In this document: positions 1-64,000 of the stretch, one piece after another
Layout: each line of letters opens with the position of its first letter
Position numbering within the stretch: the stretch's first letter is position 1
Assembly (NCBI RefSeq): GCF_003432035.1
Contig: NZ_QOHO01000066.1
Location: 1-64,000 of the forward strand
Source of the DNA: Lacrimispora amygdalina
Lineage (GTDB): Bacteria; Bacillota; Clostridia; Lachnospirales; Lachnospiraceae
Length of the DNA: 64,000 nucleotides
Direction of reading: 5' to 3'
Translations under genes and position numbers: made by a program
Notes under the pieces: generated by a model
What the model was told of the DNA's origin: nothing
Seen by the model: the letters and a program-made list of their open reading frames with translations, nothing else
Databases searched by the model: none

Positions 1-14
1 ATTGTACCGAGATA

Positions 15-65
15 CAAAAAATGAGTATTTTCGTAATGCTGCCGGTACATACGAAAATACTCATT
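15..65 (-). terminator. Rho-independent terminator of the radical SAM gene
   Basis: A perfect 16-bp inverted repeat (arms at 20-35 and 50-65) lies directly after the radical SAM stop codon. On the minus strand it is followed by a run of T residues. This closes the transcription unit that contains the small peptide and the radical SAM gene. Confidence 0.85.
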
Positions 66-71
66 CTATTT

Positions 72-1505
72 TTAGCTGAATCTTCTGCGAATGAAATCAT
101 TAACCGTTAATTTACGCATATCAAAATTCAGATTCTCTTTTGCAATAACCGAGCTGGCATACATGGCCAGTTCAGCCATACGTTTTGCCACCTGGCAGAC
201 CAGGGGATTATAGGATTCAAGAGGTTCTCCGCATTCTACCTGAACAGCCACACATGCTCCTCCGCATAAGTGCTTTGCCCAGCAATTCTTACATTCTGTA
301 CGGTTGTATACAGTTCTGTCAAAGAACATCTGCCGCTTCTCATTAAATCCATCTTCTACATGACCAATGATATAATCATTATTTCCAATAAAGCGCATGC
401 AGGGATAAATATTTCCTTTAATATCCACGCTGGCAAAACCCAGGCCGGAACCGCAGCCGTAAACTCTTCTGATTCCTTTGCTTACTGCATCTACTTCTGA
501 AACAAACGGGTAAATATTGTACTCTTCACCACTTCTGAGCTTTTCCAGGAAGGTTTCCGCCAATTCGTCATATCTTTTAAAATAATCATCTAAATCTTCC
601 TGTCTGTATGATGTTTCCTCATAGGAACCCAGTGCCGGAGTGAGGGCCACACATTTAAAATGCATGTCATCAAGCATATGATTCACAATTCTCGGTACAT
701 CCGTAACGCCCTTGGCGACTGTCGCCCTTGGAATCAGCCCGGCCGGATCCACTTCTTTTAAAAGAATTTCCACATTCTCCGCCAGCATGTCATAGGAACT
801 TTTCCCATTGGCTGCAGGCCGGTTCGCATCGTGAATCTCTTTATCCCCGTCGATGCTGATCTGCAGTCCGATGTCATGATCCTTGATCAGCTGCACCAGT
901 TCCTCATTTAGAATTGTTCCATTGGTACTGATTGTGATAAATATCTTTTTGTCATATTCTTTTTCAAGATCCTGGCACCGGTTAACAATATACTTGACAA
1001 GCGGAATATTGGTTAACGGTTCTCCGCCAAATAAGTTTAAATTAAGTACTTTTGACTGTTTGGCCTGATTTAAAAACCAGTCCAGGGTTTTGTCAGCCAT
1101 CTCCCTGCTCATAAGATCACGTTCGCCATTATAACTGCCGGTTGCTGCAAAACAATACTTACATCTTAAATTGCAGTTGTGAGAAACATTCATGACCAGA
1201 TTAATGACTTCCTTGTCCCGTTCGATTTCTATTTTTTCGTAATCCGGCTCCTCATCACAGAGGAAACCAAAGGATTCAAAATCTTCCAGTACCTTTTGAA
1301 CTTCTGCAGCCTCATATTTTTCCAGAATTTCGTCTGCAGTCGTTTTGGAATTACCAAGGTAATCCGCAACATCACAGTATATCTTTTCTACTGAATAAAA
1401 ATTGGAGTTATTCACATCCAACAGAATATTCATGCCATTATGTGAAAAATGATAGGTATCAATAAAAAACTTATCTTTTTTTACTGCCGTTAAAGTATCT
1501 CCCAT
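72..1505 (-). CDS. Radical SAM/SPASM peptide maturase with RRE-like N-terminus
   Basis: The 477-residue protein probably modifies a ribosomally made peptide. Residues about 10-90 resemble the PqqD/RRE-like region that binds leader peptides in SCIFF-type and related maturases. The radical SAM signature is at C111-C115-C118 (SHNCNLRCKYCF), followed by a GGEP motif. The C-terminal third is cysteine rich (GCGSG, YPCMRF, then CKNCWAKHLCGGAC), as in SPASM domains carrying auxiliary iron-sulfur clusters. A good site (GGCAGGAGGG) precedes the ATG. A 28-codon two-cysteine peptide starts about 190 bp upstream in the same direction and is the natural substrate candidate. The domain assignment is firm. 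The exact family (Cys-rich peptide maturase, SCIFF maturase or another) and the bond formed, perhaps a thioether, are inferred. Confidence 0.85.
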   Translation of the reverse strand: MGDTLTAVKKDKFFIDTYHFSHNGMNILLDVNNSNFYSVEKIYCDVADYLGNSKTTADEILEKYEAAEVQKVLEDFESFGFLCDEEPDYEKIEIERDKEVINLVMNVSHNCNLRCKYCFAATGSYNGERDLMSREMADKTLDWFLNQAKQSKVLNLNLFGGEPLTNIPLVKYIVNRCQDLEKEYDKKIFITISTNGTILNEELVQLIKDHDIGLQISIDGDKEIHDANRPAANGKSSYDMLAENVEILLKEVDPAGLIPRATVAKGVTDVPRIVNHMLDDMHFKCVALTPALGSYEETSYRQEDLDDYFKRYDELAETFLEKLRSGEEYNIYPFVSEVDAVSKGIRRVYGCGSGLGFASVDIKGNIYPCMRFIGNNDYIIGHVEDGFNEKRQMFFDRTVYNRTECKNCWAKHLCGGACVAVQVECGEPLESYNPLVCQVAKRMAELAMYASSVIAKENLNFDMRKLTVNDFIRRRFS

Positions 1506-1514
1506 ATTTCCCTC

Positions 1515-1550
1515 CTGCCTTTTTACAGGCAGAACGGCTGATTAGCCGCT
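1515..1550 (-). promoter_or_regulatory. Paired hairpins in the peptide/maturase spacer
   Basis: Two small stems lie between the peptide and the maturase: arms 1533-1539/1544-1550 (7 bp with one G-U, 4-nt loop) and 1515-1519/1528-1532 (5 bp). The second overlaps the maturase ribosome-binding site, so it could lower maturase translation relative to the peptide. No U-run follows, so read-through is expected. The regulatory role is inferred. Confidence 0.4.
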
Positions 1551-1609
1551 CCGCCGCCACTAAAATGACCATTGTCAAGCATGCATATCTATGTAGGAAC
1601 CTGAGTCAA

Positions 1610-1696
1610 TTAAATACATGCAACAGCACCTGAATCACAACCGCTATTAACGTTAGGATCTATGTTCTTATATTCCTCTGTGTTTACTTTTGTCAT
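1610..1696 (-). CDS. Candidate RiPP precursor peptide, two cysteines
   Basis: This 28-codon frame has a near-perfect ribosome-binding site (CAGGAGGTGAGAGCA directly before ATG), strong evidence that it is translated. The N-terminal half is polar and acidic (TEEYKNIDPN), like a leader. The C-terminus is NSGCDSGAVACI, with cysteines at 20 and 27, six residues apart. It lies directly upstream of the radical SAM/SPASM gene on the same strand. Rather than recognising a family, I infer precursor status from position, size and cysteine content. An overlapping frame encodes a much more cysteine-rich tail (CCCMYLIDSG...), so a one-base indel may have changed the original C-terminus. Confidence 0.6.
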   Translation of the reverse strand: MTKVNTEEYKNIDPNVNSGCDSGAVACI

Positions 1697-1892
1697 TGCT
1701 CTCACCTCCTGACTGGAACCCTTCAGCAGAAATACCCATTTCTGCCATGGGAATGATAATTTTTTTTTGCTTTTCAATGAGTCATTTTATTTTTACAATT
1801 AAGCACCTGACTTGTTACTTAATTGTTGATAATATGATATCAAATACCCGTCTTAATTCAACACAATGCGGATATCTCGGTATCCACAACGT
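1697..1892 (-). promoter_or_regulatory. Leader and probable promoter of the peptide-maturase unit
   Basis: This spacer separates the Lon-like gene from the peptide. It holds a 9-bp perfect inverted repeat (ACAATTAAG/CTTAATTGT, 1795-1803 and 1818-1826), a second one (TTGATA/TATCAA, 1826-1831 and 1838-1843), and a GCAGAAAT/ATTTCTGC hairpin at 1726-1745 just upstream of the ribosome site. A possible minus-strand promoter is TTGAAT (1856-1861), 16 bp, TATCAT (1834-1839). The palindromes around it could be operator sites. Only the repeats are directly seen; the promoter is tentative. Confidence 0.4.
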
Positions 1893-3179
1893 TTATTTAG
1901 ATGACCGGTCCATTTCATGCAGAATGATTCCCTCAAGCTCTTTGACATCGTCAATAAAGTCTACCGATAGCCAGTTTCTTAAATCTTCAGGAAGCAATTG
2001 GTATTCCGGCCAGGCCTGCTTAGGCAAAACAACTTTTTGAATCTCGTGTTCCTGAACAGCGCACAGTTTTTCTTTTAACCCGCCTACCCGCAGCACCCTG
2101 CCTTCTAAAGAAATTTCTCCTGAAAATGCAATTGGCTGCAGAAACCTTATGTTTCTAATGACGCAGATAACTTTTACCAAAAAAGCCAGACCGGCCGATG
2201 CACCGTCCTTATATAATTCCTGTTCATAAATATTGATGTAAAAATCATGTTTCATAAAAAAACCGGGAGGTATTTTCCAGTTTCTAAAATTTGCCTTTAA
2301 ATATGTAAATACCACCTGAACGGATTCTTTCATGAGATTTCCAATATTGCCGGAAAATCGAATATTGCCTTCTCCCTTTATGACCGCCATTTCGATTGGC
2401 AGGAGAGTTCCTCCCCATCTCGTCCATGCAATGCCAATTCCCTGAAGAGATTTTTTTCTGATCTGCTCATCAAATACATAGCAGCCGCTTCCGATCATGC
2501 GGAAAATCATCTTATTTGTAATTGTTATTTCTTTTTCCCTGTCATTACCGCCCTCATAATGGATGGTTTCATATAAATTTCTGATCAGCACGGATAGATA
2601 ATTTATCCCGGCTTCTTTTGTATAATGCTTGATGAGAATTTCTACCGAATGATCCGGCAGATAAACATTCTCTAAACTCCACTTTTTCTGGTATTGTTCA
2701 ATGAGTGTTCTTGCATAGGAAAGCTTTTCTGACACAGATAAAGAGCCATACAAAAACACACGGAAACAGGCACTCATCGCTGTATTGGTTCCAAGAATTG
2801 CCGTCGATGAAAATACAAAAATAACATTGGCTGTATTTTTCATGGAGTTAATTATTTCTATAAATTTTTCCACTTCATTTTGATAACTGCCATTGTTAAG
2901 AGGTGTATTGCCTATATAAAATAATACAAGGCTTTTATCCCTGCACATATCATGAAATGCATGATTTTCAATAAAATCTGAATAATCTACCCCTATAAAT
3001 TCCCGGTCTAAATCAATACAAATACGCCTCAGTAATTCCTTTTTTCCGATTCCTGCCGGACCGTTCATACCCAAAAAATAATTTTCTCCTCTTTCAGCCC
3101 CTAATGCATGACACAATTTTAAATACTCAAAAATCCCTTCCCCCCAGCTCATACCTGCCATGTTGTCTTCCCGTATCAT
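1893..3179 (-). CDS. Lon-type protease with degenerate AAA module
   Basis: The 428-residue protein is much shorter than full Lon (about 770-800) and lacks the N-terminal substrate-binding domain. Residues 35-230 look like an AAA module with a Walker A variant (GPAGIGKK, 40-47: K in place of the usual T/S). The expected Walker B position reads LVLFYIGN with no acidic pair, so ATP hydrolysis may be lost. From about 246 (GIAWTRWGGTLLPIE) the sequence is a clear Lon proteolytic domain with both dyad residues: Ser328 in KDGASAG and Lys371 in GGLKEKL. It is therefore probably an active peptidase. It follows the GNAT gene by 22 bp and precedes the peptide/maturase unit. A role in leader removal is possible but is only positional inference. 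Confidence 0.8.
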   Translation of the reverse strand: MIREDNMAGMSWGEGIFEYLKLCHALGAERGENYFLGMNGPAGIGKKELLRRICIDLDREFIGVDYSDFIENHAFHDMCRDKSLVLFYIGNTPLNNGSYQNEVEKFIEIINSMKNTANVIFVFSSTAILGTNTAMSACFRVFLYGSLSVSEKLSYARTLIEQYQKKWSLENVYLPDHSVEILIKHYTKEAGINYLSVLIRNLYETIHYEGGNDREKEITITNKMIFRMIGSGCYVFDEQIRKKSLQGIGIAWTRWGGTLLPIEMAVIKGEGNIRFSGNIGNLMKESVQVVFTYLKANFRNWKIPPGFFMKHDFYINIYEQELYKDGASAGLAFLVKVICVIRNIRFLQPIAFSGEISLEGRVLRVGGLKEKLCAVQEHEIQKVVLPKQAWPEYQLLPEDLRNWLSVDFIDDVKELEGIILHEMDRSSK

Positions 3180-3201
3180 AATTTAATCCACTCCATAAGC
3201 A

Positions 3202-3675
3202 TTATTCCTTTAATATCATCTGAACCGGTGTATAATTTATCTCTCGGAATCCGATTTCTTTACTTACCGGAAGACCTTTTTTTGTCACTTCCATATTGAG
3301 CAGTTCGATCCCCTTCTTCTTTGCGTATTCTGCAGACATTTTTAACAGAGAGCCTGCCAGCCCCATTTTCCGAAATTCAGGCTTTGTATACCCGTTAATG
3401 GGAACTCCCGCAGTCCCTTTTAAAAAATCGGGGTGGGGAAGGCGGAAATAATAAGCCGTAAAGCTGGTTGATATGATTTCTCCGTTGTACTCTGCTACAA
3501 AAGCATCCATATCTTCATTTAGGTGGGTATGGAAAAAAGCCGTCAGCTCCTGTTCTAAATTACGGGCCTGATACACTGCTTCTTCTCCTAAATCCTCAAT
3601 TAAATAAGCAATACGCATGGAAACAAGCTGTTTAATATCTGACATTTCTGCTTTTCTAAATAGAACATCCATCAT
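3202..3675 (-). CDS. GNAT family N-acetyltransferase
   Basis: The 157-residue protein has the GNAT pattern: an N-terminal FRKAEMSDI strand, a central beta region (AEYNGEIISTSF), the acetyl-CoA loop region (YTKPEFRKMGLAGSLL) and a C-terminal KEIGFREI motif typical of the last strands. The start overlaps the iorB stop by 4 bp (ATGA), so it is translationally coupled to the oxidoreductase genes. The acceptor substrate cannot be deduced. Confidence 0.85.
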   Translation of the reverse strand: MMDVLFRKAEMSDIKQLVSMRIAYLIEDLGEEAVYQARNLEQELTAFFHTHLNEDMDAFVAEYNGEIISTSFTAYYFRLPHPDFLKGTAGVPINGYTKPEFRKMGLAGSLLKMSAEYAKKKGIELLNMEVTKKGLPVSKEIGFREINYTPVQMILKE

Positions 3676-4235
3676 GTTATTCTCTTTCCTTTCCTGGAAA
3701 GCTCTGCCCCAAGCGCCAGAGCTTCCAGCATTTTTTTCCGGATCTCGCCGGAGTACCGCTTTATCAGTATTTTCTCTATATCTTTCTCAGAAATAAGATG
3801 TCTGCCGCCGGAAAAAACAATCCCCAGCATAATAATATTGGTATTCCTCTTAATCCCGTTTTTCTTCCACTGGTTTTCCAGATCATAACAATTAAGACTA
3901 ATATCAGATCTGATCCTGTTCTCAGACAGAAGAGCCGCTCTTTCAGAATCATCTGGCGCCTGTGCTATCCCTGAACCCTTTAAATATCTCTGATTACGCA
4001 CAGCTTCGGCCAGATCCATGGAGATTACTTCGTCTGCCTTCCCAACAGGAATAAACGGACTGTGGATTTGTTCTCCAATCCGCACGTGGCTCATTACGCT
4101 CCCGCCTCTTTGTGCCATCCCTATGGTTTCCGCACTCCGCACTTCCAGCCCTTTTTCCATAGCTGTTTCCAGAATCAGCCTTGAACATGTGATGACTCCC
4201 TGCCCACCGGTGCCTGCTATGATAAATTCATTCAT
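3672..4235 (-). CDS. iorB: Indolepyruvate ferredoxin oxidoreductase, beta subunit
   Basis: The 187-residue gamma-type domain of 2-oxoacid:ferredoxin oxidoreductases carries the start motif FIIAGTGGQGVITCSRLI and AETIGMAQRGGSVMSHVRIG. With IorA it oxidatively decarboxylates arylpyruvates from aromatic amino acids to aryl-acetyl-CoA, reducing ferredoxin in the cytoplasm. Its start overlaps the end of iorA by 8 bp, the normal two-gene arrangement. Length is normal for the family. Confidence 0.93.
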   Translation of the reverse strand: MNEFIIAGTGGQGVITCSRLILETAMEKGLEVRSAETIGMAQRGGSVMSHVRIGEQIHSPFIPVGKADEVISMDLAEAVRNQRYLKGSGIAQAPDDSERAALLSENRIRSDISLNCYDLENQWKKNGIKRNTNIIMLGIVFSGGRHLISEKDIEKILIKRYSGEIRKKMLEALALGAELSRKGKRIT

Positions 4236-6036
4236 ATCTTCCTCCTATCTGCAGGATAGCCTGCCGTTTACACACCATGGTGCACAGGCCGCAGCCATTA
4301 CAGTCCGTTTCATCAATTTGTATAAGCCCATTGTTTAAGGTCATTGCCGGACAGCCTATTTCCTTAATACAAATTCCGCATCCATTGCAAATGGATTCTT
4401 CTATCTTTACCTGTTTTTTTACAGTCTCCTTCTTTTTACAGGGCGCCCGGAATATAATTGCCTTAATTCCGTCTAAGACCGCCGTTTTTCTTACAATTTC
4501 TATACCTTCATTCAGAGCATAAGGAGATATTATGGAAATTTCAGAGACGCCGAGTCCAGCCAGAACCTGTTCTATTTTTACAACCTGGGGAGACTGGCAG
4601 GAAACCGAGCCTGTTTCCGGCGTGGGTTGTCCGCCGGTCATGGCAGTAGAACGATTATCCAGGATAATTATGGTCAATTTCCCATTGTTATAAATTCCAT
4701 TTAAAACCCCCTGTAATCCTGAATGAAAAAATGTGGAATCACCAATAAATGAAAAAACCGTATCGTCTGGATTGGCTTTTTGTATTCCGAGACCAATTGT
4801 AATCCCTGCCCCCATGCATAAACAGGTATCCACCATGTTAAGCGGCTCTGATTTCCCCAGTGTGTAACATCCAATATCACCGCAGAATACTGCCCTCTGG
4901 TCTTTCATTGCCTGCTTGACTGTATAAAAGGCCGCTCTGTGAGGACAGCCTGCACACAAAACTGCCTTCTTTCCTGCAGCAGGTTCCCGGGCATCAGGGT
5001 GGTTTTCAACAAGTTTTGGAATTTCAAATACTCTCTGTAAAAGAAGAATGATCTCATCAACCGTATTTTCTCCTGCTGTCTTAATATCTCCGGACATTTT
5101 TCCATAGATTACGGGAGCCGTTAATCCTGTTTTTCCATACAAATAGTATATCTGACGTTCTATCACTGCATCCAGTTCTTCAATCACAACGATTCTGTCT
5201 ATTTTGTCCAACAGAGAAATAATTCCGGATTCCGGCAGGGGAATGGTTGCTGCCTGCAGGAAAATATATTGGTCTTCCTGCAAATTCAGAAATTGGACTG
5301 CCTCTTTTACATAAGCACAGTTGACACCGGAAGCAAGAATAAGGGTGCTCCCCGTCCCATACTGCCTGCTGTACGGAAGAGATTCAAATTCTTTCATCAG
5401 ATCAGCAAATCTTTTTTCCACTTTCAGGTGATTCAAATAGGACAGAGCAGGAAAGCATACCCATTTATTATCTTTTTCAAAACCTTTTTTCACTGGTACC
5501 AGGGGAATTTTATTTCTGCTTACTCCGGCATAACTATGGCATACCCTGGTGGTGGGCCGTAAAATGACCGGTGTACTGTATTTTTCTGAGATTTCAATAG
5601 CCATTTGTGTCATCGTATATGCTTCTTCCGGCGAAGATGGATCAAATAGCGGAAGCTTTGAATAAAGGGCAAAGTTTCTTGTATCCTGCTCTGTTTGGGA
5701 AGAAACAGGACCAGGATCATCTGCAACTACGATCACCAGCGCCCCCCTGACACCTATGTAAGACAAATTCATAGCAGGATCGGAACAGGCATTCAGACCT
5801 ACCTGCTTCATGGCAACAATACACCGGCAGCCGGAATATGCCGCCCCTGCTGCTGCTTCCAGAGCCACCTTTTCATTCACTGACCATTCAACATAAATAT
5901 CATCCGTTTTATTTTTAAAAACAGTTTCAACCACTTCAGTTGCCGGAGTCCCGGGATATCCGCTGACAAATGTAACTCCGGCATCAATTGCTGCCAAAGC
6001 GATTGCGTGGTTTCCCATCATAAGTTCCTTTTGCAT
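4228..6036 (-). CDS. iorA: Indolepyruvate ferredoxin oxidoreductase, alpha subunit
   Basis: The 602-residue thiamine-diphosphate enzyme has the usual IorA plan. An N-terminal pyrimidine-binding domain (AAGAAYSGCRCIVAMKQVGLN) and a middle domain precede a TPP/Mg-binding domain (GDIGCYTLG...SFIGDSTFFHSGLQGVLN). Two C-terminal 4Fe-4S motifs (CNGCGICIKEIGCP and CNGCGLCTMVCK) complete it. It works with IorB in aromatic amino acid fermentation, generating reduced ferredoxin. A clear ribosome site (GGAGGAAAGG) precedes the ATG. The upstream 134 bp must hold the promoter, but no convincing hexamer pair was found. Confidence 0.95.
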   Translation of the reverse strand: MQKELMMGNHAIALAAIDAGVTFVSGYPGTPATEVVETVFKNKTDDIYVEWSVNEKVALEAAAGAAYSGCRCIVAMKQVGLNACSDPAMNLSYIGVRGALVIVVADDPGPVSSQTEQDTRNFALYSKLPLFDPSSPEEAYTMTQMAIEISEKYSTPVILRPTTRVCHSYAGVSRNKIPLVPVKKGFEKDNKWVCFPALSYLNHLKVEKRFADLMKEFESLPYSRQYGTGSTLILASGVNCAYVKEAVQFLNLQEDQYIFLQAATIPLPESGIISLLDKIDRIVVIEELDAVIERQIYYLYGKTGLTAPVIYGKMSGDIKTAGENTVDEIILLLQRVFEIPKLVENHPDAREPAAGKKAVLCAGCPHRAAFYTVKQAMKDQRAVFCGDIGCYTLGKSEPLNMVDTCLCMGAGITIGLGIQKANPDDTVFSFIGDSTFFHSGLQGVLNGIYNNGKLTIIILDNRSTAMTGGQPTPETGSVSCQSPQVVKIEQVLAGLGVSEISIISPYALNEGIEIVRKTAVLDGIKAIIFRAPCKKKETVKKQVKIEESICNGCGICIKEIGCPAMTLNNGLIQIDETDCNGCGLCTMVCKRQAILQIGGRYE

Positions 6037-6170
6037 GCCTGTACCTTTCCTCCATTTTTATTGACTTCCCAGACCGATATATTCTAAAATACAACACCCC
6101 ATTATCCTTTACCACTTTTAGTGAATAACTAGGTGTTCAAACCGTTTATTTGTCATTCTGTTACAAAGTC

Positions 6171-7004
6171 TTATCTTACTGAAAAATAAAGAAAAACCAG
6201 AATACCAAGGATTATGCGGTACCAGCCAAATACTTTAAAATCGTGTTTCTTTATATAACTCATCAGTAATTTTATAACCAGTAATGAAACGGCAAACGCG
6301 ACCGCCATGCCGGACACCAGAATAAAGAGTTCCTCCCCTGTAAATGACAGGCCAAATTTCAATATTTTTATGGCACTTAAACCAAACATTACAGGTACTG
6401 CCATGAAAAATGTAAATTCAGCCGCAGTTGTGCGGGAAATTCCAACGAGCAGCGCACCGATTATGGTTGCACCGGAACGTGAAGTGCCGGGAATAATGGA
6501 AAGCACCTGAAATAACCCAATGATAAATGCGGTCCTGTAATTAATATCTGCTATTTTTGTTACGGCAGGTATGCGTTTTTTATTCCAGTTTTCAATCAGT
6601 ATAAAGGCCGCTCCATAAAAAATCAGGGCTGCTGCGATAACACCGGGAGTCTGAAACCGGGCATCGATATAATCATCGAAAAGGATTGTTACAATTGCTC
6701 CCGGCACACATGCAATCACTACTTTTATCCAGATAAGAAACGTTTCTTTTATAAGAAAAGGCCTGTTTTTATCACTCCACTGGAAAGGAAACATCTTATT
6801 CCAAAACAAAATCACTACAGCGAAAATTGCTCCCAGCTGAATTATAACAAAAAACATTTCCTTGAAGCTCTCACTGGCATTGATCTGTAAAAACTGATCC
6901 ACAAGGAGCATATGGCCGGTACTGCTGATCGGCAGCCATTCCGTAATTCCTTCCACAATTCCTAAAAAAACAACCTTTAAAAATTCTGCTAAAATTGAAG
7001 CCAT
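6171..7004 (-). CDS. uppP: Undecaprenyl-diphosphatase (BacA type)
   Basis: This 277-residue polytopic membrane protein dephosphorylates undecaprenyl diphosphate to recycle the cell-wall lipid carrier; overexpression of the family gives bacitracin resistance. The family signatures are intact: GIVEGITEWLPISSTGHMLL near the N-terminus and PGTSRSGATIIGALLVGISR in the second conserved repeat. AGGAGGAATTATTAG precedes the ATG. Length is standard. Confidence 0.95.
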   Translation of the reverse strand: MASILAEFLKVVFLGIVEGITEWLPISSTGHMLLVDQFLQINASESFKEMFFVIIQLGAIFAVVILFWNKMFPFQWSDKNRPFLIKETFLIWIKVVIACVPGAIVTILFDDYIDARFQTPGVIAAALIFYGAAFILIENWNKKRIPAVTKIADINYRTAFIIGLFQVLSIIPGTSRSGATIIGALLVGISRTTAAEFTFFMAVPVMFGLSAIKILKFGLSFTGEELFILVSGMAVAFAVSLLVIKLLMSYIKKHDFKVFGWYRIILGILVFLYFSVR

Positions 7005-7089
7005 CTAATAATTCCTCCTGCTTTTATATTTTTTATTTCTTTCTTATAATCCTCTATTATGCACAAATATGCAAGACACCTGCCGTAAC

Positions 7090-7129
7090 AAAGAAAAAAA
7101 GCCCGTGACACGAATGGTGTCATGGGCTT
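7090..7129 (-). terminator. Rho-independent terminator of the chemoreceptor gene
   Basis: A GC-rich stem (arms 7099-7111 and about 7117-7129, 4-5-nt loop, one mismatch) is followed on the minus strand by seven T residues. It lies 33 bp after the chemoreceptor stop codon. Confidence 0.9.
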
Positions 7130-7161
7130 AAAACCACACTTTAACGGCTTTTTTGATCTTT

Positions 7162-9123
7162 TTATTTGTTCTCCTTTGCCAACTCAAATTTGGAAACCAG
7201 ATTTGTCATAATTAAGGACTGTCCGGACAACTCCTGGGCATACGCGGCACTTTCCTCTGCAGTGGCAGCATTGGACTGTACCACTCCGGAAACCTGCTCT
7301 ATGCCGATCTTTAATTGGGAAACTGCATCGGACTGTTCTGAGGAACTGCCTGATATCTCATTTATTAATACGGAAACCTCCTGTGTACTCTTTACAATCT
7401 GTTCCAGGGAATGTGAAGTTTCTAAGGCAATATCATTTCCATTTTTCACGGCCTCAATGGATTTTTCAATCAGAGCCGCCGTATCCCTGGCTGCATCTGC
7501 ACTTTTTCCTGCCAGATTCCGCACTTCATCTGCCACTACTGCAAATCCTTTTCCGGCCTCGCCCACTCTGGCAGCCTCCACAGCTGCATTCAGAGCAAGA
7601 ATATTGGTCTGAAAAGCAATATCTTCCACAACTTTAATGATTTTTCCGATTTCGGTTGAAGTTTCACTGATCTCATTCATTGCCTTCACCAGTTTTTCCA
7701 TCTCCTGCTGCCCGCTGCTCACCTGATTCACTGCCTGCAGGGACATTGCTCCGGCTTTTTCAGCATTTGCGGCATTGGAACTGATGTGATGGGAGATATC
7801 AGAGATGGTAGCCGCTATTTCTTCAACAGAACTGGCCTGCCTTGTGGCTCCCTGCGATAACTGCTGGGATGATTCCGCCACCTGCTCTGAACTGCTGTTT
7901 ACTTCTCTGGCGGAAACTATGATTTCTCTGAATGCCCTATTTAACTGATCCGTGATCTGGTTTAACGATGTCTGTATTTCAATAAATTCACCTTTGTATT
8001 CCACATCAGACTGCACGTTTAGGTTGCCGGCAGAAACCTGCTGTAAAATATAGGCTATTTCCTTAATATAGGATTTAAGGGAACTTATCATATCAGCAAT
8101 ACTTCTTGTTAAAATGCCGATTTCATCCTTACTGTTATGTATATGAACTTCACTTTCCAGATCTCCGTTTGCCAGAAGTTCCATCCGTCCGGTTATTTTC
8201 TTTATGGGGTTTGACAAACTGTTGGCCAGGGTAACGCTTGCGATTATGCCGATTATAATTAAAATGCCGGATGAAACCAGCAGCAGGATAATGGTATAAA
8301 TGATAGAAGCGGTCATTTCCTTAACAGGTGCTACCACTCCATAGGACCAGCCGTCGGAATTGCTCACCGGACCATATGCACAGATTCTGGCTCCTGTCTC
8401 ATATTCATACCGGTCTACTCCCTTTTCCCCTTTTATCATTTTATTATAGACTTTTGATGCATTTACCAGGGAAGGATCTGTTTTTGCCTTTTCTATAAAA
8501 TTTTGTCTTTCCTCAACCAGATTTGGACGTTTATTGGCAACGAAGGTACCTGTGCTGTCCAGCATAAATACGTTGCCCGTCTTTCCAATTACAATATTTT
8601 CAATAATCCTGCTGAAATAAAGACTGTCTAAAACACCGATTACCACACCGGAACCAGAGGGCAAGGGGGAACATACGTAAAATACCATCTGATTGTCCAA
8701 CGCTTCCGTAGAGGAAATAGTGGTTTTCCCATTTAAACTGTCTGTGAAAAAACGTTTTGCTGAAAAATCCTGTCCATCCAGAGTTTTATCCGTACTGGAT
8801 AACTTCCCATCCGGACCGGCAACCGCAAACGTTTTAAACTTTGTATTTTTTAACGCTGAATCCATGGAATTAAGCTTTTTATTCAAATCACCCGACTTCA
8901 CTTCACCCAGCTGACTGGCAAGACTTTGTGCCTGTTCTTTTAACAGGCTGATCTCTGCCGCCAATGCAGTATCTGCAATTTCTCCCATTGCATTCATGTC
9001 ACTTTTCGTATTTTCCGTTATGCTGTAATAACTGGCACTGATTCCTGTAATTACATTGACGGCTGAGGTTACAAATAACAAAAGAAAAATAACAAAAAAC
9101 AGTTTACCTTTAATCGTCTTCAT
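7162..9123 (-). CDS. Methyl-accepting chemotaxis protein (dCache-HAMP-MCP)
   Basis: The 653-residue receptor has a signal-anchor helix (about 8-30), an extracellular dCache-like sensing region (about 35-280, including [20 protein letters not shown]) and a second membrane helix near 290-315. A HAMP domain follows, then a long coiled-coil signalling domain with the hallmark [28 protein letters not shown] split around the CheW/CheA-binding tip. It would pass ligand information to CheA; the ligand is unknown. No che genes are nearby, so it is an orphan receptor. A strong promoter and a terminator indicate a monocistronic unit. Confidence 0.93.
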
Positions 9124-9164
9124 ATGCAGATATCCCCTTGTCGTAATCTTTGAATATAATAAAT

Positions 9165-9193
9165 ATTATACATTGGAATCAGTAATTTTACAA
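9165..9193 (-). promoter_or_regulatory. Sigma-A type promoter of the chemoreceptor gene
   Basis: On the minus strand TTGTAA (9188-9193) and TATAAT (9165-9170) are separated by exactly 17 bp. This is about 40 bp upstream of the chemoreceptor ATG. No sigma-28-like pattern was recognised. Confidence 0.75.
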
Positions 9194-9227
9194 ATATTTA
9201 TTTCAAAATTCGACTAAATTTTACAAA

Positions 9228-10424
9228 TTATTCCACGATCAGACTGAGCACGTCCCGCCTCATGGAATTTGGGGCTGATGTCTCCGGTTCTCCTATTCGC
9301 AGCAGCATCTGTATGGTCTGGCCCTGGCCTGCGTAATCGTATCTGAAATCATCATATGGCTGTTTCATCTCCGGATATTCTTCCAGCACCTGACTCAACG
9401 GCTGCATGGCAAGACCAAGGGTATGTCCGGTAAGAATCATCCTGCTGTAAAGCATACCGCTTAGCACCTGGTCTGTCCGGCTGTTACCGCTTGTGGTTAT
9501 GACAGCATAGGCGGGTGTATGGTCAACGGCTGTTTTGGTATAATGAATAAAGTTTTGGGATGCACCCTTTCCTTCATTTATTGAAGGAAACAAGGTGATT
9601 AATCCCTGCAGCAGATACCGTCTGATACCGGAAGCTCCCTGTCCTTCAACGGAATACCCCCAACGGTATTTGTTCTTCTCTCTTTCATTTGCACGGAATA
9701 TTCCATTGGATTCGTCCATAACCCTGGTTACTCCGGCCTCGGTCTTTGCGCTTTCCATGACATAGTTCCCAATTTTATACAGATCAGCTTTTCCTGTATA
9801 GAATTTTATAGACAGCCCGTTCTCATCCGGCAGTTTGGTAAGCTTTGAAATCTGTAAAGAATCAGGGGCTTTCTTCTTATAATTTCCCCGGTTTGTATCT
9901 GCCAGAAACATCCCGTTATAAAAAGGACTTTCTTCCGGCTTAGCGGGTGAAAGTGTGATCTTTGCAACCGGTTTTTTATCCATGCTGCTTAAAAGATCTC
10001 CTTCCTCATACTCACCCTCTGGAAAAACCGCGATATCCGCATGAAATCCTTCTTTTTCTCCTGCAACTCTGACATATTCTAAAAACGTTCCCTGAGTGAT
10101 CATCATCTGCCGGTAAAGGGGATCCACCTCTTTTGTGGTCCTTAAGCTGTCTGCATATAAGTAAAATACCATGGGATCAGCTTTATCCAGCTTCACTTTC
10201 CACGGCTGCATATTATGGTTGTTTGCAGCAAGGAGTCCGGCGGCTGCCAGCCGAATTCGTGGATCTGTATACTTTGCTGCATAATTTTTATCCCATGGTT
10301 CTAAATAAGACTGCTTCATAAATCCTCCGCCAAGAATGAATAATCCAAACATAATCAATAAGATCAAACCGGCAGCGCTTTTAAAGATCTTAAAAAGATT
10401 TTTCCTGCCTGTCCTGGTTTTCAT
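9228..10424 (-). CDS. Membrane-anchored Acg-like nitroreductase-fold protein
   Basis: The 398-residue protein begins with a basic stretch and a hydrophobic helix (about 14-34, SAAGLILLIMFGLFILGGG), so it should be anchored with the body outside or at the membrane. The body resembles the Acg subfamily of the nitroreductase/FMN fold: AAAGLLAANNHNMQPWKV near 60-77, VDPLYRQMMITQGTFLEY, and a C-terminal RIGEPETSAPNSMRRDV. The substrate is unknown; Acg-type proteins are thought to bind or sequester flavin. The start overlaps the TetR stop by 4 bp, so the pair is one operon. Confidence 0.75.
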   Translation of the reverse strand: MKTRTGRKNLFKIFKSAAGLILLIMFGLFILGGGFMKQSYLEPWDKNYAAKYTDPRIRLAAAGLLAANNHNMQPWKVKLDKADPMVFYLYADSLRTTKEVDPLYRQMMITQGTFLEYVRVAGEKEGFHADIAVFPEGEYEEGDLLSSMDKKPVAKITLSPAKPEESPFYNGMFLADTNRGNYKKKAPDSLQISKLTKLPDENGLSIKFYTGKADLYKIGNYVMESAKTEAGVTRVMDESNGIFRANEREKNKYRWGYSVEGQGASGIRRYLLQGLITLFPSINEGKGASQNFIHYTKTAVDHTPAYAVITTSGNSRTDQVLSGMLYSRMILTGHTLGLAMQPLSQVLEEYPEMKQPYDDFRYDYAGQGQTIQMLLRIGEPETSAPNSMRRDVLSLIVE

Positions 10425-11083
10425 ACCCCACGCTCCTTTCCGGTAACAAGCCGGAGTAAAAGCTTAAAGCACTCTTCTAAGAATTCCTCCACGGTAATAT
10501 GGTGATAATTCTCCAGATAATCCTTTTTCCTGCGGCCTGCATGAAAGGCTCCTATGGTAAATGACCATAAAATCAATGCGGTTTTCTCACAGTCCATATC
10601 ACTTTTAAGGCTTCCGTCATTCTTTCCTTTTCTTAACGCTTCAGTAAGATAAAAAAGAACTTCTTCACCCAGACGGTAACACTCTTCTCTGGAATCCCCG
10701 CTGACTCCCTCCTGATTGCCTTCATCCTTTGTCTCATACTCCATAATTGCCTTAAAGTAGTCTTCATATTTTTCACGGAAGGAAAATAAGGTGTAAAAAA
10801 TACAGCGAAGCTCTTCCAGTGCACTTGCTGGTTTTTCTTTTTCAAACCCTTCTTCCAGCATCTTGAGAAGCTTTCTGTAACCTCTGATCATAATTTCAAA
10901 ATAGATCTGTTCTTTGCTGTTAAAATACACATAAACAGTTCGTTTGCTGAATTCCGCTTTCTTTGCAACGGCATCCATGGAGGAATTCTCATAACCGTTT
11001 GCAAAGAAAACTTTCTCAGCTGCATCAATGATATCCTTTCTCTTAATTTCTTTCTCCAGTCGCTTTCGTTCTTCTGCTCCCAA
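10421..11083 (-). CDS. TetR family transcriptional regulator (TTG start)
   Basis: The N-terminal helix-turn-helix (IIDAAEKVFFANGYENSSMDAVAKKAEFSKRTVYVYF, about 20-55) is classic TetR; the C-terminal helical domain should bind a ligand. I choose the TTG at 11083 because a perfect AGGAGG lies 8 bp upstream. A longer frame starting at 11116 has no ribosome site and would begin inside the operator region. A promoter and a palindromic operator lie just upstream, so autorepression and control of the downstream nitroreductase-like gene are likely. Confidence 0.85.
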   Translation of the reverse strand: MGAEERKRLEKEIKRKDIIDAAEKVFFANGYENSSMDAVAKKAEFSKRTVYVYFNSKEQIYFEIMIRGYRKLLKMLEEGFEKEKPASALEELRCIFYTLFSFREKYEDYFKAIMEYETKDEGNQEGVSGDSREECYRLGEEVLFYLTEALRKGKNDGSLKSDMDCEKTALILWSFTIGAFHAGRRKKDYLENYHHITVEEFLEECFKLLLRLVTGKERGV

Positions 11084-11117
11084 TTGCTGTTCCTCCTGTA
11101 ATTCCGTTATTTGCAAA

Positions 11118-11136
11118 AGTAAACTTGCAGTTTACT
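11118..11136 (-). promoter_or_regulatory. Probable TetR operator
   Basis: A perfect inverted repeat, AGTAAACT-TGC-AGTTTACT, overlaps the expected transcription start of the TetR operon. A further half site (AGTTTAC) lies at 11149-11155, inside the promoter spacer. Position and symmetry fit autorepression by the TetR protein. Confidence 0.7.
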
Positions 11137-11138
11137 TA

Positions 11139-11167
11139 ATACTATAACAGTTTACAGATTATGTCAA
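11139..11167 (-). promoter_or_regulatory. Promoter of the TetR-nitroreductase operon
   Basis: The minus strand carries TTGACA (11162-11167), a 17-bp spacer and TAGTAT (11139-11144). The -35 box sits at the very end of thiD, so thiD and the TetR operon are separately transcribed although on the same strand. Confidence 0.75.
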
Positions 11168-11941
11168 TCCCCACATATGATTTAACGGGCCGCTGCCCTT
11201 ACCGATATTTAACTGGTCATTTAAAGCTCCTGTAATATACGCTTTGGCATTCTTTACGCTCTGTTCCAGGGAACAGCCATTTGCAAGGCTGCAGGCAATG
11301 GCAGAAGACAGGGTGCATCCGGTCCCATGCGTATTGGGATTGTCAATACGTCTGCCTGTTATCCATATCATTTTTTCTTCTGTATACAAAAGATCATCGG
11401 AACTCTCTGTTAAATGGCCGCCTTTTATCAGGACTGCACAGTTCAGCTTTTGAAAAATTGCCTCCGCAGCTTTTTCCATGTCGCGTTTGCTGCCGATTTT
11501 CATATTCCAAAGTGCCTCCGCTTCCGGAATATTCGGTGTGACAAGAAGGGCCATAGGCAGCAGTTTCGTAACAAGCACATCCATTGCCTTTTCAGAAAGC
11601 AGTTTCGAGCCGCTGGTTGATACCATAACAGGATCAACTACCAGATTTTTCACGTTGTATTCTGTTAACTTTCCCACAATCGTCTCTATAATCCCGCTGT
11701 TTGAAACCATTCCGATTTTCACCGCATCCGGAATAATATCTGTAAAAATACAATCCATCTGCTGTCCTGCAAATTCAGGTGTCACATCCATAATTGATGT
11801 AACACCTGTGGTATTCTGGGCGGTCAGCGCCGTTATTACACTCATTCCATATACCTTGTGGGCAGTCATTGTCTTTAAATCTGCCTGAATACCGGCGCCG
11901 CCGCTGCAGTCGGAGCCCGCAATTGTCAAAACCTTTTTCAT
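11159..11941 (-). CDS. thiD: Hydroxymethylpyrimidine/phosphomethylpyrimidine kinase
   Basis: This 260-residue ribokinase-fold enzyme phosphorylates HMP and HMP-phosphate to HMP-PP for thiamine synthesis. Diagnostic motifs are TIAGSDCSGGAGIQADLKT at the start, DPVMVSTSG in the middle and the anion-hole motif NTHGTGCTLSSAIA near 215-230. It overlaps thiE by 4 bp and is the last gene of the riboswitch-controlled thiM-thiE-thiD operon. Confidence 0.95.
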   Translation of the reverse strand: MKKVLTIAGSDCSGGAGIQADLKTMTAHKVYGMSVITALTAQNTTGVTSIMDVTPEFAGQQMDCIFTDIIPDAVKIGMVSNSGIIETIVGKLTEYNVKNLVVDPVMVSTSGSKLLSEKAMDVLVTKLLPMALLVTPNIPEAEALWNMKIGSKRDMEKAAEAIFQKLNCAVLIKGGHLTESSDDLLYTEEKMIWITGRRIDNPNTHGTGCTLSSAIACSLANGCSLEQSVKNAKAYITGALNDQLNIGKGSGPLNHMWGLT

Positions 11942-12576
11942 AAAACCACCTCCTTTGCCAGCGATAAAAGGGACTTCACTGCCCTTTTCTTATCCCGGGC
12001 GGCAAATACTGCGGAAATCACGGCTACTCCGTCAATATTACTCCCTTTCAGCTTTACGATATTATCCTCATTAATTCCTCCTATGGCAATTACCGGAATG
12101 GATACAGAGCTGCAGATTTCTTTCAGAGTCTCAAAGGAAACAGGTCTGGCATCGGTTTTCGTAGAAGTTTCAAAGACTGCTCCAACCCCGATATAATCTG
12201 CACCGTTTTTTTCAGCCAGAAGTGCCTGTTCTTTTGTCTGGGCGGATACTCCAAGTATCTTGTCCTCTCCGATCAGTTCCCTGCATTTTTTTGCCTCTAA
12301 GTCCTTCTGTCCTACATGAACCCCGTCTGCTCCCACAGCCAGGGCAACTTTTATATTGTCATTGATCACAAAGGGGATTTTATACTTTGATGTAATTCTT
12401 CTAATCTCCTTGCCTTCGGCTACAAAGCTGTCAAAATCAAGATTTTTTTCCCTCAGCTGGATAAAGGTTGCTCCTGATTCCAGGATTTCCTCCACCTGCT
12501 CATGAAGCCTGCCGCTGCCAAGCCACGTCCGGTCAGTGACCACATACAAAAGCATGTTTTCTTTAGATACATTCAT
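11938..12576 (-). CDS. thiE: Thiamine-phosphate synthase
   Basis: ThiE joins HMP-PP and THZ-P to give thiamine phosphate. The 212-residue product has the TIM-barrel signatures LREKNLDF, FVINDNIKVALAVGADGVHVGQ, GADYIGVGAVFETSTK and IPVIAIGGI. The ATG at 12576 has an upstream GAAGAAGGTG site and gives the normal family length; an in-frame start at 12606 would add ten unsupported residues. It overlaps the thiM end by 14 bp. Confidence 0.93.
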   Translation of the reverse strand: MNVSKENMLLYVVTDRTWLGSGRLHEQVEEILESGATFIQLREKNLDFDSFVAEGKEIRRITSKYKIPFVINDNIKVALAVGADGVHVGQKDLEAKKCRELIGEDKILGVSAQTKEQALLAEKNGADYIGVGAVFETSTKTDARPVSFETLKEICSSVSIPVIAIGGINEDNIVKLKGSNIDGVAVISAVFAARDKKRAVKSLLSLAKEVVL

Positions 12577-13387
12577 ACTTTGCACCTTCTTCCAGCATTT
12601 TTTCATCCAGTCTGCTCATTTCATCAATCAAAAGCATACGGTATGTACCGGTGCCTCCATGAAGTTCACACAGTCTTTTATATGCCAGTTCCCCGCATAC
12701 TCCCATCCCGCATACGGCTGCTGCAGATGCGTGAAATATATCACCGGGATTGGCACCAACAAAGCTTCCGGCAACAGCAGAAAGCATACAGCCCGTCCCA
12801 GTGATTTTACTCATCATGGAATGGCCGTTTCTGATTGCAAACACATGGTCCTTATCCGCCACCAGATCAATGGCACCGGTAATCACAATGACGGAACCGG
12901 TTTTTTTTGAAAACGCTTTTGCAAAGTCTGCCACGCTTTTTAAATTGTCCTCTGTCACTTTATCCGCTTCACAGGCATCTACTCCCGAGGTTCTCCCTTC
13001 TCCTGCAGCCAGAAATTTAATTTCAGATATATTACCTTTAATCACGGAAAACGTTATCTCTTCCAAAAGCTGAAATGCTGTTTTATTCCGATATGCTGAT
13101 GCCCCGGCTCCCACAGGATCCAAAACAACAGGCAGGCCGCATTTATTTGCTGTTTTTCCTGCTGCAGTCATGGACGCAGCCGTCCTCTCATTAAGAGTTC
13201 CCATATTGAGCACCAGAGCGGAGGAAATAGCAGTGATGTCACGGACCTCATTGATGTCATCCGCCATAATCGGCGATCCTCCGCTAGCCAGTATGATGTT
13301 GGCGCAGTCATTTACAGTCACATAGTTTGTGATTGCATGAACCAGTGGCACATTGTTTCTTACATTTGTAATGATTTGTTCAAACAT
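12563..13387 (-). CDS. thiM: Hydroxyethylthiazole kinase
   Basis: ThiM phosphorylates hydroxyethylthiazole in thiamine salvage. The 274-residue product has PLVHAITNYVTVNDCANIIL, ASGGSPIMADD, LDPVGAGAS and the conserved cysteine in ITGTGCMLSAVAGSF. The ATG at 13387 follows AAGGAGTAAG and sits after the riboswitch terminator. An upstream in-frame start (13495) lies inside the riboswitch and is not used. It is the first gene of thiMED, a salvage set for HMP and thiazole rather than a full de novo pathway. Confidence 0.95.
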   Translation of the reverse strand: MFEQIITNVRNNVPLVHAITNYVTVNDCANIILASGGSPIMADDINEVRDITAISSALVLNMGTLNERTAASMTAAGKTANKCGLPVVLDPVGAGASAYRNKTAFQLLEEITFSVIKGNISEIKFLAAGEGRTSGVDACEADKVTEDNLKSVADFAKAFSKKTGSVIVITGAIDLVADKDHVFAIRNGHSMMSKITGTGCMLSAVAGSFVGANPGDIFHASAAAVCGMGVCGELAYKRLCELHGGTGTYRMLLIDEMSRLDEKMLEEGAKYECI

Positions 13388-13415
13388 TTTCTTACTCCTT
13401 TTCCTGGTTTTGAGG

Positions 13416-13452
13416 GAAAAAAATGAGATATGCCAAGAAAGACATATCTCAT
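13416..13452 (-). terminator. Riboswitch expression-platform terminator
   Basis: Arms ATGAGATATG and CATATCTCAT (13423-13432 and 13443-13452) form a 10-bp stem that runs into a T-rich tract on the minus strand, between the TPP aptamer and thiM. It would stop transcription when TPP is bound. Confidence 0.88.
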
Positions 13453-13465
13453 GATATTCAGTAAG

Positions 13466-13559
13466 AGTGGCTGTCCCTACGTTGGCATTACCCAAATCAG
13501 GTTAAACGGGTCGAAGTTCTTAACTTCCTCTCAGCCGGGTCACCAGCTCCCCAAAACTA
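13466..13559 (-). promoter_or_regulatory. TPP riboswitch (THI element)
   Basis: The minus strand carries the conserved TPP aptamer blocks in order: GGGGAGC, GGCTGAGAGG, then GACCCGTTTAACCTGATTTG, GGGTAATGCCAACGTAGGGA. Followed by a terminator and thiM, it predicts repression of thiMED by thiamine pyrophosphate. Confidence 0.96.
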
Positions 13560-13599
13560 TATTGATTTTTCTCGATTTTAACACAGCAGACATCCGAAG

Positions 13600-16206
13600 T
13601 CAATTCAATCTGATTACATGATTGACAAAAAAATCAACCAGCTCCGGATCAAACTGCTTTCCTGCCCCCCGGATCAGTTCATTTCTTGCATAAGATACCG
13701 GCATTGCTCTCCGGTAGCTTCTGTCACTTGTCATGGCATCGTAGGCATCGGCAATGGATATGATTCTTGCAAACAGAGGTATATCTGTTTTGCTTCTTCC
13801 CTTTGGATACCCCTTCCCATCCCACCGCTCATGGTGGCATAAAACGATCTCTGCGATCTCCGACATATTGGGGGAGGTGTTTAATATGCGGTATCCGATT
13901 TCTGAATGCTTGCGGATCTCCTGATATTCATCCTCTGTTAAAATACCAGGTTTATTCAGCAGCGCTTCCTGAATTCCGATTTTTCCGATGTCGTGAAGCA
14001 GCCCGGCTGCCTTAATCTTCTTAATATCACTGTCAGACATCCCCATCTGTCTTGCCATTGTTTCGCAAAGATCTGCTACCCTCTGGGAATGCTGTTCCTC
14101 TCTTGGATTCTTTTCATGAAGGGTGTTTAATATAATCTCCAGGGTTTTGCTTCTTCTGCTGTAAGCCTCATATAATTTGTTCTGATACATCTCATCTTCT
14201 GCCAGCTTTACAGCATTCTGAACGGATAAACCGGAATCCGTTATAATGCAATAGCCGAATGAAACTGACAGCTCGATTCCATTGATGGTCTCGCCCGCAC
14301 ATTTTTCTTTTAATTCCCGAATGTACTGTTCTGTCTCCGCTTTCTCAGTCTTTTTTAAAATAATAGCAAACTCATCTCCGCCTACACGGCTGATCAATTC
14401 CCCTTCCTTTTCCGAATCCGCCAGTATTTCAGCAAACCGTTTCAGCATAAAATCTCCGTATTCGTGGCCAAAGGAGTCATTCACCATCTTTAATCCGTTG
14501 AGATCGGAAAAAATAACGCTCATCGGATAATTCCCTTCCTGGTTCAGTTCTTTCGCCTTTTTGTCAAAATACCTTCTGTTATGCAGTCCGGTCACCTGAT
14601 CATGATAACTGATTTCTTCAATTTCCCTGATATAGTTATGAGTTTCCGTTATATTTCTGGCAATTGCTATGACTTTGTCATCAAACCATTTTACAATCCT
14701 GAGTTCATGATATTCCGTGGCCTTGCCGCTTTTCCATTCATATTCAATCTTCTGGTTCTCTCCAGTGAGAAAAACCTGGCTGATCAGTTCCCTCCCCTTT
14801 GCCGCGATACGGCGGGGCATCACATCTTTTATATTTTTACCGATAAACTCATCCTTTTTAAAAAACAAATGATCCGTATCCCCGATGCAGTCAAGAAATA
14901 CCCCTTCTTTGGAAATGACGAATACCGTGTCCGGAATGGCTTCCATAAGGGAATTCGCATATTTCAGACTGTGATACATCTGGGTCTCCCGCTCGGTTAA
15001 GACCTGATTCTGCCGGATCAGCTGTTTCTGGGAATCTACATTTTCACTCAGGGACTGCTCCAGCTTTTCACTGTTCTGTTTTATCTGCTGCTTCATTTCT
15101 TCAAGAGACTTTCCTATTAATCCGAATTCATCTGATCTTGTTACCAGTTCACTGCTTACTTCCTGGTCGAAACGGCGTTCTCCAATGCTTTTTATTTCAC
15201 TTAAAATAGCGCTTACCGGACGGTCAATAATTCTGTCCGTGAGAATAAAAACTGTGAGTGACATAAACAGCAGTGAAAGTCCGAATATCCATATGAATGT
15301 GTCTGACAGCTGACGTAAAGGCCGGTTAATGGAGTTCTCCGGAATCTCAAAGACAATTTTCCAGCCCAGATCATTGAGATTTTTATAATACAGGCTGATC
15401 TTTTGTTTATTATGATAATAGGAAGTACTTCCATTCTCATTGGAAATGATTTCAGTAACAGCTGCAAGAAAGGACTGATTTTCTGAATCGTATACGCTGC
15501 CTTTTGCCTTTACCACGGCTTCGTTCTCCGCAGCAAGATAGGTTCCTTCCCTGTTAATAATATAGGTCGTACCGCCAAAACTGGCAATGTAATCAGAAAC
15601 AAATTTCTGCATGGAGGACAGACCTACATCCACAGTTACGCAGCCGATATATGTTCCGTTTTCGTCTGTAACAGGTTGGGAACAGGTAATCATATACAAA
15701 TTGCTGGTCTGGTCATAGTACATATCGGTCCAGACAGTCTTATCCGTCTTTTTTGCAAGAGTGTAGTAATCCTGGGAAAAATAATCGTAATCAGAGCTGC
15801 TGTAATCGAAAGTAGGTATAATCCGGTCACCGTCCCTGTACACATAAGGGCCCATATATTTTTGGGACTGGTTATACACATAAGGCTCAAACCAGAATCC
15901 GGCTCCCAAAATAAACGGATTGTTTCTGACAACCGGTTCTAAAATATGAATGTAATAATCAGGGGGATGATCTTTGTACCCATGCTCCGCAAACACTGCC
16001 AGTACCCGTGATATTTCAGCAGCATCGTTCATATTTTTTTCTATAATATTTTTCTGTATTTCCTTTTCTGCAGAGATTCTGTCACTGGTTTCATGATCAA
16101 TGATCCTCTTTGCTGTTCGTACACTTGCACTATAACTCAGCATGATGACCGCACATAATACCGGAATAACCATCAGAAGCATCTTCATTCGTATATGGCT
16201 AAGCAT
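13600..16206 (-). CDS. dCache-HAMP-PAS-GGDEF-HD-GYP sensor protein
   Basis: This 868-residue protein carries both cyclic-di-GMP synthesis and breakdown signatures. It has an N-terminal membrane helix (LLMVIPVLCAVIML), an extracellular dCache-like sensor (about 30-290) and a second helix near 300-320. A HAMP segment, coiled coil and PAS domain (about 415-530) follow. The GGDEF domain has an intact SRVGGDEFAII but no obvious RxxD inhibitory site just upstream. The HD-GYP domain has LLHDIGKIGI and HHERWDGKGYP. The start at 16206 has AGAGGTGAT upstream; a frame beginning at 16239 has no ribosome site. Which activity dominates cannot be told. Confidence 0.92.
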   Translation of the reverse strand: MLSHIRMKMLLMVIPVLCAVIMLSYSASVRTAKRIIDHETSDRISAEKEIQKNIIEKNMNDAAEISRVLAVFAEHGYKDHPPDYYIHILEPVVRNNPFILGAGFWFEPYVYNQSQKYMGPYVYRDGDRIIPTFDYSSSDYDYFSQDYYTLAKKTDKTVWTDMYYDQTSNLYMITCSQPVTDENGTYIGCVTVDVGLSSMQKFVSDYIASFGGTTYIINREGTYLAAENEAVVKAKGSVYDSENQSFLAAVTEIISNENGSTSYYHNKQKISLYYKNLNDLGWKIVFEIPENSINRPLRQLSDTFIWIFGLSLLFMSLTVFILTDRIIDRPVSAILSEIKSIGERRFDQEVSSELVTRSDEFGLIGKSLEEMKQQIKQNSEKLEQSLSENVDSQKQLIRQNQVLTERETQMYHSLKYANSLMEAIPDTVFVISKEGVFLDCIGDTDHLFFKKDEFIGKNIKDVMPRRIAAKGRELISQVFLTGENQKIEYEWKSGKATEYHELRIVKWFDDKVIAIARNITETHNYIREIEEISYHDQVTGLHNRRYFDKKAKELNQEGNYPMSVIFSDLNGLKMVNDSFGHEYGDFMLKRFAEILADSEKEGELISRVGGDEFAIILKKTEKAETEQYIRELKEKCAGETINGIELSVSFGYCIITDSGLSVQNAVKLAEDEMYQNKLYEAYSRRSKTLEIILNTLHEKNPREEQHSQRVADLCETMARQMGMSDSDIKKIKAAGLLHDIGKIGIQEALLNKPGILTEDEYQEIRKHSEIGYRILNTSPNMSEIAEIVLCHHERWDGKGYPKGRSKTDIPLFARIISIADAYDAMTSDRSYRRAMPVSYARNELIRGAGKQFDPELVDFFVNHVIRLN

Positions 16207-16397
16207 ACCATCACCTCTATCATATGTATTCTGATTCATACCATTTATCTGTCAAACCATTCCAGTATTCTTTCAAATATTTTAATTATATTATCGTCAG
16301 GTTGTCAAGCTGAATTAAAGTTGCCTGTCATAAAAATTTATGATTCATTGAAACAGAACGGGATTACCGCCGGCTGCTCAGACTATAATATAGAGTA

Positions 16398-16440
16398 ACC
16401 AAAAATACCGAATGCAAATGCTGCATCCGGTATTTTTGGT
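16398..16440 (-). terminator. Terminator after the ferredoxin-type aldo/keto reductase
   Basis: A long inverted repeat (ACCAAAAATACCG against CGGTATTTTTGGT, with inner ATGCA/TGCAT pairing) abuts the stop codon of the reductase. The T-rich part lies within the descending arm, so the fold could work in both directions. Confidence 0.7.
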
Positions 16441-17609
16441 CATTTATCAAGTCTCATCACTTTTTTAATCAGGAACCGCAAGGGTTTATAGGTAATCCCT
16501 TCCATGGATTTTGCTACCTGCGTCATTTCCTCGCTGATCTTAATATGCTGGGGGCAATGGGATTCACACTTCCTGCATTTTACACAAAGAGATGCATTGC
16601 GTGGTTCCTTCTTAATGCTGGTCTGCATGATATATTTGCCTCTGGAAGCTAATTTCCCCTCTATCTCCATGTCATTATAACAGGAAAAGCAGGTTGGGAT
16701 GTCCACTCCCATAGGACATGGCATACAGTAATTGCAGCCGGTGCAGGGGACTTTAATTGTCTGATCAAGAATATCCTTAACCTGTTTAAACAGGTTAAAA
16801 TCAGCATCTGTAAAGGCGTTTACCTCAGTTTCTGATGCTACCCGGATGTTTTCCTTTAACATCTCCATGGAATTCATTCCCGACAGCACAACCGTAACTT
16901 CCGGCTGGTTCCACAGCCATTTAAATGCCCACTCTGCCGGTGACCGCTTCACAGGAGCGTTGTTCCAGACAGACTCCACCTCTTTTGGCAGATTCGTCAC
17001 CAGCTTTCCGCCTCTTAAAGGTTCCATAACCATTACCGGGAGCCCCTTGCCGGAAGCATATCGGATTCCTTCTATGCCGGCCTGTCTGTGCTCATCTAAA
17101 TAATTATACTGAAGCAGACAGAATTCCCATGGGTAGATGTCCACCAGCCGGATAAATTCATCCCTGCCGCCGTGATAGGAAAAGCCGATATTAAGTATCT
17201 GTCCCTTTTTTTTCTTTTCCCCGATCCATTCATTTACACCCAGCTTTATTAACCGGTCCCATACTTTGGTATCCGGCAGCATATGGATTAAATAATAATC
17301 AATGTAATCCGTTTTAAGCCTCTCTAACTGGGTTAGAAAAACCTTGTCAAAATCTTCGTATTTTTTAATGGTGTGGGGAGGCATTTTGGAGGCAATTTTC
17401 ACACGTTCCCGGTATCCGTTTGAAAGTACTCTTCCTAAGACAGCTTCGCTGTTGGGATAAATATAAGCGGTGTCAAAATAATTGACTCCATGCTCGATTG
17501 CATAAATGATCTGCTTCTCCACCTCCTTTTCATCCCGGCTGAATCTCATGCAGCCAAAGCCCAGTGCCGAAAGTTCGTCCTGATTTTTGGGATTAATCCG
17601 ATACTTCAT
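16440..17609 (-). CDS. Aldo/keto reductase with C-terminal 4Fe-4S domain
   Basis: The 389-residue protein has an N-terminal AKR barrel: GFGCMRFS, then DTAYIYPNSEAVLG with the catalytic Tyr, ASKMPP, and YYLIHMLPD. The C-terminal ferredoxin-like part (about 285-360) has CTGCNYCMPCPMGVDIPTC and CVKCRKCESHCPQHI. Clostridial and archaeal members of this group probably couple NAD(P)H or ferredoxin to carbonyl reduction; the substrate is unknown. It is the last gene in the ribose-type transporter cluster and is bounded by a terminator. Confidence 0.9.
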   Translation of the reverse strand: MKYRINPKNQDELSALGFGCMRFSRDEKEVEKQIIYAIEHGVNYFDTAYIYPNSEAVLGRVLSNGYRERVKIASKMPPHTIKKYEDFDKVFLTQLERLKTDYIDYYLIHMLPDTKVWDRLIKLGVNEWIGEKKKKGQILNIGFSYHGGRDEFIRLVDIYPWEFCLLQYNYLDEHRQAGIEGIRYASGKGLPVMVMEPLRGGKLVTNLPKEVESVWNNAPVKRSPAEWAFKWLWNQPEVTVVLSGMNSMEMLKENIRVASETEVNAFTDADFNLFKQVKDILDQTIKVPCTGCNYCMPCPMGVDIPTCFSCYNDMEIEGKLASRGKYIMQTSIKKEPRNASLCVKCRKCESHCPQHIKISEEMTQVAKSMEGITYKPLRFLIKKVMRLDK

Positions 17610-17682
17610 TTATTTATCCTCCTTTTCTCGGGTTCTATCCCCATTATACTCGTTTTTCAGGACATGGCAATGGAAGAATCTT

Positions 17683-18117
17683 TTATTTTACCACTCCCTT
17701 TTTCAGGATAATATTGGCGTATAGTTCACTTTCGCCTGTCATAATGACAACAGAGGAGTGATTTTTTGTCCGGTCGTAGAAATCCCACTTATCGATTTCT
17801 TCAAAACAGGCAGCTCCCCTCTCATCATGCTTTGCTACAATTTCCTTATATTTGTCCCAGATCGGAGTCTTTACGTCATCTCCCGGAACCACTCCCATCA
17901 AGGTGACCGGGTGTTCCACATAGGTATCAAGGGGAAACAGCTGTAAGATCGCATCCAGTATTTCCGGCACTCCGTGTCCATCCATACGGATCACTTTTTT
18001 GCCGTAAGTATGGCCCGGAAAATTCCCGTCTCCGATGGTAAGCTCATCGGTATGGCCCATTTCACATAAAATCTTTAATAACTCGGGACTGATAATGGAA
18101 GGTATTCCTTTTAACAT
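17683..18117 (-). CDS. RbsD/FucU family sugar mutarotase
   Basis: The 144-residue protein has the family's short conserved segments: the N-terminal ISPELLKILCEMGHTDELTIGDGNFP with the key His and Asp, and HPVTLMGVVPGDD. The family interconverts anomers of ribose or fucose to feed the kinase or isomerase. The sequence looks closer to FucU than RbsD, but the sugar is uncertain. It directly follows the transporter's binding protein, so it handles the transported sugar. Confidence 0.88.
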   Translation of the reverse strand: MLKGIPSIISPELLKILCEMGHTDELTIGDGNFPGHTYGKKVIRMDGHGVPEILDAILQLFPLDTYVEHPVTLMGVVPGDDVKTPIWDKYKEIVAKHDERGAACFEEIDKWDFYDRTKNHSSVVIMTGESELYANIILKKGVVK

Positions 18118-18141
18118 AATATTTTTCTCCTTTTCTCAAAG

Positions 18142-18168
18142 AGCGCTCTCCTTTCAAAGGAGAGCGCT
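18142..18168 (-). other. Intra-operon hairpin after the binding-protein gene
   Basis: A 27-nt perfect palindrome with a single central base (AGCGCTCTCC ... GGAGAGCGCT) lies between the binding-protein stop and the mutarotase start. No U-run follows. Such stems often protect the upstream binding-protein mRNA from 3' decay and reduce downstream expression; that role is inferred here. Confidence 0.6.
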
Positions 18169-18174
18169 GCATAA

Positions 18175-19311
18175 TTAATCGTATAAGTTCTGTGAAATCT
18201 CACTGCTGTCCATATTGTCTTTGTTGTACCACTGGCTTCCTGTGTCAGCATCTGCAACGGATTCTCCTTTTGCAGCTGCAACCGCCAGTTTTACGGTCTG
18301 ATAACCGATTTCAACCGGGGCCTGGGTAACAGCGCCTGCCAGTTTTCCGGATTTGATTGCATCTTTAATCATGGTTCCGGAGTCAAATGCAACTCCAATC
18401 ACATCTTTTCCTAATCTTCCTAAATTCTCGTCACCAGTAATCAGTCCTTCACCGGTCTTCTGGTTGGAAGCGAAAATACAAATGGTATCCTGTTTGTTTA
18501 AAATAGTCTGGGCATCGGTAGTCATCAGGGAAGCTTCTACCTTTGCAGGAACCGCAACATCAAGTATTACATCTGCTGTACTGCCTTTGTCTGTCTTGGA
18601 GTCCGTTACAAACTTATCATTGCCGGTGATGCATACGGTTTTTCCGTCTGCTTTTATCAACTCTGTTATTTTGTCAATAAAGCCAAGACCACGGCTGATA
18701 ATGGACTCAGAGGTTGCATCCTGGTTGAGCACGCCGATGCGGACACTTGCCGATGACTTTGCAATTAAGTCTTTAATAAGGGGATAGGTATTCTCAGCTG
18801 CAACTTCTCCTGCCTTGTAATTATCTGTAGCTGCATTGGCAACAACAGCTCCCTTTGGTGCATCCGGAACACCGGAGTCAAATCCGACAATCGGAATTTT
18901 TGCATCCTGGGAAGATTTAATGCTGTCGTTAAGAGCTGAAACATCAAGCGCTGCCAGTCCAATGGCTGCCGGCTTCATCTGAACCGCATTGTTCATCATC
19001 TGAACCTGCTGGGCGATATCTGATTCTGAATCCGGTCCCTGAAATTCCAGATGAACTCCCAGTTCTCCTGCCGCCTTCTGTGCTCCCTTATATACTGCCT
19101 GCCAGTACTGGGACTGAAAGCCCTTTGCTACCATGTAAACCGTCATGTCTTCCTTGCCTTTTGCAGCTGCCTCTGTTCCTGCCTGTTCACTCTTGCTTTC
19201 TGCTGCTTTCGTACTTCCCGCATCATTGGTTGATGCTTTGCCTGCGCAGCCGGCAGTCAGTGATGCCACCATAGCTGCTGTGAGTAAAACGCCCCATACA
19301 TTTTTTTTCAT
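18175..19311 (-). CDS. Sugar ABC transporter, substrate-binding lipoprotein
   Basis: The 378-residue protein has a lipoprotein signal (VASLTAGCAG, Cys about 22) and an RbsB-type periplasmic-binding fold. It contains MVAKGFQSQYWQAVYKGAQKAAGELG, VQMKPAAIGLAALD and PIVGFDSGVP. It would capture a monosaccharide outside the membrane and deliver it to the permease encoded upstream. Operon neighbours give a rhamnose/ribose/xylose-type (CUT2) system. The ligand is not determined by sequence. Confidence 0.92.
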   Translation of the reverse strand: MKKNVWGVLLTAAMVASLTAGCAGKASTNDAGSTKAAESKSEQAGTEAAAKGKEDMTVYMVAKGFQSQYWQAVYKGAQKAAGELGVHLEFQGPDSESDIAQQVQMMNNAVQMKPAAIGLAALDVSALNDSIKSSQDAKIPIVGFDSGVPDAPKGAVVANAATDNYKAGEVAAENTYPLIKDLIAKSSASVRIGVLNQDATSESIISRGLGFIDKITELIKADGKTVCITGNDKFVTDSKTDKGSTADVILDVAVPAKVEASLMTTDAQTILNKQDTICIFASNQKTGEGLITGDENLGRLGKDVIGVAFDSGTMIKDAIKSGKLAGAVTQAPVEIGYQTVKLAVAAAKGESVADADTGSQWYNKDNMDSSEISQNLYD

Positions 19312-19365
19312 TTAATTGCTTCCTCCTGATTTTATTTATGTAATTTCTTACGAATTACACTGCGC

Positions 19366-20352
19366 TCAATTCTTTCTCCTGTTGCGGTACACATCTGCAA
19401 ATACAGCAACGATGATAACCAGACCGGTGGCTACCTGCTGGTAGTGGGTCTGAAGTCCCACAAATGGGAGCCCTGTCTTTAATACGGAAATAATAAATAC
19501 ACCGATCATGGTTCCTGCTATGGTTCCGATACCGCCTGACATGGAGGTTCCGCCGATTACAACGCCTGCTATGGCATCCATCTCAAATCCGGCTCCGCCT
19601 CCCGGCAGCAGCGTGGAATAAATAGTAGAATAGGCTAGACCTGCAATTCCTGCAAAGGTGCCGCTGATGATATAGGCAATGATTAAATATTTATCCACAT
19701 TTACGCCGGATAATCTGGTTGCTTCTTTGTTGCTTCCAAGAGATAAGATATAGCGGCCTGCTTTGGTTTTGTTCATTACCACTGCCATAATAACTGCGGC
19801 CGCAATCAGGAACAGAAAACCGGTTGGAATCAGGATTCCGCTCTCTGTTTTAATTTTAAATATGGCGCGGTACCACCCTTCCGGATCGGAACCTGATTTC
19901 CAGGTAACTGACTGGGCTCCTGTGATGATGGAGCCGATTCCTTTAGAAAGCATCATGGTTCCAAGTGTTGCGATAAAGGGCGGAAGCCCAAGTTTTGCGA
20001 CCAGAAGGCCGTTTGCAACGCCGAAGGCAGTTCCGATCAGAATACAGATAATGATCACAAGCCATATGGGAAATCCCATGTTTACGCTTAAGTATCCCGC
20101 TACCAGACCGGACATGGTAAGCACTGTGCCGATAGACAAATCAATCCCGCCGGTTGCAATGACAAAGCAGATACCGATTGCCATGAAGCCTATATAATAA
20201 GAGGCATCAAATATATTTACCATAGTGTTATAAGTTGCAAATCTGGGATTCATGATTCCGAATGCCACGTAGATTACGATAAGAGCCAGCAGTGCCACCA
20301 GTCTCTGGGTTCCTATTGCCTTAACAAGCGGGTTATTTTTCAGTTTTTCCAT
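19366..20352 (-). CDS. Sugar ABC transporter permease (RbsC type)
   Basis: The 328-residue protein has the many hydrophobic helices of CUT2 permeases and typical segments FVIATGGIDLSIGTVLTMSG, NGLLVAKLGLPPFIATLGTM and SLGSNKEATRLSGV. It overlaps the ATPase gene by 20 bp, so translation is coupled. It forms the membrane channel with the RbsA-type ATPase. Confidence 0.94.
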   Translation of the reverse strand: MEKLKNNPLVKAIGTQRLVALLALIVIYVAFGIMNPRFATYNTMVNIFDASYYIGFMAIGICFVIATGGIDLSIGTVLTMSGLVAGYLSVNMGFPIWLVIIICILIGTAFGVANGLLVAKLGLPPFIATLGTMMLSKGIGSIITGAQSVTWKSGSDPEGWYRAIFKIKTESGILIPTGFLFLIAAAVIMAVVMNKTKAGRYILSLGSNKEATRLSGVNVDKYLIIAYIISGTFAGIAGLAYSTIYSTLLPGGGAGFEMDAIAGVVIGGTSMSGGIGTIAGTMIGVFIISVLKTGLPFVGLQTHYQQVATGLVIIVAVFADVYRNRRKN

Positions 20353-21856
20353 TGCTGACCTCCTGATTTCTCATGGTAGCCGCAGCCATGATCCTCTCCT
20401 GCGACACCTCTTCTATTGGGATTTCATCGGTGATGCGTCCTTCACACATTACCATGACCCTGTCACTCATCCGCAAAATTTCAGTCATCTCCGACGAGAT
20501 CATAATGATGGATTTCCCCTGTTTTGCCAGCTCATTCATCAGGTGATAGATCTCGCTTTTGGCTCCGACGTCTATTCCTCTTGTGGGTTCATCAAAAATC
20601 AGAATATCGCAGTTTCTGATCAGCCATTTGGCAATAACCACCTTCTGCTGATTTCCTCCTGATAAATTCACCACCAGCTGGTCTACGCCCGGAGTCCTGG
20701 TATTTAACAGATGAACATAATGCTCTGCCTGCTGATGCTCCTTCTTCTTATCGATAAAGAAGCCTTTCATAAATGACGAGAGGGAAGCCATGGTAGAGTT
20801 TTCCGCAACGGATTTATAAACCACAAGTCCAAAGCGCTTCCGGTCCTCTGATAAATATCCGATTCCCTGACTGACTGCATCTTCCGTCGTCTTTATGTCA
20901 GCTCTCCGTCCATTGATGAAGATCTCTCCGCCGTCTTTTTTATCCGCTCCGAAAATAGCTCTGGCCGTTTCTGTTCTGCCTGCTCCCATTAATCCGGAAA
21001 AGCCCAGAATTTCACCCTTTTTCAGTTCAAAGCTGACATCCTTTACCATTTTCCCGGCGCTTAGATGTTCCACCTTTAATACTACGGGAGCATCCTCTTT
21101 AACACTGCCAGCCTGCTTGGGCTCTTCGTAAATCACCCGGCCTACCATCATATTGATGATGTCATCCTTTGTACAGTCTTTGGTTGTCAATGTACCCACA
21201 TAAGTCCCGTCACGCATGACAGTCACCCTGTCTGTAATCACTTTAATTTCATCCATCCGGTGGGATATGTAGATGATCCCCATCCCTTTGGAACGCAGAT
21301 CCCGGATAATTTTAAACAGCTCTTCAATCTCTGTCTCCGTAAGGGCTGCAGACGGCTCATCAAATACGATCAGCCTGGCTTCCCTGGAAATCGCTTTCGC
21401 TATCTCACACATCTGCTGCCGCCCTACGGTTAAATTCCCCATGACCTCCGAAGGATTGATCTCAATATTCAGCCTCTGAAACAGCTTTTGCGCTTCTTTA
21501 TTCATCATGGAGTCGCTGATGAATCCTCCCTTCATCATTTCCCGGCCGATAAACAGATTCTGGGCCACTGTTAAGTGATTCATCATATTCAGTTCCTGAT
21601 GGACAATGGCAATTCCGGCTTCCTGTGCCTTGCCCGGAGTGGTAAAATTCACTTCCTGGCCCTCGAATTCAATGGTACCGGAATCCTTAGAATAGATGCC
21701 TGTAAGAATTTTCATCAGAGTGGATTTTCCTGCTCCGTTTTCTCCCATCAGCGCATGGACCTCTCCTGCCTCTACCTCCAGATCCACGTGATCCAAAGCA
21801 TGTACACCAGGAAAGGACTTGTCAATTCCCTTCATTCTCAGCATAACTCTGCCCAC
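20333..21856 (-). CDS. Sugar ABC transporter, duplicated ATPase (RbsA type)
   Basis: The 507-residue protein contains two ABC domains. The first is complete (GENGAGKSTLMKIL, signature LTVGRQQMCEIAKA, IVFDEPSAAL). The second has the altered Walker A GLMGAGRTETARA that is normal for RbsA/MglA proteins, with LSGGNQQKVVIAKW and ILIFDEPTRGIDVG. The start codon appears to be GTG, preceded by GGAGAG. A 124-bp gap from the sensor gene upstream should contain the transporter promoter controlled by the two-component system. Confidence 0.95.
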   Translation of the reverse strand: MGRVMLRMKGIDKSFPGVHALDHVDLEVEAGEVHALMGENGAGKSTLMKILTGIYSKDSGTIEFEGQEVNFTTPGKAQEAGIAIVHQELNMMNHLTVAQNLFIGREMMKGGFISDSMMNKEAQKLFQRLNIEINPSEVMGNLTVGRQQMCEIAKAISREARLIVFDEPSAALTETEIEELFKIIRDLRSKGMGIIYISHRMDEIKVITDRVTVMRDGTYVGTLTTKDCTKDDIINMMVGRVIYEEPKQAGSVKEDAPVVLKVEHLSAGKMVKDVSFELKKGEILGFSGLMGAGRTETARAIFGADKKDGGEIFINGRRADIKTTEDAVSQGIGYLSEDRKRFGLVVYKSVAENSTMASLSSFMKGFFIDKKKEHQQAEHYVHLLNTRTPGVDQLVVNLSGGNQQKVVIAKWLIRNCDILIFDEPTRGIDVGAKSEIYHLMNELAKQGKSIIMISSEMTEILRMSDRVMVMCEGRITDEIPIEEVSQERIMAAATMRNQEVSNGKTEK

Positions 21857-21980
21857 ATTCTCACTCTCCGCTTCTTTTTTTGTTTTGAACCATGTGCTTC
21901 GTTCTCATGATTCCATTATATCGGAATTGAAAATTTCTAATATAGAGGATCTTACAAAAAAAGAAGAAGATTTTACTTTC

Positions 21981-22955
21981 TTAAAATGGGAAGAGCAGCT
22001 TCTGATTCTCATCGGTATAGATGTTGTCTGCAGTAATCACCTCCGTTTCACAGTAAATGTTTTTTTCCGGCTTCTTTCCCCGCACTGCTTCCACCGCCGT
22101 CTGGATTCCGATATACCCCATATTAAAAGGCTTTTGGACAATCAGGGTGTCAATGATCCCTTCTTCCAGATACTGAATTCCTTCCATGTCGTTATCGAAA
22201 CCTACAACATGCACCTTATGGCTTAAATTCATCTCCTTTATGGCTCTTGCCACTCCGACTGTGGAATACAGATTCAGCCCTGCAATCAGCGTGATGTCCG
22301 GATCTGTCCTCATCAGCTCTCTGGTTTTTTCATATGCCTGGTTATAGTCGGAATTGCTGTACAGGACCATTTTAATCCTGCTTTCATCCTCCCCAAGCCC
22401 CTCTCTGAGGCCTTCCTCCCGTTCTATGGCAGTGGAAGAACCTTTTACATGGGAAATCACGGCGATCTTCGTGTCCGGTTTCACAAAATCCCGCATCTTT
22501 TTCCCCATCTGCAGGCCTGCATTTCGGTTATCCGTGCCGATGTAGCTTTCTTCCAGGTCTTTATCAAGCTTGGAATCAATCAGGATAAGTTTAATTCCGG
22601 CATCTGTCACCTGCTTTACACAGTCCGTCATTTCGGAATAACGAATGGGAGCAAGTGCGATGGCGTCAGGTTTCATCTTTACTGCTTCTTCAATATATTT
22701 TTTCTGGGTTTCATAATCATTTTCCTCTTCCGGTGCCAGTATAACCAGATTGGCCTGATATTCCTTGCCTGCGCTTTTTGCTCCGGATATCATGGACATC
22801 CAGAAGTCGTTTGTCTTGTCCTGAACCTTGGGTATAAAGACGATTTTAACTGTTTTCTTCTCCCCGAACTCATCCAGTAAAAAAACACCGGACAGGAACA
22901 GGAAAAACAATGCAATGAACAGAACCATTAAAAATGCATTTTTATGTTTCCTCAT
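21981..22955 (-). CDS. Membrane-anchored sugar-binding sensor protein
   Basis: The 324-residue protein has one N-terminal hydrophobic helix (about 7-27), no lipobox and an RbsB-like fold (DFWMSMISGAKSAGKEYQANL, EAVKMKPDAIALAP, HVVGFDNDMEG). It is encoded at the 3' end of the response-regulator/kinase pair, overlapping the kinase by 14 bp, not with the transporter. I infer that it is the extracytoplasmic ligand sensor for the kinase rather than a transport protein. A second transporter-binding role is the alternative. Confidence 0.85.
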   Translation of the reverse strand: MRKHKNAFLMVLFIALFFLFLSGVFLLDEFGEKKTVKIVFIPKVQDKTNDFWMSMISGAKSAGKEYQANLVILAPEEENDYETQKKYIEEAVKMKPDAIALAPIRYSEMTDCVKQVTDAGIKLILIDSKLDKDLEESYIGTDNRNAGLQMGKKMRDFVKPDTKIAVISHVKGSSTAIEREEGLREGLGEDESRIKMVLYSNSDYNQAYEKTRELMRTDPDITLIAGLNLYSTVGVARAIKEMNLSHKVHVVGFDNDMEGIQYLEEGIIDTLIVQKPFNMGYIGIQTAVEAVRGKKPEKNIYCETEVITADNIYTDENQKLLFPF

Positions 22956-24708
22956 TCAGATCCTCCATCAGCCGGTAAGGAATGGTGATGGTCACTGTGG
23001 TTCCCTCCCCTTCCTTACTGTCCACGCTTAAGCCGTATCCAGGTCCGTAATACATGTTAAGCCGGTCCTGAATATTCTTCATTCCCACTCCGTTATGCTT
23101 CTGATCTGTCTTCTTCTGAAAAATAGTATTAAGAGCTTCCTTCGTCATTCCGGCACCATCATCCATAACCTTTAATACAACGGTTTCTCCCTGCCTGTGC
23201 CCGCAGATGAGAATATTTCCCTGCTCTGTTTTATACTTCAGCCCATGATACAGGGCATTTTCCACCAGTGGCTGTAAAACCAGTTTGACAATCGCGCACT
23301 CCATGACTTCTTTATCAACCCTGATATCAAAAGCCACTTTATCCTTATACCTCATCTGCTGGATCAGCAGATAATTTCTGGTATATTCAAGCTCCTGCCA
23401 GACCGTCACATAGATGTTGGAATTGCCGATTGCCTGGCGGAAAAATCTGGCCAGAACAGAGGTCATCTTTATGGCCTGTTCTGAATCTTCGGTTTCGATC
23501 AGCCAGATGATGGAATCCAGTGTATTATAGAGAAAATGAGGATTAATCTGCGACTGCAGCGCCTTTAATTCGCTCTTTCTTTTTTCCGCCTGCTCCTTGC
23601 TGTTTTTCTTCATCAGCTCATCAATCCGTTCTGTCATGCTGTTAAAGGAACGGGTTAGACTGGAGATCTCATCGTCCCCTGCTGTTTCAATACTGACCGG
23701 CTGGAATTTTCCCACCTGTACCTGCTTCATGGCTGCCTGCAGCTGCTTGATGGGCCTGGTGATTTTTGCTGACAGTAAGACTGCAAACAGGCTGGCCAGC
23801 AGAATCAGTATAAATGCGGCTCCAGTATACATTGTTTTCATAGTAAATTCGTTGCCTGCAAGCTCAGAGGTATAATTCACACCGACAATCGTCCAGCCGG
23901 TTTTTTTTGAGTGAAAAGGCGTATAGATCTTATTCTCTCCATTTTCATCGGTATGGGTAAGACTGGTTTTGCTGGCTGACACTTCTTTTAGAAGTTCCTT
24001 CTTTACCCCGCTTAAAATCAGTTGCTGCTGGGGGTGATAGACGATTTCTCCCTTACCGTCAAGGATATAGACATACCCCTTATTTCCCAGGCTGATGGAT
24101 TCACATAAGTCATTGATCACGTCATAATTTAAATCAATGACCAAAAGCCCCTCCACACGGCCGGTAGCCGGATTGGGGATTCCCCTGCTTAAAGTTACCA
24201 CCCATTTATAATCATTTTTCACCAGATTCTGTACGTGTGAGGAGGAAATGAGGATTTTGCTTTCTGCCATTTTCGCATCCTGATACCATTCCTTGTCCTT
24301 AAGCCGGGCCCGTATGTTCAGGCTGTCATTTCCACTATTGATAAAATATCTCCCATTATTTCCAAGAACAGCAATGTTATAGATATCGGTCCTTGCATGG
24401 AGGATAGTCTGAAACGCCTCCTTTAAATCCTCTCCGCTGTCTTTTTTATCATCAAAAAGATACCCGGTTATATCCCGGTTGTTCATAATTACCTGGGAGA
24501 TATTTTCCATGTAGTCAATGTAGTTTTCGATATTGAAATTGACCTGCTCAATCAGCTGACGGCTGTTTTTTTCCGAATTATCCATAAGATTGCTTTTGGT
24601 AAACCGTATGGAAAAGAACAGGAACACCGTTACGGTTAACAGAACCAGAAGGGAAAAATAAATGATCATATTCGTCCGTATACTTTTAAACCTGACTTCG
24701 ATTCTCAT
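22942..24708 (-). CDS. YesM-type sensor histidine kinase
   Basis: The 588-residue kinase has an N-terminal helix, an extracellular Cache-like region (about 35-290), a second helix near 295-315 and HAMP. The His-kinase phosphoacceptor block (LQSQINPHFLYNTLDSIIWL) is typical of LytS/YesM kinases, and the HATPase domain shows VENALYHGL and DDGAGM. It should phosphorylate the YesN-type regulator encoded immediately upstream, with 23-bp overlap. Confidence 0.93.
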   Translation of the reverse strand: MRIEVRFKSIRTNMIIYFSLLVLLTVTVFLFFSIRFTKSNLMDNSEKNSRQLIEQVNFNIENYIDYMENISQVIMNNRDITGYLFDDKKDSGEDLKEAFQTILHARTDIYNIAVLGNNGRYFINSGNDSLNIRARLKDKEWYQDAKMAESKILISSSHVQNLVKNDYKWVVTLSRGIPNPATGRVEGLLVIDLNYDVINDLCESISLGNKGYVYILDGKGEIVYHPQQQLILSGVKKELLKEVSASKTSLTHTDENGENKIYTPFHSKKTGWTIVGVNYTSELAGNEFTMKTMYTGAAFILILLASLFAVLLSAKITRPIKQLQAAMKQVQVGKFQPVSIETAGDDEISSLTRSFNSMTERIDELMKKNSKEQAEKRKSELKALQSQINPHFLYNTLDSIIWLIETEDSEQAIKMTSVLARFFRQAIGNSNIYVTVWQELEYTRNYLLIQQMRYKDKVAFDIRVDKEVMECAIVKLVLQPLVENALYHGLKYKTEQGNILICGHRQGETVVLKVMDDGAGMTKEALNTIFQKKTDQKHNGVGMKNIQDRLNMYYGPGYGLSVDSKEGEGTTVTITIPYRLMEDLNEET

Positions 24709-26290
24709 AGCTGCCTTTCCGGTTTTTCCTCAATCCCGCATATTCTTTCGGTGTCTTTTCCGTTGCTTTTTTAAAAATGGCGCTGAAATAATTGGCATCG
24801 TTGTATCCGCATTTTTCTGCAACTTCATAAGTCTTTAAGGATGTATTTTCCAAAAGCTCCATGGCTTTTTCCATCCGCTTTTTTGTCAACGCTTCCACAA
24901 AAGTCATGCCGGTATAGTTTTTAAAGGCTGAGCTGAAATAGCTGACGCTGATGGCCAGTTTTTCACATATCTCCTGGAGGGACAGACTGCAGTCCGAATA
25001 ATGGCTGTTGATGTATTCCAGTGCTGCTATCGCCTGATGATCCCCGTAGTTGCCCCGGTTGCTGTTTACAATCTTCAGTGCCGTATGAAAAAAGTCCAGC
25101 ACTTTTTCTTCCATCTGGGAAATATAAGTGCAGCCAAACAGTCCGGATATAATCTCCTGTTCTTTTAAGAAGAACTGGTCTTCCACAAGATTGAGCCGCT
25201 CCAGAAAATTCATGACTGCAAGAATCAGACTCTGGTAGATCACCACAACTTTATTTCTGGTAACCCAGTTGACCTGGCATTCCGTTCGGATCTGTGCAAT
25301 CTCCATTTTAATCTCTTCTTCCAGATTGCTTCTGACTGCAAGTACAATCCGTTTTTCCCGTTCTCCTTCACTCAGTAACCCCTGTGCGCTGAGCCTGTAC
25401 TTTTGAAACCTGTCCCATTCATAGATTCCCGGCTCCCGCTCCAGATAAAGATACTCCTTCATCTCCATAGCCTTTTCATAAGAAAAGCTGAGTCCGCTTA
25501 AATTAAATACACAGGTTCCCACCAGGCAGTAAACCGTTTTTCCCATTTTCTTAAGAATGAGGTCTGCAGATTCATTGCAGATTACTGCAATCTCCTTTTT
25601 CATCTGGGAGCTGTTTTTCTTCTTCACATAAAAAAGAAGCTGACCGTCATCATCTTCGGTCACAAGCACATCTTCATTCCATTTTTCCCGGACTAAGTCC
25701 GCCATCTGGGAAATTTCCTTTTTTTCTGCCTGATTCCTGGGACAAAGGAGCGCTGCGCAGTAACATTCACCGGTAAAATCAATGTGAAATTCTTTCAGTT
25801 TTTCCCCGATCTGATCCTCATGAATCCGTCCCTGCCCAAGCTGAAGCAGAAACTGGTTTTTTAAAAGGGGATAACTCCCTTCATAATAGGTTCTGACCTG
25901 GAGATTCTCCGCTTCTCCATCCAGGATCTTTTTTGCTTCCTTCAGCTTTTCAATCAGTTCCCCTGCAGTAACCGGCTTTAGCACATAGGAAAGTACATGG
26001 TATTCCACCGCTCTTTTGGCATATTCGAATTCGTCGTAGCCGGTTATAATTACCGCTTTTGTACATTTCCTGCTTTCATATAAATACTTCGCCAGTTCAA
26101 GACCATCTACATAAGGCATGCAGATATCCGTGAGTACAAGATCCACCGGCTCTTTCTCCATAAAGCTGATGGCCTCTTTTCCGTTTTCGCAGGTTCCTGC
26201 CAGTTCAAACCCCAATGATCCCCATGGTATTCTCTGTGAAATCCGTTCTCTTATCAAAATTTCATCATCAACCAACAATACCTTATACAT
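24686..26290 (-). CDS. YesN-type response regulator (REC plus AraC HTH)
   Basis: The 534-residue regulator starts with a receiver domain (LLVDDEILIRERISQRI, phosphoacceptor Asp in VDLVLTDICMPYVDG, conserved Lys in SYVLKPV). A long linker follows, then an AraC-type double helix-turn-helix (ISVSYFSSAFKNYTGMTFVEAL, YNDANYFSAIFKKATEKTPKEY). It is first in the three-gene sensor unit and probably activates the adjacent ribose-type transporter operon. AGGGGATAG precedes the ATG. Confidence 0.93.
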   Translation of the reverse strand: MYKVLLVDDEILIRERISQRIPWGSLGFELAGTCENGKEAISFMEKEPVDLVLTDICMPYVDGLELAKYLYESRKCTKAVIITGYDEFEYAKRAVEYHVLSYVLKPVTAGELIEKLKEAKKILDGEAENLQVRTYYEGSYPLLKNQFLLQLGQGRIHEDQIGEKLKEFHIDFTGECYCAALLCPRNQAEKKEISQMADLVREKWNEDVLVTEDDDGQLLFYVKKKNSSQMKKEIAVICNESADLILKKMGKTVYCLVGTCVFNLSGLSFSYEKAMEMKEYLYLEREPGIYEWDRFQKYRLSAQGLLSEGEREKRIVLAVRSNLEEEIKMEIAQIRTECQVNWVTRNKVVVIYQSLILAVMNFLERLNLVEDQFFLKEQEIISGLFGCTYISQMEEKVLDFFHTALKIVNSNRGNYGDHQAIAALEYINSHYSDCSLSLQEICEKLAISVSYFSSAFKNYTGMTFVEALTKKRMEKAMELLENTSLKTYEVAEKCGYNDANYFSAIFKKATEKTPKEYAGLRKNRKGSYENRSQV

Positions 26291-26365
26291 ATAACTATCC
26301 CCTCATATCTCCAATAAGCACTACAGTCAGTATGCACAGTTTCCAGAAAAGAAAATAGCAATAAG

Positions 26366-26410
26366 GCCGGAATTTCTGAAGTTGTTTTCCTGTGCTTCAA
26401 AAATTCCGGC
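26366..26410 (-). terminator. Terminator at the end of the polyol/ketose operon
   Basis: A 16-bp stem (GCCGGAATTTCTGAAG against CTTCAAAAATTCCGGC, one mismatch) lies 19 bp beyond the aldo/keto reductase stop. The following tract is only moderately T-rich. It separates the catabolic operon from the two-component sensor unit. Confidence 0.65.
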
Positions 26411-26428
26411 TGTTTCTTAAGTACCCGG

Positions 26429-27436
26429 TTATTTTACAATAAACCCATCCTCATCCCAGAGATCATGCCAGTCATTCGCACCCTCCCAAAGAAATACCTG
26501 CCCTTTCACCAGACGGTTATTCCTTTCCAGGGTTGCGATCCGGCTCATTTCCTCTTCTGTAAGCGGATCTTCTGTCATCGCCTTTAAATTGCTTACGTAT
26601 TCCATTTCATGAATGGAGAAAGGAATGGGGATCTGTCCTCTCTGACGGGCCCATTTAAGAGCGATAACTGCAGGGTGAACGCCGTGAGCCGCTGCAATCT
26701 CCTTCATTTCCGGTGTCTGTAAATCTGCCACATCCTCCGGACACATATCTCTTTCCGGTCTCTGGGGAGAGCCTAATGGCATGAAACCGATGGGCTGAAT
26801 ATTGTGGGCAACCAGATAATCAAACAATTTCTGCTGCTGGAAACATGGGTGAAGCTCCATCTCGCAGGCAGCCGGCATTATGTTCATATGAGGCAGAACT
26901 GCCTCCAGTTTCGGAATGGTCATGTTGGAAATGCCGATGTTGCGGATCAGTCCTTTTTCCACCAGTTCCTCACACTGACGGTAGGTTTTTAAAAATTCTT
27001 CCGGAGAAAATGGTCTGGAATCCGGATTGCGGGAATCTACATCGCAGTGAGGTGCGTGGTAATTTGGAAATGGCCAGTGAATGAAGAACATATCCATATA
27101 TTCACACTGTAAGTCAGCAATGCTCTTTCTGCATGATTCCTCTACTCTGTCATGCATGTCATTCCATACCTTTGTCATGATGAAAAGGTCTTTTCTCTCC
27201 ACGACTCCCTCTTCAAATGCCTGATGGAATACTTCTCCGATCTGATCCTCATTTCCATAGCAGGCCGCACAGTCGAACATACGGTATCCACAGCGGATTG
27301 CACCTCCTACTGCAGCCGATACTTCATCAGGAGTAAAGCGGTCGGAACCAAAGGTTCCCATGCCTACACAGGGAATCTCCTCTCCTGTGTATAATTTCAC
27401 TTTTGGCACCAATGCCGGATTTACAAATTCTTTCAT
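26429..27436 (-). CDS. Aldo/keto reductase
   Basis: This NADPH-type AKR of about 335 residues has GEEIPCVGMGTFGSDRF, DCAACYGNEDQIGE (catalytic Tyr), the Lys in FIMTKVW, MFFIHWPFP with the His, and IRNIGISNMT. Two start codons are six bases apart; the ATG at 27436 has the better spacing to AAGGAG, the one at 27442 is the alternative. It is the last gene of the operon and probably reduces an aldose or ketose intermediate. Confidence 0.9.
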   Translation of the reverse strand: MKEFVNPALVPKVKLYTGEEIPCVGMGTFGSDRFTPDEVSAAVGGAIRCGYRMFDCAACYGNEDQIGEVFHQAFEEGVVERKDLFIMTKVWNDMHDRVEESCRKSIADLQCEYMDMFFIHWPFPNYHAPHCDVDSRNPDSRPFSPEEFLKTYRQCEELVEKGLIRNIGISNMTIPKLEAVLPHMNIMPAACEMELHPCFQQQKLFDYLVAHNIQPIGFMPLGSPQRPERDMCPEDVADLQTPEMKEIAAAHGVHPAVIALKWARQRGQIPIPFSIHEMEYVSNLKAMTEDPLTEEEMSRIATLERNNRLVKGQVFLWEGANDWHDLWDEDGFIVK

Positions 27437-27457
27437 TGTCATATTCTCCTTCTCTTT

Positions 27458-28339
27458 TTATAGGATTGTGATTTGATAGCTCAGCCGTTTTTCTTCCCCT
27501 GGCTTTACAATTGCTGCATTTCGTTTCTCTTCAAATATATCGTTCTCATCGCTGCAGGTGGACAGCCCTGTCCAGGGCTCCAAAGCTAGAAATGGTCCGT
27601 CATTGGCTGCCGACCAGATGACCAGATAGGGAAATGATCCCATCTCCAGTTCCACTCCATGTCCGGTTTCTTTATGGCAAAGTGTTACTTTTTTTGATTT
27701 CAGCCGGTCGAATATAATGCCGTCCTGGTAGAACAGAGAGTGGGCAAGGGGTAAAACAGTACCTGCCAGTGAATTTTCTTTCCGATGTCCCATATCCACC
27801 AGTCCTGTTTTCAAATCCGGTGTGGGCGCAGTTTTTTCTTCTTCTGCATCAAAGACAACCTGATAATCCTCAAAGTTCTCTGCTGGTAAAAGAGGACACC
27901 GGAACGCCGGATGGCCTCCTATGAAGAAAGGCATATCCTCTGTGCCTGTATTTTTAACTCCATAGGTTACAAGAATGCGGTTCTCTTTCAGACTGTATTC
28001 CATGGTGAGGGTAAATGGATAAGGATATTTATCCATCATCTCTTCATTTTCTGAAATGGAAAAACAGATGCTGTCCTCTTTTTCTGACTCCAGCTTAAAT
28101 TCTTCCTTTCGGACAATCCCATGCCTTGGCATCTGGATCTGCTTTCCATCTTTTGTGACCGCCTTGTTGTCCCTTAAACTTCCGCAGATGGGGAACAGAA
28201 CAGGTGCCTGCCCGCTCCAGTACTCAGGATCTCCCTGCCATAGATATTCCGTACCGGCTTCATTTTTTATGGATGTGAGAGCGCCTCCAAGAGAGGTGAA
28301 ACCCACTTCCAGCCGGTCATTCTTTAATAAATATTTCAT
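27458..28339 (-). CDS. Aldose 1-epimerase family protein
   Basis: The 293-residue protein of the galactose-mutarotase superfamily contains FTSLGGALTSIKNEAGTEYLWQGDP, GQAPVLFPICGSLRD, PRHGIVRKEEF and FFIGGHPAFRCPL (catalytic His). A longer frame extends upstream into the PfkB gene; the ATG at 28339, two bases after the PfkB stop and preceded by GGGGGTTGAAC, is the realistic start. It likely interconverts anomers of the sugar handled by the operon. Confidence 0.88.
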   Translation of the reverse strand: MKYLLKNDRLEVGFTSLGGALTSIKNEAGTEYLWQGDPEYWSGQAPVLFPICGSLRDNKAVTKDGKQIQMPRHGIVRKEEFKLESEKEDSICFSISENEEMMDKYPYPFTLTMEYSLKENRILVTYGVKNTGTEDMPFFIGGHPAFRCPLLPAENFEDYQVVFDAEEEKTAPTPDLKTGLVDMGHRKENSLAGTVLPLAHSLFYQDGIIFDRLKSKKVTLCHKETGHGVELEMGSFPYLVIWSAANDGPFLALEPWTGLSTCSDENDIFEEKRNAAIVKPGEEKRLSYQITIL

Positions 28340-28341
28340 GT

Positions 28342-29277
28342 TCAACCCCCGATTCTTGTGATTTCTATCTGCGGCTGCAGTCTTTGCATGTCTCCCATCA
28401 GGAAAAAGCCTGTTTCCTCTCTTAATGCGGAAGCTGCCGAGACAGCACTTGCATTTCTTAATATCTCTTCCATGGGAAGCTGTCTGGAAAGACCAAGAGC
28501 AAAACCAGCTATCATGGAGTCGCCGCATCCCACTGTGTTCACTGCATCTATTTTGGGTACTCTGGCTCTATAAATACCGGAGCTGCATACCACGAAGGAG
28601 CCTTCTGAACCAAGAGAAACTGCTACAATCTCCACGCCACGATTATGAATGTCCTTTGCAGCTTCGATCATCTCTTCCAGGCTGTCGCAGCTTTTTCCTG
28701 TCAGCATACGTATCTCATCCAGGTTTGGTTTGATCATGGAAGGTATGGCTTCGATGCCCATCTTAAGCAGATTACCGCTGGTGTCTAAAATCACCTTTTT
28801 CCCTGCTTCCTTTCCGATCTTCACCATTCTCTGGTAAGCAGTTCCGTCAAGTCCCCTTGGCACGCTTCCTGATATGGCAATGACCTCTGCCTCACTTGCA
28901 AGCTTTTTATAATGTTCCAGGAACGGAAGAAAGTCTTCTTCTCCTACTTCAAAGCCAGGTTCCAGAAATTCTGTCTGGATCTTGTTTTTTTCATCCCAGA
29001 TATTAATACAGGAACGGCTCTCTCCTTTTAAATGGTAAAATGCGCTGGTGATCCCAAAGGTGCTTAAGGCTTCTTCAATGTAATTACCTGCGTGGCCTCC
29101 CACGAAACCGGTTGCCACAACGCTGCCTCCTGCAATGACTGCCGGCTTTGAGACATTTAAGCCTTTACCACCCGGCGTATAGGAACATGATTTCACACGG
29201 TTTACTTCTCCCTGTGAAAACCCATCAACTACATACCGTTTGTCAATGGCAGCATTTAATGTTACGGTCAGTATCAT
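28342..29277 (-). CDS. PfkB-family sugar-phosphate kinase (FruK/LacC type)
   Basis: The 311-residue kinase begins with ILTVTLNAAIDKRYVV and has YTPGGKGLNVSKPAVIAGG and the C-terminal anion-hole motif NTVGCGDSMIAGFALG. This matches 1-phosphofructokinase/tagatose-6-phosphate kinase proteins that make a ketose 1,6-bisphosphate. A class II aldolase in the same operon would cleave the product. Whether the substrate is a 1- or 6-phosphate is not clear from sequence. Confidence 0.88.
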   Translation of the reverse strand: MILTVTLNAAIDKRYVVDGFSQGEVNRVKSCSYTPGGKGLNVSKPAVIAGGSVVATGFVGGHAGNYIEEALSTFGITSAFYHLKGESRSCINIWDEKNKIQTEFLEPGFEVGEEDFLPFLEHYKKLASEAEVIAISGSVPRGLDGTAYQRMVKIGKEAGKKVILDTSGNLLKMGIEAIPSMIKPNLDEIRMLTGKSCDSLEEMIEAAKDIHNRGVEIVAVSLGSEGSFVVCSSGIYRARVPKIDAVNTVGCGDSMIAGFALGLSRQLPMEEILRNASAVSAASALREETGFFLMGDMQRLQPQIEITRIGG

Positions 29278-29286
29278 AGGTACCTC

Positions 29287-30333
29287 CTATTCGTTTACCA
29301 AAAGGATTTTTCCTTTTACCAGACCCGGTGTCTTAAACAGCTGGAACGCCTCCTGAGCCTGGCTCATGGGTATTTTTTTATAGACGAATCCGGGATCAAA
29401 TTTCAGCTGTCCTGTTGCAAAGTAATGGGCGGTCAGTTTCCACTCTTTACCCGGGAATGGGGAACTGTAAGACATCCAGGATCCGGTTAACTTAAATTCT
29501 TTCCGGTTCATATTTTCCCACATGGAAGGAGTAAAGGATAAATCAACATGGGGAGTTCCGATGAAACAGACACTGGCTTTATTGGCTGCCAGTTCAAATG
29601 CCATCTGCATGGTCGGCACCTGTCCCGCTGTCTCAAATACATAGGAAAAGCCTTTTCCTTCTGTCAGAGCCATTGCTTTTTCCTTAAAGCCTTCCTCGGT
29701 GGTATTAATCGCTTCATCTGCGCCCAGGCGTTTTGCCAGTTCCAGACGTTCTTCACTGATATCAAATACAACCACTTTTTTGGCTCCGAAGATCTTTGCC
29801 CACTGCATGGTGAACATACCGATGGTTCCGCCTCCTAAAACTGCAGTATACTCACCGCCCCGGTAGTCATTCTGGAGCAGACCGTGAAGGGCAACGGTAG
29901 AAGGTTCGAACATCGCGCCCTGCTCATAGGAAATGCTTTTATCAAATACAACCGCATTCTGCTCAGGAATCACCACATAATCTGCATTGCTTCCCTGCTG
30001 CCTGGAACCGATAAAACTATAGTGTCTGCAGAGGGAGAAGTTTCCATTCTGGCAGTCATCGCATTTCATACAGGGAATTAAAGGTGCTCCGGAAACCCGG
30101 TCTCCAGGCTTTACTGATGTAACTCCTTCTCCGACTTCCACCACATCTCCGGAAAATTCATGTCCCAGTACAATGGGATAAAAATGCACTCCGTTATGCA
30201 GCACTCTCGGAATATCAGATCCGCATATACCGGAAGCCCTTACTCTGATCTTTACCAGTCCGGGACCTGCCTGCGGCTCCTCATAGTCCATATACCTTAC
30301 GTCCTCATTTGCACAAACAACTGCTGCTTTCAT
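29287..30333 (-). CDS. Zinc-dependent polyol (phosphate) dehydrogenase
   Basis: The 348-residue medium-chain dehydrogenase has the catalytic zinc ligands Cys (GICGSD) and His-Glu (VLGHEFSG), the four-cysteine structural zinc site (CMKCDDCQNGNFSLC), and the Rossmann loop VLGGGTIGMFTMQWAKIFG. It most resembles galactitol-1-phosphate 5-dehydrogenase and sorbitol-dehydrogenase relatives. It probably oxidises a sugar alcohol, free or phosphorylated, to a ketose. The start overlaps the kinase stop by 4 bp. Confidence 0.88.
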   Translation of the reverse strand: MKAAVVCANEDVRYMDYEEPQAGPGLVKIRVRASGICGSDIPRVLHNGVHFYPIVLGHEFSGDVVEVGEGVTSVKPGDRVSGAPLIPCMKCDDCQNGNFSLCRHYSFIGSRQQGSNADYVVIPEQNAVVFDKSISYEQGAMFEPSTVALHGLLQNDYRGGEYTAVLGGGTIGMFTMQWAKIFGAKKVVVFDISEERLELAKRLGADEAINTTEEGFKEKAMALTEGKGFSYVFETAGQVPTMQMAFELAANKASVCFIGTPHVDLSFTPSMWENMNRKEFKLTGSWMSYSSPFPGKEWKLTAHYFATGQLKFDPGFVYKKIPMSQAQEAFQLFKTPGLVKGKILLVNE

Positions 30334-31856
30334 GACTCATTTTCTCCTTCCTGAACCATCATATCTTTTAAATGTTCATATAAGCTTAAATATTTCCGGT
30401 AATTCCGGTCATAGATGTTACGGTCTGCCTGATTGGGAACATGATACCGCTTATTTTCCACAGTCAGCTTTACTGCCTCTTCAAAATCTTCATAAATGCC
30501 GACTCCGACTCCGGCCAGAATTGCCGCGCCTAACGTTGTGGCTGTATCGGAAGAAGGAACGATCACTGGCTTGCCGGTTACATCGGATTTAATCTGGGTC
30601 CACAAAAGAGAATTTGCAGATCCTCCCATGGCCCTTAATACATCAACTGCTGCGCCTGCTTCTGCCGCCACTTCCAGATTATGCCTTAATGACATGGCAA
30701 CTCCCTCCATGACCGCGCGTATGAAATGGCCTTTGGTCTTTCCAAAATCCATTCCGTAATAAACGCCTTTTGCATAGGGATTCCATAATGGGGAGCGCTC
30801 CCCGGCCATATAGGGAAGGAAGATCAGCCCGTCACTGCCCGGGGCGACGCTTCCGGCTGCTTCATTGAACAGATCCAGGGAGCTTTTCCCGGTTCTTCTG
30901 CCTTCTTCTCTTTCAAATGCGCCAAATTCCTTCTCCAGCCACCGCATGGCTCCTCCGCCTCCGGTTGTGCCGCCCTGTAAAAGCCATTTTCCAGGTACAA
31001 CATGACAGCTTAAAATCAACCTTGGATCGGCCTTGTAGCTGTCGATGCAGATACTCATTCCACCAGCCTGACCTCCCTGCTCCTGGGTTTCCCCTGCATG
31101 GATCACTCCGGCTCCAAGCGTACCGCAGGCTGCATCCAGACCGCCGGCTACAACAGGTGTTCCCTCTGACAGTCCGGACTGGGATGCAGCTGCTTTCGTC
31201 ACTGTGCCAATCACCTCATGGCAGGGGTGGATATCCGGAAGAATCTTCGCCGGAATGCCAAGAGCTTCGCACATCGCCTGATCCCAGGTGCCGGTATGCA
31301 TGTCAAAGCAGTGAAAACCATAACCCTGGGAAAGATCCTGCGTCATCTGACCGGTGAGTTTATAGGCAATGTAGCTGTTAGACTGCAGTACCTTGTATAT
31401 ATTTTCATATACCTCTGGCATATTTCTCTGGTACCAGATGATTTTCGCGGTGCTGTAGGAAGGCTGCAGGGAATTTCCGGCGACTTCAAATATCCGCTGT
31501 TCTCCTATCTTCCCGCTCAGTTCCCTGCAAATGTCATCGGCCCTGGTATCCATCCAGATCGGCGTATTGGTTAAGACACTGCCTTCTTTGTCTACCGCTA
31601 TGGCGGACCAGCTCTGCCCGTCGATTCCAATTCCTGCGATCTCCTCCGGCTTTATCCGGGATTTGGAAAATATGTATTTCATCGTGCTGCAGATAACCCG
31701 CCACCATTCATCCGGATCCTGCTCTGCCCAGCCTGTCTGGGGATAATAAACCTCATACTCCCCGGTTGCAGCCTCTAAAACGGTTCCAATTCTATCGAAA
31801 ACGGCGATCTTACAGGCGCTGGTGCCTACGTCTATCCCCAATAAATAAGGTTTCAT
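30330..31856 (-). CDS. FGGY-family carbohydrate kinase (xylulokinase-like)
   Basis: The 508-residue kinase has the N-terminal phosphate motif LLGIDVGTSACKIAVFD, GWAEQDPDEWW, IGIDGQSWSAI, VAGGLDAACGTLGAG and the C-terminal RAMGGSANSLLWTQIKSDVTG. These are typical of xylulokinase-like FGGY proteins that phosphorylate a free ketose. I set the start at 31856, where GGAGGAAAAA precedes the ATG; a 13-residue upstream extension would overlap the aldolase gene and place the ribosome site inside coding sequence. Confidence 0.9.
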   Translation of the reverse strand: MKPYLLGIDVGTSACKIAVFDRIGTVLEAATGEYEVYYPQTGWAEQDPDEWWRVICSTMKYIFSKSRIKPEEIAGIGIDGQSWSAIAVDKEGSVLTNTPIWMDTRADDICRELSGKIGEQRIFEVAGNSLQPSYSTAKIIWYQRNMPEVYENIYKVLQSNSYIAYKLTGQMTQDLSQGYGFHCFDMHTGTWDQAMCEALGIPAKILPDIHPCHEVIGTVTKAAASQSGLSEGTPVVAGGLDAACGTLGAGVIHAGETQEQGGQAGGMSICIDSYKADPRLILSCHVVPGKWLLQGGTTGGGGAMRWLEKEFGAFEREEGRRTGKSSLDLFNEAAGSVAPGSDGLIFLPYMAGERSPLWNPYAKGVYYGMDFGKTKGHFIRAVMEGVAMSLRHNLEVAAEAGAAVDVLRAMGGSANSLLWTQIKSDVTGKPVIVPSSDTATTLGAAILAGVGVGIYEDFEEAVKLTVENKRYHVPNQADRNIYDRNYRKYLSLYEHLKDMMVQEGENES

Positions 31857-31875
31857 TTTTTCCTCCATGAAATAA

Positions 31876-32727
31876 TCAGTCCGCTTTATGGTCACAGCCG
31901 CAGACCAGAATGCGGTTCTTAACGAACTGCTTTACCGCTTCCATTCCGACAGTGCCTAATTTCTTGGGATCAAAAGTGTCCGGATGCTCTTTTAAAAGCT
32001 TCTTTCCTGCATCGGTATAGGCCACTCTTAACTCTGTTGCGAAATTTACCTTACACATCCCTCTGCTCACACATTCTCTCACATCTTCGTCGCTTAAACC
32101 GGATGCGCCATGAAGAACCAGCGGCACAGACACAAGCTTTTTCACTTCACTGATCCGCTCTTTGTCTAAAACCGGGGTGGTTGCATAAAATCCGTGGGCA
32201 GTTCCGATTCCAATTGCAAGGGAATGAACTCCTGTCCGCTCCACGAATTCCTTCGCCTGCATGGGATCGGTGTTGTTGTCCGCTTCTGCTTCCAGATCAT
32301 CCTCTTTGCCGCCAACCTTACCAAGCTCGCCTTCTACTGTGATATTGCAGGCTCTTGCCGCATCTGCAGCCCGTTTGGTTAATGCGATGTTACTCTCAAA
32401 GTCTTCGTGGGAGCCATCAATCATGACTGACGTATATCCAGCGCGGATTGCCTGGAGAACCAGTTCATAGCTGCTGCCATGATCTAAGTGAAGACATACC
32501 GGTACGGTTGCTTTTTCGGCTTCTGCTGCTGCCATGGCGTAATATGTTTCCAGTGTTCCGTATTTAACCGTTGATGGTGTGGTCTGAAGCATAACCGGAG
32601 CACGAAGTTCTTCGGCTGCAGCCACCACAGCCTTCAGCATTTCCATATTTTCAACATTAAAAGCTCCTACGGCGTACCCGCCTTTTTGAGCATCCAAAAG
32701 CATTTGTTCCGATGTAACCAGTGACAT
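31876..32727 (-). CDS. Class II ketose-bisphosphate aldolase
   Basis: The 283-residue zinc aldolase of the FbaA/GatY/KbaY family has the zinc-binding HLDHGSS, VEGELGKVGGKED, GIGTAHGFY and LVLHGASGLSDEDV. It should split fructose- or tagatose-1,6-bisphosphate to DHAP and glyceraldehyde 3-phosphate. It is the first gene of a six-gene catabolic operon, so the bisphosphate is made by the operon's own kinases. A GatY-like role is likely but substrate stereochemistry cannot be read. Confidence 0.92.
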   Translation of the reverse strand: MSLVTSEQMLLDAQKGGYAVGAFNVENMEMLKAVVAAAEELRAPVMLQTTPSTVKYGTLETYYAMAAAEAEKATVPVCLHLDHGSSYELVLQAIRAGYTSVMIDGSHEDFESNIALTKRAADAARACNITVEGELGKVGGKEDDLEAEADNNTDPMQAKEFVERTGVHSLAIGIGTAHGFYATTPVLDKERISEVKKLVSVPLVLHGASGLSDEDVRECVSRGMCKVNFATELRVAYTDAGKKLLKEHPDTFDPKKLGTVGMEAVKQFVKNRILVCGCDHKAD

Positions 32728-32918
32728 ATTATTTTCCTCCTTACATTTTTTCGGTCATTAGGTTCTTTACACTTACCATTATACCGGTTCTGCCGGAGAA
32801 AATTAGAGGGGAACCAGACAGAAGAAGCGTCTGTATGTCGCGTTATCGAACAAACCTTGACTTGAATAAATTATGCTGATAAAGTAAGATAAGGTAAGGA
32901 AATCAGAGGGGGAAGATC
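32728..32918. promoter_or_regulatory. Divergent control region of ketose operon and AraC regulator
   Basis: On the minus strand a good -10 TATAAT (32778-32783) lies about 50 bp before the aldolase ATG but lacks a good -35, as expected for an activator-dependent promoter. On the plus strand TTGACT (32857-32862), 17 bp, TAAAGT (32880-32885) precedes the regulator. AraC binding sites should be in between; no clear direct repeat was identified. Confidence 0.5.
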
Positions 32919-33794
32919 ATGAGGAAGGGATTTAAAGATTTAAATATAAAAATAGCAATCGACGATACCACATTTCTGATCTTAAACATTGTATTTGAGC
33001 GGTTTCTTCGTTCCATGCCAAGACACAGCCATGGAAATAACAGTTATGAGATCCACTATATTCCCTACGGTCATGGCAAAGTAAATATTGATGACCAGAT
33101 ATATAATATTACTCCCAATACCCTGTATATGACAGGCCCGCATGTGGAGCATGAACAGATTCCTTTACAGAATGATCCTATGGCAGAATACTGTATTTAT
33201 TTCAAACTTCAAAAAAATAATACCCACACCCAGCCTGAGGCGGATACGGTGGCTTTTAAATTCGAGAAAACCCATTTCTGGTTCGGACAGGATACCCAGG
33301 AGCTGTATCCGCTGATGCAGCAGATCTTTTTTGAACTGGAACACCGGTATACGGGATATATGATATTAGTGGAGGCCCTTCTCCAGCAATGCGTTGTTAA
33401 AATTGTACGAAACTATGAATATAAAGCACAGTCGAAGGTTCATTTTTCTCCCTCCAATCTGGTGGACAGCAAATACATCATTGTGGAAGAGAGCTTTCTT
33501 TATGAATATGAGACCATTACTATGGAGCATCTGGCAGAACGGCTTGGCTTAAGCGTACGCCAGACCGAGCGGTTTTTGAAGGATTATTATGGGAAAACAT
33601 TTCAGCAGAAAAAAACAGAGGCTAAGATGTCTATGGCAAAGATCTATTTAAATGACGCTGCCATTACTATATCGGAAATTTCCGACCGGCTGAACTATTC
33701 TTCCATTCAGCACTTTTCCTATGCATTTAAGCAGTATTACGGGATCTCTCCAAGCAATTACAGGAAAAAGAATATGATACCGGATAACAGTTAA
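32919..33794 (+). CDS. AraC family transcriptional regulator
   Basis: The 291-residue regulator has an N-terminal cupin-like ligand domain (MPRHSHGNNSYEIHYIPYGHGKV, with the His pair) and a C-terminal AraC double helix-turn-helix (AERLGLSVRQTERFLKDYYGKTF, NYSSIQHFSYAFKQYYGISPSNYRK). It is divergently transcribed from the ketose operon and is its probable activator. The ribosome site AGAGGGGGAAG precedes the ATG. Confidence 0.92.
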   Translation: MRKGFKDLNIKIAIDDTTFLILNIVFERFLRSMPRHSHGNNSYEIHYIPYGHGKVNIDDQIYNITPNTLYMTGPHVEHEQIPLQNDPMAEYCIYFKLQKNNTHTQPEADTVAFKFEKTHFWFGQDTQELYPLMQQIFFELEHRYTGYMILVEALLQQCVVKIVRNYEYKAQSKVHFSPSNLVDSKYIIVEESFLYEYETITMEHLAERLGLSVRQTERFLKDYYGKTFQQKKTEAKMSMAKIYLNDAAITISEISDRLNYSSIQHFSYAFKQYYGISPSNYRKKNMIPDNS

Positions 33795-33859
33795 CCTTAT
33801 TTTAACATATAATGATAGGAGGAATTTTGTATTGAGTCAGACCGAATACACTATATATC

Positions 33860-34581
33860 TTATTTAATTATTTTTTTCAAGCGGGATCTTTTTCGCAATT
33901 TTTTTCTATGTTTAATTGCAATTATTGCCATGGGGTTAATTGGAGTTGGACCCGGAATATTCGATATGTAACCTGCACTGAAATCGTAGAACGGAAATCT
34001 GCTGGGTGCAGACCATCATTTGTACAATCCTCACCATAAATAATGTCATCAATTATTAATTTTTCTTTTGCTAGATATTCCATAATATATTTGTAATTAT
34101 CTATTAATAATATTTTTCTGCTATCTGCAATGCAACGTAAAATTCCAACGACTTCATCGGTATGATAAATCCTATTGGTATAATACTCATTACTGTGAAC
34201 CGATGGAGTAGGGGTTAACAAACACACCATTTTACCATTATTAATCAGTTCATCAACAACATGCTCACAATTACTCTTTAATTCTTTCATACCATTTATC
34301 CGTTTACGGTCATTTAATCCCATTAAAACAAACACTAAATTATCATCAATAGATATAAGTGCATCAAGATACTTATTTATCTGATATGAAAATGCTCCTC
34401 CACATCCTTTGTTCTCAACGCTGCAGTTAATATAATTATCTCGCAGGTATTGTTCCAACAATCCCCACCAACTGTTTGGTGCTACCCTTCTAAAGAATTT
34501 TGTACCATCCCCTTCAAATATAAGGTCTTTAGTCTTATAACTCATAGAACTACCAGCACCAGCAGTTAGAATATACATCAT
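33860..34581 (-). pseudogene. Decayed SGNH/GDSL hydrolase
   Basis: An open frame at 33922-34581 resembles SGNH hydrolases: VENKGCGGAF (block II), VFVLMGLNDRKR (block III) and CTNDGLHPADF (block V, Asp-His). It begins at TAGAGSS, which in relatives follows the GDS catalytic serine, so block I and the nucleophile are missing. After GLHPADF the frame becomes atypical. Shifting by one base (as if one T were lost near 34000) gives FPFYDFSAGYISNIPG and a basic tail ending at 33860. Both ends therefore look damaged. Low GC also sets it apart. A functional short protein cannot be ruled out. Confidence 0.55.
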
Positions 34582-34680
34582 TACTAATTCCTTTTACTCA
34601 AATCTCAGCATCGAAATAGGCTTATATGACATACAGATCTATTAAATAGTACATGGAACTAACATACAGTTATATTAATC

Positions 34681-34709
34681 TTGAAAAAAATCATAAGATA
34701 TGTTATATT
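34681..34709 (+). promoter_or_regulatory. Promoter of the candidate antitoxin RNA
   Basis: TTGAAA (34681-34686) and TATATT (34704-34709) are separated by exactly 17 bp, with TG just upstream of the -10. Transcription would start near 34716. About 100 bp between this and the pseudogene start shows nothing else recognisable. Confidence 0.7.
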
Positions 34710-34715
34710 GAAATT

Positions 34716-34815
34716 ACAAAGAGTAACCGCCACACAAGGTGGAAGCTCCCAGACAAAGCAAAATGTCCTAACGGACACCGCCTATCCTGTTCGCTGCAGG
34801 GTAGGCTATTTTTTT
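34716..34815 (+). ncRNA. Candidate type I antitoxin RNA
   Basis: An RNA of about 100 nt is bounded by a strong promoter and an intrinsic terminator (arms 34780-34789 and 34797-34806, then seven T). It contains small stems (CCGCCAC/GGTGG and GTCCTAACGGAC) and no coding frame. It converges on the toxin gene so that their 3' regions overlap at the terminator, the layout of Fst/par-type RNA I/RNA II pairs. Its GCTCCC segment is complementary to the GGGAG of the toxin ribosome site. Function is inferred from architecture. Confidence 0.65.
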
Positions 34816-34886
34816 AACTTATCTATGTAAGTCAGCAATGCCAAGATAAAAGTTGCAAATAAAAGCACGTCTGCAAATGAAAACAT
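34806..34886 (-). CDS. Holin-like type I toxin peptide
   Basis: This 26-residue peptide is too short for usual gene calls. It has a strong ribosome site (GGGAGGTG, about 9 bp before ATG), one hydrophobic membrane span (LLFATFILALLTYI) and a basic end (DKLKK). This matches the putative holin-like toxin class (Hol_Tox-type/Fst-like) common in Firmicutes. It would insert in the membrane and depolarise the cell if unchecked. The convergent antitoxin RNA overlaps its 3' end. Confidence 0.7.
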   Translation of the reverse strand: MFSFADVLLFATFILALLTYIDKLKK

Positions 34887-34928
34887 ATCTGACACCACCT
34901 CCCATCTGGTTATGACATAAAGACATAA

Positions 34929-35219
34929 AAGCTGGAAGGTTCCACCCTGTATTCGGTTACTCCTGAAAACATATTACCATACATTCCCAAGTCAAACAAT
35001 ATTTTTCTCTCTACGACCAATCCACATTGGGCTTGGTGGCTCGTTGCCACTTCTCCAATAGATAACGAAATTAGTGTTGAATCAGGGATGATAAAGTGGA
35101 CACCCTTCCGTTCGTACATGGGACGAGCGCAGGATCCTTTTAAGGGTTGTTATGTTGAACAAGGACCGGTACTAATAGAGAATGGAGTCAGAGCACCCTG
35201 GGACACGATTGTTCAATAA
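34929..35219 (+). pseudogene. Start-less C-terminal gene fragment
   Basis: A 96-codon plus-strand frame opens straight after a stop (34926-34928) with no early ATG and reads as ordinary protein: VTPENILPYIPKSNN, NPHWAWWLVATSPID, RAQDPFKGCYVEQGPVLIEN, VRAPWDTIVQ, then TAA. The first ATG is more than half way along, at 35073. Its natural composition suggests the 3' remnant of a gene whose 5' part was lost, perhaps when the toxin locus arrived. I do not recognise the family. A minus-strand frame across it (34910-35119) is treated as its shadow. Confidence 0.45.
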
Positions 35220-35272
35220 TATTATAGTAACATATACTTTTTAAAGCCCAATTATTAACCGTTGTAAACTAT

Positions 35273-35307
35273 AAGGCATCCTGCCAATATAAAACGCAGG
35301 ATGCCTT
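35273..35307. terminator. Bidirectional terminator
   Basis: A perfect 12-bp stem (AAGGCATCCTGC against GCAGGATGCCTT, 11-nt loop) lies 27 bp after the hydrolase stop. T residues follow on the plus side (TTTTCC), while the minus side reads only TTATAGTTT. It closes the hydrolase gene and isolates the decayed region. Confidence 0.75.
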
Positions 35308-35333
35308 TTCCTATTAATGTATATTCAAATCCA

Positions 35334-36161
35334 TCAAATATGTTTGCCAAGCCACAGTAAGATATCCCCGATAATCTCATCTCTACACGGCTCATTTAAG
35401 ATCTCATGAAACAGGTTTGCATAGATATGCAGGCTCTTATCCTTAGAGCTTATTTCTTCAAAGAGATCCAGGGAATCTTTTGCAGAAACCAGGCCGTCAT
35501 CAGCTCCATGAAGAATCAGTACCGGATCAGAGAAGCTTTTTATATTGGCCTTCAGCCACTGGATGCCAGCATATATCTGGTTAATCAGCCCAGTGCTGAT
35601 CTGCTTTTCCACAAGCGGATCCGAAACATATTCTTCAATCACCTTTTTATCGCTGCACACTCCGTCTCCAAGCGCATTAGGCAGATAGGTATCATCCGGT
35701 GCCTCAATGGGGAACTGATCTCCCATAACCGGATGGTTGTAATGAGTCAGCGCACCAGAGGTAATAATACCATCTGCCATTCCCGGATTCTTTGCACCAA
35801 ACAGGGTTACGGTCTCCCCGCCCATGCTGTGTCCGAAGAGAAAAACTTTTTTCCCCTCGCTCTCCTCTCTGGCAAGATAAAGGATCTGCCCCAGATCGTC
35901 AGGCATCTCATTAAAATCTTCAAAATAAACCCTTTTCCCCTCTGATTTCCCATGCCCCCTCTGGTCATACCGGTAAACGCTGTAACCGCTCTCGTTAAGC
36001 TTTTCCGTAAAGTAATCATACCGGTTTAAATGTTCACACAAGCCATGGGCAATGACGATCAGTGCTTTAGGATTCTCCACTGTATCTTTTTTTAATCTCA
36101 GTTTTGTTCCATCGAAGGAAGAAATCATTGTTTCCTCCTGCCTTCTGCTTTCCCCATTCAT
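35334..36161 (-). CDS. Alpha/beta hydrolase, monoacylglycerol lipase-like
   Basis: The 275-residue hydrolase has the nucleophile elbow FGHSMGGET, an oxyanion HGLCEH segment, YRYDQRGHGKSEGKR, the Asp in LILHGADDGLVS and the terminal His in LFHEILNEP. This is the pattern of bacterial monoglyceride lipase/lysophospholipase (serine aminopeptidase S33) proteins. The ATG at 36161 follows AAAGGAGAAGG; an upstream frame adds eight residues without support. Confidence 0.9.
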   Translation of the reverse strand: MNGESRRQEETMISSFDGTKLRLKKDTVENPKALIVIAHGLCEHLNRYDYFTEKLNESGYSVYRYDQRGHGKSEGKRVYFEDFNEMPDDLGQILYLAREESEGKKVFLFGHSMGGETVTLFGAKNPGMADGIITSGALTHYNHPVMGDQFPIEAPDDTYLPNALGDGVCSDKKVIEEYVSDPLVEKQISTGLINQIYAGIQWLKANIKSFSDPVLILHGADDGLVSAKDSLDLFEEISSKDKSLHIYANLFHEILNEPCRDEIIGDILLWLGKHI

Positions 36162-36252
36162 AGTTCCTTCTCCTTTCAAATTCACATGAATTTTAATACT
36201 TGTACTCCTGTAAATTCATCATACTACAAGGGCTGTTTTGTGGCAAGAATGT

Positions 36253-37716
36253 TTAAAATCTAACAAAGAAACTGGTTTTTCCCTTACTGCTTTCCACACT
36301 GATATGAGCATTATGCCTGTCAGCAATCTGCTTTGCAATGGCAAGCCCCAGCCCGGTGCCGGAACGGTTTTTAGGGCTGTTTGTTTTATAAAACCGGTCA
36401 AACAGAAATGGTATTGTTTCAGCCGGTATCTCCTCGCCACTATTATTAACAGTGATCTGGCAGCCTTCTCCCTGCTTTATAAGTGAGAGTTCTACAGTTC
36501 CCTGTTGTGTTGTAAACTTAACAGCATTATCCAGAAGTATTAAAACAAGCTGGCGGAGCCGCCCATAATCTCCATTCACAACGCACTCCTCTCCCGGACA
36601 ATTTACCAGAAACTGAAGTTCTTTCTCCTTTACAGAACGGCGGATTGCTCTTTGTGTATCCCGGATTATGTCGCAGAGATTCACCTCTCCCATGTCAAGG
36701 GAAAACTGGTCATCCTGAAGGCGGGACAAATCCAGCAGATCATTTACCAGCCGCTCTAAATGTCTGCTTTCTCCTAACATCTGATCATAGTATTCCTTTA
36801 TTTCTTCCGGAGTATTGATGGTCCCATCCCAAAGCACCTCAAGGGACCCCCGCAAAACCGCCACCGGTGTACGAAGCTCGTGAGAGACATTTGCCACAAA
36901 ATCCTGTTTCATCTTATCCAGGGCCGCCTGCTGCTTTCTGGCCTCAGTCAGCCGTTTTGAAAGCAAATCAATGGTCTGGGCCAGCTGACCGATCTCGTCG
37001 GACTGGGAAACACCGGTTTTAGCCGTATAATCACCATCGGCAAGACAGCGTGCCGCATCATTCATGCGGCGCAGGGGATTGGTAAAGCGGTAAGACAGCC
37101 ACACTGCCGCCATACCTGCAAGAACCAGAGCTATCACAGCTCCTGCTCCCAGAGCGGACAATCCCTGAAGTACAGCTTCATTTACTCCGCTGACCGGGGA
37201 GTGAAGAAGAACTGCGCCGGAAATCCCGTCTGCTGTACGGATGGGTACACCAACGGTCAGAGTCGGTGCATTTAATAACCCGGAAAATTCCTCTCCGTAG
37301 GTAATTTCACCTTCTAATACCCTGCTGATGATTTTCTCCGCATTCACAGGCAGTTCCTCTTTGGAAGTAACCCCGTAATGACTGGCAGATATAAGATTCC
37401 GGTCATCATCTATAATCCACACCGTTGCCATGGCCACCTGATCCAGGAATCGAAGATATGCCCCATACCCTGCCATCGCGTGATTTCCCATTCCCATTCC
37501 CATTCCCATTCTAAACTGCGGGGCTACCCCTTCTCCGTTTTCATAGAGTGCCAGCGTTTCTGCGATGGAAACCGCCCGTTTTTCCATGGATGAACGGTTG
37601 ATCGCAATGGTATGCTGCCGGAACATGGATACAAATACAGTACCTAATATGGCAGTAAACAAAAGGAGCACTGCTGCAAAAGAGGCAACCATTTTCCAGA
37701 CTATTTTCTTATTCAT
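36253..37716 (-). CDS. Sensor histidine kinase (HAMP-HisKA)
   Basis: The 487-residue kinase has N-terminal helix 7-28, an extracellular sensor of about 150 residues, a second helix near 185-210 and HAMP. HisKA (FVANVSHELRTPVAVLRGSLEVL) and HATPase (LVLILLDNAVKFT, GTGLGLAIAKQI) follow. The sensor contains a GMGMGMGN run from a hexanucleotide repeat. It overlaps the response regulator by 4 bp. The unit is divergent from a secreted DUF2680-like protein, a possible target. Confidence 0.93.
   Translation of the reverse strand: MNKKIVWKMVASFAAVLLLFTAILGTVFVSMFRQHTIAINRSSMEKRAVSIAETLALYENGEGVAPQFRMGMGMGMGNHAMAGYGAYLRFLDQVAMATVWIIDDDRNLISASHYGVTSKEELPVNAEKIISRVLEGEITYGEEFSGLLNAPTLTVGVPIRTADGISGAVLLHSPVSGVNEAVLQGLSALGAGAVIALVLAGMAAVWLSYRFTNPLRRMNDAARCLADGDYTAKTGVSQSDEIGQLAQTIDLLSKRLTEARKQQAALDKMKQDFVANVSHELRTPVAVLRGSLEVLWDGTINTPEEIKEYYDQMLGESRHLERLVNDLLDLSRLQDDQFSLDMGEVNLCDIIRDTQRAIRRSVKEKELQFLVNCPGEECVVNGDYGRLRQLVLILLDNAVKFTTQQGTVELSLIKQGEGCQITVNNSGEEIPAETIPFLFDRFYKTNSPKNRSGTGLGLAIAKQIADRHNAHISVESSKGKTSFFVRF
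37485..37510 (-). repeat. Hexanucleotide tandem repeat in the kinase sensor
   Basis: TTCCCA is repeated four times without error (37485-37508). On the coding strand it gives alternating Gly-Met codons. The unit of six keeps frame, so copy-number change would lengthen or shorten the sensor by two residues per unit. Confidence 0.85.
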
Positions 37717-38399
37717 GGGAGCACCTCAAATTTATAGCCGACATTCCGGATCGTGCGGATCTCCCAGGTGGGGTGAGGAATTTCTTCCAGCTTGGCTCTC
37801 AGCCGTTTCATATGGGAATCAACCGTGCGGGGATCACCGTAATAATCATATCCCCACAGCAGATCCAGAAGCATCTCACGGGTATAGGCCCGGTTCCTTC
37901 CGCCTGCAAGCGTCCAGAGCATGTCAGTCTCCCGCTTTGTTAAAAGTATGGGCTTGTCACCAACCATGACGCTGTAATTTTCCAGATTTATGATCAGATT
38001 CTCAACAGAAAGTATCTTCCCTGGTTCCCCTGCTCCTTTTTCAATACGGCGTAACACGGCTCTCACCCGTGCCATAACCTCTCCTGGTGAGAACGGTTTA
38101 ACAATGTAATCATCAGCTCCAATATCCAGACCCATGATCTTCTCAAAATCTTCCCCTCTTGCAGTTACCATTATGACCGGAACATCGGACTGCCTGCGGA
38201 TTTCCCGGCATACCTGGAAACCGTCCAGTTTTGGCATCATCACATCCAGCAGCACGACCTGGGGCTTCTTAGCATAAAACTCCTCTAACGCCTGCTGTCC
38301 ATCCTGTGCAAGTACCGTTTCGAAGCCTTCCTTCCGGGCAGCGCTGCTTAAAATATTTAATAACTGAGGACTGTCGTCCGCAATCAGCATCATAGACAT
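37713..38399 (-). CDS. OmpR-family response regulator
   Basis: The 228-residue regulator has a receiver domain (MLIADDSPQLLNIL, Asp in VVLLDVMMPKLDGF, Lys in DDYIVKPFSPGEV) and a winged-helix output domain (LTKRETDMLWTLAGGRNRAYTREMLLDLLWGYDYYGDPRTVDSH split across helices). The ATG at 38399 follows AGGAGGTATT; a longer frame to 38450 would run through the promoter. It pairs with the kinase downstream. Confidence 0.93.
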   Translation of the reverse strand: MSMMLIADDSPQLLNILSSAARKEGFETVLAQDGQQALEEFYAKKPQVVLLDVMMPKLDGFQVCREIRRQSDVPVIMVTARGEDFEKIMGLDIGADDYIVKPFSPGEVMARVRAVLRRIEKGAGEPGKILSVENLIINLENYSVMVGDKPILLTKRETDMLWTLAGGRNRAYTREMLLDLLWGYDYYGDPRTVDSHMKRLRAKLEEIPHPTWEIRTIRNVGYKFEVLP

Positions 38400-38421
38400 A
38401 AGAAATACCTCCTGTAATTTT

Positions 38422-38450
38422 ATTATAATTATAACAGCGCAATAAGGCAA
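38422..38450 (-). promoter_or_regulatory. Promoter of the response regulator-kinase operon
   Basis: The minus strand carries TTGCCT (38445-38450), 17 bp and TATAAT (38422-38427), with a second overlapping TATAAT seven bases upstream of the first. It lies just before the regulator ribosome site. The remaining divergent region up to 38575 must also hold the promoter of the DUF2680-like gene. Confidence 0.6.
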
Positions 38451-38575
38451 CTTGGTGGCATAAAAAAAATAATGACAAGCAAAAAGACCTTTACTGACAC
38501 ATTCATGCCATATACAAACGTTATTATGAACTTACCGAAAGGAAACTAACACAAACCGAAAGGAGTTTACAAACT

Positions 38576-39022
38576 ATGAAAAACAAGAAAAAAGTAATTA
38601 CAGGATGTGCCCTTGCACTTGCACTTTCCGCTGCAACCATGACCTCATTTGCAGCTGCCGCTTACAAGACACCGGCTGAAGCAGTATCAGGTATTACAGG
38701 AAAAACAATGGATGAAGTAACAGCAGAACGCAAATCAGGAAAAAGCTACGGATCAATGGCTGACGAAGCAGGAAAATTAAGCGAATTCCAGCAGGCAGTA
38801 GCGGATATTCACGAAGACAGGCTCAATGAGAAAGTAGCTGACGGAACACTGACCCGGGAGCAGGCAGACGCACAACTTGCCGCAATCCGTGAGAGACAGG
38901 CGGCCTGTGACGGAAACGGTACAGGCGCAGGTGCAGGCTGCGGCGCAGGCCGCTGCAGCGGCAACGGAATGGGTTATCAACGCAGAGGCAGCGGTAACGG
39001 ATCAGGATACCGGAACAACTAA
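38576..39022 (+). CDS. Secreted DUF2680-like protein
   Basis: The 148-residue protein has a signal peptide (cleavage near AAA at 27-29) and a small helical domain (TPAEAVSGITGKTMDEVTAER, then LNEKVADGTLTREQADAQLAA) like DUF2680 proteins. The tail is rich in Gly, Asn and Cys (GNGTGAGAGCGAGRCSGNG), with three Cys. The function is not known; the tail might bind metal or bridge by disulfides. Divergent placement from a two-component operon suggests control by that system. Confidence 0.75.
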   Translation: MKNKKKVITGCALALALSAATMTSFAAAAYKTPAEAVSGITGKTMDEVTAERKSGKSYGSMADEAGKLSEFQQAVADIHEDRLNEKVADGTLTREQADAQLAAIRERQAACDGNGTGAGAGCGAGRCSGNGMGYQRRGSGNGSGYRNN

Positions 39023-39044
39023 CAGAATCATTTAAGATATTGAA

Positions 39045-39087
39045 ACAACCGCCCTGTGCCGTTCTTAATTCGGCAAGGGGCGGTTGT
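39045..39087. terminator. Bidirectional terminator
   Basis: A long stem (ACAACCGCCC against GGGCGGTTGT with an inner TGCCG/CGGCA stem) lies between the converging DUF2680-like and GH127 genes. T-rich sequence on each side is modest. Confidence 0.65.
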
Positions 39088-39096
39088 GCTTTCCTT

Positions 39097-41016
39097 CTAA
39101 CACAGATTATCTTCTCTGACCCATACACGCATTTCGTTTTCTCCTCTGTTGGCCCAGCTGTAATAAGGAATCCATTTGATTTTCGTCTTCACTTTCTTTA
39201 CTGCAGAATCACTTTTTCTGTAAAGTCCTTCCTCTTCCTGATCCGCTTCTGCCTTCCAGCCGGAAGCAGTGATAATTCCCACTCCTCCCAGAAGTGTTTC
39301 CTCAAATTCATACTCAAACGGTTCCTGTTTTTCCACAGACAAAAGGTGCAGGTTCTTTCCGTTATCCGCTTCTTCCAGGCAATAAACAAAGGGACCTCTG
39401 GTAACCGCAAATTTTCCAAGATCGTTTTCTACCATCGGGTGGGCATACCAGCGCTTCGCTCCCATATCCAGTTTCAGGTGTATGGTATCCTCTTTGAAGA
39501 CCTGATTTATATAGATAAATCCGTCTTTCGTCTCAAAAGCTGTGCTTTCATGATTTATCTCCGCATCAAAGGTATCGGACCATGACGGCACCCGGATTCC
39601 CAGACAGACACTGGCGGTTCCGCTGTAATTTAACTTTATTTCTACACAGCCATCCCATGGATATCCGGTCTTTAGTTCTATTTCCAGAATGCCATCCTCG
39701 ATTTCAAAGCTTCCCTTGCATTCCACAAAGAGATTCACGAAAAGCTTATTTTTCTTCTGGACAAAAACATACTGCTCCACAGAGGCTAAAAGCCTTGCGA
39801 GATTGGGAGGGCAGCACGCACAGCCAAGCCACTGGGGACGAACGCATTTTACATGGCTCTTTAAAGGATCCTTTGATGATTTACCCGCGACCACCTCCAG
39901 AGGATTCACGTAAAAGAAATGTTTTCCGTCAAGAGCCACACCCCCCAGTACCGTATTATAAAGTACGCGTTCCATCACATCCCCGTATTCCCCCTTCTCC
40001 TCTGTCATAAGCATCCGGTATGCAAAAAACACCAGGCCTACAGATGCACAGGTTTCACAGTACATGGTATCATTGGGTAAATCGTAATCCAGAGTAAATG
40101 CTTCTCCGGAAACGGTAGAACCGATTCCCCCGGTAATATACATACGCCGGTTTACAATACTTTTCCATAACCGCCTGCACGCCGAAAGAAGCTTCTCATC
40201 CCCTGTCTCACACGCTGCATCAGCCATTGCAGTGCAAAGATAAACAAGTCTTACTGCGTGTCCCTCAGCAGTATCCTGCTCCAGCACAGGAAGGTGAGCC
40301 TGATAATAGGCCAGTGGAAGATGTTTGGAATTCATGGCATCGCAGTCTGTCCCCCGTACAAATAAAAAGTACCGGGCGAGTTTTAGATATCTCTCATTTT
40401 GTGTCAGCCGGTATAACCGCATAAGGCCGATTTCAACCTCTTCATGACCGTCATAACCATGAATCTTTCCGTCCTCATCACCAAACACAGAATCAATGTG
40501 GTCAGCCAGCTTACATGCAGTTTTAAGAACCTTCTGATTTCCCACAGCTTCATAATAAGCCACTGCTGCCTCTATGAAATGCCCCGCACAATATAGCTCA
40601 TGGCTCTCCCACAGGCGTTTGTATTTCTGATCAGGCTCTTCAATGGTGAAGTATGTATCCAGATATCCGTTTTCTTCCTGGGCCTCACTGATTAAATCCA
40701 CAACATCATCAGCCAGACACTTTAATTCCTCATCCATTTTCTCCCGCAAGGTGTAAGCTGCCGCCTCCAGCCATTTATAAAGATCGCTGTCCTGAAACAC
40801 CCAGCCATAATGATTTCCTTTTTTCCTTCCGGCCGCAATCCTGAAATTTTCAATAACATGGCTTTTCTCATTGGGGATGGAATCATCGTTGCGTTCCCGT
40901 TCAATGGTTATATCAATTTCATCATTCAAAACCTTCCACTGATACGGAATCATCTCCGTTCTGATTAAACCTTTGTACCTGTTAAAAAATCTGTCGCGTA
41001 GTTCTACTTTATTCAT
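39097..41016 (-). CDS. GH127 beta-L-arabinofuranosidase
   Basis: The 639-residue protein lacks a signal peptide, so it is cytoplasmic. It has the zinc-thiolate active-site pattern of GH127 (HypBA1-like): SGEAF with Glu305, MYCETCASVG with Glu321 and Cys323, and LGCACCPPNLAR with Cys401-Cys402. The spacing between these matches the known acid/base, zinc ligands and cysteine nucleophile. It would release L-arabinose from imported beta-L-arabinofuranosides such as those of plant glycoproteins. It is the last gene of an ABC-transporter/two-component cluster that supplies the oligosaccharide. Confidence 0.92.
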   Translation of the reverse strand: MNKVELRDRFFNRYKGLIRTEMIPYQWKVLNDEIDITIERERNDDSIPNEKSHVIENFRIAAGRKKGNHYGWVFQDSDLYKWLEAAAYTLREKMDEELKCLADDVVDLISEAQEENGYLDTYFTIEEPDQKYKRLWESHELYCAGHFIEAAVAYYEAVGNQKVLKTACKLADHIDSVFGDEDGKIHGYDGHEEVEIGLMRLYRLTQNERYLKLARYFLFVRGTDCDAMNSKHLPLAYYQAHLPVLEQDTAEGHAVRLVYLCTAMADAACETGDEKLLSACRRLWKSIVNRRMYITGGIGSTVSGEAFTLDYDLPNDTMYCETCASVGLVFFAYRMLMTEEKGEYGDVMERVLYNTVLGGVALDGKHFFYVNPLEVVAGKSSKDPLKSHVKCVRPQWLGCACCPPNLARLLASVEQYVFVQKKNKLFVNLFVECKGSFEIEDGILEIELKTGYPWDGCVEIKLNYSGTASVCLGIRVPSWSDTFDAEINHESTAFETKDGFIYINQVFKEDTIHLKLDMGAKRWYAHPMVENDLGKFAVTRGPFVYCLEEADNGKNLHLLSVEKQEPFEYEFEETLLGGVGIITASGWKAEADQEEEGLYRKSDSAVKKVKTKIKWIPYYSWANRGENEMRVWVREDNLC

Positions 41017-41093
41017 ACTGCACCTCCTGATTTACTCTGCAAAGTGACGTCGACAATGACAGCCGGCGCCACTCTTTTTTATTGTATGTATCT

Positions 41094-42392
41094 CTATTTC
41101 TTAATAATACCATCAATGACTGCCTGAGCCTTCGCTGCAGCTTCCTCCGGTGTGCCTGAATCTGTCATCACCTCATTAAATGCCAATGATATGGCATCAG
41201 AGATGTCAGGCCATTCCGGCAACGGTCCTCTTGCATTTGCATACTGCATTTCCTCAACAAATGCATCATATACCGGGTCCCCCTTAAACTGCTTCTTTGC
41301 AATGACAGAATCAGAAGAGATATACCCCATTGCATTCATCATATAGAGGCAGGTTTCCTCGCTTGTGGCATATTTGAGGAATTGAACGGCCCCTTCCTCA
41401 TTGCCTCCTGCAATTACTGCATAGTTTTCTCCGCCCAAACCGGAGGCCTGTTTTTTATCCATGGGAATCGGGGCAACGTTCCATTTTAAATCAGGAGCTT
41501 CCTGGCGCATGGTGGGAACCTGCCAGGTTCCGTTAATCATCATGGCCAAGTTTCCAGAAATGAACTGGTTCATGGTGTCTCCCTGTGTCCAGTTAATTGC
41601 TTCCTTTGTCATGGCGCCGGAATCAACCAGCTTTTTCACCATGGTCAATGCTTTGATTCCGCCTTCTGAATTCAGTTCATAGGCCGTGGCACCTGCCGAC
41701 CATACCCATGGCAGGAAGTTAAAGGTACCCTCCTCGTTTTGCAGACTGCAGTGTGCAAATCCCGAAACCTGGCCGGTTGTACAGGCTTTTGCAGTCGTAA
41801 GCAGCTCATCCCATGTGGTGGGAACCTTGCATCCGGCTGCCTTTAACATATCCTCATTATAGAAAAGGAGCAGACAGTTGCTTCCAAAGGGAACCCCGTA
41901 TAATTTGCCGTCTAATGTACAGGAATTTACAGGGCCTGGATAATAGGTGCTTACGTCAAACCGTCCGGTTAAATCTGCAAAGATTCCCATAGCTGCATAA
42001 GAAGCATGATCCGGATTATCAAGAATTACCAGATCCGGAAGCTCATCTGCAGATGCGCCGATGGAAAGCTGCTTTTTAAAATCGGCAAAGGGAACGTACT
42101 TTGCCTGAACTTTAACCTCACTTTGTGATCCGTTAAATTCTTCGATGATATGATTCAGTGCTTTCTGATGTCCTTCTGTCTCCCAGTAGTACCAGATTGT
42201 CACATCACCAGCGGTCTTGCTTTTTTCTGTCTCCGAAGCTTTTTCACTTCCGGCTGCCGCCGCTTTTTCACTGCTTTTAGCAGCCTCTGTCCCACTTTCC
42301 GTCGCTGATACCGCTCCGCTTCCGGAGCTGCAGCCAGTCACCGCTCCCCCAAGCAACGCTGCAAAAAGTAAGGCTGTCATTAACTTTTTCAT
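41094..42392 (-). CDS. Oligosaccharide ABC transporter, solute-binding lipoprotein
   Basis: The 432-residue protein has a lipobox (GGAVTGCSSG, Cys 21), then an Ala/Ser/Glu-rich linker (about 24-62) and a family-1 extracellular solute-binding domain. The domain contains WYYWETEGHQKALNHIIEEFN, ELPDLVILDNPDH and GVPFGSNCLLLFYNEDML. It should capture an arabino-oligosaccharide for the two permeases upstream. No ATPase gene is present, as usual for CUT1 systems sharing an MsmK-type ATPase. A minus-strand TATAAT at 42430-42435 may give it its own promoter. Confidence 0.92.
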   Translation of the reverse strand: MKKLMTALLFAALLGGAVTGCSSGSGAVSATESGTEAAKSSEKAAAAGSEKASETEKSKTAGDVTIWYYWETEGHQKALNHIIEEFNGSQSEVKVQAKYVPFADFKKQLSIGASADELPDLVILDNPDHASYAAMGIFADLTGRFDVSTYYPGPVNSCTLDGKLYGVPFGSNCLLLFYNEDMLKAAGCKVPTTWDELLTTAKACTTGQVSGFAHCSLQNEEGTFNFLPWVWSAGATAYELNSEGGIKALTMVKKLVDSGAMTKEAINWTQGDTMNQFISGNLAMMINGTWQVPTMRQEAPDLKWNVAPIPMDKKQASGLGGENYAVIAGGNEEGAVQFLKYATSEETCLYMMNAMGYISSDSVIAKKQFKGDPVYDAFVEEMQYANARGPLPEWPDISDAISLAFNEVMTDSGTPEEAAAKAQAVIDGIIKK

Positions 42393-42488
42393 GTTTTTCC
42401 TCCTTTATTTTTCTTGTTTCAACGACTTCATTATAACGGATACAGACCCCCAAAAAAACTCAACAAATCTTAGAAAGGGTAAATTTTC

Positions 42489-44270
42489 TTAGGTAGGAAT
42501 TCGTAAAACAACTTCTGTTCCCATACCCTGCGTGCTGTTAATCTCAATTTTCACATCGTCTCCGTAGTACATCCGAAGTCTGGTAATGGCGTTCTCCATA
42601 CCAATGTGAGACGCTGCATCCGATTCTCCAAAAATACCCCTTCTGATTAATTCCAGTTTATGACGCTCCATCCCTTTTCCATTGTCGCGGATGAGAATCC
42701 GTAATTCTTCCCCTTCCCTGCACATACTCACTTCCAGAACGTGATTGGTCTTTGTTCCCTCAAAGCCATGAAGGATGGAGTTTTCAACAAATGGCTGCAG
42801 CAAAAGTTTGTGGATCCGCCGGTCCATCACATCAGGATCCACATTGATGCTGCAGGTGAAATTATTTTTCAGCCTGAACTGCTGTAAATAAATGTACTTT
42901 TTCAGCCAGTCGATCTCATCCCGCACAAAAACCTCCCCGCTGCTGTCCGCAATGGCATACCGGAGTATGGTGGCCAGGGAGTTAATGGCATTGCTGATAT
43001 CAAATTCATCTTTATCAATTGCCATCCAGTTAATGGTATCCAGTGTATTATAGAGAAAATGAGGATTAATCTGCGCTTCCATTGCCTTTAGCTCTGCCTG
43101 GCGCTGCATCTGGCCGGCCACCTTTTCTTTTTTAAGTGCAGTCTCCAGCTTCTCCAGCATGTCATTAAACTGGACTGCTATGGTTTCAATTTCCACGGGC
43201 ATTTTCCTGTCAGTCTCTACACGGACTTTTAAATCCCCCTCTCTTGCTTTCTGCATGGATGCCACCACCATTTTCACTGAGTCAACCAGGCGGTCCAGCA
43301 CCCCAAATGTCAGTAACACAGTGACCATAAGAAGAATGAGGCTTAAGGCTACAATCAGATAAATCTGACTGTTTAAGTTCTTCATTAAACTTCCCTGATC
43401 CATTACATTCACCAGATCCCAGCCCAGTGTATCGTCGTGGTAAAGCCAGACAGAGGTATAACGTTCCTCGTATAAGTCTTCTTCCCTTATAAACTTTTTG
43501 CATGCTTCCACCCTGGCTTCTAAAGGCGCCCCCTTCCCGAAGAGAACCTTTCCTATCTTTTCCGGTTCCCGGTAAGCAATGATACGCCCCGCCTCATCAA
43601 TGATGAAGTTAAAACTTTTGTCCCGGTCCTGCCCCTGAACCTTGCACACACTCTGAAGAAATTCTTTATCCAGGCTGACTATCACAATGCCGTTTTCTTT
43701 GTTTAAATTTTTATAGTCTATAATCCGGTGAGCCAGATGAAGCAGATAATAATCTTCATTTGCAAATCTTGTCCCGTATTCGGTGGGGAAAATATGGGTC
43801 TGATTATCCGAGGATACTTCCCCATACAATTCCTCCTGGGAAAGGCTGAAGCTGTTCATCCATGAATTTTCATAGGTGGATGCAGACAGCTGGTTGTAAG
43901 TAATGCTCAGCCCCTCAGGCGTAATGACTGTAATGGATTTTATGTACTCTTTTGTATTAAGGAGCCCTCTTAAATACCTGCGAAGCTGGTTTTTTGCAAC
44001 CGATGCATTCTGCTTCTGATCCAGCCGGTCCACCCAGGCCACCACATCGTCATTGGTATAAATCTGGAACAAAAGATCCTCATATGCTTTCAGCCGGATG
44101 ATTAAATTATTATCCATCTGCATTAAGCTTACACTGGTCAGCTCCTGGGTGTTCTTTTTTAATGTAACCGAAATGTTATAGAAATAATAAAAGCTTAATA
44201 CCAGAATTGGAATGGTAGAAGTCGCCCAGAAAAGGCGGATTAATTTTTTCTTCAGACTCACTTTTTTCAT
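42489..44270 (-). CDS. YesM-type sensor histidine kinase
   Basis: The 593-residue kinase has helix 9-30, an extracellular Cache-like sensor (about 35-280), a second helix near 285-305 and HAMP. The phosphoacceptor block is MEAQINPHFLYNTLDTINWM and the HATPase includes VENSILHGF and DNGKGM. The ATG at 44270 has GAGAGGGAGCC upstream; a TTG seven codons earlier is unlikely. It sits inside the transporter operon, between permeases and binding protein, and should pair with the YesN-like regulator at 46152-47675. Confidence 0.93.
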   Translation of the reverse strand: MKKVSLKKKLIRLFWATSTIPILVLSFYYFYNISVTLKKNTQELTSVSLMQMDNNLIIRLKAYEDLLFQIYTNDDVVAWVDRLDQKQNASVAKNQLRRYLRGLLNTKEYIKSITVITPEGLSITYNQLSASTYENSWMNSFSLSQEELYGEVSSDNQTHIFPTEYGTRFANEDYYLLHLAHRIIDYKNLNKENGIVIVSLDKEFLQSVCKVQGQDRDKSFNFIIDEAGRIIAYREPEKIGKVLFGKGAPLEARVEACKKFIREEDLYEERYTSVWLYHDDTLGWDLVNVMDQGSLMKNLNSQIYLIVALSLILLMVTVLLTFGVLDRLVDSVKMVVASMQKAREGDLKVRVETDRKMPVEIETIAVQFNDMLEKLETALKKEKVAGQMQRQAELKAMEAQINPHFLYNTLDTINWMAIDKDEFDISNAINSLATILRYAIADSSGEVFVRDEIDWLKKYIYLQQFRLKNNFTCSINVDPDVMDRRIHKLLLQPFVENSILHGFEGTKTNHVLEVSMCREGEELRILIRDNGKGMERHKLELIRRGIFGESDAASHIGMENAITRLRMYYGDDVKIEINSTQGMGTEVVLRIPT

Positions 44271-44296
44271 ATGGCTCCCTCTCAATTCCAAAACTT

Positions 44297-45142
44297 CTAT
44301 CCCTTAACTGCCCCGCTTGTCATTCCCGATATGATATACTTCTGCATAAATAAAAAGATCAGCGCAACCGGTATAATCGTCACGATGGCAAAGGCAGTTA
44401 AATAACTCCACTTTGTGCCGTACTGTCCCATGAAATTAAAGATTCCCGCTGTAATCGGCCGTTTCTTCTGGTCCAGAATAAATGTCATGCCATAGGCTAA
44501 ATCTCCCCAGCCATACAGGAAGGAAAAGATCGCGCAAACAACCACTCCGGGCTTTGCTACCGGAAGCAGAATCCTGATAAATGCCAGGAACCGGGTGCAT
44601 CCGTCAATATAGGCAGCTTCCTCAAGATCTCTTGGAACAGAAGCAAAATAATTCTTTAAAATAAGCACTGAAAATGGGATGCCAAGAGTTGCATCGGATA
44701 AAATGGCCGACAGCCAGGTATTGTATATATGCATTCCCTTAAACATAATAAACATAGGTGTCAAAAGGACGGAAACCGGAAGCATCTGGGTTACCAGAAA
44801 ACACAAAAGCATACCGTTCCTCCCTTTGAAATGATATCTTGCCACGGCATAGGAAGCCGGAACAGCCAGAATAACTGCAATTGCCATGGCTCCGGAAGAT
44901 ATTATAAGGCTGTTTGCAAAGGACCGGAACATATTAAAATCTCCGTTGCCAACCTGGGCAGCATAAGACTTTGTATTTAAAACATGGGGGTAAAACGTGG
45001 GCGGAATCTGAAAGATTTCCTTTTCCGTTTTCAGTGAGGTGATAAAAATCCAGAACAGCGGAAACAGCAGCACACACAGGATAACCACCGAAATAAAGCA
45101 TAACAGAAATTCCTTTTTCCCCTTTTTTCTTTCCTTCTCCAT
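44297..45142 (-). CDS. Oligosaccharide ABC permease (MalG/LacG type)
   Basis: The protein of about 281 residues has six predicted helices and the EAA loop EEAAYIDGCTRFLAFIRILLPVAKPG that docks the ATPase. It is the second membrane subunit. The ATG at 45142 shares a base with the stop of the other permease gene, indicating coupled translation. Confidence 0.94.
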   Translation of the reverse strand: MEKERKKGKKEFLLCFISVVILCVLLFPLFWIFITSLKTEKEIFQIPPTFYPHVLNTKSYAAQVGNGDFNMFRSFANSLIISSGAMAIAVILAVPASYAVARYHFKGRNGMLLCFLVTQMLPVSVLLTPMFIMFKGMHIYNTWLSAILSDATLGIPFSVLILKNYFASVPRDLEEAAYIDGCTRFLAFIRILLPVAKPGVVVCAIFSFLYGWGDLAYGMTFILDQKKRPITAGIFNFMGQYGTKWSYLTAFAIVTIIPVALIFLFMQKYIISGMTSGAVKG

Positions 45143-46041
45143 CACTCCTTCTCCCCTTTCATCGTGATTTTTAAATACACAACGCCCACTAGCAGCAAAA
45201 TTACCAGCAGTACATTGGCAGCGGAAGAGCCAAGGCTGTACTGGAACATCTCAAAGGACAATTTATAGGAATAAGTGGACAGCAAATGGGTGGAATTTAC
45301 CGGACCGCCCCCAGTCATTACATAGACCATATCATAAACCTTGAAGGTGTAAATAAAACCCAGAACCAGAAGGGATTCGATTGTGGTTCTCATCAGGGGA
45401 AGTGTGATTTTAAAGAATTTCTGTCTTCCATTTGCTCCATCTATAGCTGCGCTCTCGTACAGTTCCAGGGGGATTGTGGTGAGTCCTGTTGAAATCAGAA
45501 TTGTATTAAAGGGAATTCCAATCCAGATATTTGCTATAATAACTGCAGTCATCGCAGTAGCCGGGCTTGTTAGCCACTGAATATTTTCTGAGATCAGACC
45601 TGCACTTTTTAAGAAATAATTGATAATCCCCACATCGGTGGAAAACATAAACTTAAAAATCAAAGCAGTCACGGTCATGGGAATCATCCAGGGTATCATA
45701 AGAAGCCCTCTGACCGGCCTGGCAAAGGAAAAATCTTTTTGAAACAGCAGTGCCAGCGCAAAGCCGATGACAAACTGGACAATCAGACAGCTGACCGTAA
45801 ACAGCAGGGTATTAAACATCGCCCTTAAAAAAACAGTATCCTGCATCAGTTTTATGTAATTATCAAAACCAATAAAGTCCCTCGATCCACGGACCAGATT
45901 CCTGACCGTAACATTCTGAAGACTTAAGATAAGATTGCTGACAATGGGATATCCCACAAAAAACAGCATATAAAGAAACGCCGGAAGCGCATACAGCAGC
46001 CCGATATTCTCATACCGGAAAAAGCTTTTGATTTGTTTCAC
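45142..46041 (-). CDS. Oligosaccharide ABC permease (MalF/LacF type)
   Basis: The 299-residue membrane protein has the EAA loop YESAAIDGANGRQKFFKITLP and the N-terminal LYALPAFLYMLFFVGYPI of UgpA/LacF permeases. The start codon is GTG, preceded by AGGAGG. It is the first transporter gene after the response regulator. Confidence 0.94.
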   Translation of the reverse strand: MKQIKSFFRYENIGLLYALPAFLYMLFFVGYPIVSNLILSLQNVTVRNLVRGSRDFIGFDNYIKLMQDTVFLRAMFNTLLFTVSCLIVQFVIGFALALLFQKDFSFARPVRGLLMIPWMIPMTVTALIFKFMFSTDVGIINYFLKSAGLISENIQWLTSPATAMTAVIIANIWIGIPFNTILISTGLTTIPLELYESAAIDGANGRQKFFKITLPLMRTTIESLLVLGFIYTFKVYDMVYVMTGGGPVNSTHLLSTYSYKLSFEMFQYSLGSSAANVLLVILLLVGVVYLKITMKGEKE

Positions 46042-46151
46042 TGAAAATAGTCCTCCTTTTCATTTATTTCCACTGAAATCATCTTACACTGTATGACTGT
46101 TTCCCAAAATACGGGAAACCTTGAAAAGGAGGAAAAACCTAAACGCTTTGC

Positions 46152-47675
46152 CTATTTTAAAGTCTTTCTGTAATCTGCCGGAAGCTGGCCTGTCATCTCC
46201 TTAAACACCTTGCTGAAGTATTTCGGATCAGAATAACCTACCTTAGCTGCTATTTCATACAGTTTTAAATGCGTCCCGCACAGCAGTTCCTTTGCCTTGC
46301 CGATCCTGAAATTTTTCATGTATGTACTGAAGGTCAGCCCCATTTCCTTATGAAATTGTGTTCCCAGATATTCAGGAGTGACATTCAGCTTTGAGGCAAT
46401 TTCATCCAGTGTAATACCGCTTTGATAAAATTCCTGTATCATGCTTCTGACCCGCCTTACCGTCAGATGTGTGATCTCTTTTTCTTCCTCCCGGGGTTTT
46501 ATACAGTCAAACAGGAAATCTGCCCCGTGTGCCAGTTCCTCTCTCCGCTTTGCCTCCATAATCATCTCTAAAAGCTTCTGCTGCTTTAAAGACTCAAAGT
46601 TGATACACCCCAGTTCCTTGGCAATTCCCATTACGGCCCACAAAAAGCGCACATAACATTCCTTGATTTCCCTGGGGGCATAGATCTTACCGTCATGAAA
46701 ACTGTCATGAAATTCTCTCATAAGCGCTTTTGCCTTATCCCAGTTGTCTGAACAGATTGCCACTTTTATCCTTGTCTCCAGCTCAATGGGATAGATGCAG
46801 GGCACCGTCTGAACATGCGTAATCTTGGGATAGGAAATGAGAATTTCCTCATCAAAGGATATATTCCAGTCCATATAAGGGCTGAGACTGTCAAGCCCGC
46901 TCTTCAATGCAGCCGCTCCCGTAACCTCTGTCCATCCAAAGGTCATCCTCCGGGGTCTCTGCTTTAGAATCTGCTGCTGCAGCCACCGCTCCAGATCATG
47001 GGCATCCTTGTAATGGTAAAGAACTACAACCATTGATTTTCTGTATATAAGATCCAGAATGCAGAAAGACAGATCCGGATACACGGAAAAAACATGACGT
47101 AACTGTTTCATGGCTCCATCTTTTTCTTCTTCATAACGGTTTCCCAGATATACATAGATCAATACCAGTCTCTCAGCTTCTTCCATCTGATAACTGTGCT
47201 TTAAATAAGCACTTATATCCTCTTCCATCTTCATTCGCCCGTTTATGAAATCATAGAGTATCTGCTCCAGCGTTCCGATCTTTTCAGGCTTCTCCTGCCT
47301 GTCCTTTTCCACCTGCAGCTCAACATGTTCCAGTGCCTGTGAAAAATCATTGAGCGAGATGGGTTTCAGCAAATATTCTGTCACTCCAAGCTTCATCGCC
47401 TGACGGGCATATTCAAATTCCGAATAGGCACTTAATACGATAGCTTTCGCAGTAATTCCAGCTTTCACCGCATAGCTCATCATCTCCAGGCCATCCATCT
47501 TTGGCATTCTGATATCTGTTATCACAATATCCGGCTTCAGCTCTTTTAACATCCGAAGCCCGTCTTCCCCGTTTTCCGCTTCGCCCACAATATCGTAATC
47601 CTGCCTCATCTTGCCTAAAAGCTTTTGAATTCCTTCTCTGATCCGAATTTCATCCTCTACAATCAGTAACCTCAT
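46152..47675 (-). CDS. YesN-type response regulator (REC plus AraC HTH)
   Basis: The 507-residue regulator has a receiver domain (LLIVEDEIRIREGIQKLL, Asp in PDIVITDIRMPKMDG, Lys in EYLLKPISLN) and a C-terminal AraC domain (LNVTPEYLGTQFHKEMGLTFSTYM, YSDPKYFSKVFKEMTGQLPADYRK). The ATG at 47675 follows AAAGGGGTAAG; the longer frame to 47717 lacks a ribosome site. It probably activates the arabino-oligosaccharide genes downstream. Confidence 0.93.
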   Translation of the reverse strand: MRLLIVEDEIRIREGIQKLLGKMRQDYDIVGEAENGEDGLRMLKELKPDIVITDIRMPKMDGLEMMSYAVKAGITAKAIVLSAYSEFEYARQAMKLGVTEYLLKPISLNDFSQALEHVELQVEKDRQEKPEKIGTLEQILYDFINGRMKMEEDISAYLKHSYQMEEAERLVLIYVYLGNRYEEEKDGAMKQLRHVFSVYPDLSFCILDLIYRKSMVVVLYHYKDAHDLERWLQQQILKQRPRRMTFGWTEVTGAAALKSGLDSLSPYMDWNISFDEEILISYPKITHVQTVPCIYPIELETRIKVAICSDNWDKAKALMREFHDSFHDGKIYAPREIKECYVRFLWAVMGIAKELGCINFESLKQQKLLEMIMEAKRREELAHGADFLFDCIKPREEEKEITHLTVRRVRSMIQEFYQSGITLDEIASKLNVTPEYLGTQFHKEMGLTFSTYMKNFRIGKAKELLCGTHLKLYEIAAKVGYSDPKYFSKVFKEMTGQLPADYRKTLK

Positions 47676-47757
47676 GCTTCTTACCCCTTTTTTGAAACTG
47701 CCGCCGTTCTTCCCCATTTAACTGCTGTTTTCATATTACTTTAATCTAAATCAGCTG

Positions 47758-48852
47758 TCAATCCTCCCCCTTTTCCGTGATGCTTTTAAGAGCAGATGCA
47801 GCCATGGTTTTCAGCATTTTATGGATTAAAAATCTGGAGTATTCATCAAGATTTCTCATCCGCCCCATCATCAGGGGAAGGTTTTTGTGCCACTCAGATC
47901 CGATCTGTCTGATGTTTTGTGTATCTTCAGTATCCAGAACGGAATACAGCGCATTGACAAAACGCTCCCGTTCTTCATCAGAAACTGCTCGCAGCCAGTT
48001 ATGCAGTGATTTATCCATGTATTTGGCACTTTTCGTTAACCGTTCAACAATTACAAAATGATCCCCTTCTATGATCCATGAAAAAGGATCGTGCTGCAAA
48101 AGACCGGTCCTGCTGCTCTTTACGATGGAAAAGCACTCCTGGTTCTCCAGCAGCATGCCAATCACCGATGACTGAGGCACTGTCTTTTCCACAATCCTGT
48201 GACTGTTCTCCAGTTCAGGAAGGTCTAAGGTATTTTCCTTAAATCCAGGTCCGTCGTGAGAATAAACCTTCACAATCCGGTCTTTTAACTGCCGGTTTAA
48301 CTTTGCATAGACATATACAGCCAGATTGCCTCCTTTGGAATGTCCGCCTAATATAAGCTTTCCGTTAAAATGTAAGGCAACCTCTGTTACATAACGGACC
48401 GCCTCTTCCTGTGAGGGCAACGGGCATTGAAACGCCATGTTAAAATCTTCCTTCCATCCTGCTAAAGTAGTATCCGTTCCGCGGAATGCAATATAAGCCG
48501 TATTTTCATCCAGAAAGACGGTCAAGGCACAAAACTGTTTATCCAGAATGCAGTCCTGTTTTTCCCGGTAAAATCCCAGTGTTAAATCACGATAACGCGG
48601 ACTTGCAGCCATGGCAAACAAAAGCCTTAAACTGTTTTCTTCAGCCCGGACATCACGAAACATCTCTTTAAAATGCTCTGCTTTCAAAAGGCTTCCAATG
48701 GTTGGAAATGTCCCACCGGACTGAAATCCAGGCACAAAAGAAGCAAGACCAATGTATGAAAATCCGGATAGTATCAGGCTGTCAACAGAATGAAACGGTT
48801 TTCTGCTAAAATCCGATAATTCATTTTCTGCATAGTTAATTATATTTGCCAT
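47758..48852 (-). CDS. DUF2974 lipase-like protein
   Basis: The 364-residue alpha/beta hydrolase resembles the Mbeg1-like DUF2974 family: TAYIAFRGTDTTLAGWKEDFNMAF, and the nucleophile elbow LILGGHSKGGNLAVYVYAKL with Ser in GxSxG. Members are found widely in Firmicutes, and their substrate is poorly known. No signal peptide. The ribosome site AGGAGTTTT precedes the ATG. Confidence 0.88.
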   Translation of the reverse strand: MANIINYAENELSDFSRKPFHSVDSLILSGFSYIGLASFVPGFQSGGTFPTIGSLLKAEHFKEMFRDVRAEENSLRLLFAMAASPRYRDLTLGFYREKQDCILDKQFCALTVFLDENTAYIAFRGTDTTLAGWKEDFNMAFQCPLPSQEEAVRYVTEVALHFNGKLILGGHSKGGNLAVYVYAKLNRQLKDRIVKVYSHDGPGFKENTLDLPELENSHRIVEKTVPQSSVIGMLLENQECFSIVKSSRTGLLQHDPFSWIIEGDHFVIVERLTKSAKYMDKSLHNWLRAVSDEERERFVNALYSVLDTEDTQNIRQIGSEWHKNLPLMMGRMRNLDEYSRFLIHKMLKTMAASALKSITEKGED

Positions 48853-49059
48853 TTTACAAAACTCCTCGTTCTTTCATAGACAGTTATTTATTTAGTATCC
48901 GGTTTTATTCTTATTCTATCCTAATAATCAAAACAAATGGAAATAAAAATACAGGCATACAGGAAACTCTACGAAGCGTTTATTGAAAAGACCATAACAG
49001 GGAGCTAAAATGATGTGGAAAGGACCGCAGACAGACTTTTTCAGAAAGGTTATGACAAA

Positions 49060-49472
49060 ATGGAAAACTCAAACAGAAAAGCATTAAAAGAGCAATACAA
49101 AAACAGAGTTCTTACCGGGGGAATATACCGCATTCAATGCAGCGGAGATGATTCATACTGGTTACGTGCCAGTTTCGATATGCAGGGATCTAAGAACCGG
49201 TTTACTTTTTCGAAAACAACGGATTCCTGTCCTGAAATATGTATGCTAAAAGCCTGGAAACAATATGGGGCATCCGCCTTTTCCTTTGAACTAGTGGAGG
49301 AAATAGAAAAAAAGGACACTCAGACAGATCGTCAGTTTTCAGATGATGTAAACACACTCCTGGAACTGTGGAAAGAAAAATTGACTTTCTGCTCAGAAGA
49401 GAACTGATTGATAAAGGGCTTCTGCGCCGGGAACCGGATGGCTCGCGGTACTGGAAGCCTGAGTCTGAATAA
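49060..49472 (+). pseudogene. GIY-YIG family gene with a frameshift
   Basis: The open frame 49060-49407 encodes a small GIY-YIG-like protein (YKNRVLTGGIYRIQCSGDD, FELVEEIEKKDTQTD) and ends in TFCSEEN. In the next frame the sequence continues as DFLLRRELIDKGLLRREPDG and SRYWKPESE to a stop at 49470-49472, which looks like the C-terminus of DUF2087 proteins. Adding one A to the A5 run at 49377-49381 joins them as WKEKIDFLLRREL. The acetyltransferase gene follows at once with its own ribosome site. Frameshift mutation, sequencing error or programmed slippage are all possible. Confidence 0.65.
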
Positions 49473-49488
49473 AAAAAGGAGAACGCAA

Positions 49489-50160
49489 ATGTCAGACATA
49501 AACACTGCCTTTCATCCAATTGATTTCGATAATTGGAACAGAAAGCAATATTTTCATTATTTTACCAAAATGATGCCTACCGGTTATTCAATCAGTATTG
49601 AATCAGATATAACAAATACCTTCGATATGATAAAAAAGCAGAACAGAAAGTTTTTTCCCGCTTTTTTATACCTGGTATCAAAACTCATAGCAGAACAAAA
49701 TGAGTTTCGAATTGCCGATTTAGATGGAAAGCTGGGTTATTATGAGGTTTTACATCCTGCTTATGCATGTTTCCATCAGGACGATAAAACCATATCCAGC
49801 ATGTGGACGGAATATGACTCCGATTTTTATACCTTTTATGACAATTACATGAGTGACCAAAATAAGTATGCAGATAACCACGGTATATTAGCTAAGCCGG
49901 ATATGCCACCCAGGAATAATTTTATGATAGGAATGCTGCCATGGATCAAATTTTCCAGCTATACACCGGTCCCTTATACCAGTATCAGCTCCTATTATTT
50001 TCCGGTTATAGAAGCCGGGAAATTTTATGACAGAGACGGCAGAAAATGGATGCCGCTTTCTATTACCGTTCATCATGCCGTAGCAGACGGATATCATGCA
50101 GGTTTATTTCTTGAGAAGTTTCAATCAGGTATGGCTGCCCCTGAAAAGTGGATTTATTAG
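49489..50160 (+). CDS. Chloramphenicol acetyltransferase homologue (type A CAT)
   Basis: The 223-residue protein transfers acetyl from acetyl-CoA to the 3-hydroxyl of chloramphenicol if it is a true CAT. The family start (FHPIDFDNWNRKQYFHYF) and the catalytic motif HHAVADGYHAG (His about 195-196) are intact, as are LYLVSKLI and PYTSISSYYFPVI. AAAAGGAG precedes the ATG. No mobile element lies nearby, so it looks like a chromosomal copy; activity may differ from the acquired genes. Confidence 0.85.
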   Translation: MSDINTAFHPIDFDNWNRKQYFHYFTKMMPTGYSISIESDITNTFDMIKKQNRKFFPAFLYLVSKLIAEQNEFRIADLDGKLGYYEVLHPAYACFHQDDKTISSMWTEYDSDFYTFYDNYMSDQNKYADNHGILAKPDMPPRNNFMIGMLPWIKFSSYTPVPYTSISSYYFPVIEAGKFYDRDGRKWMPLSITVHHAVADGYHAGLFLEKFQSGMAAPEKWIY

Positions 50161-51131
50161 CTGGATGCTCCCTTATCTGATATATTGATCAGGTATTGAT
50201 CCAGCTCTTTGTTCCACTCAATGTACTTTAAATCACTCCTATGATCCGTCAATCCATAATGTGCAGCCAGATAACTGCCTAAATAGCGGCTTACCTTATC
50301 GGCTCCGCTGGTATTCAAGTGGTCTCCTCCGTCTCTGCTGTCCCTGCTCCAGTCCATCTTTAATTCCTTAGTGAAAAGGTTTAAATCCAGATAGGGAACT
50401 TTATTTTTCAAAGCATAATCATTCACTGTATTATGTCGGCTGTAATCCCAGTTTTTTGGTGCAGTGACTCCTACTAACAGCAGGCTGATCTGTTTTTCCC
50501 GGCACAGTTTCACGATCTTATCTGTCCAGAAGGTCACTGTCTGGTCAAGCGGCTCTCTTCCATCAGATTGATTCATATATTCACCGCCCTTATAAGCTGC
50601 TACCTTTTTACTATGAAGAAACCCTTTCATACAATCCCGCTGGCTAAAATCCCACTCCTGTTTCCAATCACGGGCAGTGAGCTTTTTCCACCTGTCATGA
50701 TATCTAAAGACTGGGAAATAGTACTGTGACATCTTTTCCAGCGCATGATTTAATTCTGTCTGTACATCCCGGTGGTGATAGAATAAATCTGTCTCCAGAA
50801 TTACCAGCTTGGGATTTTGGTGTTTTAATGCATTTTTAAGCATATAATATGCTTCCACGGAGCGCTGTCCCGACTGGCTGCAGACAAAGGATGTTATACC
50901 ATGATCTTTCCACATCACCATGGGAGAAATTGCTGAATATCCCTCACTGTCGCCCACAACAATCACATCCAGAGTATTGGAAGGTTCTGCCAGCACTCCA
51001 TTTGCATGTATATCTCTGTCCGCCATTCCGTCTTCCACCGTATTCTTTTTAGGCATAAACAAATAAGAACTCTGAATTAACAACAGGAGAAAAATTCCCC
51101 AAAATCCGATTATTTTTCCAAATTTTCTCAT
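50157..51131 (-). CDS. Membrane-anchored SGNH-fold protein
   Basis: The 324-residue protein has one N-terminal helix (7-25) and SGNH-like catalytic elements: VIVVGDSEGYSAISP (Ser62) and GGDHLNTSGADK (Asp270, His271). It resembles cell-surface acyl-transfer or deacetylation proteins such as DltD- and AlgX/J-like families. The substrate is unknown. Its end overlaps the CAT gene's end by 4 bp on the opposite strand. Confidence 0.8.
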   Translation of the reverse strand: MRKFGKIIGFWGIFLLLLIQSSYLFMPKKNTVEDGMADRDIHANGVLAEPSNTLDVIVVGDSEGYSAISPMVMWKDHGITSFVCSQSGQRSVEAYYMLKNALKHQNPKLVILETDLFYHHRDVQTELNHALEKMSQYYFPVFRYHDRWKKLTARDWKQEWDFSQRDCMKGFLHSKKVAAYKGGEYMNQSDGREPLDQTVTFWTDKIVKLCREKQISLLLVGVTAPKNWDYSRHNTVNDYALKNKVPYLDLNLFTKELKMDWSRDSRDGGDHLNTSGADKVSRYLGSYLAAHYGLTDHRSDLKYIEWNKELDQYLINISDKGASS

Positions 51132-51214
51132 TCTGACTCCACTTCTTTTTAACGCCTTAAACAGGCAGCTTCCTCTATCAGAATTCTGCCTGCTTAAAAT
51201 TTTTTAATTATATT

Positions 51215-51604
51215 TTAATTCTTTTTAGTTGTGCTCTCCTGGCTTTTACTTTTTGTTATTTTATTATCTGTCTTTTTATTATCTGTGCTTTTTGCCGGCT
51301 CTGTTGTTTTAGCAGCCTTTGTTGTTTTTTGCTCATCTGCTTTTTTTGCAGCCTGTGTTGTTTTTTGCTCGTCTGCTTTTTTTGCAGCCTGTGTTGTTTC
51401 CTTCTCTGCATTCTTTACAGCGGCACTTGTTTCTTTCTTCTGTTCCGGAGCCTTTTTCTTTTCTTTTGTGACCTTTGAAGAAAGAGTTGTCTCTGGCTGT
51501 TGTTTTCCATCCGCTTTCTTATCCTGATTACCACATGCTGCTACCGATACTGACATCGCAGCTGCCATCATAAAAACTGCCATCTTCGTTAATAATTGTT
51601 TCAT
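51215..51604 (-). CDS. Low-complexity Lys/Thr-rich lipoprotein
   Basis: The 129-residue protein has a lipoprotein signal (SVSVAACGNQ, Cys 24) and a mature part made almost wholly of Lys, Thr, Ala, Glu and Gln, with 12-residue repeats TTQAAKKADEQK. This suggests an extended, highly charged surface tail, perhaps associating with the wall. No catalytic domain is visible. Its upstream region holds a copy of the motif found between the nearby OmpR-type system and the phospholipid operon. Confidence 0.75.
   Translation of the reverse strand: MKQLLTKMAVFMMAAAMSVSVAACGNQDKKADGKQQPETTLSSKVTKEKKKAPEQKKETSAAVKNAEKETTQAAKKADEQKTTQAAKKADEQKTTKAAKTTEPAKSTDNKKTDNKITKSKSQESTTKKN
51321..51392 (-). repeat. 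36-bp tandem repeat
   Basis: Two 36-bp units (51321-51356 and 51357-51392) differ at one base (GCTCATCTGC versus GCTCGTCTGC). They encode the 12-residue repeat of the lipoprotein; a partial third copy adjoins. Confidence 0.85.
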
Positions 51605-51694
51605 TGTTATCCTCCTGCTTTATGCTTTTTCAAAGTTCTATTGCTTTGATAGTTCACATTTTAACAGTCTTTCCTTAATTATTTGTGATTCATA

Positions 51695-51710
51695 TCTTAA
51701 CAATTCTGAA
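51695..51710. promoter_or_regulatory. Candidate response-regulator site upstream of the lipoprotein
   Basis: TCTTAACAATTCTGAA is identical over 16 bases to part of the 53907-53926 element (reverse strand there). It consists of heptamers of the TTCTKAA kind with 10-bp spacing, as OmpR-family proteins bind. It lies about 90 bp before the lipoprotein ATG. Confidence 0.55.
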
Positions 51711-51771
51711 CTTATCTCCGGAACAAAAATGTGCATGTTTTTAAACAGATAGACTGGTCTTTTTAACTCTC

Positions 51772-53109
51772 CTATTCCTGGTTTGGAAACAGAAGCCGAA
51801 GCCTGTATATTTCTTCATCTATTTCTTCCAGGCATTCTCCATTCATTGCTTCCATCATATAACGTACATTTTCCATGCCGATTTTCGAAGTTTCCATAGG
51901 CGGATCCTGATGCCGTATCATGTTACAAATTTCTATTCCAGCTGCATTATCCTCATAAACAGTGCGGATCCTGATCATCTCTTCACGACTGGCATATCGT
52001 ACAAGATTCATGCTTAAATTATCTATAATCCGTGCTATATAATCCATTCTGACCGCAACCGCAGCTTTCTTCCAATCCAACTCAGTCACTGTATGTAATC
52101 CCTGGCTTTCCAGAAATAATACCATCTCAGATAAATAATCACTGAATACACTTTGAAATGTCCTTGTTTCTTCCAGATTTTCTTCTTTGCTTTTATCCAT
52201 GACCTGACAGTATTCAAACAGGCGGTCTGATAACTCCTTCATCTGCACTGCTTTCAGCATAACTTTATCCAGATAATACTGATTCATATTTTTATCCTTA
52301 CAGACCTCAGACATAAGAATCTGCACATACATGGTCAACGCAGTAAGCGGAGTTCTCAAATCATGGGCAATACCTATAATCAGATTCTGATTCGCCTGCC
52401 GAAGCTCATTCTCTCTCTCAAAATTATACATAAGTGAACGACGAAGCTGATTTAAATCATTTGCAAGTCCTGCTAATTCATCTTCTCCTATTACAGTAAC
52501 CGGATGTTCCAGACAACCGCCCTGCATAATACCAACCTCATTCTGAAGGCTTTGGATATAATGTATCCGCTTTCTGACTCCCCAAATAAATAATATCATA
52601 AATACAAGAAAACTGATTAAAAGTTCCGCGACAAGTGCATACATATGGTACCGATAAGCAAAAGCGCCCTGCAGAAACACCTCTGCTTTTCCATCCGCAA
52701 AGATGAGCTGATAATAACTATCTCTGTAGTAGGGAACTTCCATTTCATTATAATCATCCTCGTCGCCCAACAGATCTGATACATATAACAAAGTATCATT
52801 CCGATATATTTCCAGATATATCACCGATTGATTTTTTACCCATTCCGACAATTTACGGCTGTCAGAAGGACTAAGATTATTTTTTATCACATAATCCTGC
52901 AAGTTCTGAACTGTTTTTACTTCTACTTTTTCCAGATAAGATGTGGTAGTAAAAAAATAATTAATACCTGCTCCCACAACTATATTCAGTATAAAAAAAA
53001 GGAGGCATGCAACAGCCGCGCTTGCAAAAAGCAGAAGAATCAGTTCTCCAACAAGGCTTTTTACAAAACAACCCATTTTTTCTTTTGCTGATATCCAAAT
53101 TTTACCCAA
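51772..53109 (-). CDS. Sensor histidine kinase
   Basis: The 445-residue kinase has helix 17-45, an extracellular domain of about 95 residues, a second helix near 150-170 and a HAMP-like segment. HisKA (LIIGIAHDLRTPLTALTMYVQIL) and a HATPase part with DNLSMNLVRYA follow. The usual G-boxes are weak: the end reads KIGMENVRYMMEAM. It overlaps its response regulator by 8 bp. Confidence 0.9.
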   Translation of the reverse strand: MGKIWISAKEKMGCFVKSLVGELILLLFASAAVACLLFFILNIVVGAGINYFFTTTSYLEKVEVKTVQNLQDYVIKNNLSPSDSRKLSEWVKNQSVIYLEIYRNDTLLYVSDLLGDEDDYNEMEVPYYRDSYYQLIFADGKAEVFLQGAFAYRYHMYALVAELLISFLVFMILFIWGVRKRIHYIQSLQNEVGIMQGGCLEHPVTVIGEDELAGLANDLNQLRRSLMYNFERENELRQANQNLIIGIAHDLRTPLTALTMYVQILMSEVCKDKNMNQYYLDKVMLKAVQMKELSDRLFEYCQVMDKSKEENLEETRTFQSVFSDYLSEMVLFLESQGLHTVTELDWKKAAVAVRMDYIARIIDNLSMNLVRYASREEMIRIRTVYEDNAAGIEICNMIRHQDPPMETSKIGMENVRYMMEAMNGECLEEIDEEIYRLRLLFPNQE

Positions 53110-53803
53110 TCCGATACCCCTTTCCCCATACAGTACAAATCCGTTTCGGTTCCTGAGGATTTTTCTCGATTTTCAGTCTCAGCTTTCGTATATGCACCAT
53201 AATGGTATTGTTGGAACCATAAAAATACGGTTCCTTCCACACGCTTTCATATATATTCTCGGCTGAAAATATTTTGTTGGGATACTGCACCAGCAGTTTT
53301 AAAATCTGATATTCAATCTCTGACAGTTCCACATTCTGCCCTTCAATTAATACTTCATTATAAGCAATGGAAACTCGTATTCCTTTCCATTCCACAAAAG
53401 CTGCTTCTTCTGTTTTTTCATAATTTTTCCCCTGATATACGTGATACCTGCGCAGCAATGCCTTAACTCTTCCCAAAAGTTCTGCATAAGAAAATGGTTT
53501 GGGCAGATAATCGTCTCCACCTGCCATTAATCCCAACAATTTATCCGACTCTCTGGCTTTTGCTGTTAAAAAAAGGATAGGAACATTGGAAATTTTACGT
53601 ATTTCCTCGCATGTCCGGATTCCGGATATCCCCGGCATCATAATATCCAGAATAATCAGGTCGTACTCTTCGGTGAGCATATCCAACGCTCTGTTTCCCG
53701 ATTCCGCCTCCATAACCGTATAGCCTTCACTGCCCAGTAATACTCTTACGCCTTCCCTGATATCTGAGTCATCTTCCACCATTAAAATATTTCCACTATT
53801 CAT
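53102..53803 (-). CDS. OmpR-family response regulator
   Basis: The 233-residue regulator has a receiver (ILMVEDDSDIREGVRVLL, Asp in DLIILDIMMPGISG, Lys in DDYLPKPFSYAEL) and a winged helix (LSEIEYQILKLLVQYPNKIF, IMVHIRKLRLKIEKNPQEP). It starts a two-gene operon divergent from TVP38-pssA-psd. The shared region holds two copies of a direct-repeat motif, so it probably regulates both directions. Confidence 0.93.
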   Translation of the reverse strand: MNSGNILMVEDDSDIREGVRVLLGSEGYTVMEAESGNRALDMLTEEYDLIILDIMMPGISGIRTCEEIRKISNVPILFLTAKARESDKLLGLMAGGDDYLPKPFSYAELLGRVKALLRRYHVYQGKNYEKTEEAAFVEWKGIRVSIAYNEVLIEGQNVELSEIEYQILKLLVQYPNKIFSAENIYESVWKEPYFYGSNNTIMVHIRKLRLKIEKNPQEPKRICTVWGKGYRIG

Positions 53804-53855
53804 ATTTTCACCACCATTTTCATTATACTTTTTTTATCATAAAAATCTGCTAAAT

Positions 53856-53926
53856 AATTCTTAAATTTTCTGAAGATCTAATTTTACTTTCCGCCATTTT
53901 GATATGCTTCAGAATTGTTAAGAATT
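53856..53926. promoter_or_regulatory. Inverted pair of response-regulator sites
   Basis: Element 1 (53856-53875) reads AATTCTTAAATTTTCTGAAG. Element 2 (53907-53926) on the opposite strand reads AATTCTTAACAATTCTGAAG, 17 of 20 bases the same. Each contains TTCTTAA and TTCTGAA exactly 10 bp apart, one helical turn, the signature of OmpR/PhoB-type binding. They sit between the regulator gene and the phospholipid operon. Confidence 0.65.
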
Positions 53927-53951
53927 ATTTCAGGATGGATTAATATTTCCA

Positions 53952-53967
53952 TGCAACAATAGTTGCA
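53952..53967 (+). promoter_or_regulatory. Palindrome in the TVP38 leader
   Basis: TGCAAC-AATA-GTTGCA is a perfect 6-bp inverted repeat about 27 bp before the TVP38 ATG and just ahead of its ribosome site (AAAGGAGG). It could be an operator or an mRNA stem. Confidence 0.4.
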
Positions 53968-53993
53968 CAGGAAAGGAGGAAACAACTTCAAAC

Positions 53994-54587
53994 ATGGTAA
54001 ATAACTTTAAATACGACTTTACAATAAAAAGAAAAAAGGTAGTAACTGCGGGATTTCTACTGTTACTGACCGTTGTTTTACTTTTCTTTATAAATGCATA
54101 TGCACAGGGACAATTTCATACCCTTGATTCTCTCAGGAATTATATAAAAGGATTTGGAATAATGGCTCCTGCAGTACTTATCTTATTACAGGCAGCTCAG
54201 GTAGTGCTTCCTGTTCTTCCAGGTTTTTTCGGTTGTGCAGTCGGCGCAATCCTCTTTGGCTCCTTCGGCGGTTTTTGGTATAACTACATTGGAATCAGCA
54301 TTGGTTCTATTATTGCTTTTTTTCTGGCACGGCAATTCGGCATCGGTCTGATCAAAGCCTTATTTACAAATAAACAATATGAAATCTGGTCAGCCAGGCT
54401 TGGTGACAGCAAGCGTTTTTCCATTCTATTATTTGCCTCAATCCTCCTTCCGCTGTTCCCAGATGATTTTCTCTGCTATTTTTCCGGACTGACCAGTATA
54501 AGTTCAAAAAAGTTTATATGGATTATTATTTTAGCCAAACCCTGGTGTATTCTGGCCTATAGCCTGATTTTTGCAGAAATCTTATAA
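53994..54587 (+). CDS. TVP38/TMEM64 (VTT domain) membrane protein
   Basis: The 197-residue integral membrane protein has the VTT-domain core (LPGFFGCAVGAILFGSFGGFW, IGISIGSIIAFFLARQFG) and PLFPDDFLCYFSGLTSIS. DedA/VTT proteins are linked to phospholipid scrambling and lipid-carrier recycling. Location ahead of the phosphatidylserine synthase and decarboxylase genes supports a role in handling the phosphatidylethanolamine they make. Confidence 0.88.
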   Translation: MVNNFKYDFTIKRKKVVTAGFLLLLTVVLLFFINAYAQGQFHTLDSLRNYIKGFGIMAPAVLILLQAAQVVLPVLPGFFGCAVGAILFGSFGGFWYNYIGISIGSIIAFFLARQFGIGLIKALFTNKQYEIWSARLGDSKRFSILLFASILLPLFPDDFLCYFSGLTSISSKKFIWIIILAKPWCILAYSLIFAEIL

Positions 54588-54608
54588 ATGAAATGGAGAA
54601 GGGATCTT

Positions 54609-55238
54609 ATGAACAAACATCTGTTAGGATTTTATAACTATACTGTTATATTGACGTATTCAGGAATGCTGATTTCATTCCTTGGCATAATTTTTTTAAT
54701 AAACAGTATCCAAAAGCCGGCAATCCTATGCCTCATGATTTCCGGCCTTTGTGATATGTTTGACGGCAGCATCGCCGCAACAAAACAGCGGAACCACATG
54801 GAAAAGCAATTCGGCATTCAGATAGATTCCCTGAGTGATCTCATCGCCTTTGGAATCCTTCCGGCATTGTTTGTATATTTCATTCTTCCCGGAAGCTTTT
54901 TAAACATGCTCGCCTCCTGTACTTATACATTGTGTGCTTTGATTCGTCTTGCATATTTTAACGTCGTGGAAGAAAAGCGCCAGAACTCCAGTACAGAAAT
55001 ACGAAGTGAATATGATGGACTTCCTGTCACAAGCGTCGCTCTGATTCTTCCGGTAGTGTACATACTTCAAAAAATATGGCCCGGGCTGGCACCCGGTATC
55101 TTTACAGCTCTGTTGTTTATTATGGCTGTATTATTTATATCCCCTGTTAAAATAAAAAAGCCGGAAATGAAGGGGAAAATTGGATTAATGGCTGCTGGAA
55201 TAATTATTTTAAAAATGCTGCTGGAGGTACCAGGATGA
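54609..55238 (+). CDS. pssA: CDP-diacylglycerol-serine O-phosphatidyltransferase
   Basis: The 209-residue CDP-alcohol phosphotransferase has the core GLCDMFDGSIAATKQR, then FGIQIDSLSDLIAFGILP, i.e. the aspartates that bind CDP-DAG and metal. The usual AR of the motif is AA here and the spacing to the next Gly is 11 rather than 8; similar lengthened forms occur in other clostridial PssA proteins as far as I recall. GGAGAAGGGATCTT supports the ATG at 54609 rather than the one at 54588. It makes phosphatidylserine for the next gene. Confidence 0.88.
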   Translation: MNKHLLGFYNYTVILTYSGMLISFLGIIFLINSIQKPAILCLMISGLCDMFDGSIAATKQRNHMEKQFGIQIDSLSDLIAFGILPALFVYFILPGSFLNMLASCTYTLCALIRLAYFNVVEEKRQNSSTEIRSEYDGLPVTSVALILPVVYILQKIWPGLAPGIFTALLFIMAVLFISPVKIKKPEMKGKIGLMAAGIIILKMLLEVPG

Positions 55239-56059
55239 AAGAATCGCTCTACATACGATTTCTTTATGAAACAGCATTGGGACGCTGTTTTCTCAAATGG
55301 CTGACGCAGCCTGGTTTTTCCAGACTGGCAGCCAGATATTTAAATTCACCGGCATCCGGATGGCTGGTTCCACTATATATCAGAAAACATCATATACCGG
55401 CAGAAGACTGTGAATGTCAGAATTATTCCAGCTTTAATAGTTTTTTTACCAGAAAGAGAAACATTCTGCCACAGGATATTGAACAGGCGGCCTTCCGGTT
55501 TGTAAGCCCCTGTGACGGCTTCCTAAGCGTTTATCCCATCCAAACAGATATAACATTCCGGATTAAGAATATATGCTATTCCATCGAACAATTACTTCAA
55601 AATCAGAAACTGGCCGATGAATATCAGAATGGCACCTGTCTGATTTTTCGTCTGGCTCCTCAAAATTATCATAGATACTGCTATATAGATCATGGTCTGG
55701 CAGTGAAACAGGTATCCATACCCGGTATTCTTCACTGCGTGCGGCCCACAGCTTTAAATACTTACCCTGTATACATTCAAAATTCCAGGGAGTATACAAT
55801 TATTAATACAAAGAACTTTGATACTGTTATACAAATGGAAATCGGAGCGCTTATTGTCGGAAAAATTCACAATTACAATAACCATATCTATACAGAACGC
55901 GGTGCTGAAAAAGGATATTTTGAATTTGGAGGATCAACAATTATTATTCTTCTTAAAAGGGGAATCATTCAAATGGATGAACGTATCATTGAAAATATGA
56001 AAAAAGGAATAGAAACAACTGTAAAATACGGTGAGTGTATCGCATTGAAGCAACAGTGA
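55235..56059 (+). CDS. psd: Phosphatidylserine decarboxylase proenzyme
   Basis: The 274-residue proenzyme is self-cleaved at GGST (Gly233/Ser234) to form the pyruvoyl group that decarboxylates phosphatidylserine to phosphatidylethanolamine. Other marks are NYSSFNSFFTR, VSPCDGFLSVY, FRLAPQNYHRYCYIDHG and IGALIVGKIH. The start overlaps pssA by 4 bp. The three-gene operon is a full PE-synthesis module under the adjacent two-component system. Confidence 0.94.
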   Translation: MKESLYIRFLYETALGRCFLKWLTQPGFSRLAARYLNSPASGWLVPLYIRKHHIPAEDCECQNYSSFNSFFTRKRNILPQDIEQAAFRFVSPCDGFLSVYPIQTDITFRIKNICYSIEQLLQNQKLADEYQNGTCLIFRLAPQNYHRYCYIDHGLAVKQVSIPGILHCVRPTALNTYPVYIQNSREYTIINTKNFDTVIQMEIGALIVGKIHNYNNHIYTERGAEKGYFEFGGSTIIILLKRGIIQMDERIIENMKKGIETTVKYGECIALKQQ

Positions 56060-56110
56060 ATCTATTACTTAGTTCTCATATCAGCCATAACATAACAATA
56101 ATGCATTTAA

Positions 56111-56602
56111 TTACCTGATGCTATCGATCATACTGAGGATAACATTTTTATCAAGACCGGTTTCCCCCGGGTTTGCCGTGATTGAAAATGCATGTTCCCC
56201 ATTGGTCCAGACAGCATTGCTCACTTTACCGTCATTTCCCCTGATCAAAACTTTCAAGTCTCCGGTCATTATTGTATTCTTTTCTTTGTATTGGTTATAA
56301 TCACCGCTGATGTCACCGTTTCCTTCACTGTCTTTCCCCTGACGGAATGTAATTTCATTCTCACCATCTTTATAAATAATCTGTACAAGATCGTCCTTAA
56401 TTGCCTGTATGATGCTCTGAGTATAGCCTTCCGGGATTTTATCCGGGGCTGTAACATGAAAACCTGCGATTTTTTCTGCATCTTCTATTGTTTTGCAATC
56501 TGCAAAGGGGTTGGGCATCTGGGCTTTTGCTGATTGTTTTGAGCACGCGGTAAATGATAAAGCCAAAACTGCACTTAACATAATAGCAACTAATTTCTTC
56601 AT
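56111..56602 (-). CDS. Lipoprotein, DUF4367-like
   Basis: The 163-residue protein has a lipoprotein signal (ALSFTACSKQ, Cys 20) and a single domain with TIEDAEKIAGFHVTAPDKIPEG, DGENEITFRQGK and a C-terminal DKNVILSMIDSI. This is the pattern of DUF4367-type domains that often accompany sigma factor or sensor systems in Firmicutes. Its function is unknown. Confidence 0.75.
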   Translation of the reverse strand: MKKLVAIMLSAVLALSFTACSKQSAKAQMPNPFADCKTIEDAEKIAGFHVTAPDKIPEGYTQSIIQAIKDDLVQIIYKDGENEITFRQGKDSEGNGDISGDYNQYKEKNTIMTGDLKVLIRGNDGKVSNAVWTNGEHAFSITANPGETGLDKNVILSMIDSIR

Positions 56603-56636
56603 AATAAATTCTACCTTTCTTTTCCGGGACTTTTAA

Positions 56637-57317
56637 TTAATCTATGAGAGAATAGATCTGGATACTTGCCACTTTCTTATTCTTTATGTGAAAGTTCATT
56701 ACATTTGTATAATCTTTTTCCTCAATGCGGAAATCGTCTTCACCGTTACTTATTTCTCCGCCCAGTAAATTGCCTTCCGGATAAGTTTCTTTCAACGTTT
56801 CAAAGCTGTCTCCCACCTTAACGTTTTTCACAGTCATATATTGGGGGCTGGTTATTTCAATCTGATAAATATAGAACTTGTTATCTTCCGCTGCATCAAT
56901 TGTTTTAATAACAAGTCCGGGATAAAGGTACTGCTTTTCTGTCTTTCCTGTCAGCTGGTCCATGTTTAATCCATCAGAAGAAGAATATGTGTGAGTTTTA
57001 ATATTTTCTGCTTTTCCAAGCATGCCTTCAATCTTTTGGTCATCTGTTATGTCTAAAAGGGTAATTGTATTTTCCTTGTAAATGAATCCCAGTTCCTTTA
57101 AAGCTTCCTCTGTTGTATTTTGTGAATCGCTCATAGCGGTGGTCTCTGCTGCTGCAGAGGAAGCTGCTGTTGTCACTGCTTCGGTACTAGCTGACACATT
57201 CGTCGGAGCAGTTGTCTGATCCGGTGATTTTATCCTGTTTTTCCCACAGCCAGCGGATGCACCCACACAGAATACCAAAAAACCGGTTACAATTGAAATT
57301 TTTTTAAATGCTTTCAT
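56637..57317 (-). CDS. Lipoprotein of unknown function
   Basis: The 226-residue protein has a lipobox-like ASAGCGK (Cys about 24), a Thr/Ser/Ala-rich linker (TTAPTNVSASTEAVTTAASS) and a compact beta-rich domain with VKVGDSFETLKETYPEGNLLG. AAGGAGTAGCG supports the ATG at 57317. It follows the same design as the preceding lipoprotein but no family is recognised. Confidence 0.7.
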   Translation of the reverse strand: MKAFKKISIVTGFLVFCVGASAGCGKNRIKSPDQTTAPTNVSASTEAVTTAASSAAAETTAMSDSQNTTEEALKELGFIYKENTITLLDITDDQKIEGMLGKAENIKTHTYSSSDGLNMDQLTGKTEKQYLYPGLVIKTIDAAEDNKFYIYQIEITSPQYMTVKNVKVGDSFETLKETYPEGNLLGGEISNGEDDFRIEEKDYTNVMNFHIKNKKVASIQIYSLID

Positions 57318-57413
57318 CGCTACTCCTTTCAATCAGTTAAGTCTCTTTATTCCTCTTATTGTACCCGATATTTCTGTTTATTAGCAAATGTTTTGTATAA
57401 ACGGCTTTTCAGC

Positions 57414-57460
57414 AGAAAAAACTGCTGCAGTTGAGTAATCCCCGCCTGCAGCAGTTTTTA
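57414..57460. terminator. Strong terminator after the GH43 gene
   Basis: A perfect stem (AAAAACTGCTGCAG against CTGCAGCAGTTTTT, 15-nt loop) with T-runs on both strands ends the xylan operon, 24 bp after the GH43 stop. Confidence 0.9.
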
Positions 57461-57483
57461 ATCATTTAACTTATGAAACTCAT

Positions 57484-58869
57484 TTACTCCAGCGAGAAGG
57501 ATAATAAACTTGCATCCCCATTACCCCGGTAAGTCAGATAGATGGCCTGCTTCCCATTTTCCATCTCCAAATCAGCGGAGCAGCTCTCCCATACATTGGT
57601 ATACTGTATCTGGATTTTAGCAAGTACTTCCCCGTCCCATGCATGTTTCACTTCAAAATACCCGGCTGCATAACCTCTCGTAGTAATCGTTATACGTTTT
57701 ATATCCTCACATTCAAAATATTTAAATCCGGCAGTAACCCCATCTGTTATATGGGCAATATATCCCGGCTCTTCATCTCCATCTCTTCCATCCTGCATGA
57801 TTCTGGGAATAAGCACTTCCGGTTTTTGTTCCGTCTGGAACAAATTACAGGCCAGATAAGCGCCATATTCACCTTTTCCCGGCAAAAGACCTCCCATCCC
57901 ACTGGTTGTAATTTCCACCTGGGGAATCGTTCCATCTTCCAGAATTGAAACAGGCTCCGCGCAGCCCTGACGGCTGAACCAGGTTCCATTGGTGTGCCTG
58001 TGATAGAAAATATACCATTTACCCAGAATCTCTACCAGGCTTCCGTGATTATTGGCAGCATAAGCCGTATGCATCCCGGCTGGCTTATAAGTATCAATCC
58101 CCTCATCACAATTGCTGACAATGACTCCTCCATAGGTAAATCCGCTCACCGGACTGTCACTGACTGCATAGCACAGTTCATGCATGGCTACTGAGGAATA
58201 GATGAAATAATAGGTACTGCCTTTTTTCCTGATCGAAGGTGCTTCAAAGAACTCATGCCCTTCAAAACCGGTACCTGCGCTATACGGCTTACTGGGTGCA
58301 ATTACGACCGGTTCTTCTAAAACCGTTACCATGTCGTCTGCAAGCACCGTCACCATGGCCCCGATTCTGGTTTCATCCTGGGGACCGCAGAAACCGCAGT
58401 AGAGATAGATTTTATTATCCTCTCTTAAAACTCCGGGGTCGAACTGGGGCTGGTCACCAGGCCTCTCTCCCAGGCGCCCCCCGTCCTTATCCCGGACATA
58501 TCCATAAAATTCATATCTTCCTGCCGGGGTGTCACAAACTGCAACCGATACCACCGGCACCTTATCAAGGACATAGTAAAGATAATACCTTCCATCGGAC
58601 CCCTTTACCACATCCGGTGCATAAAGACACATCTTTCCATCCTTGTTCATGGGGTCACTGGTTTTCGGATAAATCACGCCCTCATACCGCCAGTTTCCAA
58701 GATCATCTGCCGGTGCTGACCAGCAGACGTAATCTCCCAGGCAGAAAACATAACCATTGTAAAAATCATGGGAACCATAAACGTATACTCTGTCCCCAAA
58801 CACATATGGTTCCCCGTCGGGGATATATTCCCATGAAGGCAAATAGGGATTTACTGCATATTTTTTCAT
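57484..58869 (-). CDS. GH43 family glycoside hydrolase with CBM6-like domain
   Basis: The 461-residue protein has no signal peptide. The five-blade propeller start (NPYLPSWEYIPDGEPYVFGD) holds the general base Asp, APDVVKGSDGRYYLYY the pKa-modulating Asp, and HEFFEAPSIRKKGSTYY the catalytic Glu. Residues about 340-461 look like a CBM6-type beta sandwich (YFECEDIKRITITTRGYAAGYFEVK, DLEMENGKQAIYLTYRG). Likely activity is beta-xylosidase or alpha-L-arabinofuranosidase on imported xylo-oligosaccharides. It is the last gene of the right-hand cluster. Confidence 0.9.
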   Translation of the reverse strand: MKKYAVNPYLPSWEYIPDGEPYVFGDRVYVYGSHDFYNGYVFCLGDYVCWSAPADDLGNWRYEGVIYPKTSDPMNKDGKMCLYAPDVVKGSDGRYYLYYVLDKVPVVSVAVCDTPAGRYEFYGYVRDKDGGRLGERPGDQPQFDPGVLREDNKIYLYCGFCGPQDETRIGAMVTVLADDMVTVLEEPVVIAPSKPYSAGTGFEGHEFFEAPSIRKKGSTYYFIYSSVAMHELCYAVSDSPVSGFTYGGVIVSNCDEGIDTYKPAGMHTAYAANNHGSLVEILGKWYIFYHRHTNGTWFSRQGCAEPVSILEDGTIPQVEITTSGMGGLLPGKGEYGAYLACNLFQTEQKPEVLIPRIMQDGRDGDEEPGYIAHITDGVTAGFKYFECEDIKRITITTRGYAAGYFEVKHAWDGEVLAKIQIQYTNVWESCSADLEMENGKQAIYLTYRGNGDASLLSFSLE

Positions 58870-58898
58870 CTTTTCTCCATTCCGGCAATCACCTGTTG

Positions 58899-60413
58899 TT
58901 ACTCAGACTTCTCCTTCAGTCTGTTTAATAAAAACGCCATCAGTTCCTCTTCCTTCTTCTGATTCATTCCAATTTTCTCTGTGGAAAACAACATTCCGTC
59001 CGGATTTTCTTCCGTAAACGGCAGCCACACCGGCATTGGGCTTCCATTTGCATCTTCTCCGTTTGGATCGCCTGTCTTCACAAAATTTGCCCAGTAATTT
59101 GCCATCTGTCTCGCCAGATCGTAATGCTTACCTTCAAATGGCCGCCAGCATTTTGCCAGTGTCTCAAAAAAGAACCATAAATCAACGGAATGGAAGTTCC
59201 CCGGATGATCCCAGCCGGGAATATCCGCATCAAAGGTATAGTAATAGCAATTAACCGGGTTATTTTGCCGGGCATTTTCGTGAAACAATCCTCTTACAGC
59301 AAACTCGATGCTGCTTATGGAACCGGCATTCCCCTCTTTATCCCGCGCTTCATTTCCAAGCAGCCGGAGAAACTCTTCCTCCTGTCCGGGAAAGAGCGTC
59401 TTTACTTTTTCCTTCAGCTCCTCATCGGAATCTGCATGGATGGAATCAAAAAATTCATCTGAGGTATTCCCCGCCATTACCGGAACCAAGGCCCTCTTAT
59501 TTTCCATAAAACGCTGGAAGGAATTGCCAAAGCAGAATTTTCCGTCAATGACAGTTCCCATAAATCCGCCAAACTGCTCATATTTTTCATGCAGCAGCTT
59601 CCCGTCCATCGCTCTGGCCTGGGTAAGGTCCTTTGCTCCGATAAATTCAAAGAACTTTTCACCTGTTTTTTCTGCATCAGACAATGTGTGGCTGAACGGA
59701 TCCGGATTTTTATCGTATGGGCGGCAGAAAACCCCGCTTAACACAATTGCTTTTTGAAACAGGCCTTGGCTTCTTGGAGTAGTCAGATGCGTCATAACAC
59801 TGCCTCCGCCTGCGGACTGACCTGCTATGGTTATATTTTGCGGATCACCGCCAAATGCCTCAATGTTTCTGATGACCCATTTTAAACCTTCCAGCTGGTC
59901 CAGATGTCCGAAATTGGCCGGAGCATCCGGCTGGCTGGCGGTCAGCTCCGGATGAGAGAGAAATCCAAACAGATTCACCCGGTAATTGACGGAAACCACA
60001 ATAATACCTCTTCGTGCCAGTCTTTCTCCGTCAAATTCCATTTCAGCAGTATATCCGCATTGAAGCCCGCCGCCAAAATACCATACCAGAACAGGGCGTT
60101 TCTCATCTGCTTTCTTTGCTCCGGTCCAGACATTTAAATAAAGGCAGTCCTCACTCATTGCGATTTCAGGGTCCACATGCCATTCCCTGTCATAGATATT
60201 ATCTCCCAGCCCCGGCACCCCCTGCATGGATATGGGACCGAACCGGTAACAGTCACGGATTCCCTCCCAGTTCTCACATGGTTTGGGCTCCCGCCATCTG
60301 TTTTCCCCCACAGGGGGTGCTGCAAAAGGAATTCCCTTAAATGCAGTAATCCTGGGATCGGCTGCCTCAATTCCTCTCACCAGACCATTTTCCGTTTTTA
60401 CAATCCGAATCAT
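58899..60413 (-). CDS. Type B carboxylesterase
   Basis: The 504-residue serine esterase has SEDCLYLNVWTG, an oxyanion region LVWYFGGGLQCG, the nucleophile elbow ITIAGQSAGGGSVMTHL (Ser200), the acidic residue in the SDEFFDS region and His in PGNFHSVDLWFFF. No signal peptide is present. In this cluster it probably removes acetyl or feruloyl groups from xylo-oligosaccharides. Its ATG overlaps the preceding stop by 4 bp and follows GGGAGG. Confidence 0.9.
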   Translation of the reverse strand: MIRIVKTENGLVRGIEAADPRITAFKGIPFAAPPVGENRWREPKPCENWEGIRDCYRFGPISMQGVPGLGDNIYDREWHVDPEIAMSEDCLYLNVWTGAKKADEKRPVLVWYFGGGLQCGYTAEMEFDGERLARRGIIVVSVNYRVNLFGFLSHPELTASQPDAPANFGHLDQLEGLKWVIRNIEAFGGDPQNITIAGQSAGGGSVMTHLTTPRSQGLFQKAIVLSGVFCRPYDKNPDPFSHTLSDAEKTGEKFFEFIGAKDLTQARAMDGKLLHEKYEQFGGFMGTVIDGKFCFGNSFQRFMENKRALVPVMAGNTSDEFFDSIHADSDEELKEKVKTLFPGQEEEFLRLLGNEARDKEGNAGSISSIEFAVRGLFHENARQNNPVNCYYYTFDADIPGWDHPGNFHSVDLWFFFETLAKCWRPFEGKHYDLARQMANYWANFVKTGDPNGEDANGSPMPVWLPFTEENPDGMLFSTEKIGMNQKKEEELMAFLLNRLKEKSE

Positions 60414-62386
60414 GATTGCCTCCCTTCCTGGCTTACCAGTTTTCTTGGATCAATATGATAGATTCTGCCGGAGACCAGCTCTTTAAACGGTCCAGGTTTG
60501 CAATAATCGTTTCCATGAAGCGTACCGAAAAAATCACTGGATACCAGCAGGTCTTTCTTTACTGTTTTAATATCCTCCGGTTTCATCACATAATGATGCC
60601 GTTCTCGTCCTCTCATGGTATCCCATGGATATTGATCCGCAGAACGGAACTCAAGCGTATACTGCTCCGTATCCAAATCAATCTGAAAGACTCCCTCCTG
60701 CCCCTCTTTATCAAATCCATAAAATTCCTGCCATGCAGGAAGATCAAGGCAGCATGGGGGAGCCGGATATAGAATTCTCAAATACCCCCCGTTCATGGAA
60801 ACATAAAGATTGCCTTCTGCCTGGTTTTTCTCAGTGGGCATTTTAATGGCTGCTTCCCCGCATTCATAAAAAATATTGTTCATGAAGCGGGCATCTCTTG
60901 ATGTTCCTCCCCTGAGATTGCCATGCATGCGGAATGCGACCGGCTTTGCAAAATATCCGGCACTCCTGCATTTTGCGATTAAATTATTGGCGATGTATAA
61001 ATGGTCGGTACCTTCCGCATAAATTGCATAACCATTTACAATTCCGTCCTCTTCCATCTTATACCATCCCGAAGAACCAGTCTCCTGCGGGACACTTCCT
61101 GTATCAAATCTGCCTTCCACATTCCAGAATATATTATTATCGATTAAATTAACGCCGTCTCTGGTGCATTCAATGAAAACAGCTTCCCGCTGTTCTATCC
61201 CGTCCAAAAACAGATTTTGTGTAATCCGGTTATTTTCATTGCTGCAGTCCAGCCACAAATGATCAGCCCGGAATGTCTTTGTGAAAATGTTTCTTCTGAT
61301 CAGACTGTTCCTGCAATTATGTATTTTCATGCCTCCGGCTTCCCAGGACAGTTCCATCCGCTGCCAGCCTGTGCCCTCGATCAGATTGTCTTCTATTAAA
61401 AGATCCTGGGCAAATAATCCGGCAATGCCGCATACTCCTGCATTCTTAATCCGGCAGCCACGGATTATGGTATTTCCGATGATCTGATCCTCCGGCACGC
61501 AGTGATGCCAGCATTCGTTCCCAATATCAATACCCACACCATTTGCCCAATCCACTTCACAGTCTTCAATAATCCAGTGATGCCCCCTGTAACAGGATAT
61601 GGAACCTCTCTGGGGAACCGGCGCACCGGTGGCCGCATGTGCACAGGTGATCCCCTTTACTTTTATATAGGATAAAAAGGGAATCTCCGGTGCAAAGCAT
61701 TGCTCCCGGCATGTAACCTCAATAAGATGTTTTCCCGGGTCATCGTCACCTCTTAATCGAAAATGGACAGTCTGGCCATTGGCTTCCACCCAATACGTAT
61801 TCTCCTGTGTGCCCATCTGCTGGTAAAGCGGCACCTGTACCAGCGGCTTTCCGTCGCTAAATATCAATCCCCGTCTGTTTAAATACGTGGTCATATCGGT
61901 TTTATCGTATTCCAGAAACAATCTGTCATGAAGAATATTCACTGCGCAGAATGGATTATACCCTTTAAAATCTTCCGGGTTCAGCTTCAGCTCCCAGATA
62001 GAAATCCCTTCCGATAACGCGTCAGAGGAAAAATGGTTCAGTCTCCATCCCTGGCTGGGAATAAAATTCTTTACCTCAACAGAAGCTTTAATACATACCG
62101 GTTCTTTCTGCCAGGCTTCATAACAGATCATCCGATCCGGACCGGTTCCGCCCATGGCAGGGTGTACACACTCCCTGTACACACCGCCATGAATCCATAC
62201 CCTGGTTCCCGGAACTGCAGCTGCAGCTGCTTCATTAATCGTCTGAAAGGGTTTTTGTATACTTCCGTCACGATCTCCCGGCGCTCCCCCCTGATTGCAG
62301 TCGACATGCAGTTCCTGTTCATATCTTTGTTCCTGCTCCCAGAATGCGAAGCTTGTGCCCTCCGGAAGTATTGACGTTATATCCAT
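60410..62386 (-). CDS. Right-handed beta-helix glycosidase, GH120-like
   Basis: The 658-residue protein resembles GH120 beta-xylosidase (XylC of Thermoanaerobacterium saccharolyticum): DGSIQKPFQTINEAAAAAVPG, HGGVYRECVHP, IKVKGITCAHAATGAPVP, GVGIDIGNE, EAGGMKIHN and HLWLDCSNENNRITQNLF. Asp380 in HLWLD and Glu406 in AVFIECT line up with the two catalytic acids of XylC (near 382 and 405). It is probably a cytoplasmic beta-xylosidase; no signal peptide. A generic pectate-lyase-like beta-helix protein is the alternative. Confidence 0.78.
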   Translation of the reverse strand: MDITSILPEGTSFAFWEQEQRYEQELHVDCNQGGAPGDRDGSIQKPFQTINEAAAAAVPGTRVWIHGGVYRECVHPAMGGTGPDRMICYEAWQKEPVCIKASVEVKNFIPSQGWRLNHFSSDALSEGISIWELKLNPEDFKGYNPFCAVNILHDRLFLEYDKTDMTTYLNRRGLIFSDGKPLVQVPLYQQMGTQENTYWVEANGQTVHFRLRGDDDPGKHLIEVTCREQCFAPEIPFLSYIKVKGITCAHAATGAPVPQRGSISCYRGHHWIIEDCEVDWANGVGIDIGNECWHHCVPEDQIIGNTIIRGCRIKNAGVCGIAGLFAQDLLIEDNLIEGTGWQRMELSWEAGGMKIHNCRNSLIRRNIFTKTFRADHLWLDCSNENNRITQNLFLDGIEQREAVFIECTRDGVNLIDNNIFWNVEGRFDTGSVPQETGSSGWYKMEEDGIVNGYAIYAEGTDHLYIANNLIAKCRSAGYFAKPVAFRMHGNLRGGTSRDARFMNNIFYECGEAAIKMPTEKNQAEGNLYVSMNGGYLRILYPAPPCCLDLPAWQEFYGFDKEGQEGVFQIDLDTEQYTLEFRSADQYPWDTMRGRERHHYVMKPEDIKTVKKDLLVSSDFFGTLHGNDYCKPGPFKELVSGRIYHIDPRKLVSQEGRQS

Positions 62387-62414
62387 GATTTGTCCTCTCC
62401 AGTGAATCCTTTTT

Positions 62415-64000
62415 CTATTGTTTTACAGCCAGTTTGGCATCCAGCTCAATCTGGTACTTTTCCTTGTCAAATTTGGACAGCTCCTGAAAGCCCATTCCAT
62501 CCATCTGTGTACACATCTCACTCCACAGGGAATCAAACTCTGCGTCATCCTTTGCATAAATCATTCTCCAGGAATAATCACTGAACAGATCGCTGCACTG
62601 ATTTCGGATTATGGATATATCCGCCGGATCGCTGGGAAGGGATACGCTCACATTGGGGCTGATTAACAGGATGTTATTCTTCTTCATATAATCGACCGGT
62701 TCCGCTGCACCGAACTTCGCCGCCCAGTCTTTTTTCATCTGTGTCATTGTAGCTGCCTTATAAGTGCTCCAATAATCTTTGTTATAGGGTTCTCCTGTAT
62801 CCGGATCTGTACTGATGGCATCCAGCATCCATTGATTGATTGCATTATTCCCGTCATTAAATCCGCCACCGCCAAATTCATCCGGTACAGTGACATTATC
62901 CATTAAAGCATTGTCGTTGATATATGTATATTTTCCGTCACTGCCTACGGTATAGTTAAATCCTTTTAATCCAATGTGCTGATAGGTCAATCCCTCGGGA
63001 CTTGCATACCAATCCAAAAAATCCATAATTCTTTTATACTTTGCACCATCTACCTGAGAACCGACGGCAAAAACACGTCCGCTCCCATAATAAGTATCTG
63101 CATCTGCATAATAAATCTGATCCTTAACCGGCGTATAAATAAATGCTGTGCCATCCTTTAACCGATCCTGTGTATTCCAGAAACCTACCTGCCAGTTATA
63201 CCACATTAAATACACTCTGCCGGTCTTCATCTTATCGCAGGCCGTATTCCAGTCCTGGGTACCGGAATCAGGATCTACAATTCCTCTTCTGTTTGCATCA
63301 TTTAAGAAATGAAGCATCTTATAATAAGCACCATCTTTGCTGTTTACGGGGATAAATGTGTTATCCGGCTTTAAAATATTGGAGCCCTTGATTATTTCCC
63401 CATACCAGGTTGTCAGCTGTGTGACATTGGCTATGCCTAACATTCCGTCTCCGCCATCCCAGTCAGACCACAAAGACAGGGGGTAAGCCGGATCTCCGGC
63501 TTTGTTGGTGGGATGTGCCTTCATCATTTTTTCCAGAACATCTAACAAATCATCCGTATTCTTGATATCCGGGCAACCCAGCTCCGAGTAGAGATCCCAT
63601 CTTAAAAGCGGACTGGACTTAATTACATCCTGAGAGTATGCGGTGGGTGAAGTATTGGTCATCTGGCATGGAATTCCATAGATTTTTCCATCCTTATTTT
63701 CTGGCAAAGCCTTATTTAATACAGTAATCTGATCCTGATAGGTCATTAAATTGGGGTAATTTTTGATATCATCTGTGATATCCTTAATTAAACCTGCTTT
63801 TACACAGTCCGTAAAATCCGTGCGTTCCAGCAGCACGATATCTCCTAAATTTCCTGTACTGCAGCGGGTCTGGTAAATCCCGTTCCCGGCAACCTGCGGC
63901 GAAATCATGTTCAGTTCAATGTTAAACTTATCCTTTACCACCTTTGCAAACCACCCGGCCTGAGTCCCCTGATAATTTGCCGCAACATCATAAAAGTCAA
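62415..64000 (-). CDS. Solute-binding protein of an oligosaccharide ABC transporter, 5' truncated by the window
   Basis: The frame stays open through the right edge of the window, so the N-terminus and any lipobox are missing; an internal GTG at 63941 is not the start. At least 528 codons are visible. It resembles LplA/LipO-type extracellular solute-binding proteins: SDWDGGDGMLGIANV, FLDWYASPEGLTYQHIGLKG and NKDYWSTYKAATMTQMKKDW. It is the furthest upstream gene seen in the xylan operon and should bind the oligosaccharide that the three downstream enzymes break down. Confidence 0.88.
   Translation of the reverse strand, partial: DFYDVAANYQGTQAGWFAKVVKDKFNIELNMISPQVAGNGIYQTRCSTGNLGDIVLLERTDFTDCVKAGLIKDITDDIKNYPNLMTYQDQITVLNKALPENKDGKIYGIPCQMTNTSPTAYSQDVIKSSPLLRWDLYSELGCPDIKNTDDLLDVLEKMMKAHPTNKAGDPAYPLSLWSDWDGGDGMLGIANVTQLTTWYGEIIKGSNILKPDNTFIPVNSKDGAYYKMLHFLNDANRRGIVDPDSGTQDWNTACDKMKTGRVYLMWYNWQVGFWNTQDRLKDGTAFIYTPVKDQIYYADADTYYGSGRVFAVGSQVDGAKYKRIMDFLDWYASPEGLTYQHIGLKGFNYTVGSDGKYTYINDNALMDNVTVPDEFGGGGFNDGNNAINQWMLDAISTDPDTGEPYNKDYWSTYKAATMTQMKKDWAAKFGAAEPVDYMKKNNILLISPNVSVSLPSDPADISIIRNQCSDLFSDYSWRMIYAKDDAEFDSLWSEMCTQMDGMGFQELSKFDKEKYQIELDAKLAVKQ

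Follow-up and report, generated by a model that had tools for sequence, protein, structure and literature searches.

A 28-codon gene and the radical SAM/SPASM gene that follows it, at the start of the 64,000-nucleotide stretch of Lacrimispora amygdalina DNA analysed here (the window), quite probably form a minimal RiPP biosynthesis unit in which the 28-residue product would be the thioether-crosslinked substrate of the enzyme; we infer its chemistry, regulation, processing and function. Judged from the sequences, we read the pair as a new family of precursor and maturase that stands next to the ranthipeptides and is akin to the SCIFF family without belonging to it. Beyond what the first-pass annotation of this DNA had noted, there is a divergent kinship of the enzyme with SCIFF maturases, a larger island of genes shared with a second genome of the genus (G315), and a conserved operator-like inverted repeat.

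The precursor peptide gene (28 aa, MTKVNTEEYKNIDPNVNSGCDSGAVACI) lies at 1610..1696 on the minus strand, with the ATG at 1696 and the stop codon ending at 1610, and is delimited by the open reading frame and its conservation in G315; the maturase gene is at 72..1505, also on the minus strand. This confirms the arrangement originally noticed, a two-cysteine 28-codon frame with a strong ribosome-binding site ahead of a SPASM radical SAM gene. Pairwise comparison with the one ortholog shows identity at 28/28 residues, and the two genes differ at 10 of 87 bases: nine differences lie within codons, all of them synonymous, and the tenth changes the stop codon from TAA to TAG. Under neutrality, a random change would be synonymous in 24% of cases, and nine out of nine would arise with P ~2e-6 (transitions weighted double; one genome pair). 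Given that the peptide is letter-identical and all in-codon changes are synonymous, the frame is very probably a real gene under coding selection, even though the peptide identity may partly reflect short divergence, since the pair is known in two genomes of a single genus (the enzymes differ by 18%). A chance ORF is ruled out by the same two observations. The 28-mer matches no NCBIfam or Pfam model, in keeping with the initial impression that it belongs to no nameable family. Its leader, first described as acidic, is so but weakly (E7, E8 and D13 versus K3 and K10). One of the two cysteines is part of N17-S-G-C20, which has the NxxC spacing and is present in both genomes; Cys27 has no NxxC-type neighbour.

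The maturase (477 aa) contains the CX3CX2C motif at residues 111, 115 and 118 and SPASM cysteines at 351, 369, 405, 408, 414, 418 and 437; Pfam detects the radical SAM domain, and the SPASM match stays below the gathering score. The triad and six of the SPASM cysteines are the same in all of 17 aligned sequences, which include both window-type enzymes (L057 and L077, with stop codons in the match ranges, and L045, L051, L069, L080 and L082 were left out), and C437 is nearly invariant because one row ends before it; all ten Fe-S cysteines are invariant in a separate alignment of 14 sequences. In the predicted model of the enzyme (pLDDT 79.6, pTM 0.82, built with 14 sequences), residues 17-79 (1269..1457, minus strand) form three strands followed by three helices, the RRE layout, and align to the N-terminal part of CteB. 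A fold search started with this model identifies CteB, a SCIFF maturase, as the best solved match (5wgg, E 1.7e-31, 456 columns, TM 0.79 by query), and a sequence search of solved structures also points to the 5wgg entry. The enzyme thus combines an RRE-like domain, seen in the predicted model, with intact radical SAM and SPASM cluster ligands, as expected of a RiPP maturase, and the earlier reading of an RRE-like plus SPASM radical SAM enzyme beside a short peptide finds support in the sequence, the predicted structure and the retention of both genes in G315. Because the window begins at base 1 of its contig (C139), the enzyme is at the contig edge and the sequence past it in this genome is outside view.

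Family profiles place the enzyme near the SCIFF maturases. With TIGR03974, the SCIFF-maturase model (cut-off 425), it obtains 301 bits, compared with 304 for the G315 ortholog and 787 for the ScfB of the window genome; other scores are 276 for the PapB model NF047865 (cut-off 340), 275 for a Nif11-type model (cut-off 518.7) and 258 for QhpD (cut-off 453), and it is under the curated cut-off for the best 25 of the 82 NCBIfam families matched. Its best relatives are SCIFF maturases, 28-36% identical. In a tree of 34 of the 93 enzyme rows (rows aligned over <330 residues, e.g., L082, were excluded beforehand), the window and G315 enzymes stand beside, and outside, a 100/100 clade of 28 SCIFF-maturase rows; their join has support of 94/86 on a long branch, at a point where the program warns that long branches meet. 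Scores below the listed cut-offs and the long branch imply that the chemistry may differ from that of the relatives. Both by the TIGR03974 cut-off and by the ScfB clade, the enzyme falls outside the SCIFF maturases, and the 28-mer, with its two cysteines and no NCBIfam match, is no SCIFF ranthipeptide, that is, a peptide with the SCIFF motif and six cysteines in about 45 residues. Assignment to the PapB ranthipeptides fails as well, given the sub-threshold score and a 28-mer that is free of CX3D, which we take to be the PapA precursor motif. The enzyme as simply a second ScfB is rejected on the score, on its position outside the clade and on the presence of a separate SCIFF-ScfB locus in the window genome.

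Among the SCIFF loci used for comparison, the SCIFF gene is on the strand of the enzyme in 29/29 fetched loci (L008-L036) and upstream of it in 47 of 59 loci from a wider contig scan, two Cys-poor variants included; ten of the 12 others begin at or near a contig end, and L082 and L086 do not. Two variations of the precursor were observed: in L056, L058, L065 and L088, SCIFF precursors are doubled head to tail in a single frame of 86-89 residues upstream of the maturase, and in L071 and L080, SCIFF-like precursors upstream of a retained maturase have lost central cysteines (CQTASKVDNTVSNQ instead of CQSACKTSCTVANQ). The L071 and L080 enzymes group together in the tree (100/100).

The pair has a narrow known distribution. 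The enzyme is found at E 1e-78 in 2 of 25 genomes of the genus, that of the window included, the other being G315 (82% identical), and the peptide at E 1 in the same two; the remaining 23 have neither. The first-pass annotation held that the lack of a conserved short peptide beside orthologous enzymes would count against a RiPP locus; on checking, the peptide gene is conserved beside the maturase in both known loci, the window and the one ortholog. At E 1e-79, an order-wide draw yields matches in at least 5 of 392 genomes besides that of the window, 33-36% identical and each with a SCIFF gene in the locus. Apart from the window genome itself, no match appears at this threshold among 391 genomes of the class or 398 of the phylum (these draws overlap); in the family, order, class and phylum draws at most 4 or 5 first-look candidates were scored per genome, so that a miss is possible, and the family draw of 299 genomes takes one genome per genus, so that species within genera are not counted. 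A wider contig scan with exact peptide patterns gave no match, a weak result as the G315 ortholog itself would fail those patterns (by eye). When 148 fetched loci were scanned for the motif, the two genomes remained the only source of a peptide of this type. Frame matches in L047 and L066 in the motif scan look like chance. Viral contigs contain four distant radical SAM loci (25-26% identity), and nothing closer, when searched with the two-enzyme alignment, and no match (0) to a DNA pattern for the peptide end; plasmids yield 565 records with the enzyme query, none at 60% identity or above, and no match with the peptide query.

The unit carries a promoter-like site, an operator-like repeat and a terminator of its own. 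All these signals are on the minus strand. The ribosome-binding site AGGAGGTG (1703..1710) is 6 bases from the ATG, with GGAGGTGAG retained in G315. A consensus scan matches the promoter-like sequence TTGAAT-16-TATCAT, with TG ahead of the second hexamer (1834..1861), in a region largely conserved in G315. Just downstream of it, ahead of the peptide gene, is the operator-like inverted repeat ACAATTAAG-N14-CTTAATTGT (1795..1826), the arms of which are exact in both genomes; a count by eye gives 6 shared bases among the 14 of the spacer. Further exact copies are absent from the 64 kb of the window, 36 kb of G315 and 8.3 kb of contig C123 of the window genome; a weaker pair with three mismatches occurs at 51674 of the window, the chance level at <=3 mismatches being 0.35 pairs per 20 kb (20 resamplings of window bases 1-20000; all orientations, spacers 10-17). 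The 104-base gap between the peptide and enzyme genes contains a hairpin (1528..1555) that appears in the centroid fold in the window (z -2.2; the minimum-energy fold pairs otherwise) and in both the minimum-energy and the centroid fold in G315 (z -3.9), and may be a processing or attenuation element. The strong terminator reported earlier at the end of the unit is borne out as an intrinsic terminator at 20..65, with a 16-bp perfect inverted repeat (20-35/50-65; folding z -4.9) and a matching hairpin 3' of the ortholog in G315 (z -4.7).

Two papers describe ranthipeptide maturases as enzymes that join Cys to a beta or gamma carbon, the partners of Cys being Thr in CteA, Asp in freyrasin and the Asn three residues earlier in NxxcA (PMC8326336; PMC13361665). 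By comparison, residues 1 to about 16 of the 28-mer would act as the leader, docking on the fused RRE of the enzyme, and the C-terminal NSGCDSGAVACI would be the core. The radical SAM cluster would generate a 5'-deoxyadenosyl radical to remove a hydrogen from the side chain of the acceptor residue, and the Cys thiolate, held near a SPASM auxiliary cluster, would then close the thioether, each ring lowering the mass by 2 Da. The most probable ring would link Cys20 to the beta carbon of Asn17, in the NxxC geometry; NxxC is a short motif, able to occur by chance, and N17-S-G-C20 fits it in both genomes. Cys27 might form a second ring, e.g., to Asp21. From the N17-S-G-C20 spacing, a Cys27 without such a neighbour and Asp21 as a candidate acceptor, one or two thioether rings are to be expected, and a small thioether peptide is, from the sequences, the most likely product of the pair. 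With just two cysteines in the 28-mer, few rings are possible; one 28-residue substrate and one enzyme make a compact test case for the choice of acceptor residue by SCIFF-like maturases. No exporter-type gene is seen, by eye and in family scans, in the first 7 kb of the window (1-7 kb) or at 3686-3710 kb of G315.

Genomic context extends the analysis to an island shared by the two genomes. Next to the pair, on the minus strand, the window encodes a Lon-like protease with a short AAA part and an S16 domain (1893..3179; PF05362, PDB Lon alignments), a candidate processing protease; a GNAT acyltransferase (3202..3675; PF00583); and, from NCBIfam family searches, an IorB-like 2-oxoacid ferredoxin oxidoreductase subunit (3672..4235) and a divergent copy of the IorA-like subunit (4228..6036). 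The iorA, iorB and GNAT genes precede the pair in both genomes, and the Lon-like gene is between GNAT and the peptide gene in the window and ~10 kb from the pair in G315. Among the 25 genus genomes, the Lon-like protein has a close copy (66%) only in G315, the others being 28-31% identical and mostly in Lon-sized frames; the GNAT is found at E 1e-25 in two, those of the window and G315; and for IorA the single close copy is that of G315 (73%), identity falling to 37-40% for the remaining matches at E 1e-100, of which the window genome contains one. In G315, the pair is preceded by genes for a chorismatase, a U32-like protein and a double GNAT, and followed by those for a GHKL kinase, a LytTR-type response regulator, a DUF6070-type protein and a DAHP synthase; the order of genes in the island differs between the two genomes. 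On the far side, the island seems to end at iorA in the window: ten genes between 6171 and 21856 belong to ordinary families or none, and, past 6.1 kb, an ABC ATPase alone resembles anything in the G315 stretch. A BlaI/BlaR1-like regulator pair (L108:4432-6662; G315 3690431-3692661) is divergent from the Lon-like gene in G315 (by eye). The words Lon, ranthipeptide, U32 and sactipeptide do not appear, as whole words, in PMC10885120, a review of leader proteases.

Counterparts of the other half of the island are on C123 (8.3 kb), which encodes homologs of the response regulator, DUF6070 protein, DAHP synthase, chorismatase, double GNAT and U32-like protein, as well as AgrB and a 417-residue protein of no Pfam family; analogy with the gene order of G315 suggests that C123 adjoins C139. 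The locus L127:6-1493 on this contig comprises agrB, a subsequent AgrD-like frame of 54 residues (core SFCILTIHQPEIP), so named from what we take to be the shape of the AgrD motif, and the LytTR response regulator; no kinase gene is seen on C123, and a GHKL kinase is present in the G315 counterpart. Since the pair would belong to an island with agr-type quorum-sensing genes, cell-density control is plausible. The FkbO/Hyg5-type chorismatase (L127:4926-5921) scores 236 bits with the FkbO/Hyg5 model (cut-off 325), has 5ag3 and 5a3k, followed by FkbO, as its best solved relatives, and is found in 1 of 299 family genomes, that of the window itself (G315 is outside that draw). The U32-like protein has a 71% identical copy in G315, 26-45% identical relatives in 10 further genus genomes, and a second copy in the window genome. 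Elsewhere in the genus, such proteins lie beside very long multi-domain frames, probably NRPS (L141:13870-15105; L144:8084-9319), or beside other enzyme genes (L142, L143; all by eye), which fits a role in specialised metabolism; those near probable NRPS frames are possibly a class of tailoring enzyme. A second RiPP locus was observed on contig C144 of the window genome (L141:1622-5320), encoding an ABC transporter, a radical SAM enzyme similar to RumMC (466 bits, where the cut-off is 720) and a 65-residue precursor that reaches 106 bits (cut-off 45) with the model of Apre_1838, a putative sactipeptide family.

What connects this island with the peptide is that the genes lie together and occur together in two genomes. 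A hybrid pathway, in which the GNAT acylates the cross-linked peptide with a shikimate-derived or arylacetyl-CoA unit supplied through DAHP synthase, chorismatase and IorAB, is suggested by the conserved position of iorA-iorB-GNAT ahead of the pair, by GNAT, IorA, Lon-like and U32-like proteins that have close copies in just these 2 of 25 genus genomes, and by chorismatase and DAHP synthase homologs both in the same G315 region and on C123; it is nevertheless unlikely, given that no acid-CoA ligase is seen, that the pair has a separate promoter-like site, that gene order differs between the genomes, that GNATs have many other roles, and that the second half of the island is on another contig in the window genome and placed nearby only by analogy with G315. 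An unlikely extension is a quorum-sensing-controlled pathway of this kind, in which the radical-SAM cross-linked 28-mer would carry a chorismate-derived acyl group or be its partner, so that RiPP and shikimate chemistry meet in one cluster. Open-access literature, as far as the listed matches and the accessible portions of the sources extend, contains no radical-SAM peptide beside agr-type genes and chorismate diversion, the setting in which this island places one; with its small-molecule and agr-type genes, the island makes the pair more than one further orphan.

PqqA and MftA are short precursors worked on by maturases, and the 28-mer could by analogy be the scaffold of a redox cofactor or small molecule, modified by a C-C bond or C-terminal decarboxylation, with the Lon-like protease excising the product. 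The very short precursor, identical in both genomes, the lack of an observed exporter beside the pair, the small-molecule enzymes of the island and a Lon-like protein whose close copies are restricted to these two genomes of the genus are compatible with such a role, but the closest enzymes are of thioether-forming types, PqqE comes at rank 45 in the fold search, the C-terminal core has no Tyr or Trp and the Lon-like gene is distant from the pair in G315, which makes it decidedly unlikely. The short frame might instead encode a regulatory leader, or a small protein that stays unmodified, with the enzyme acting elsewhere, e.g., on the SCIFF peptide encoded with its own ScfB in the window genome; this is highly improbable, as the SCIFF locus has its own high-scoring maturase and peptide and enzyme are either both present or both missing in each of the 25 genus genomes at the thresholds given.

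The thioether-forming pair, the preferred reading, can be compared with three known systems. PapA/PapB and QhpC/QhpD resemble it in that the PapB and QhpD models are among the five best family matches of the enzyme, but both scores are below cut-off, the 28-mer lacks CX3D and the substrate is not a dehydrogenase subunit. The NxxC ranthipeptides of streptococci (NxxcA/NxxcB) are similar, by motif alone, in the Asn-X-X-Cys of the core, a known beta-thioether pair, whereas the window peptide has a second Cys at position 27 and agr-type genes nearby instead of Rgg. Compared with the SCIFF/ScfB systems (ranthipeptides of the CteA/CteB type), the peptide differs in its size, cysteine content and motif, and the enzyme in its restriction to two of the 25 genus genomes, matches at E 1e-60 being present in 252 of 299 genomes across the family; these systems are nonetheless the best sequence and structure match of the enzyme, and share with it the fused RRE, the radical SAM domain, the seven-Cys SPASM layout and a precursor gene located just upstream.
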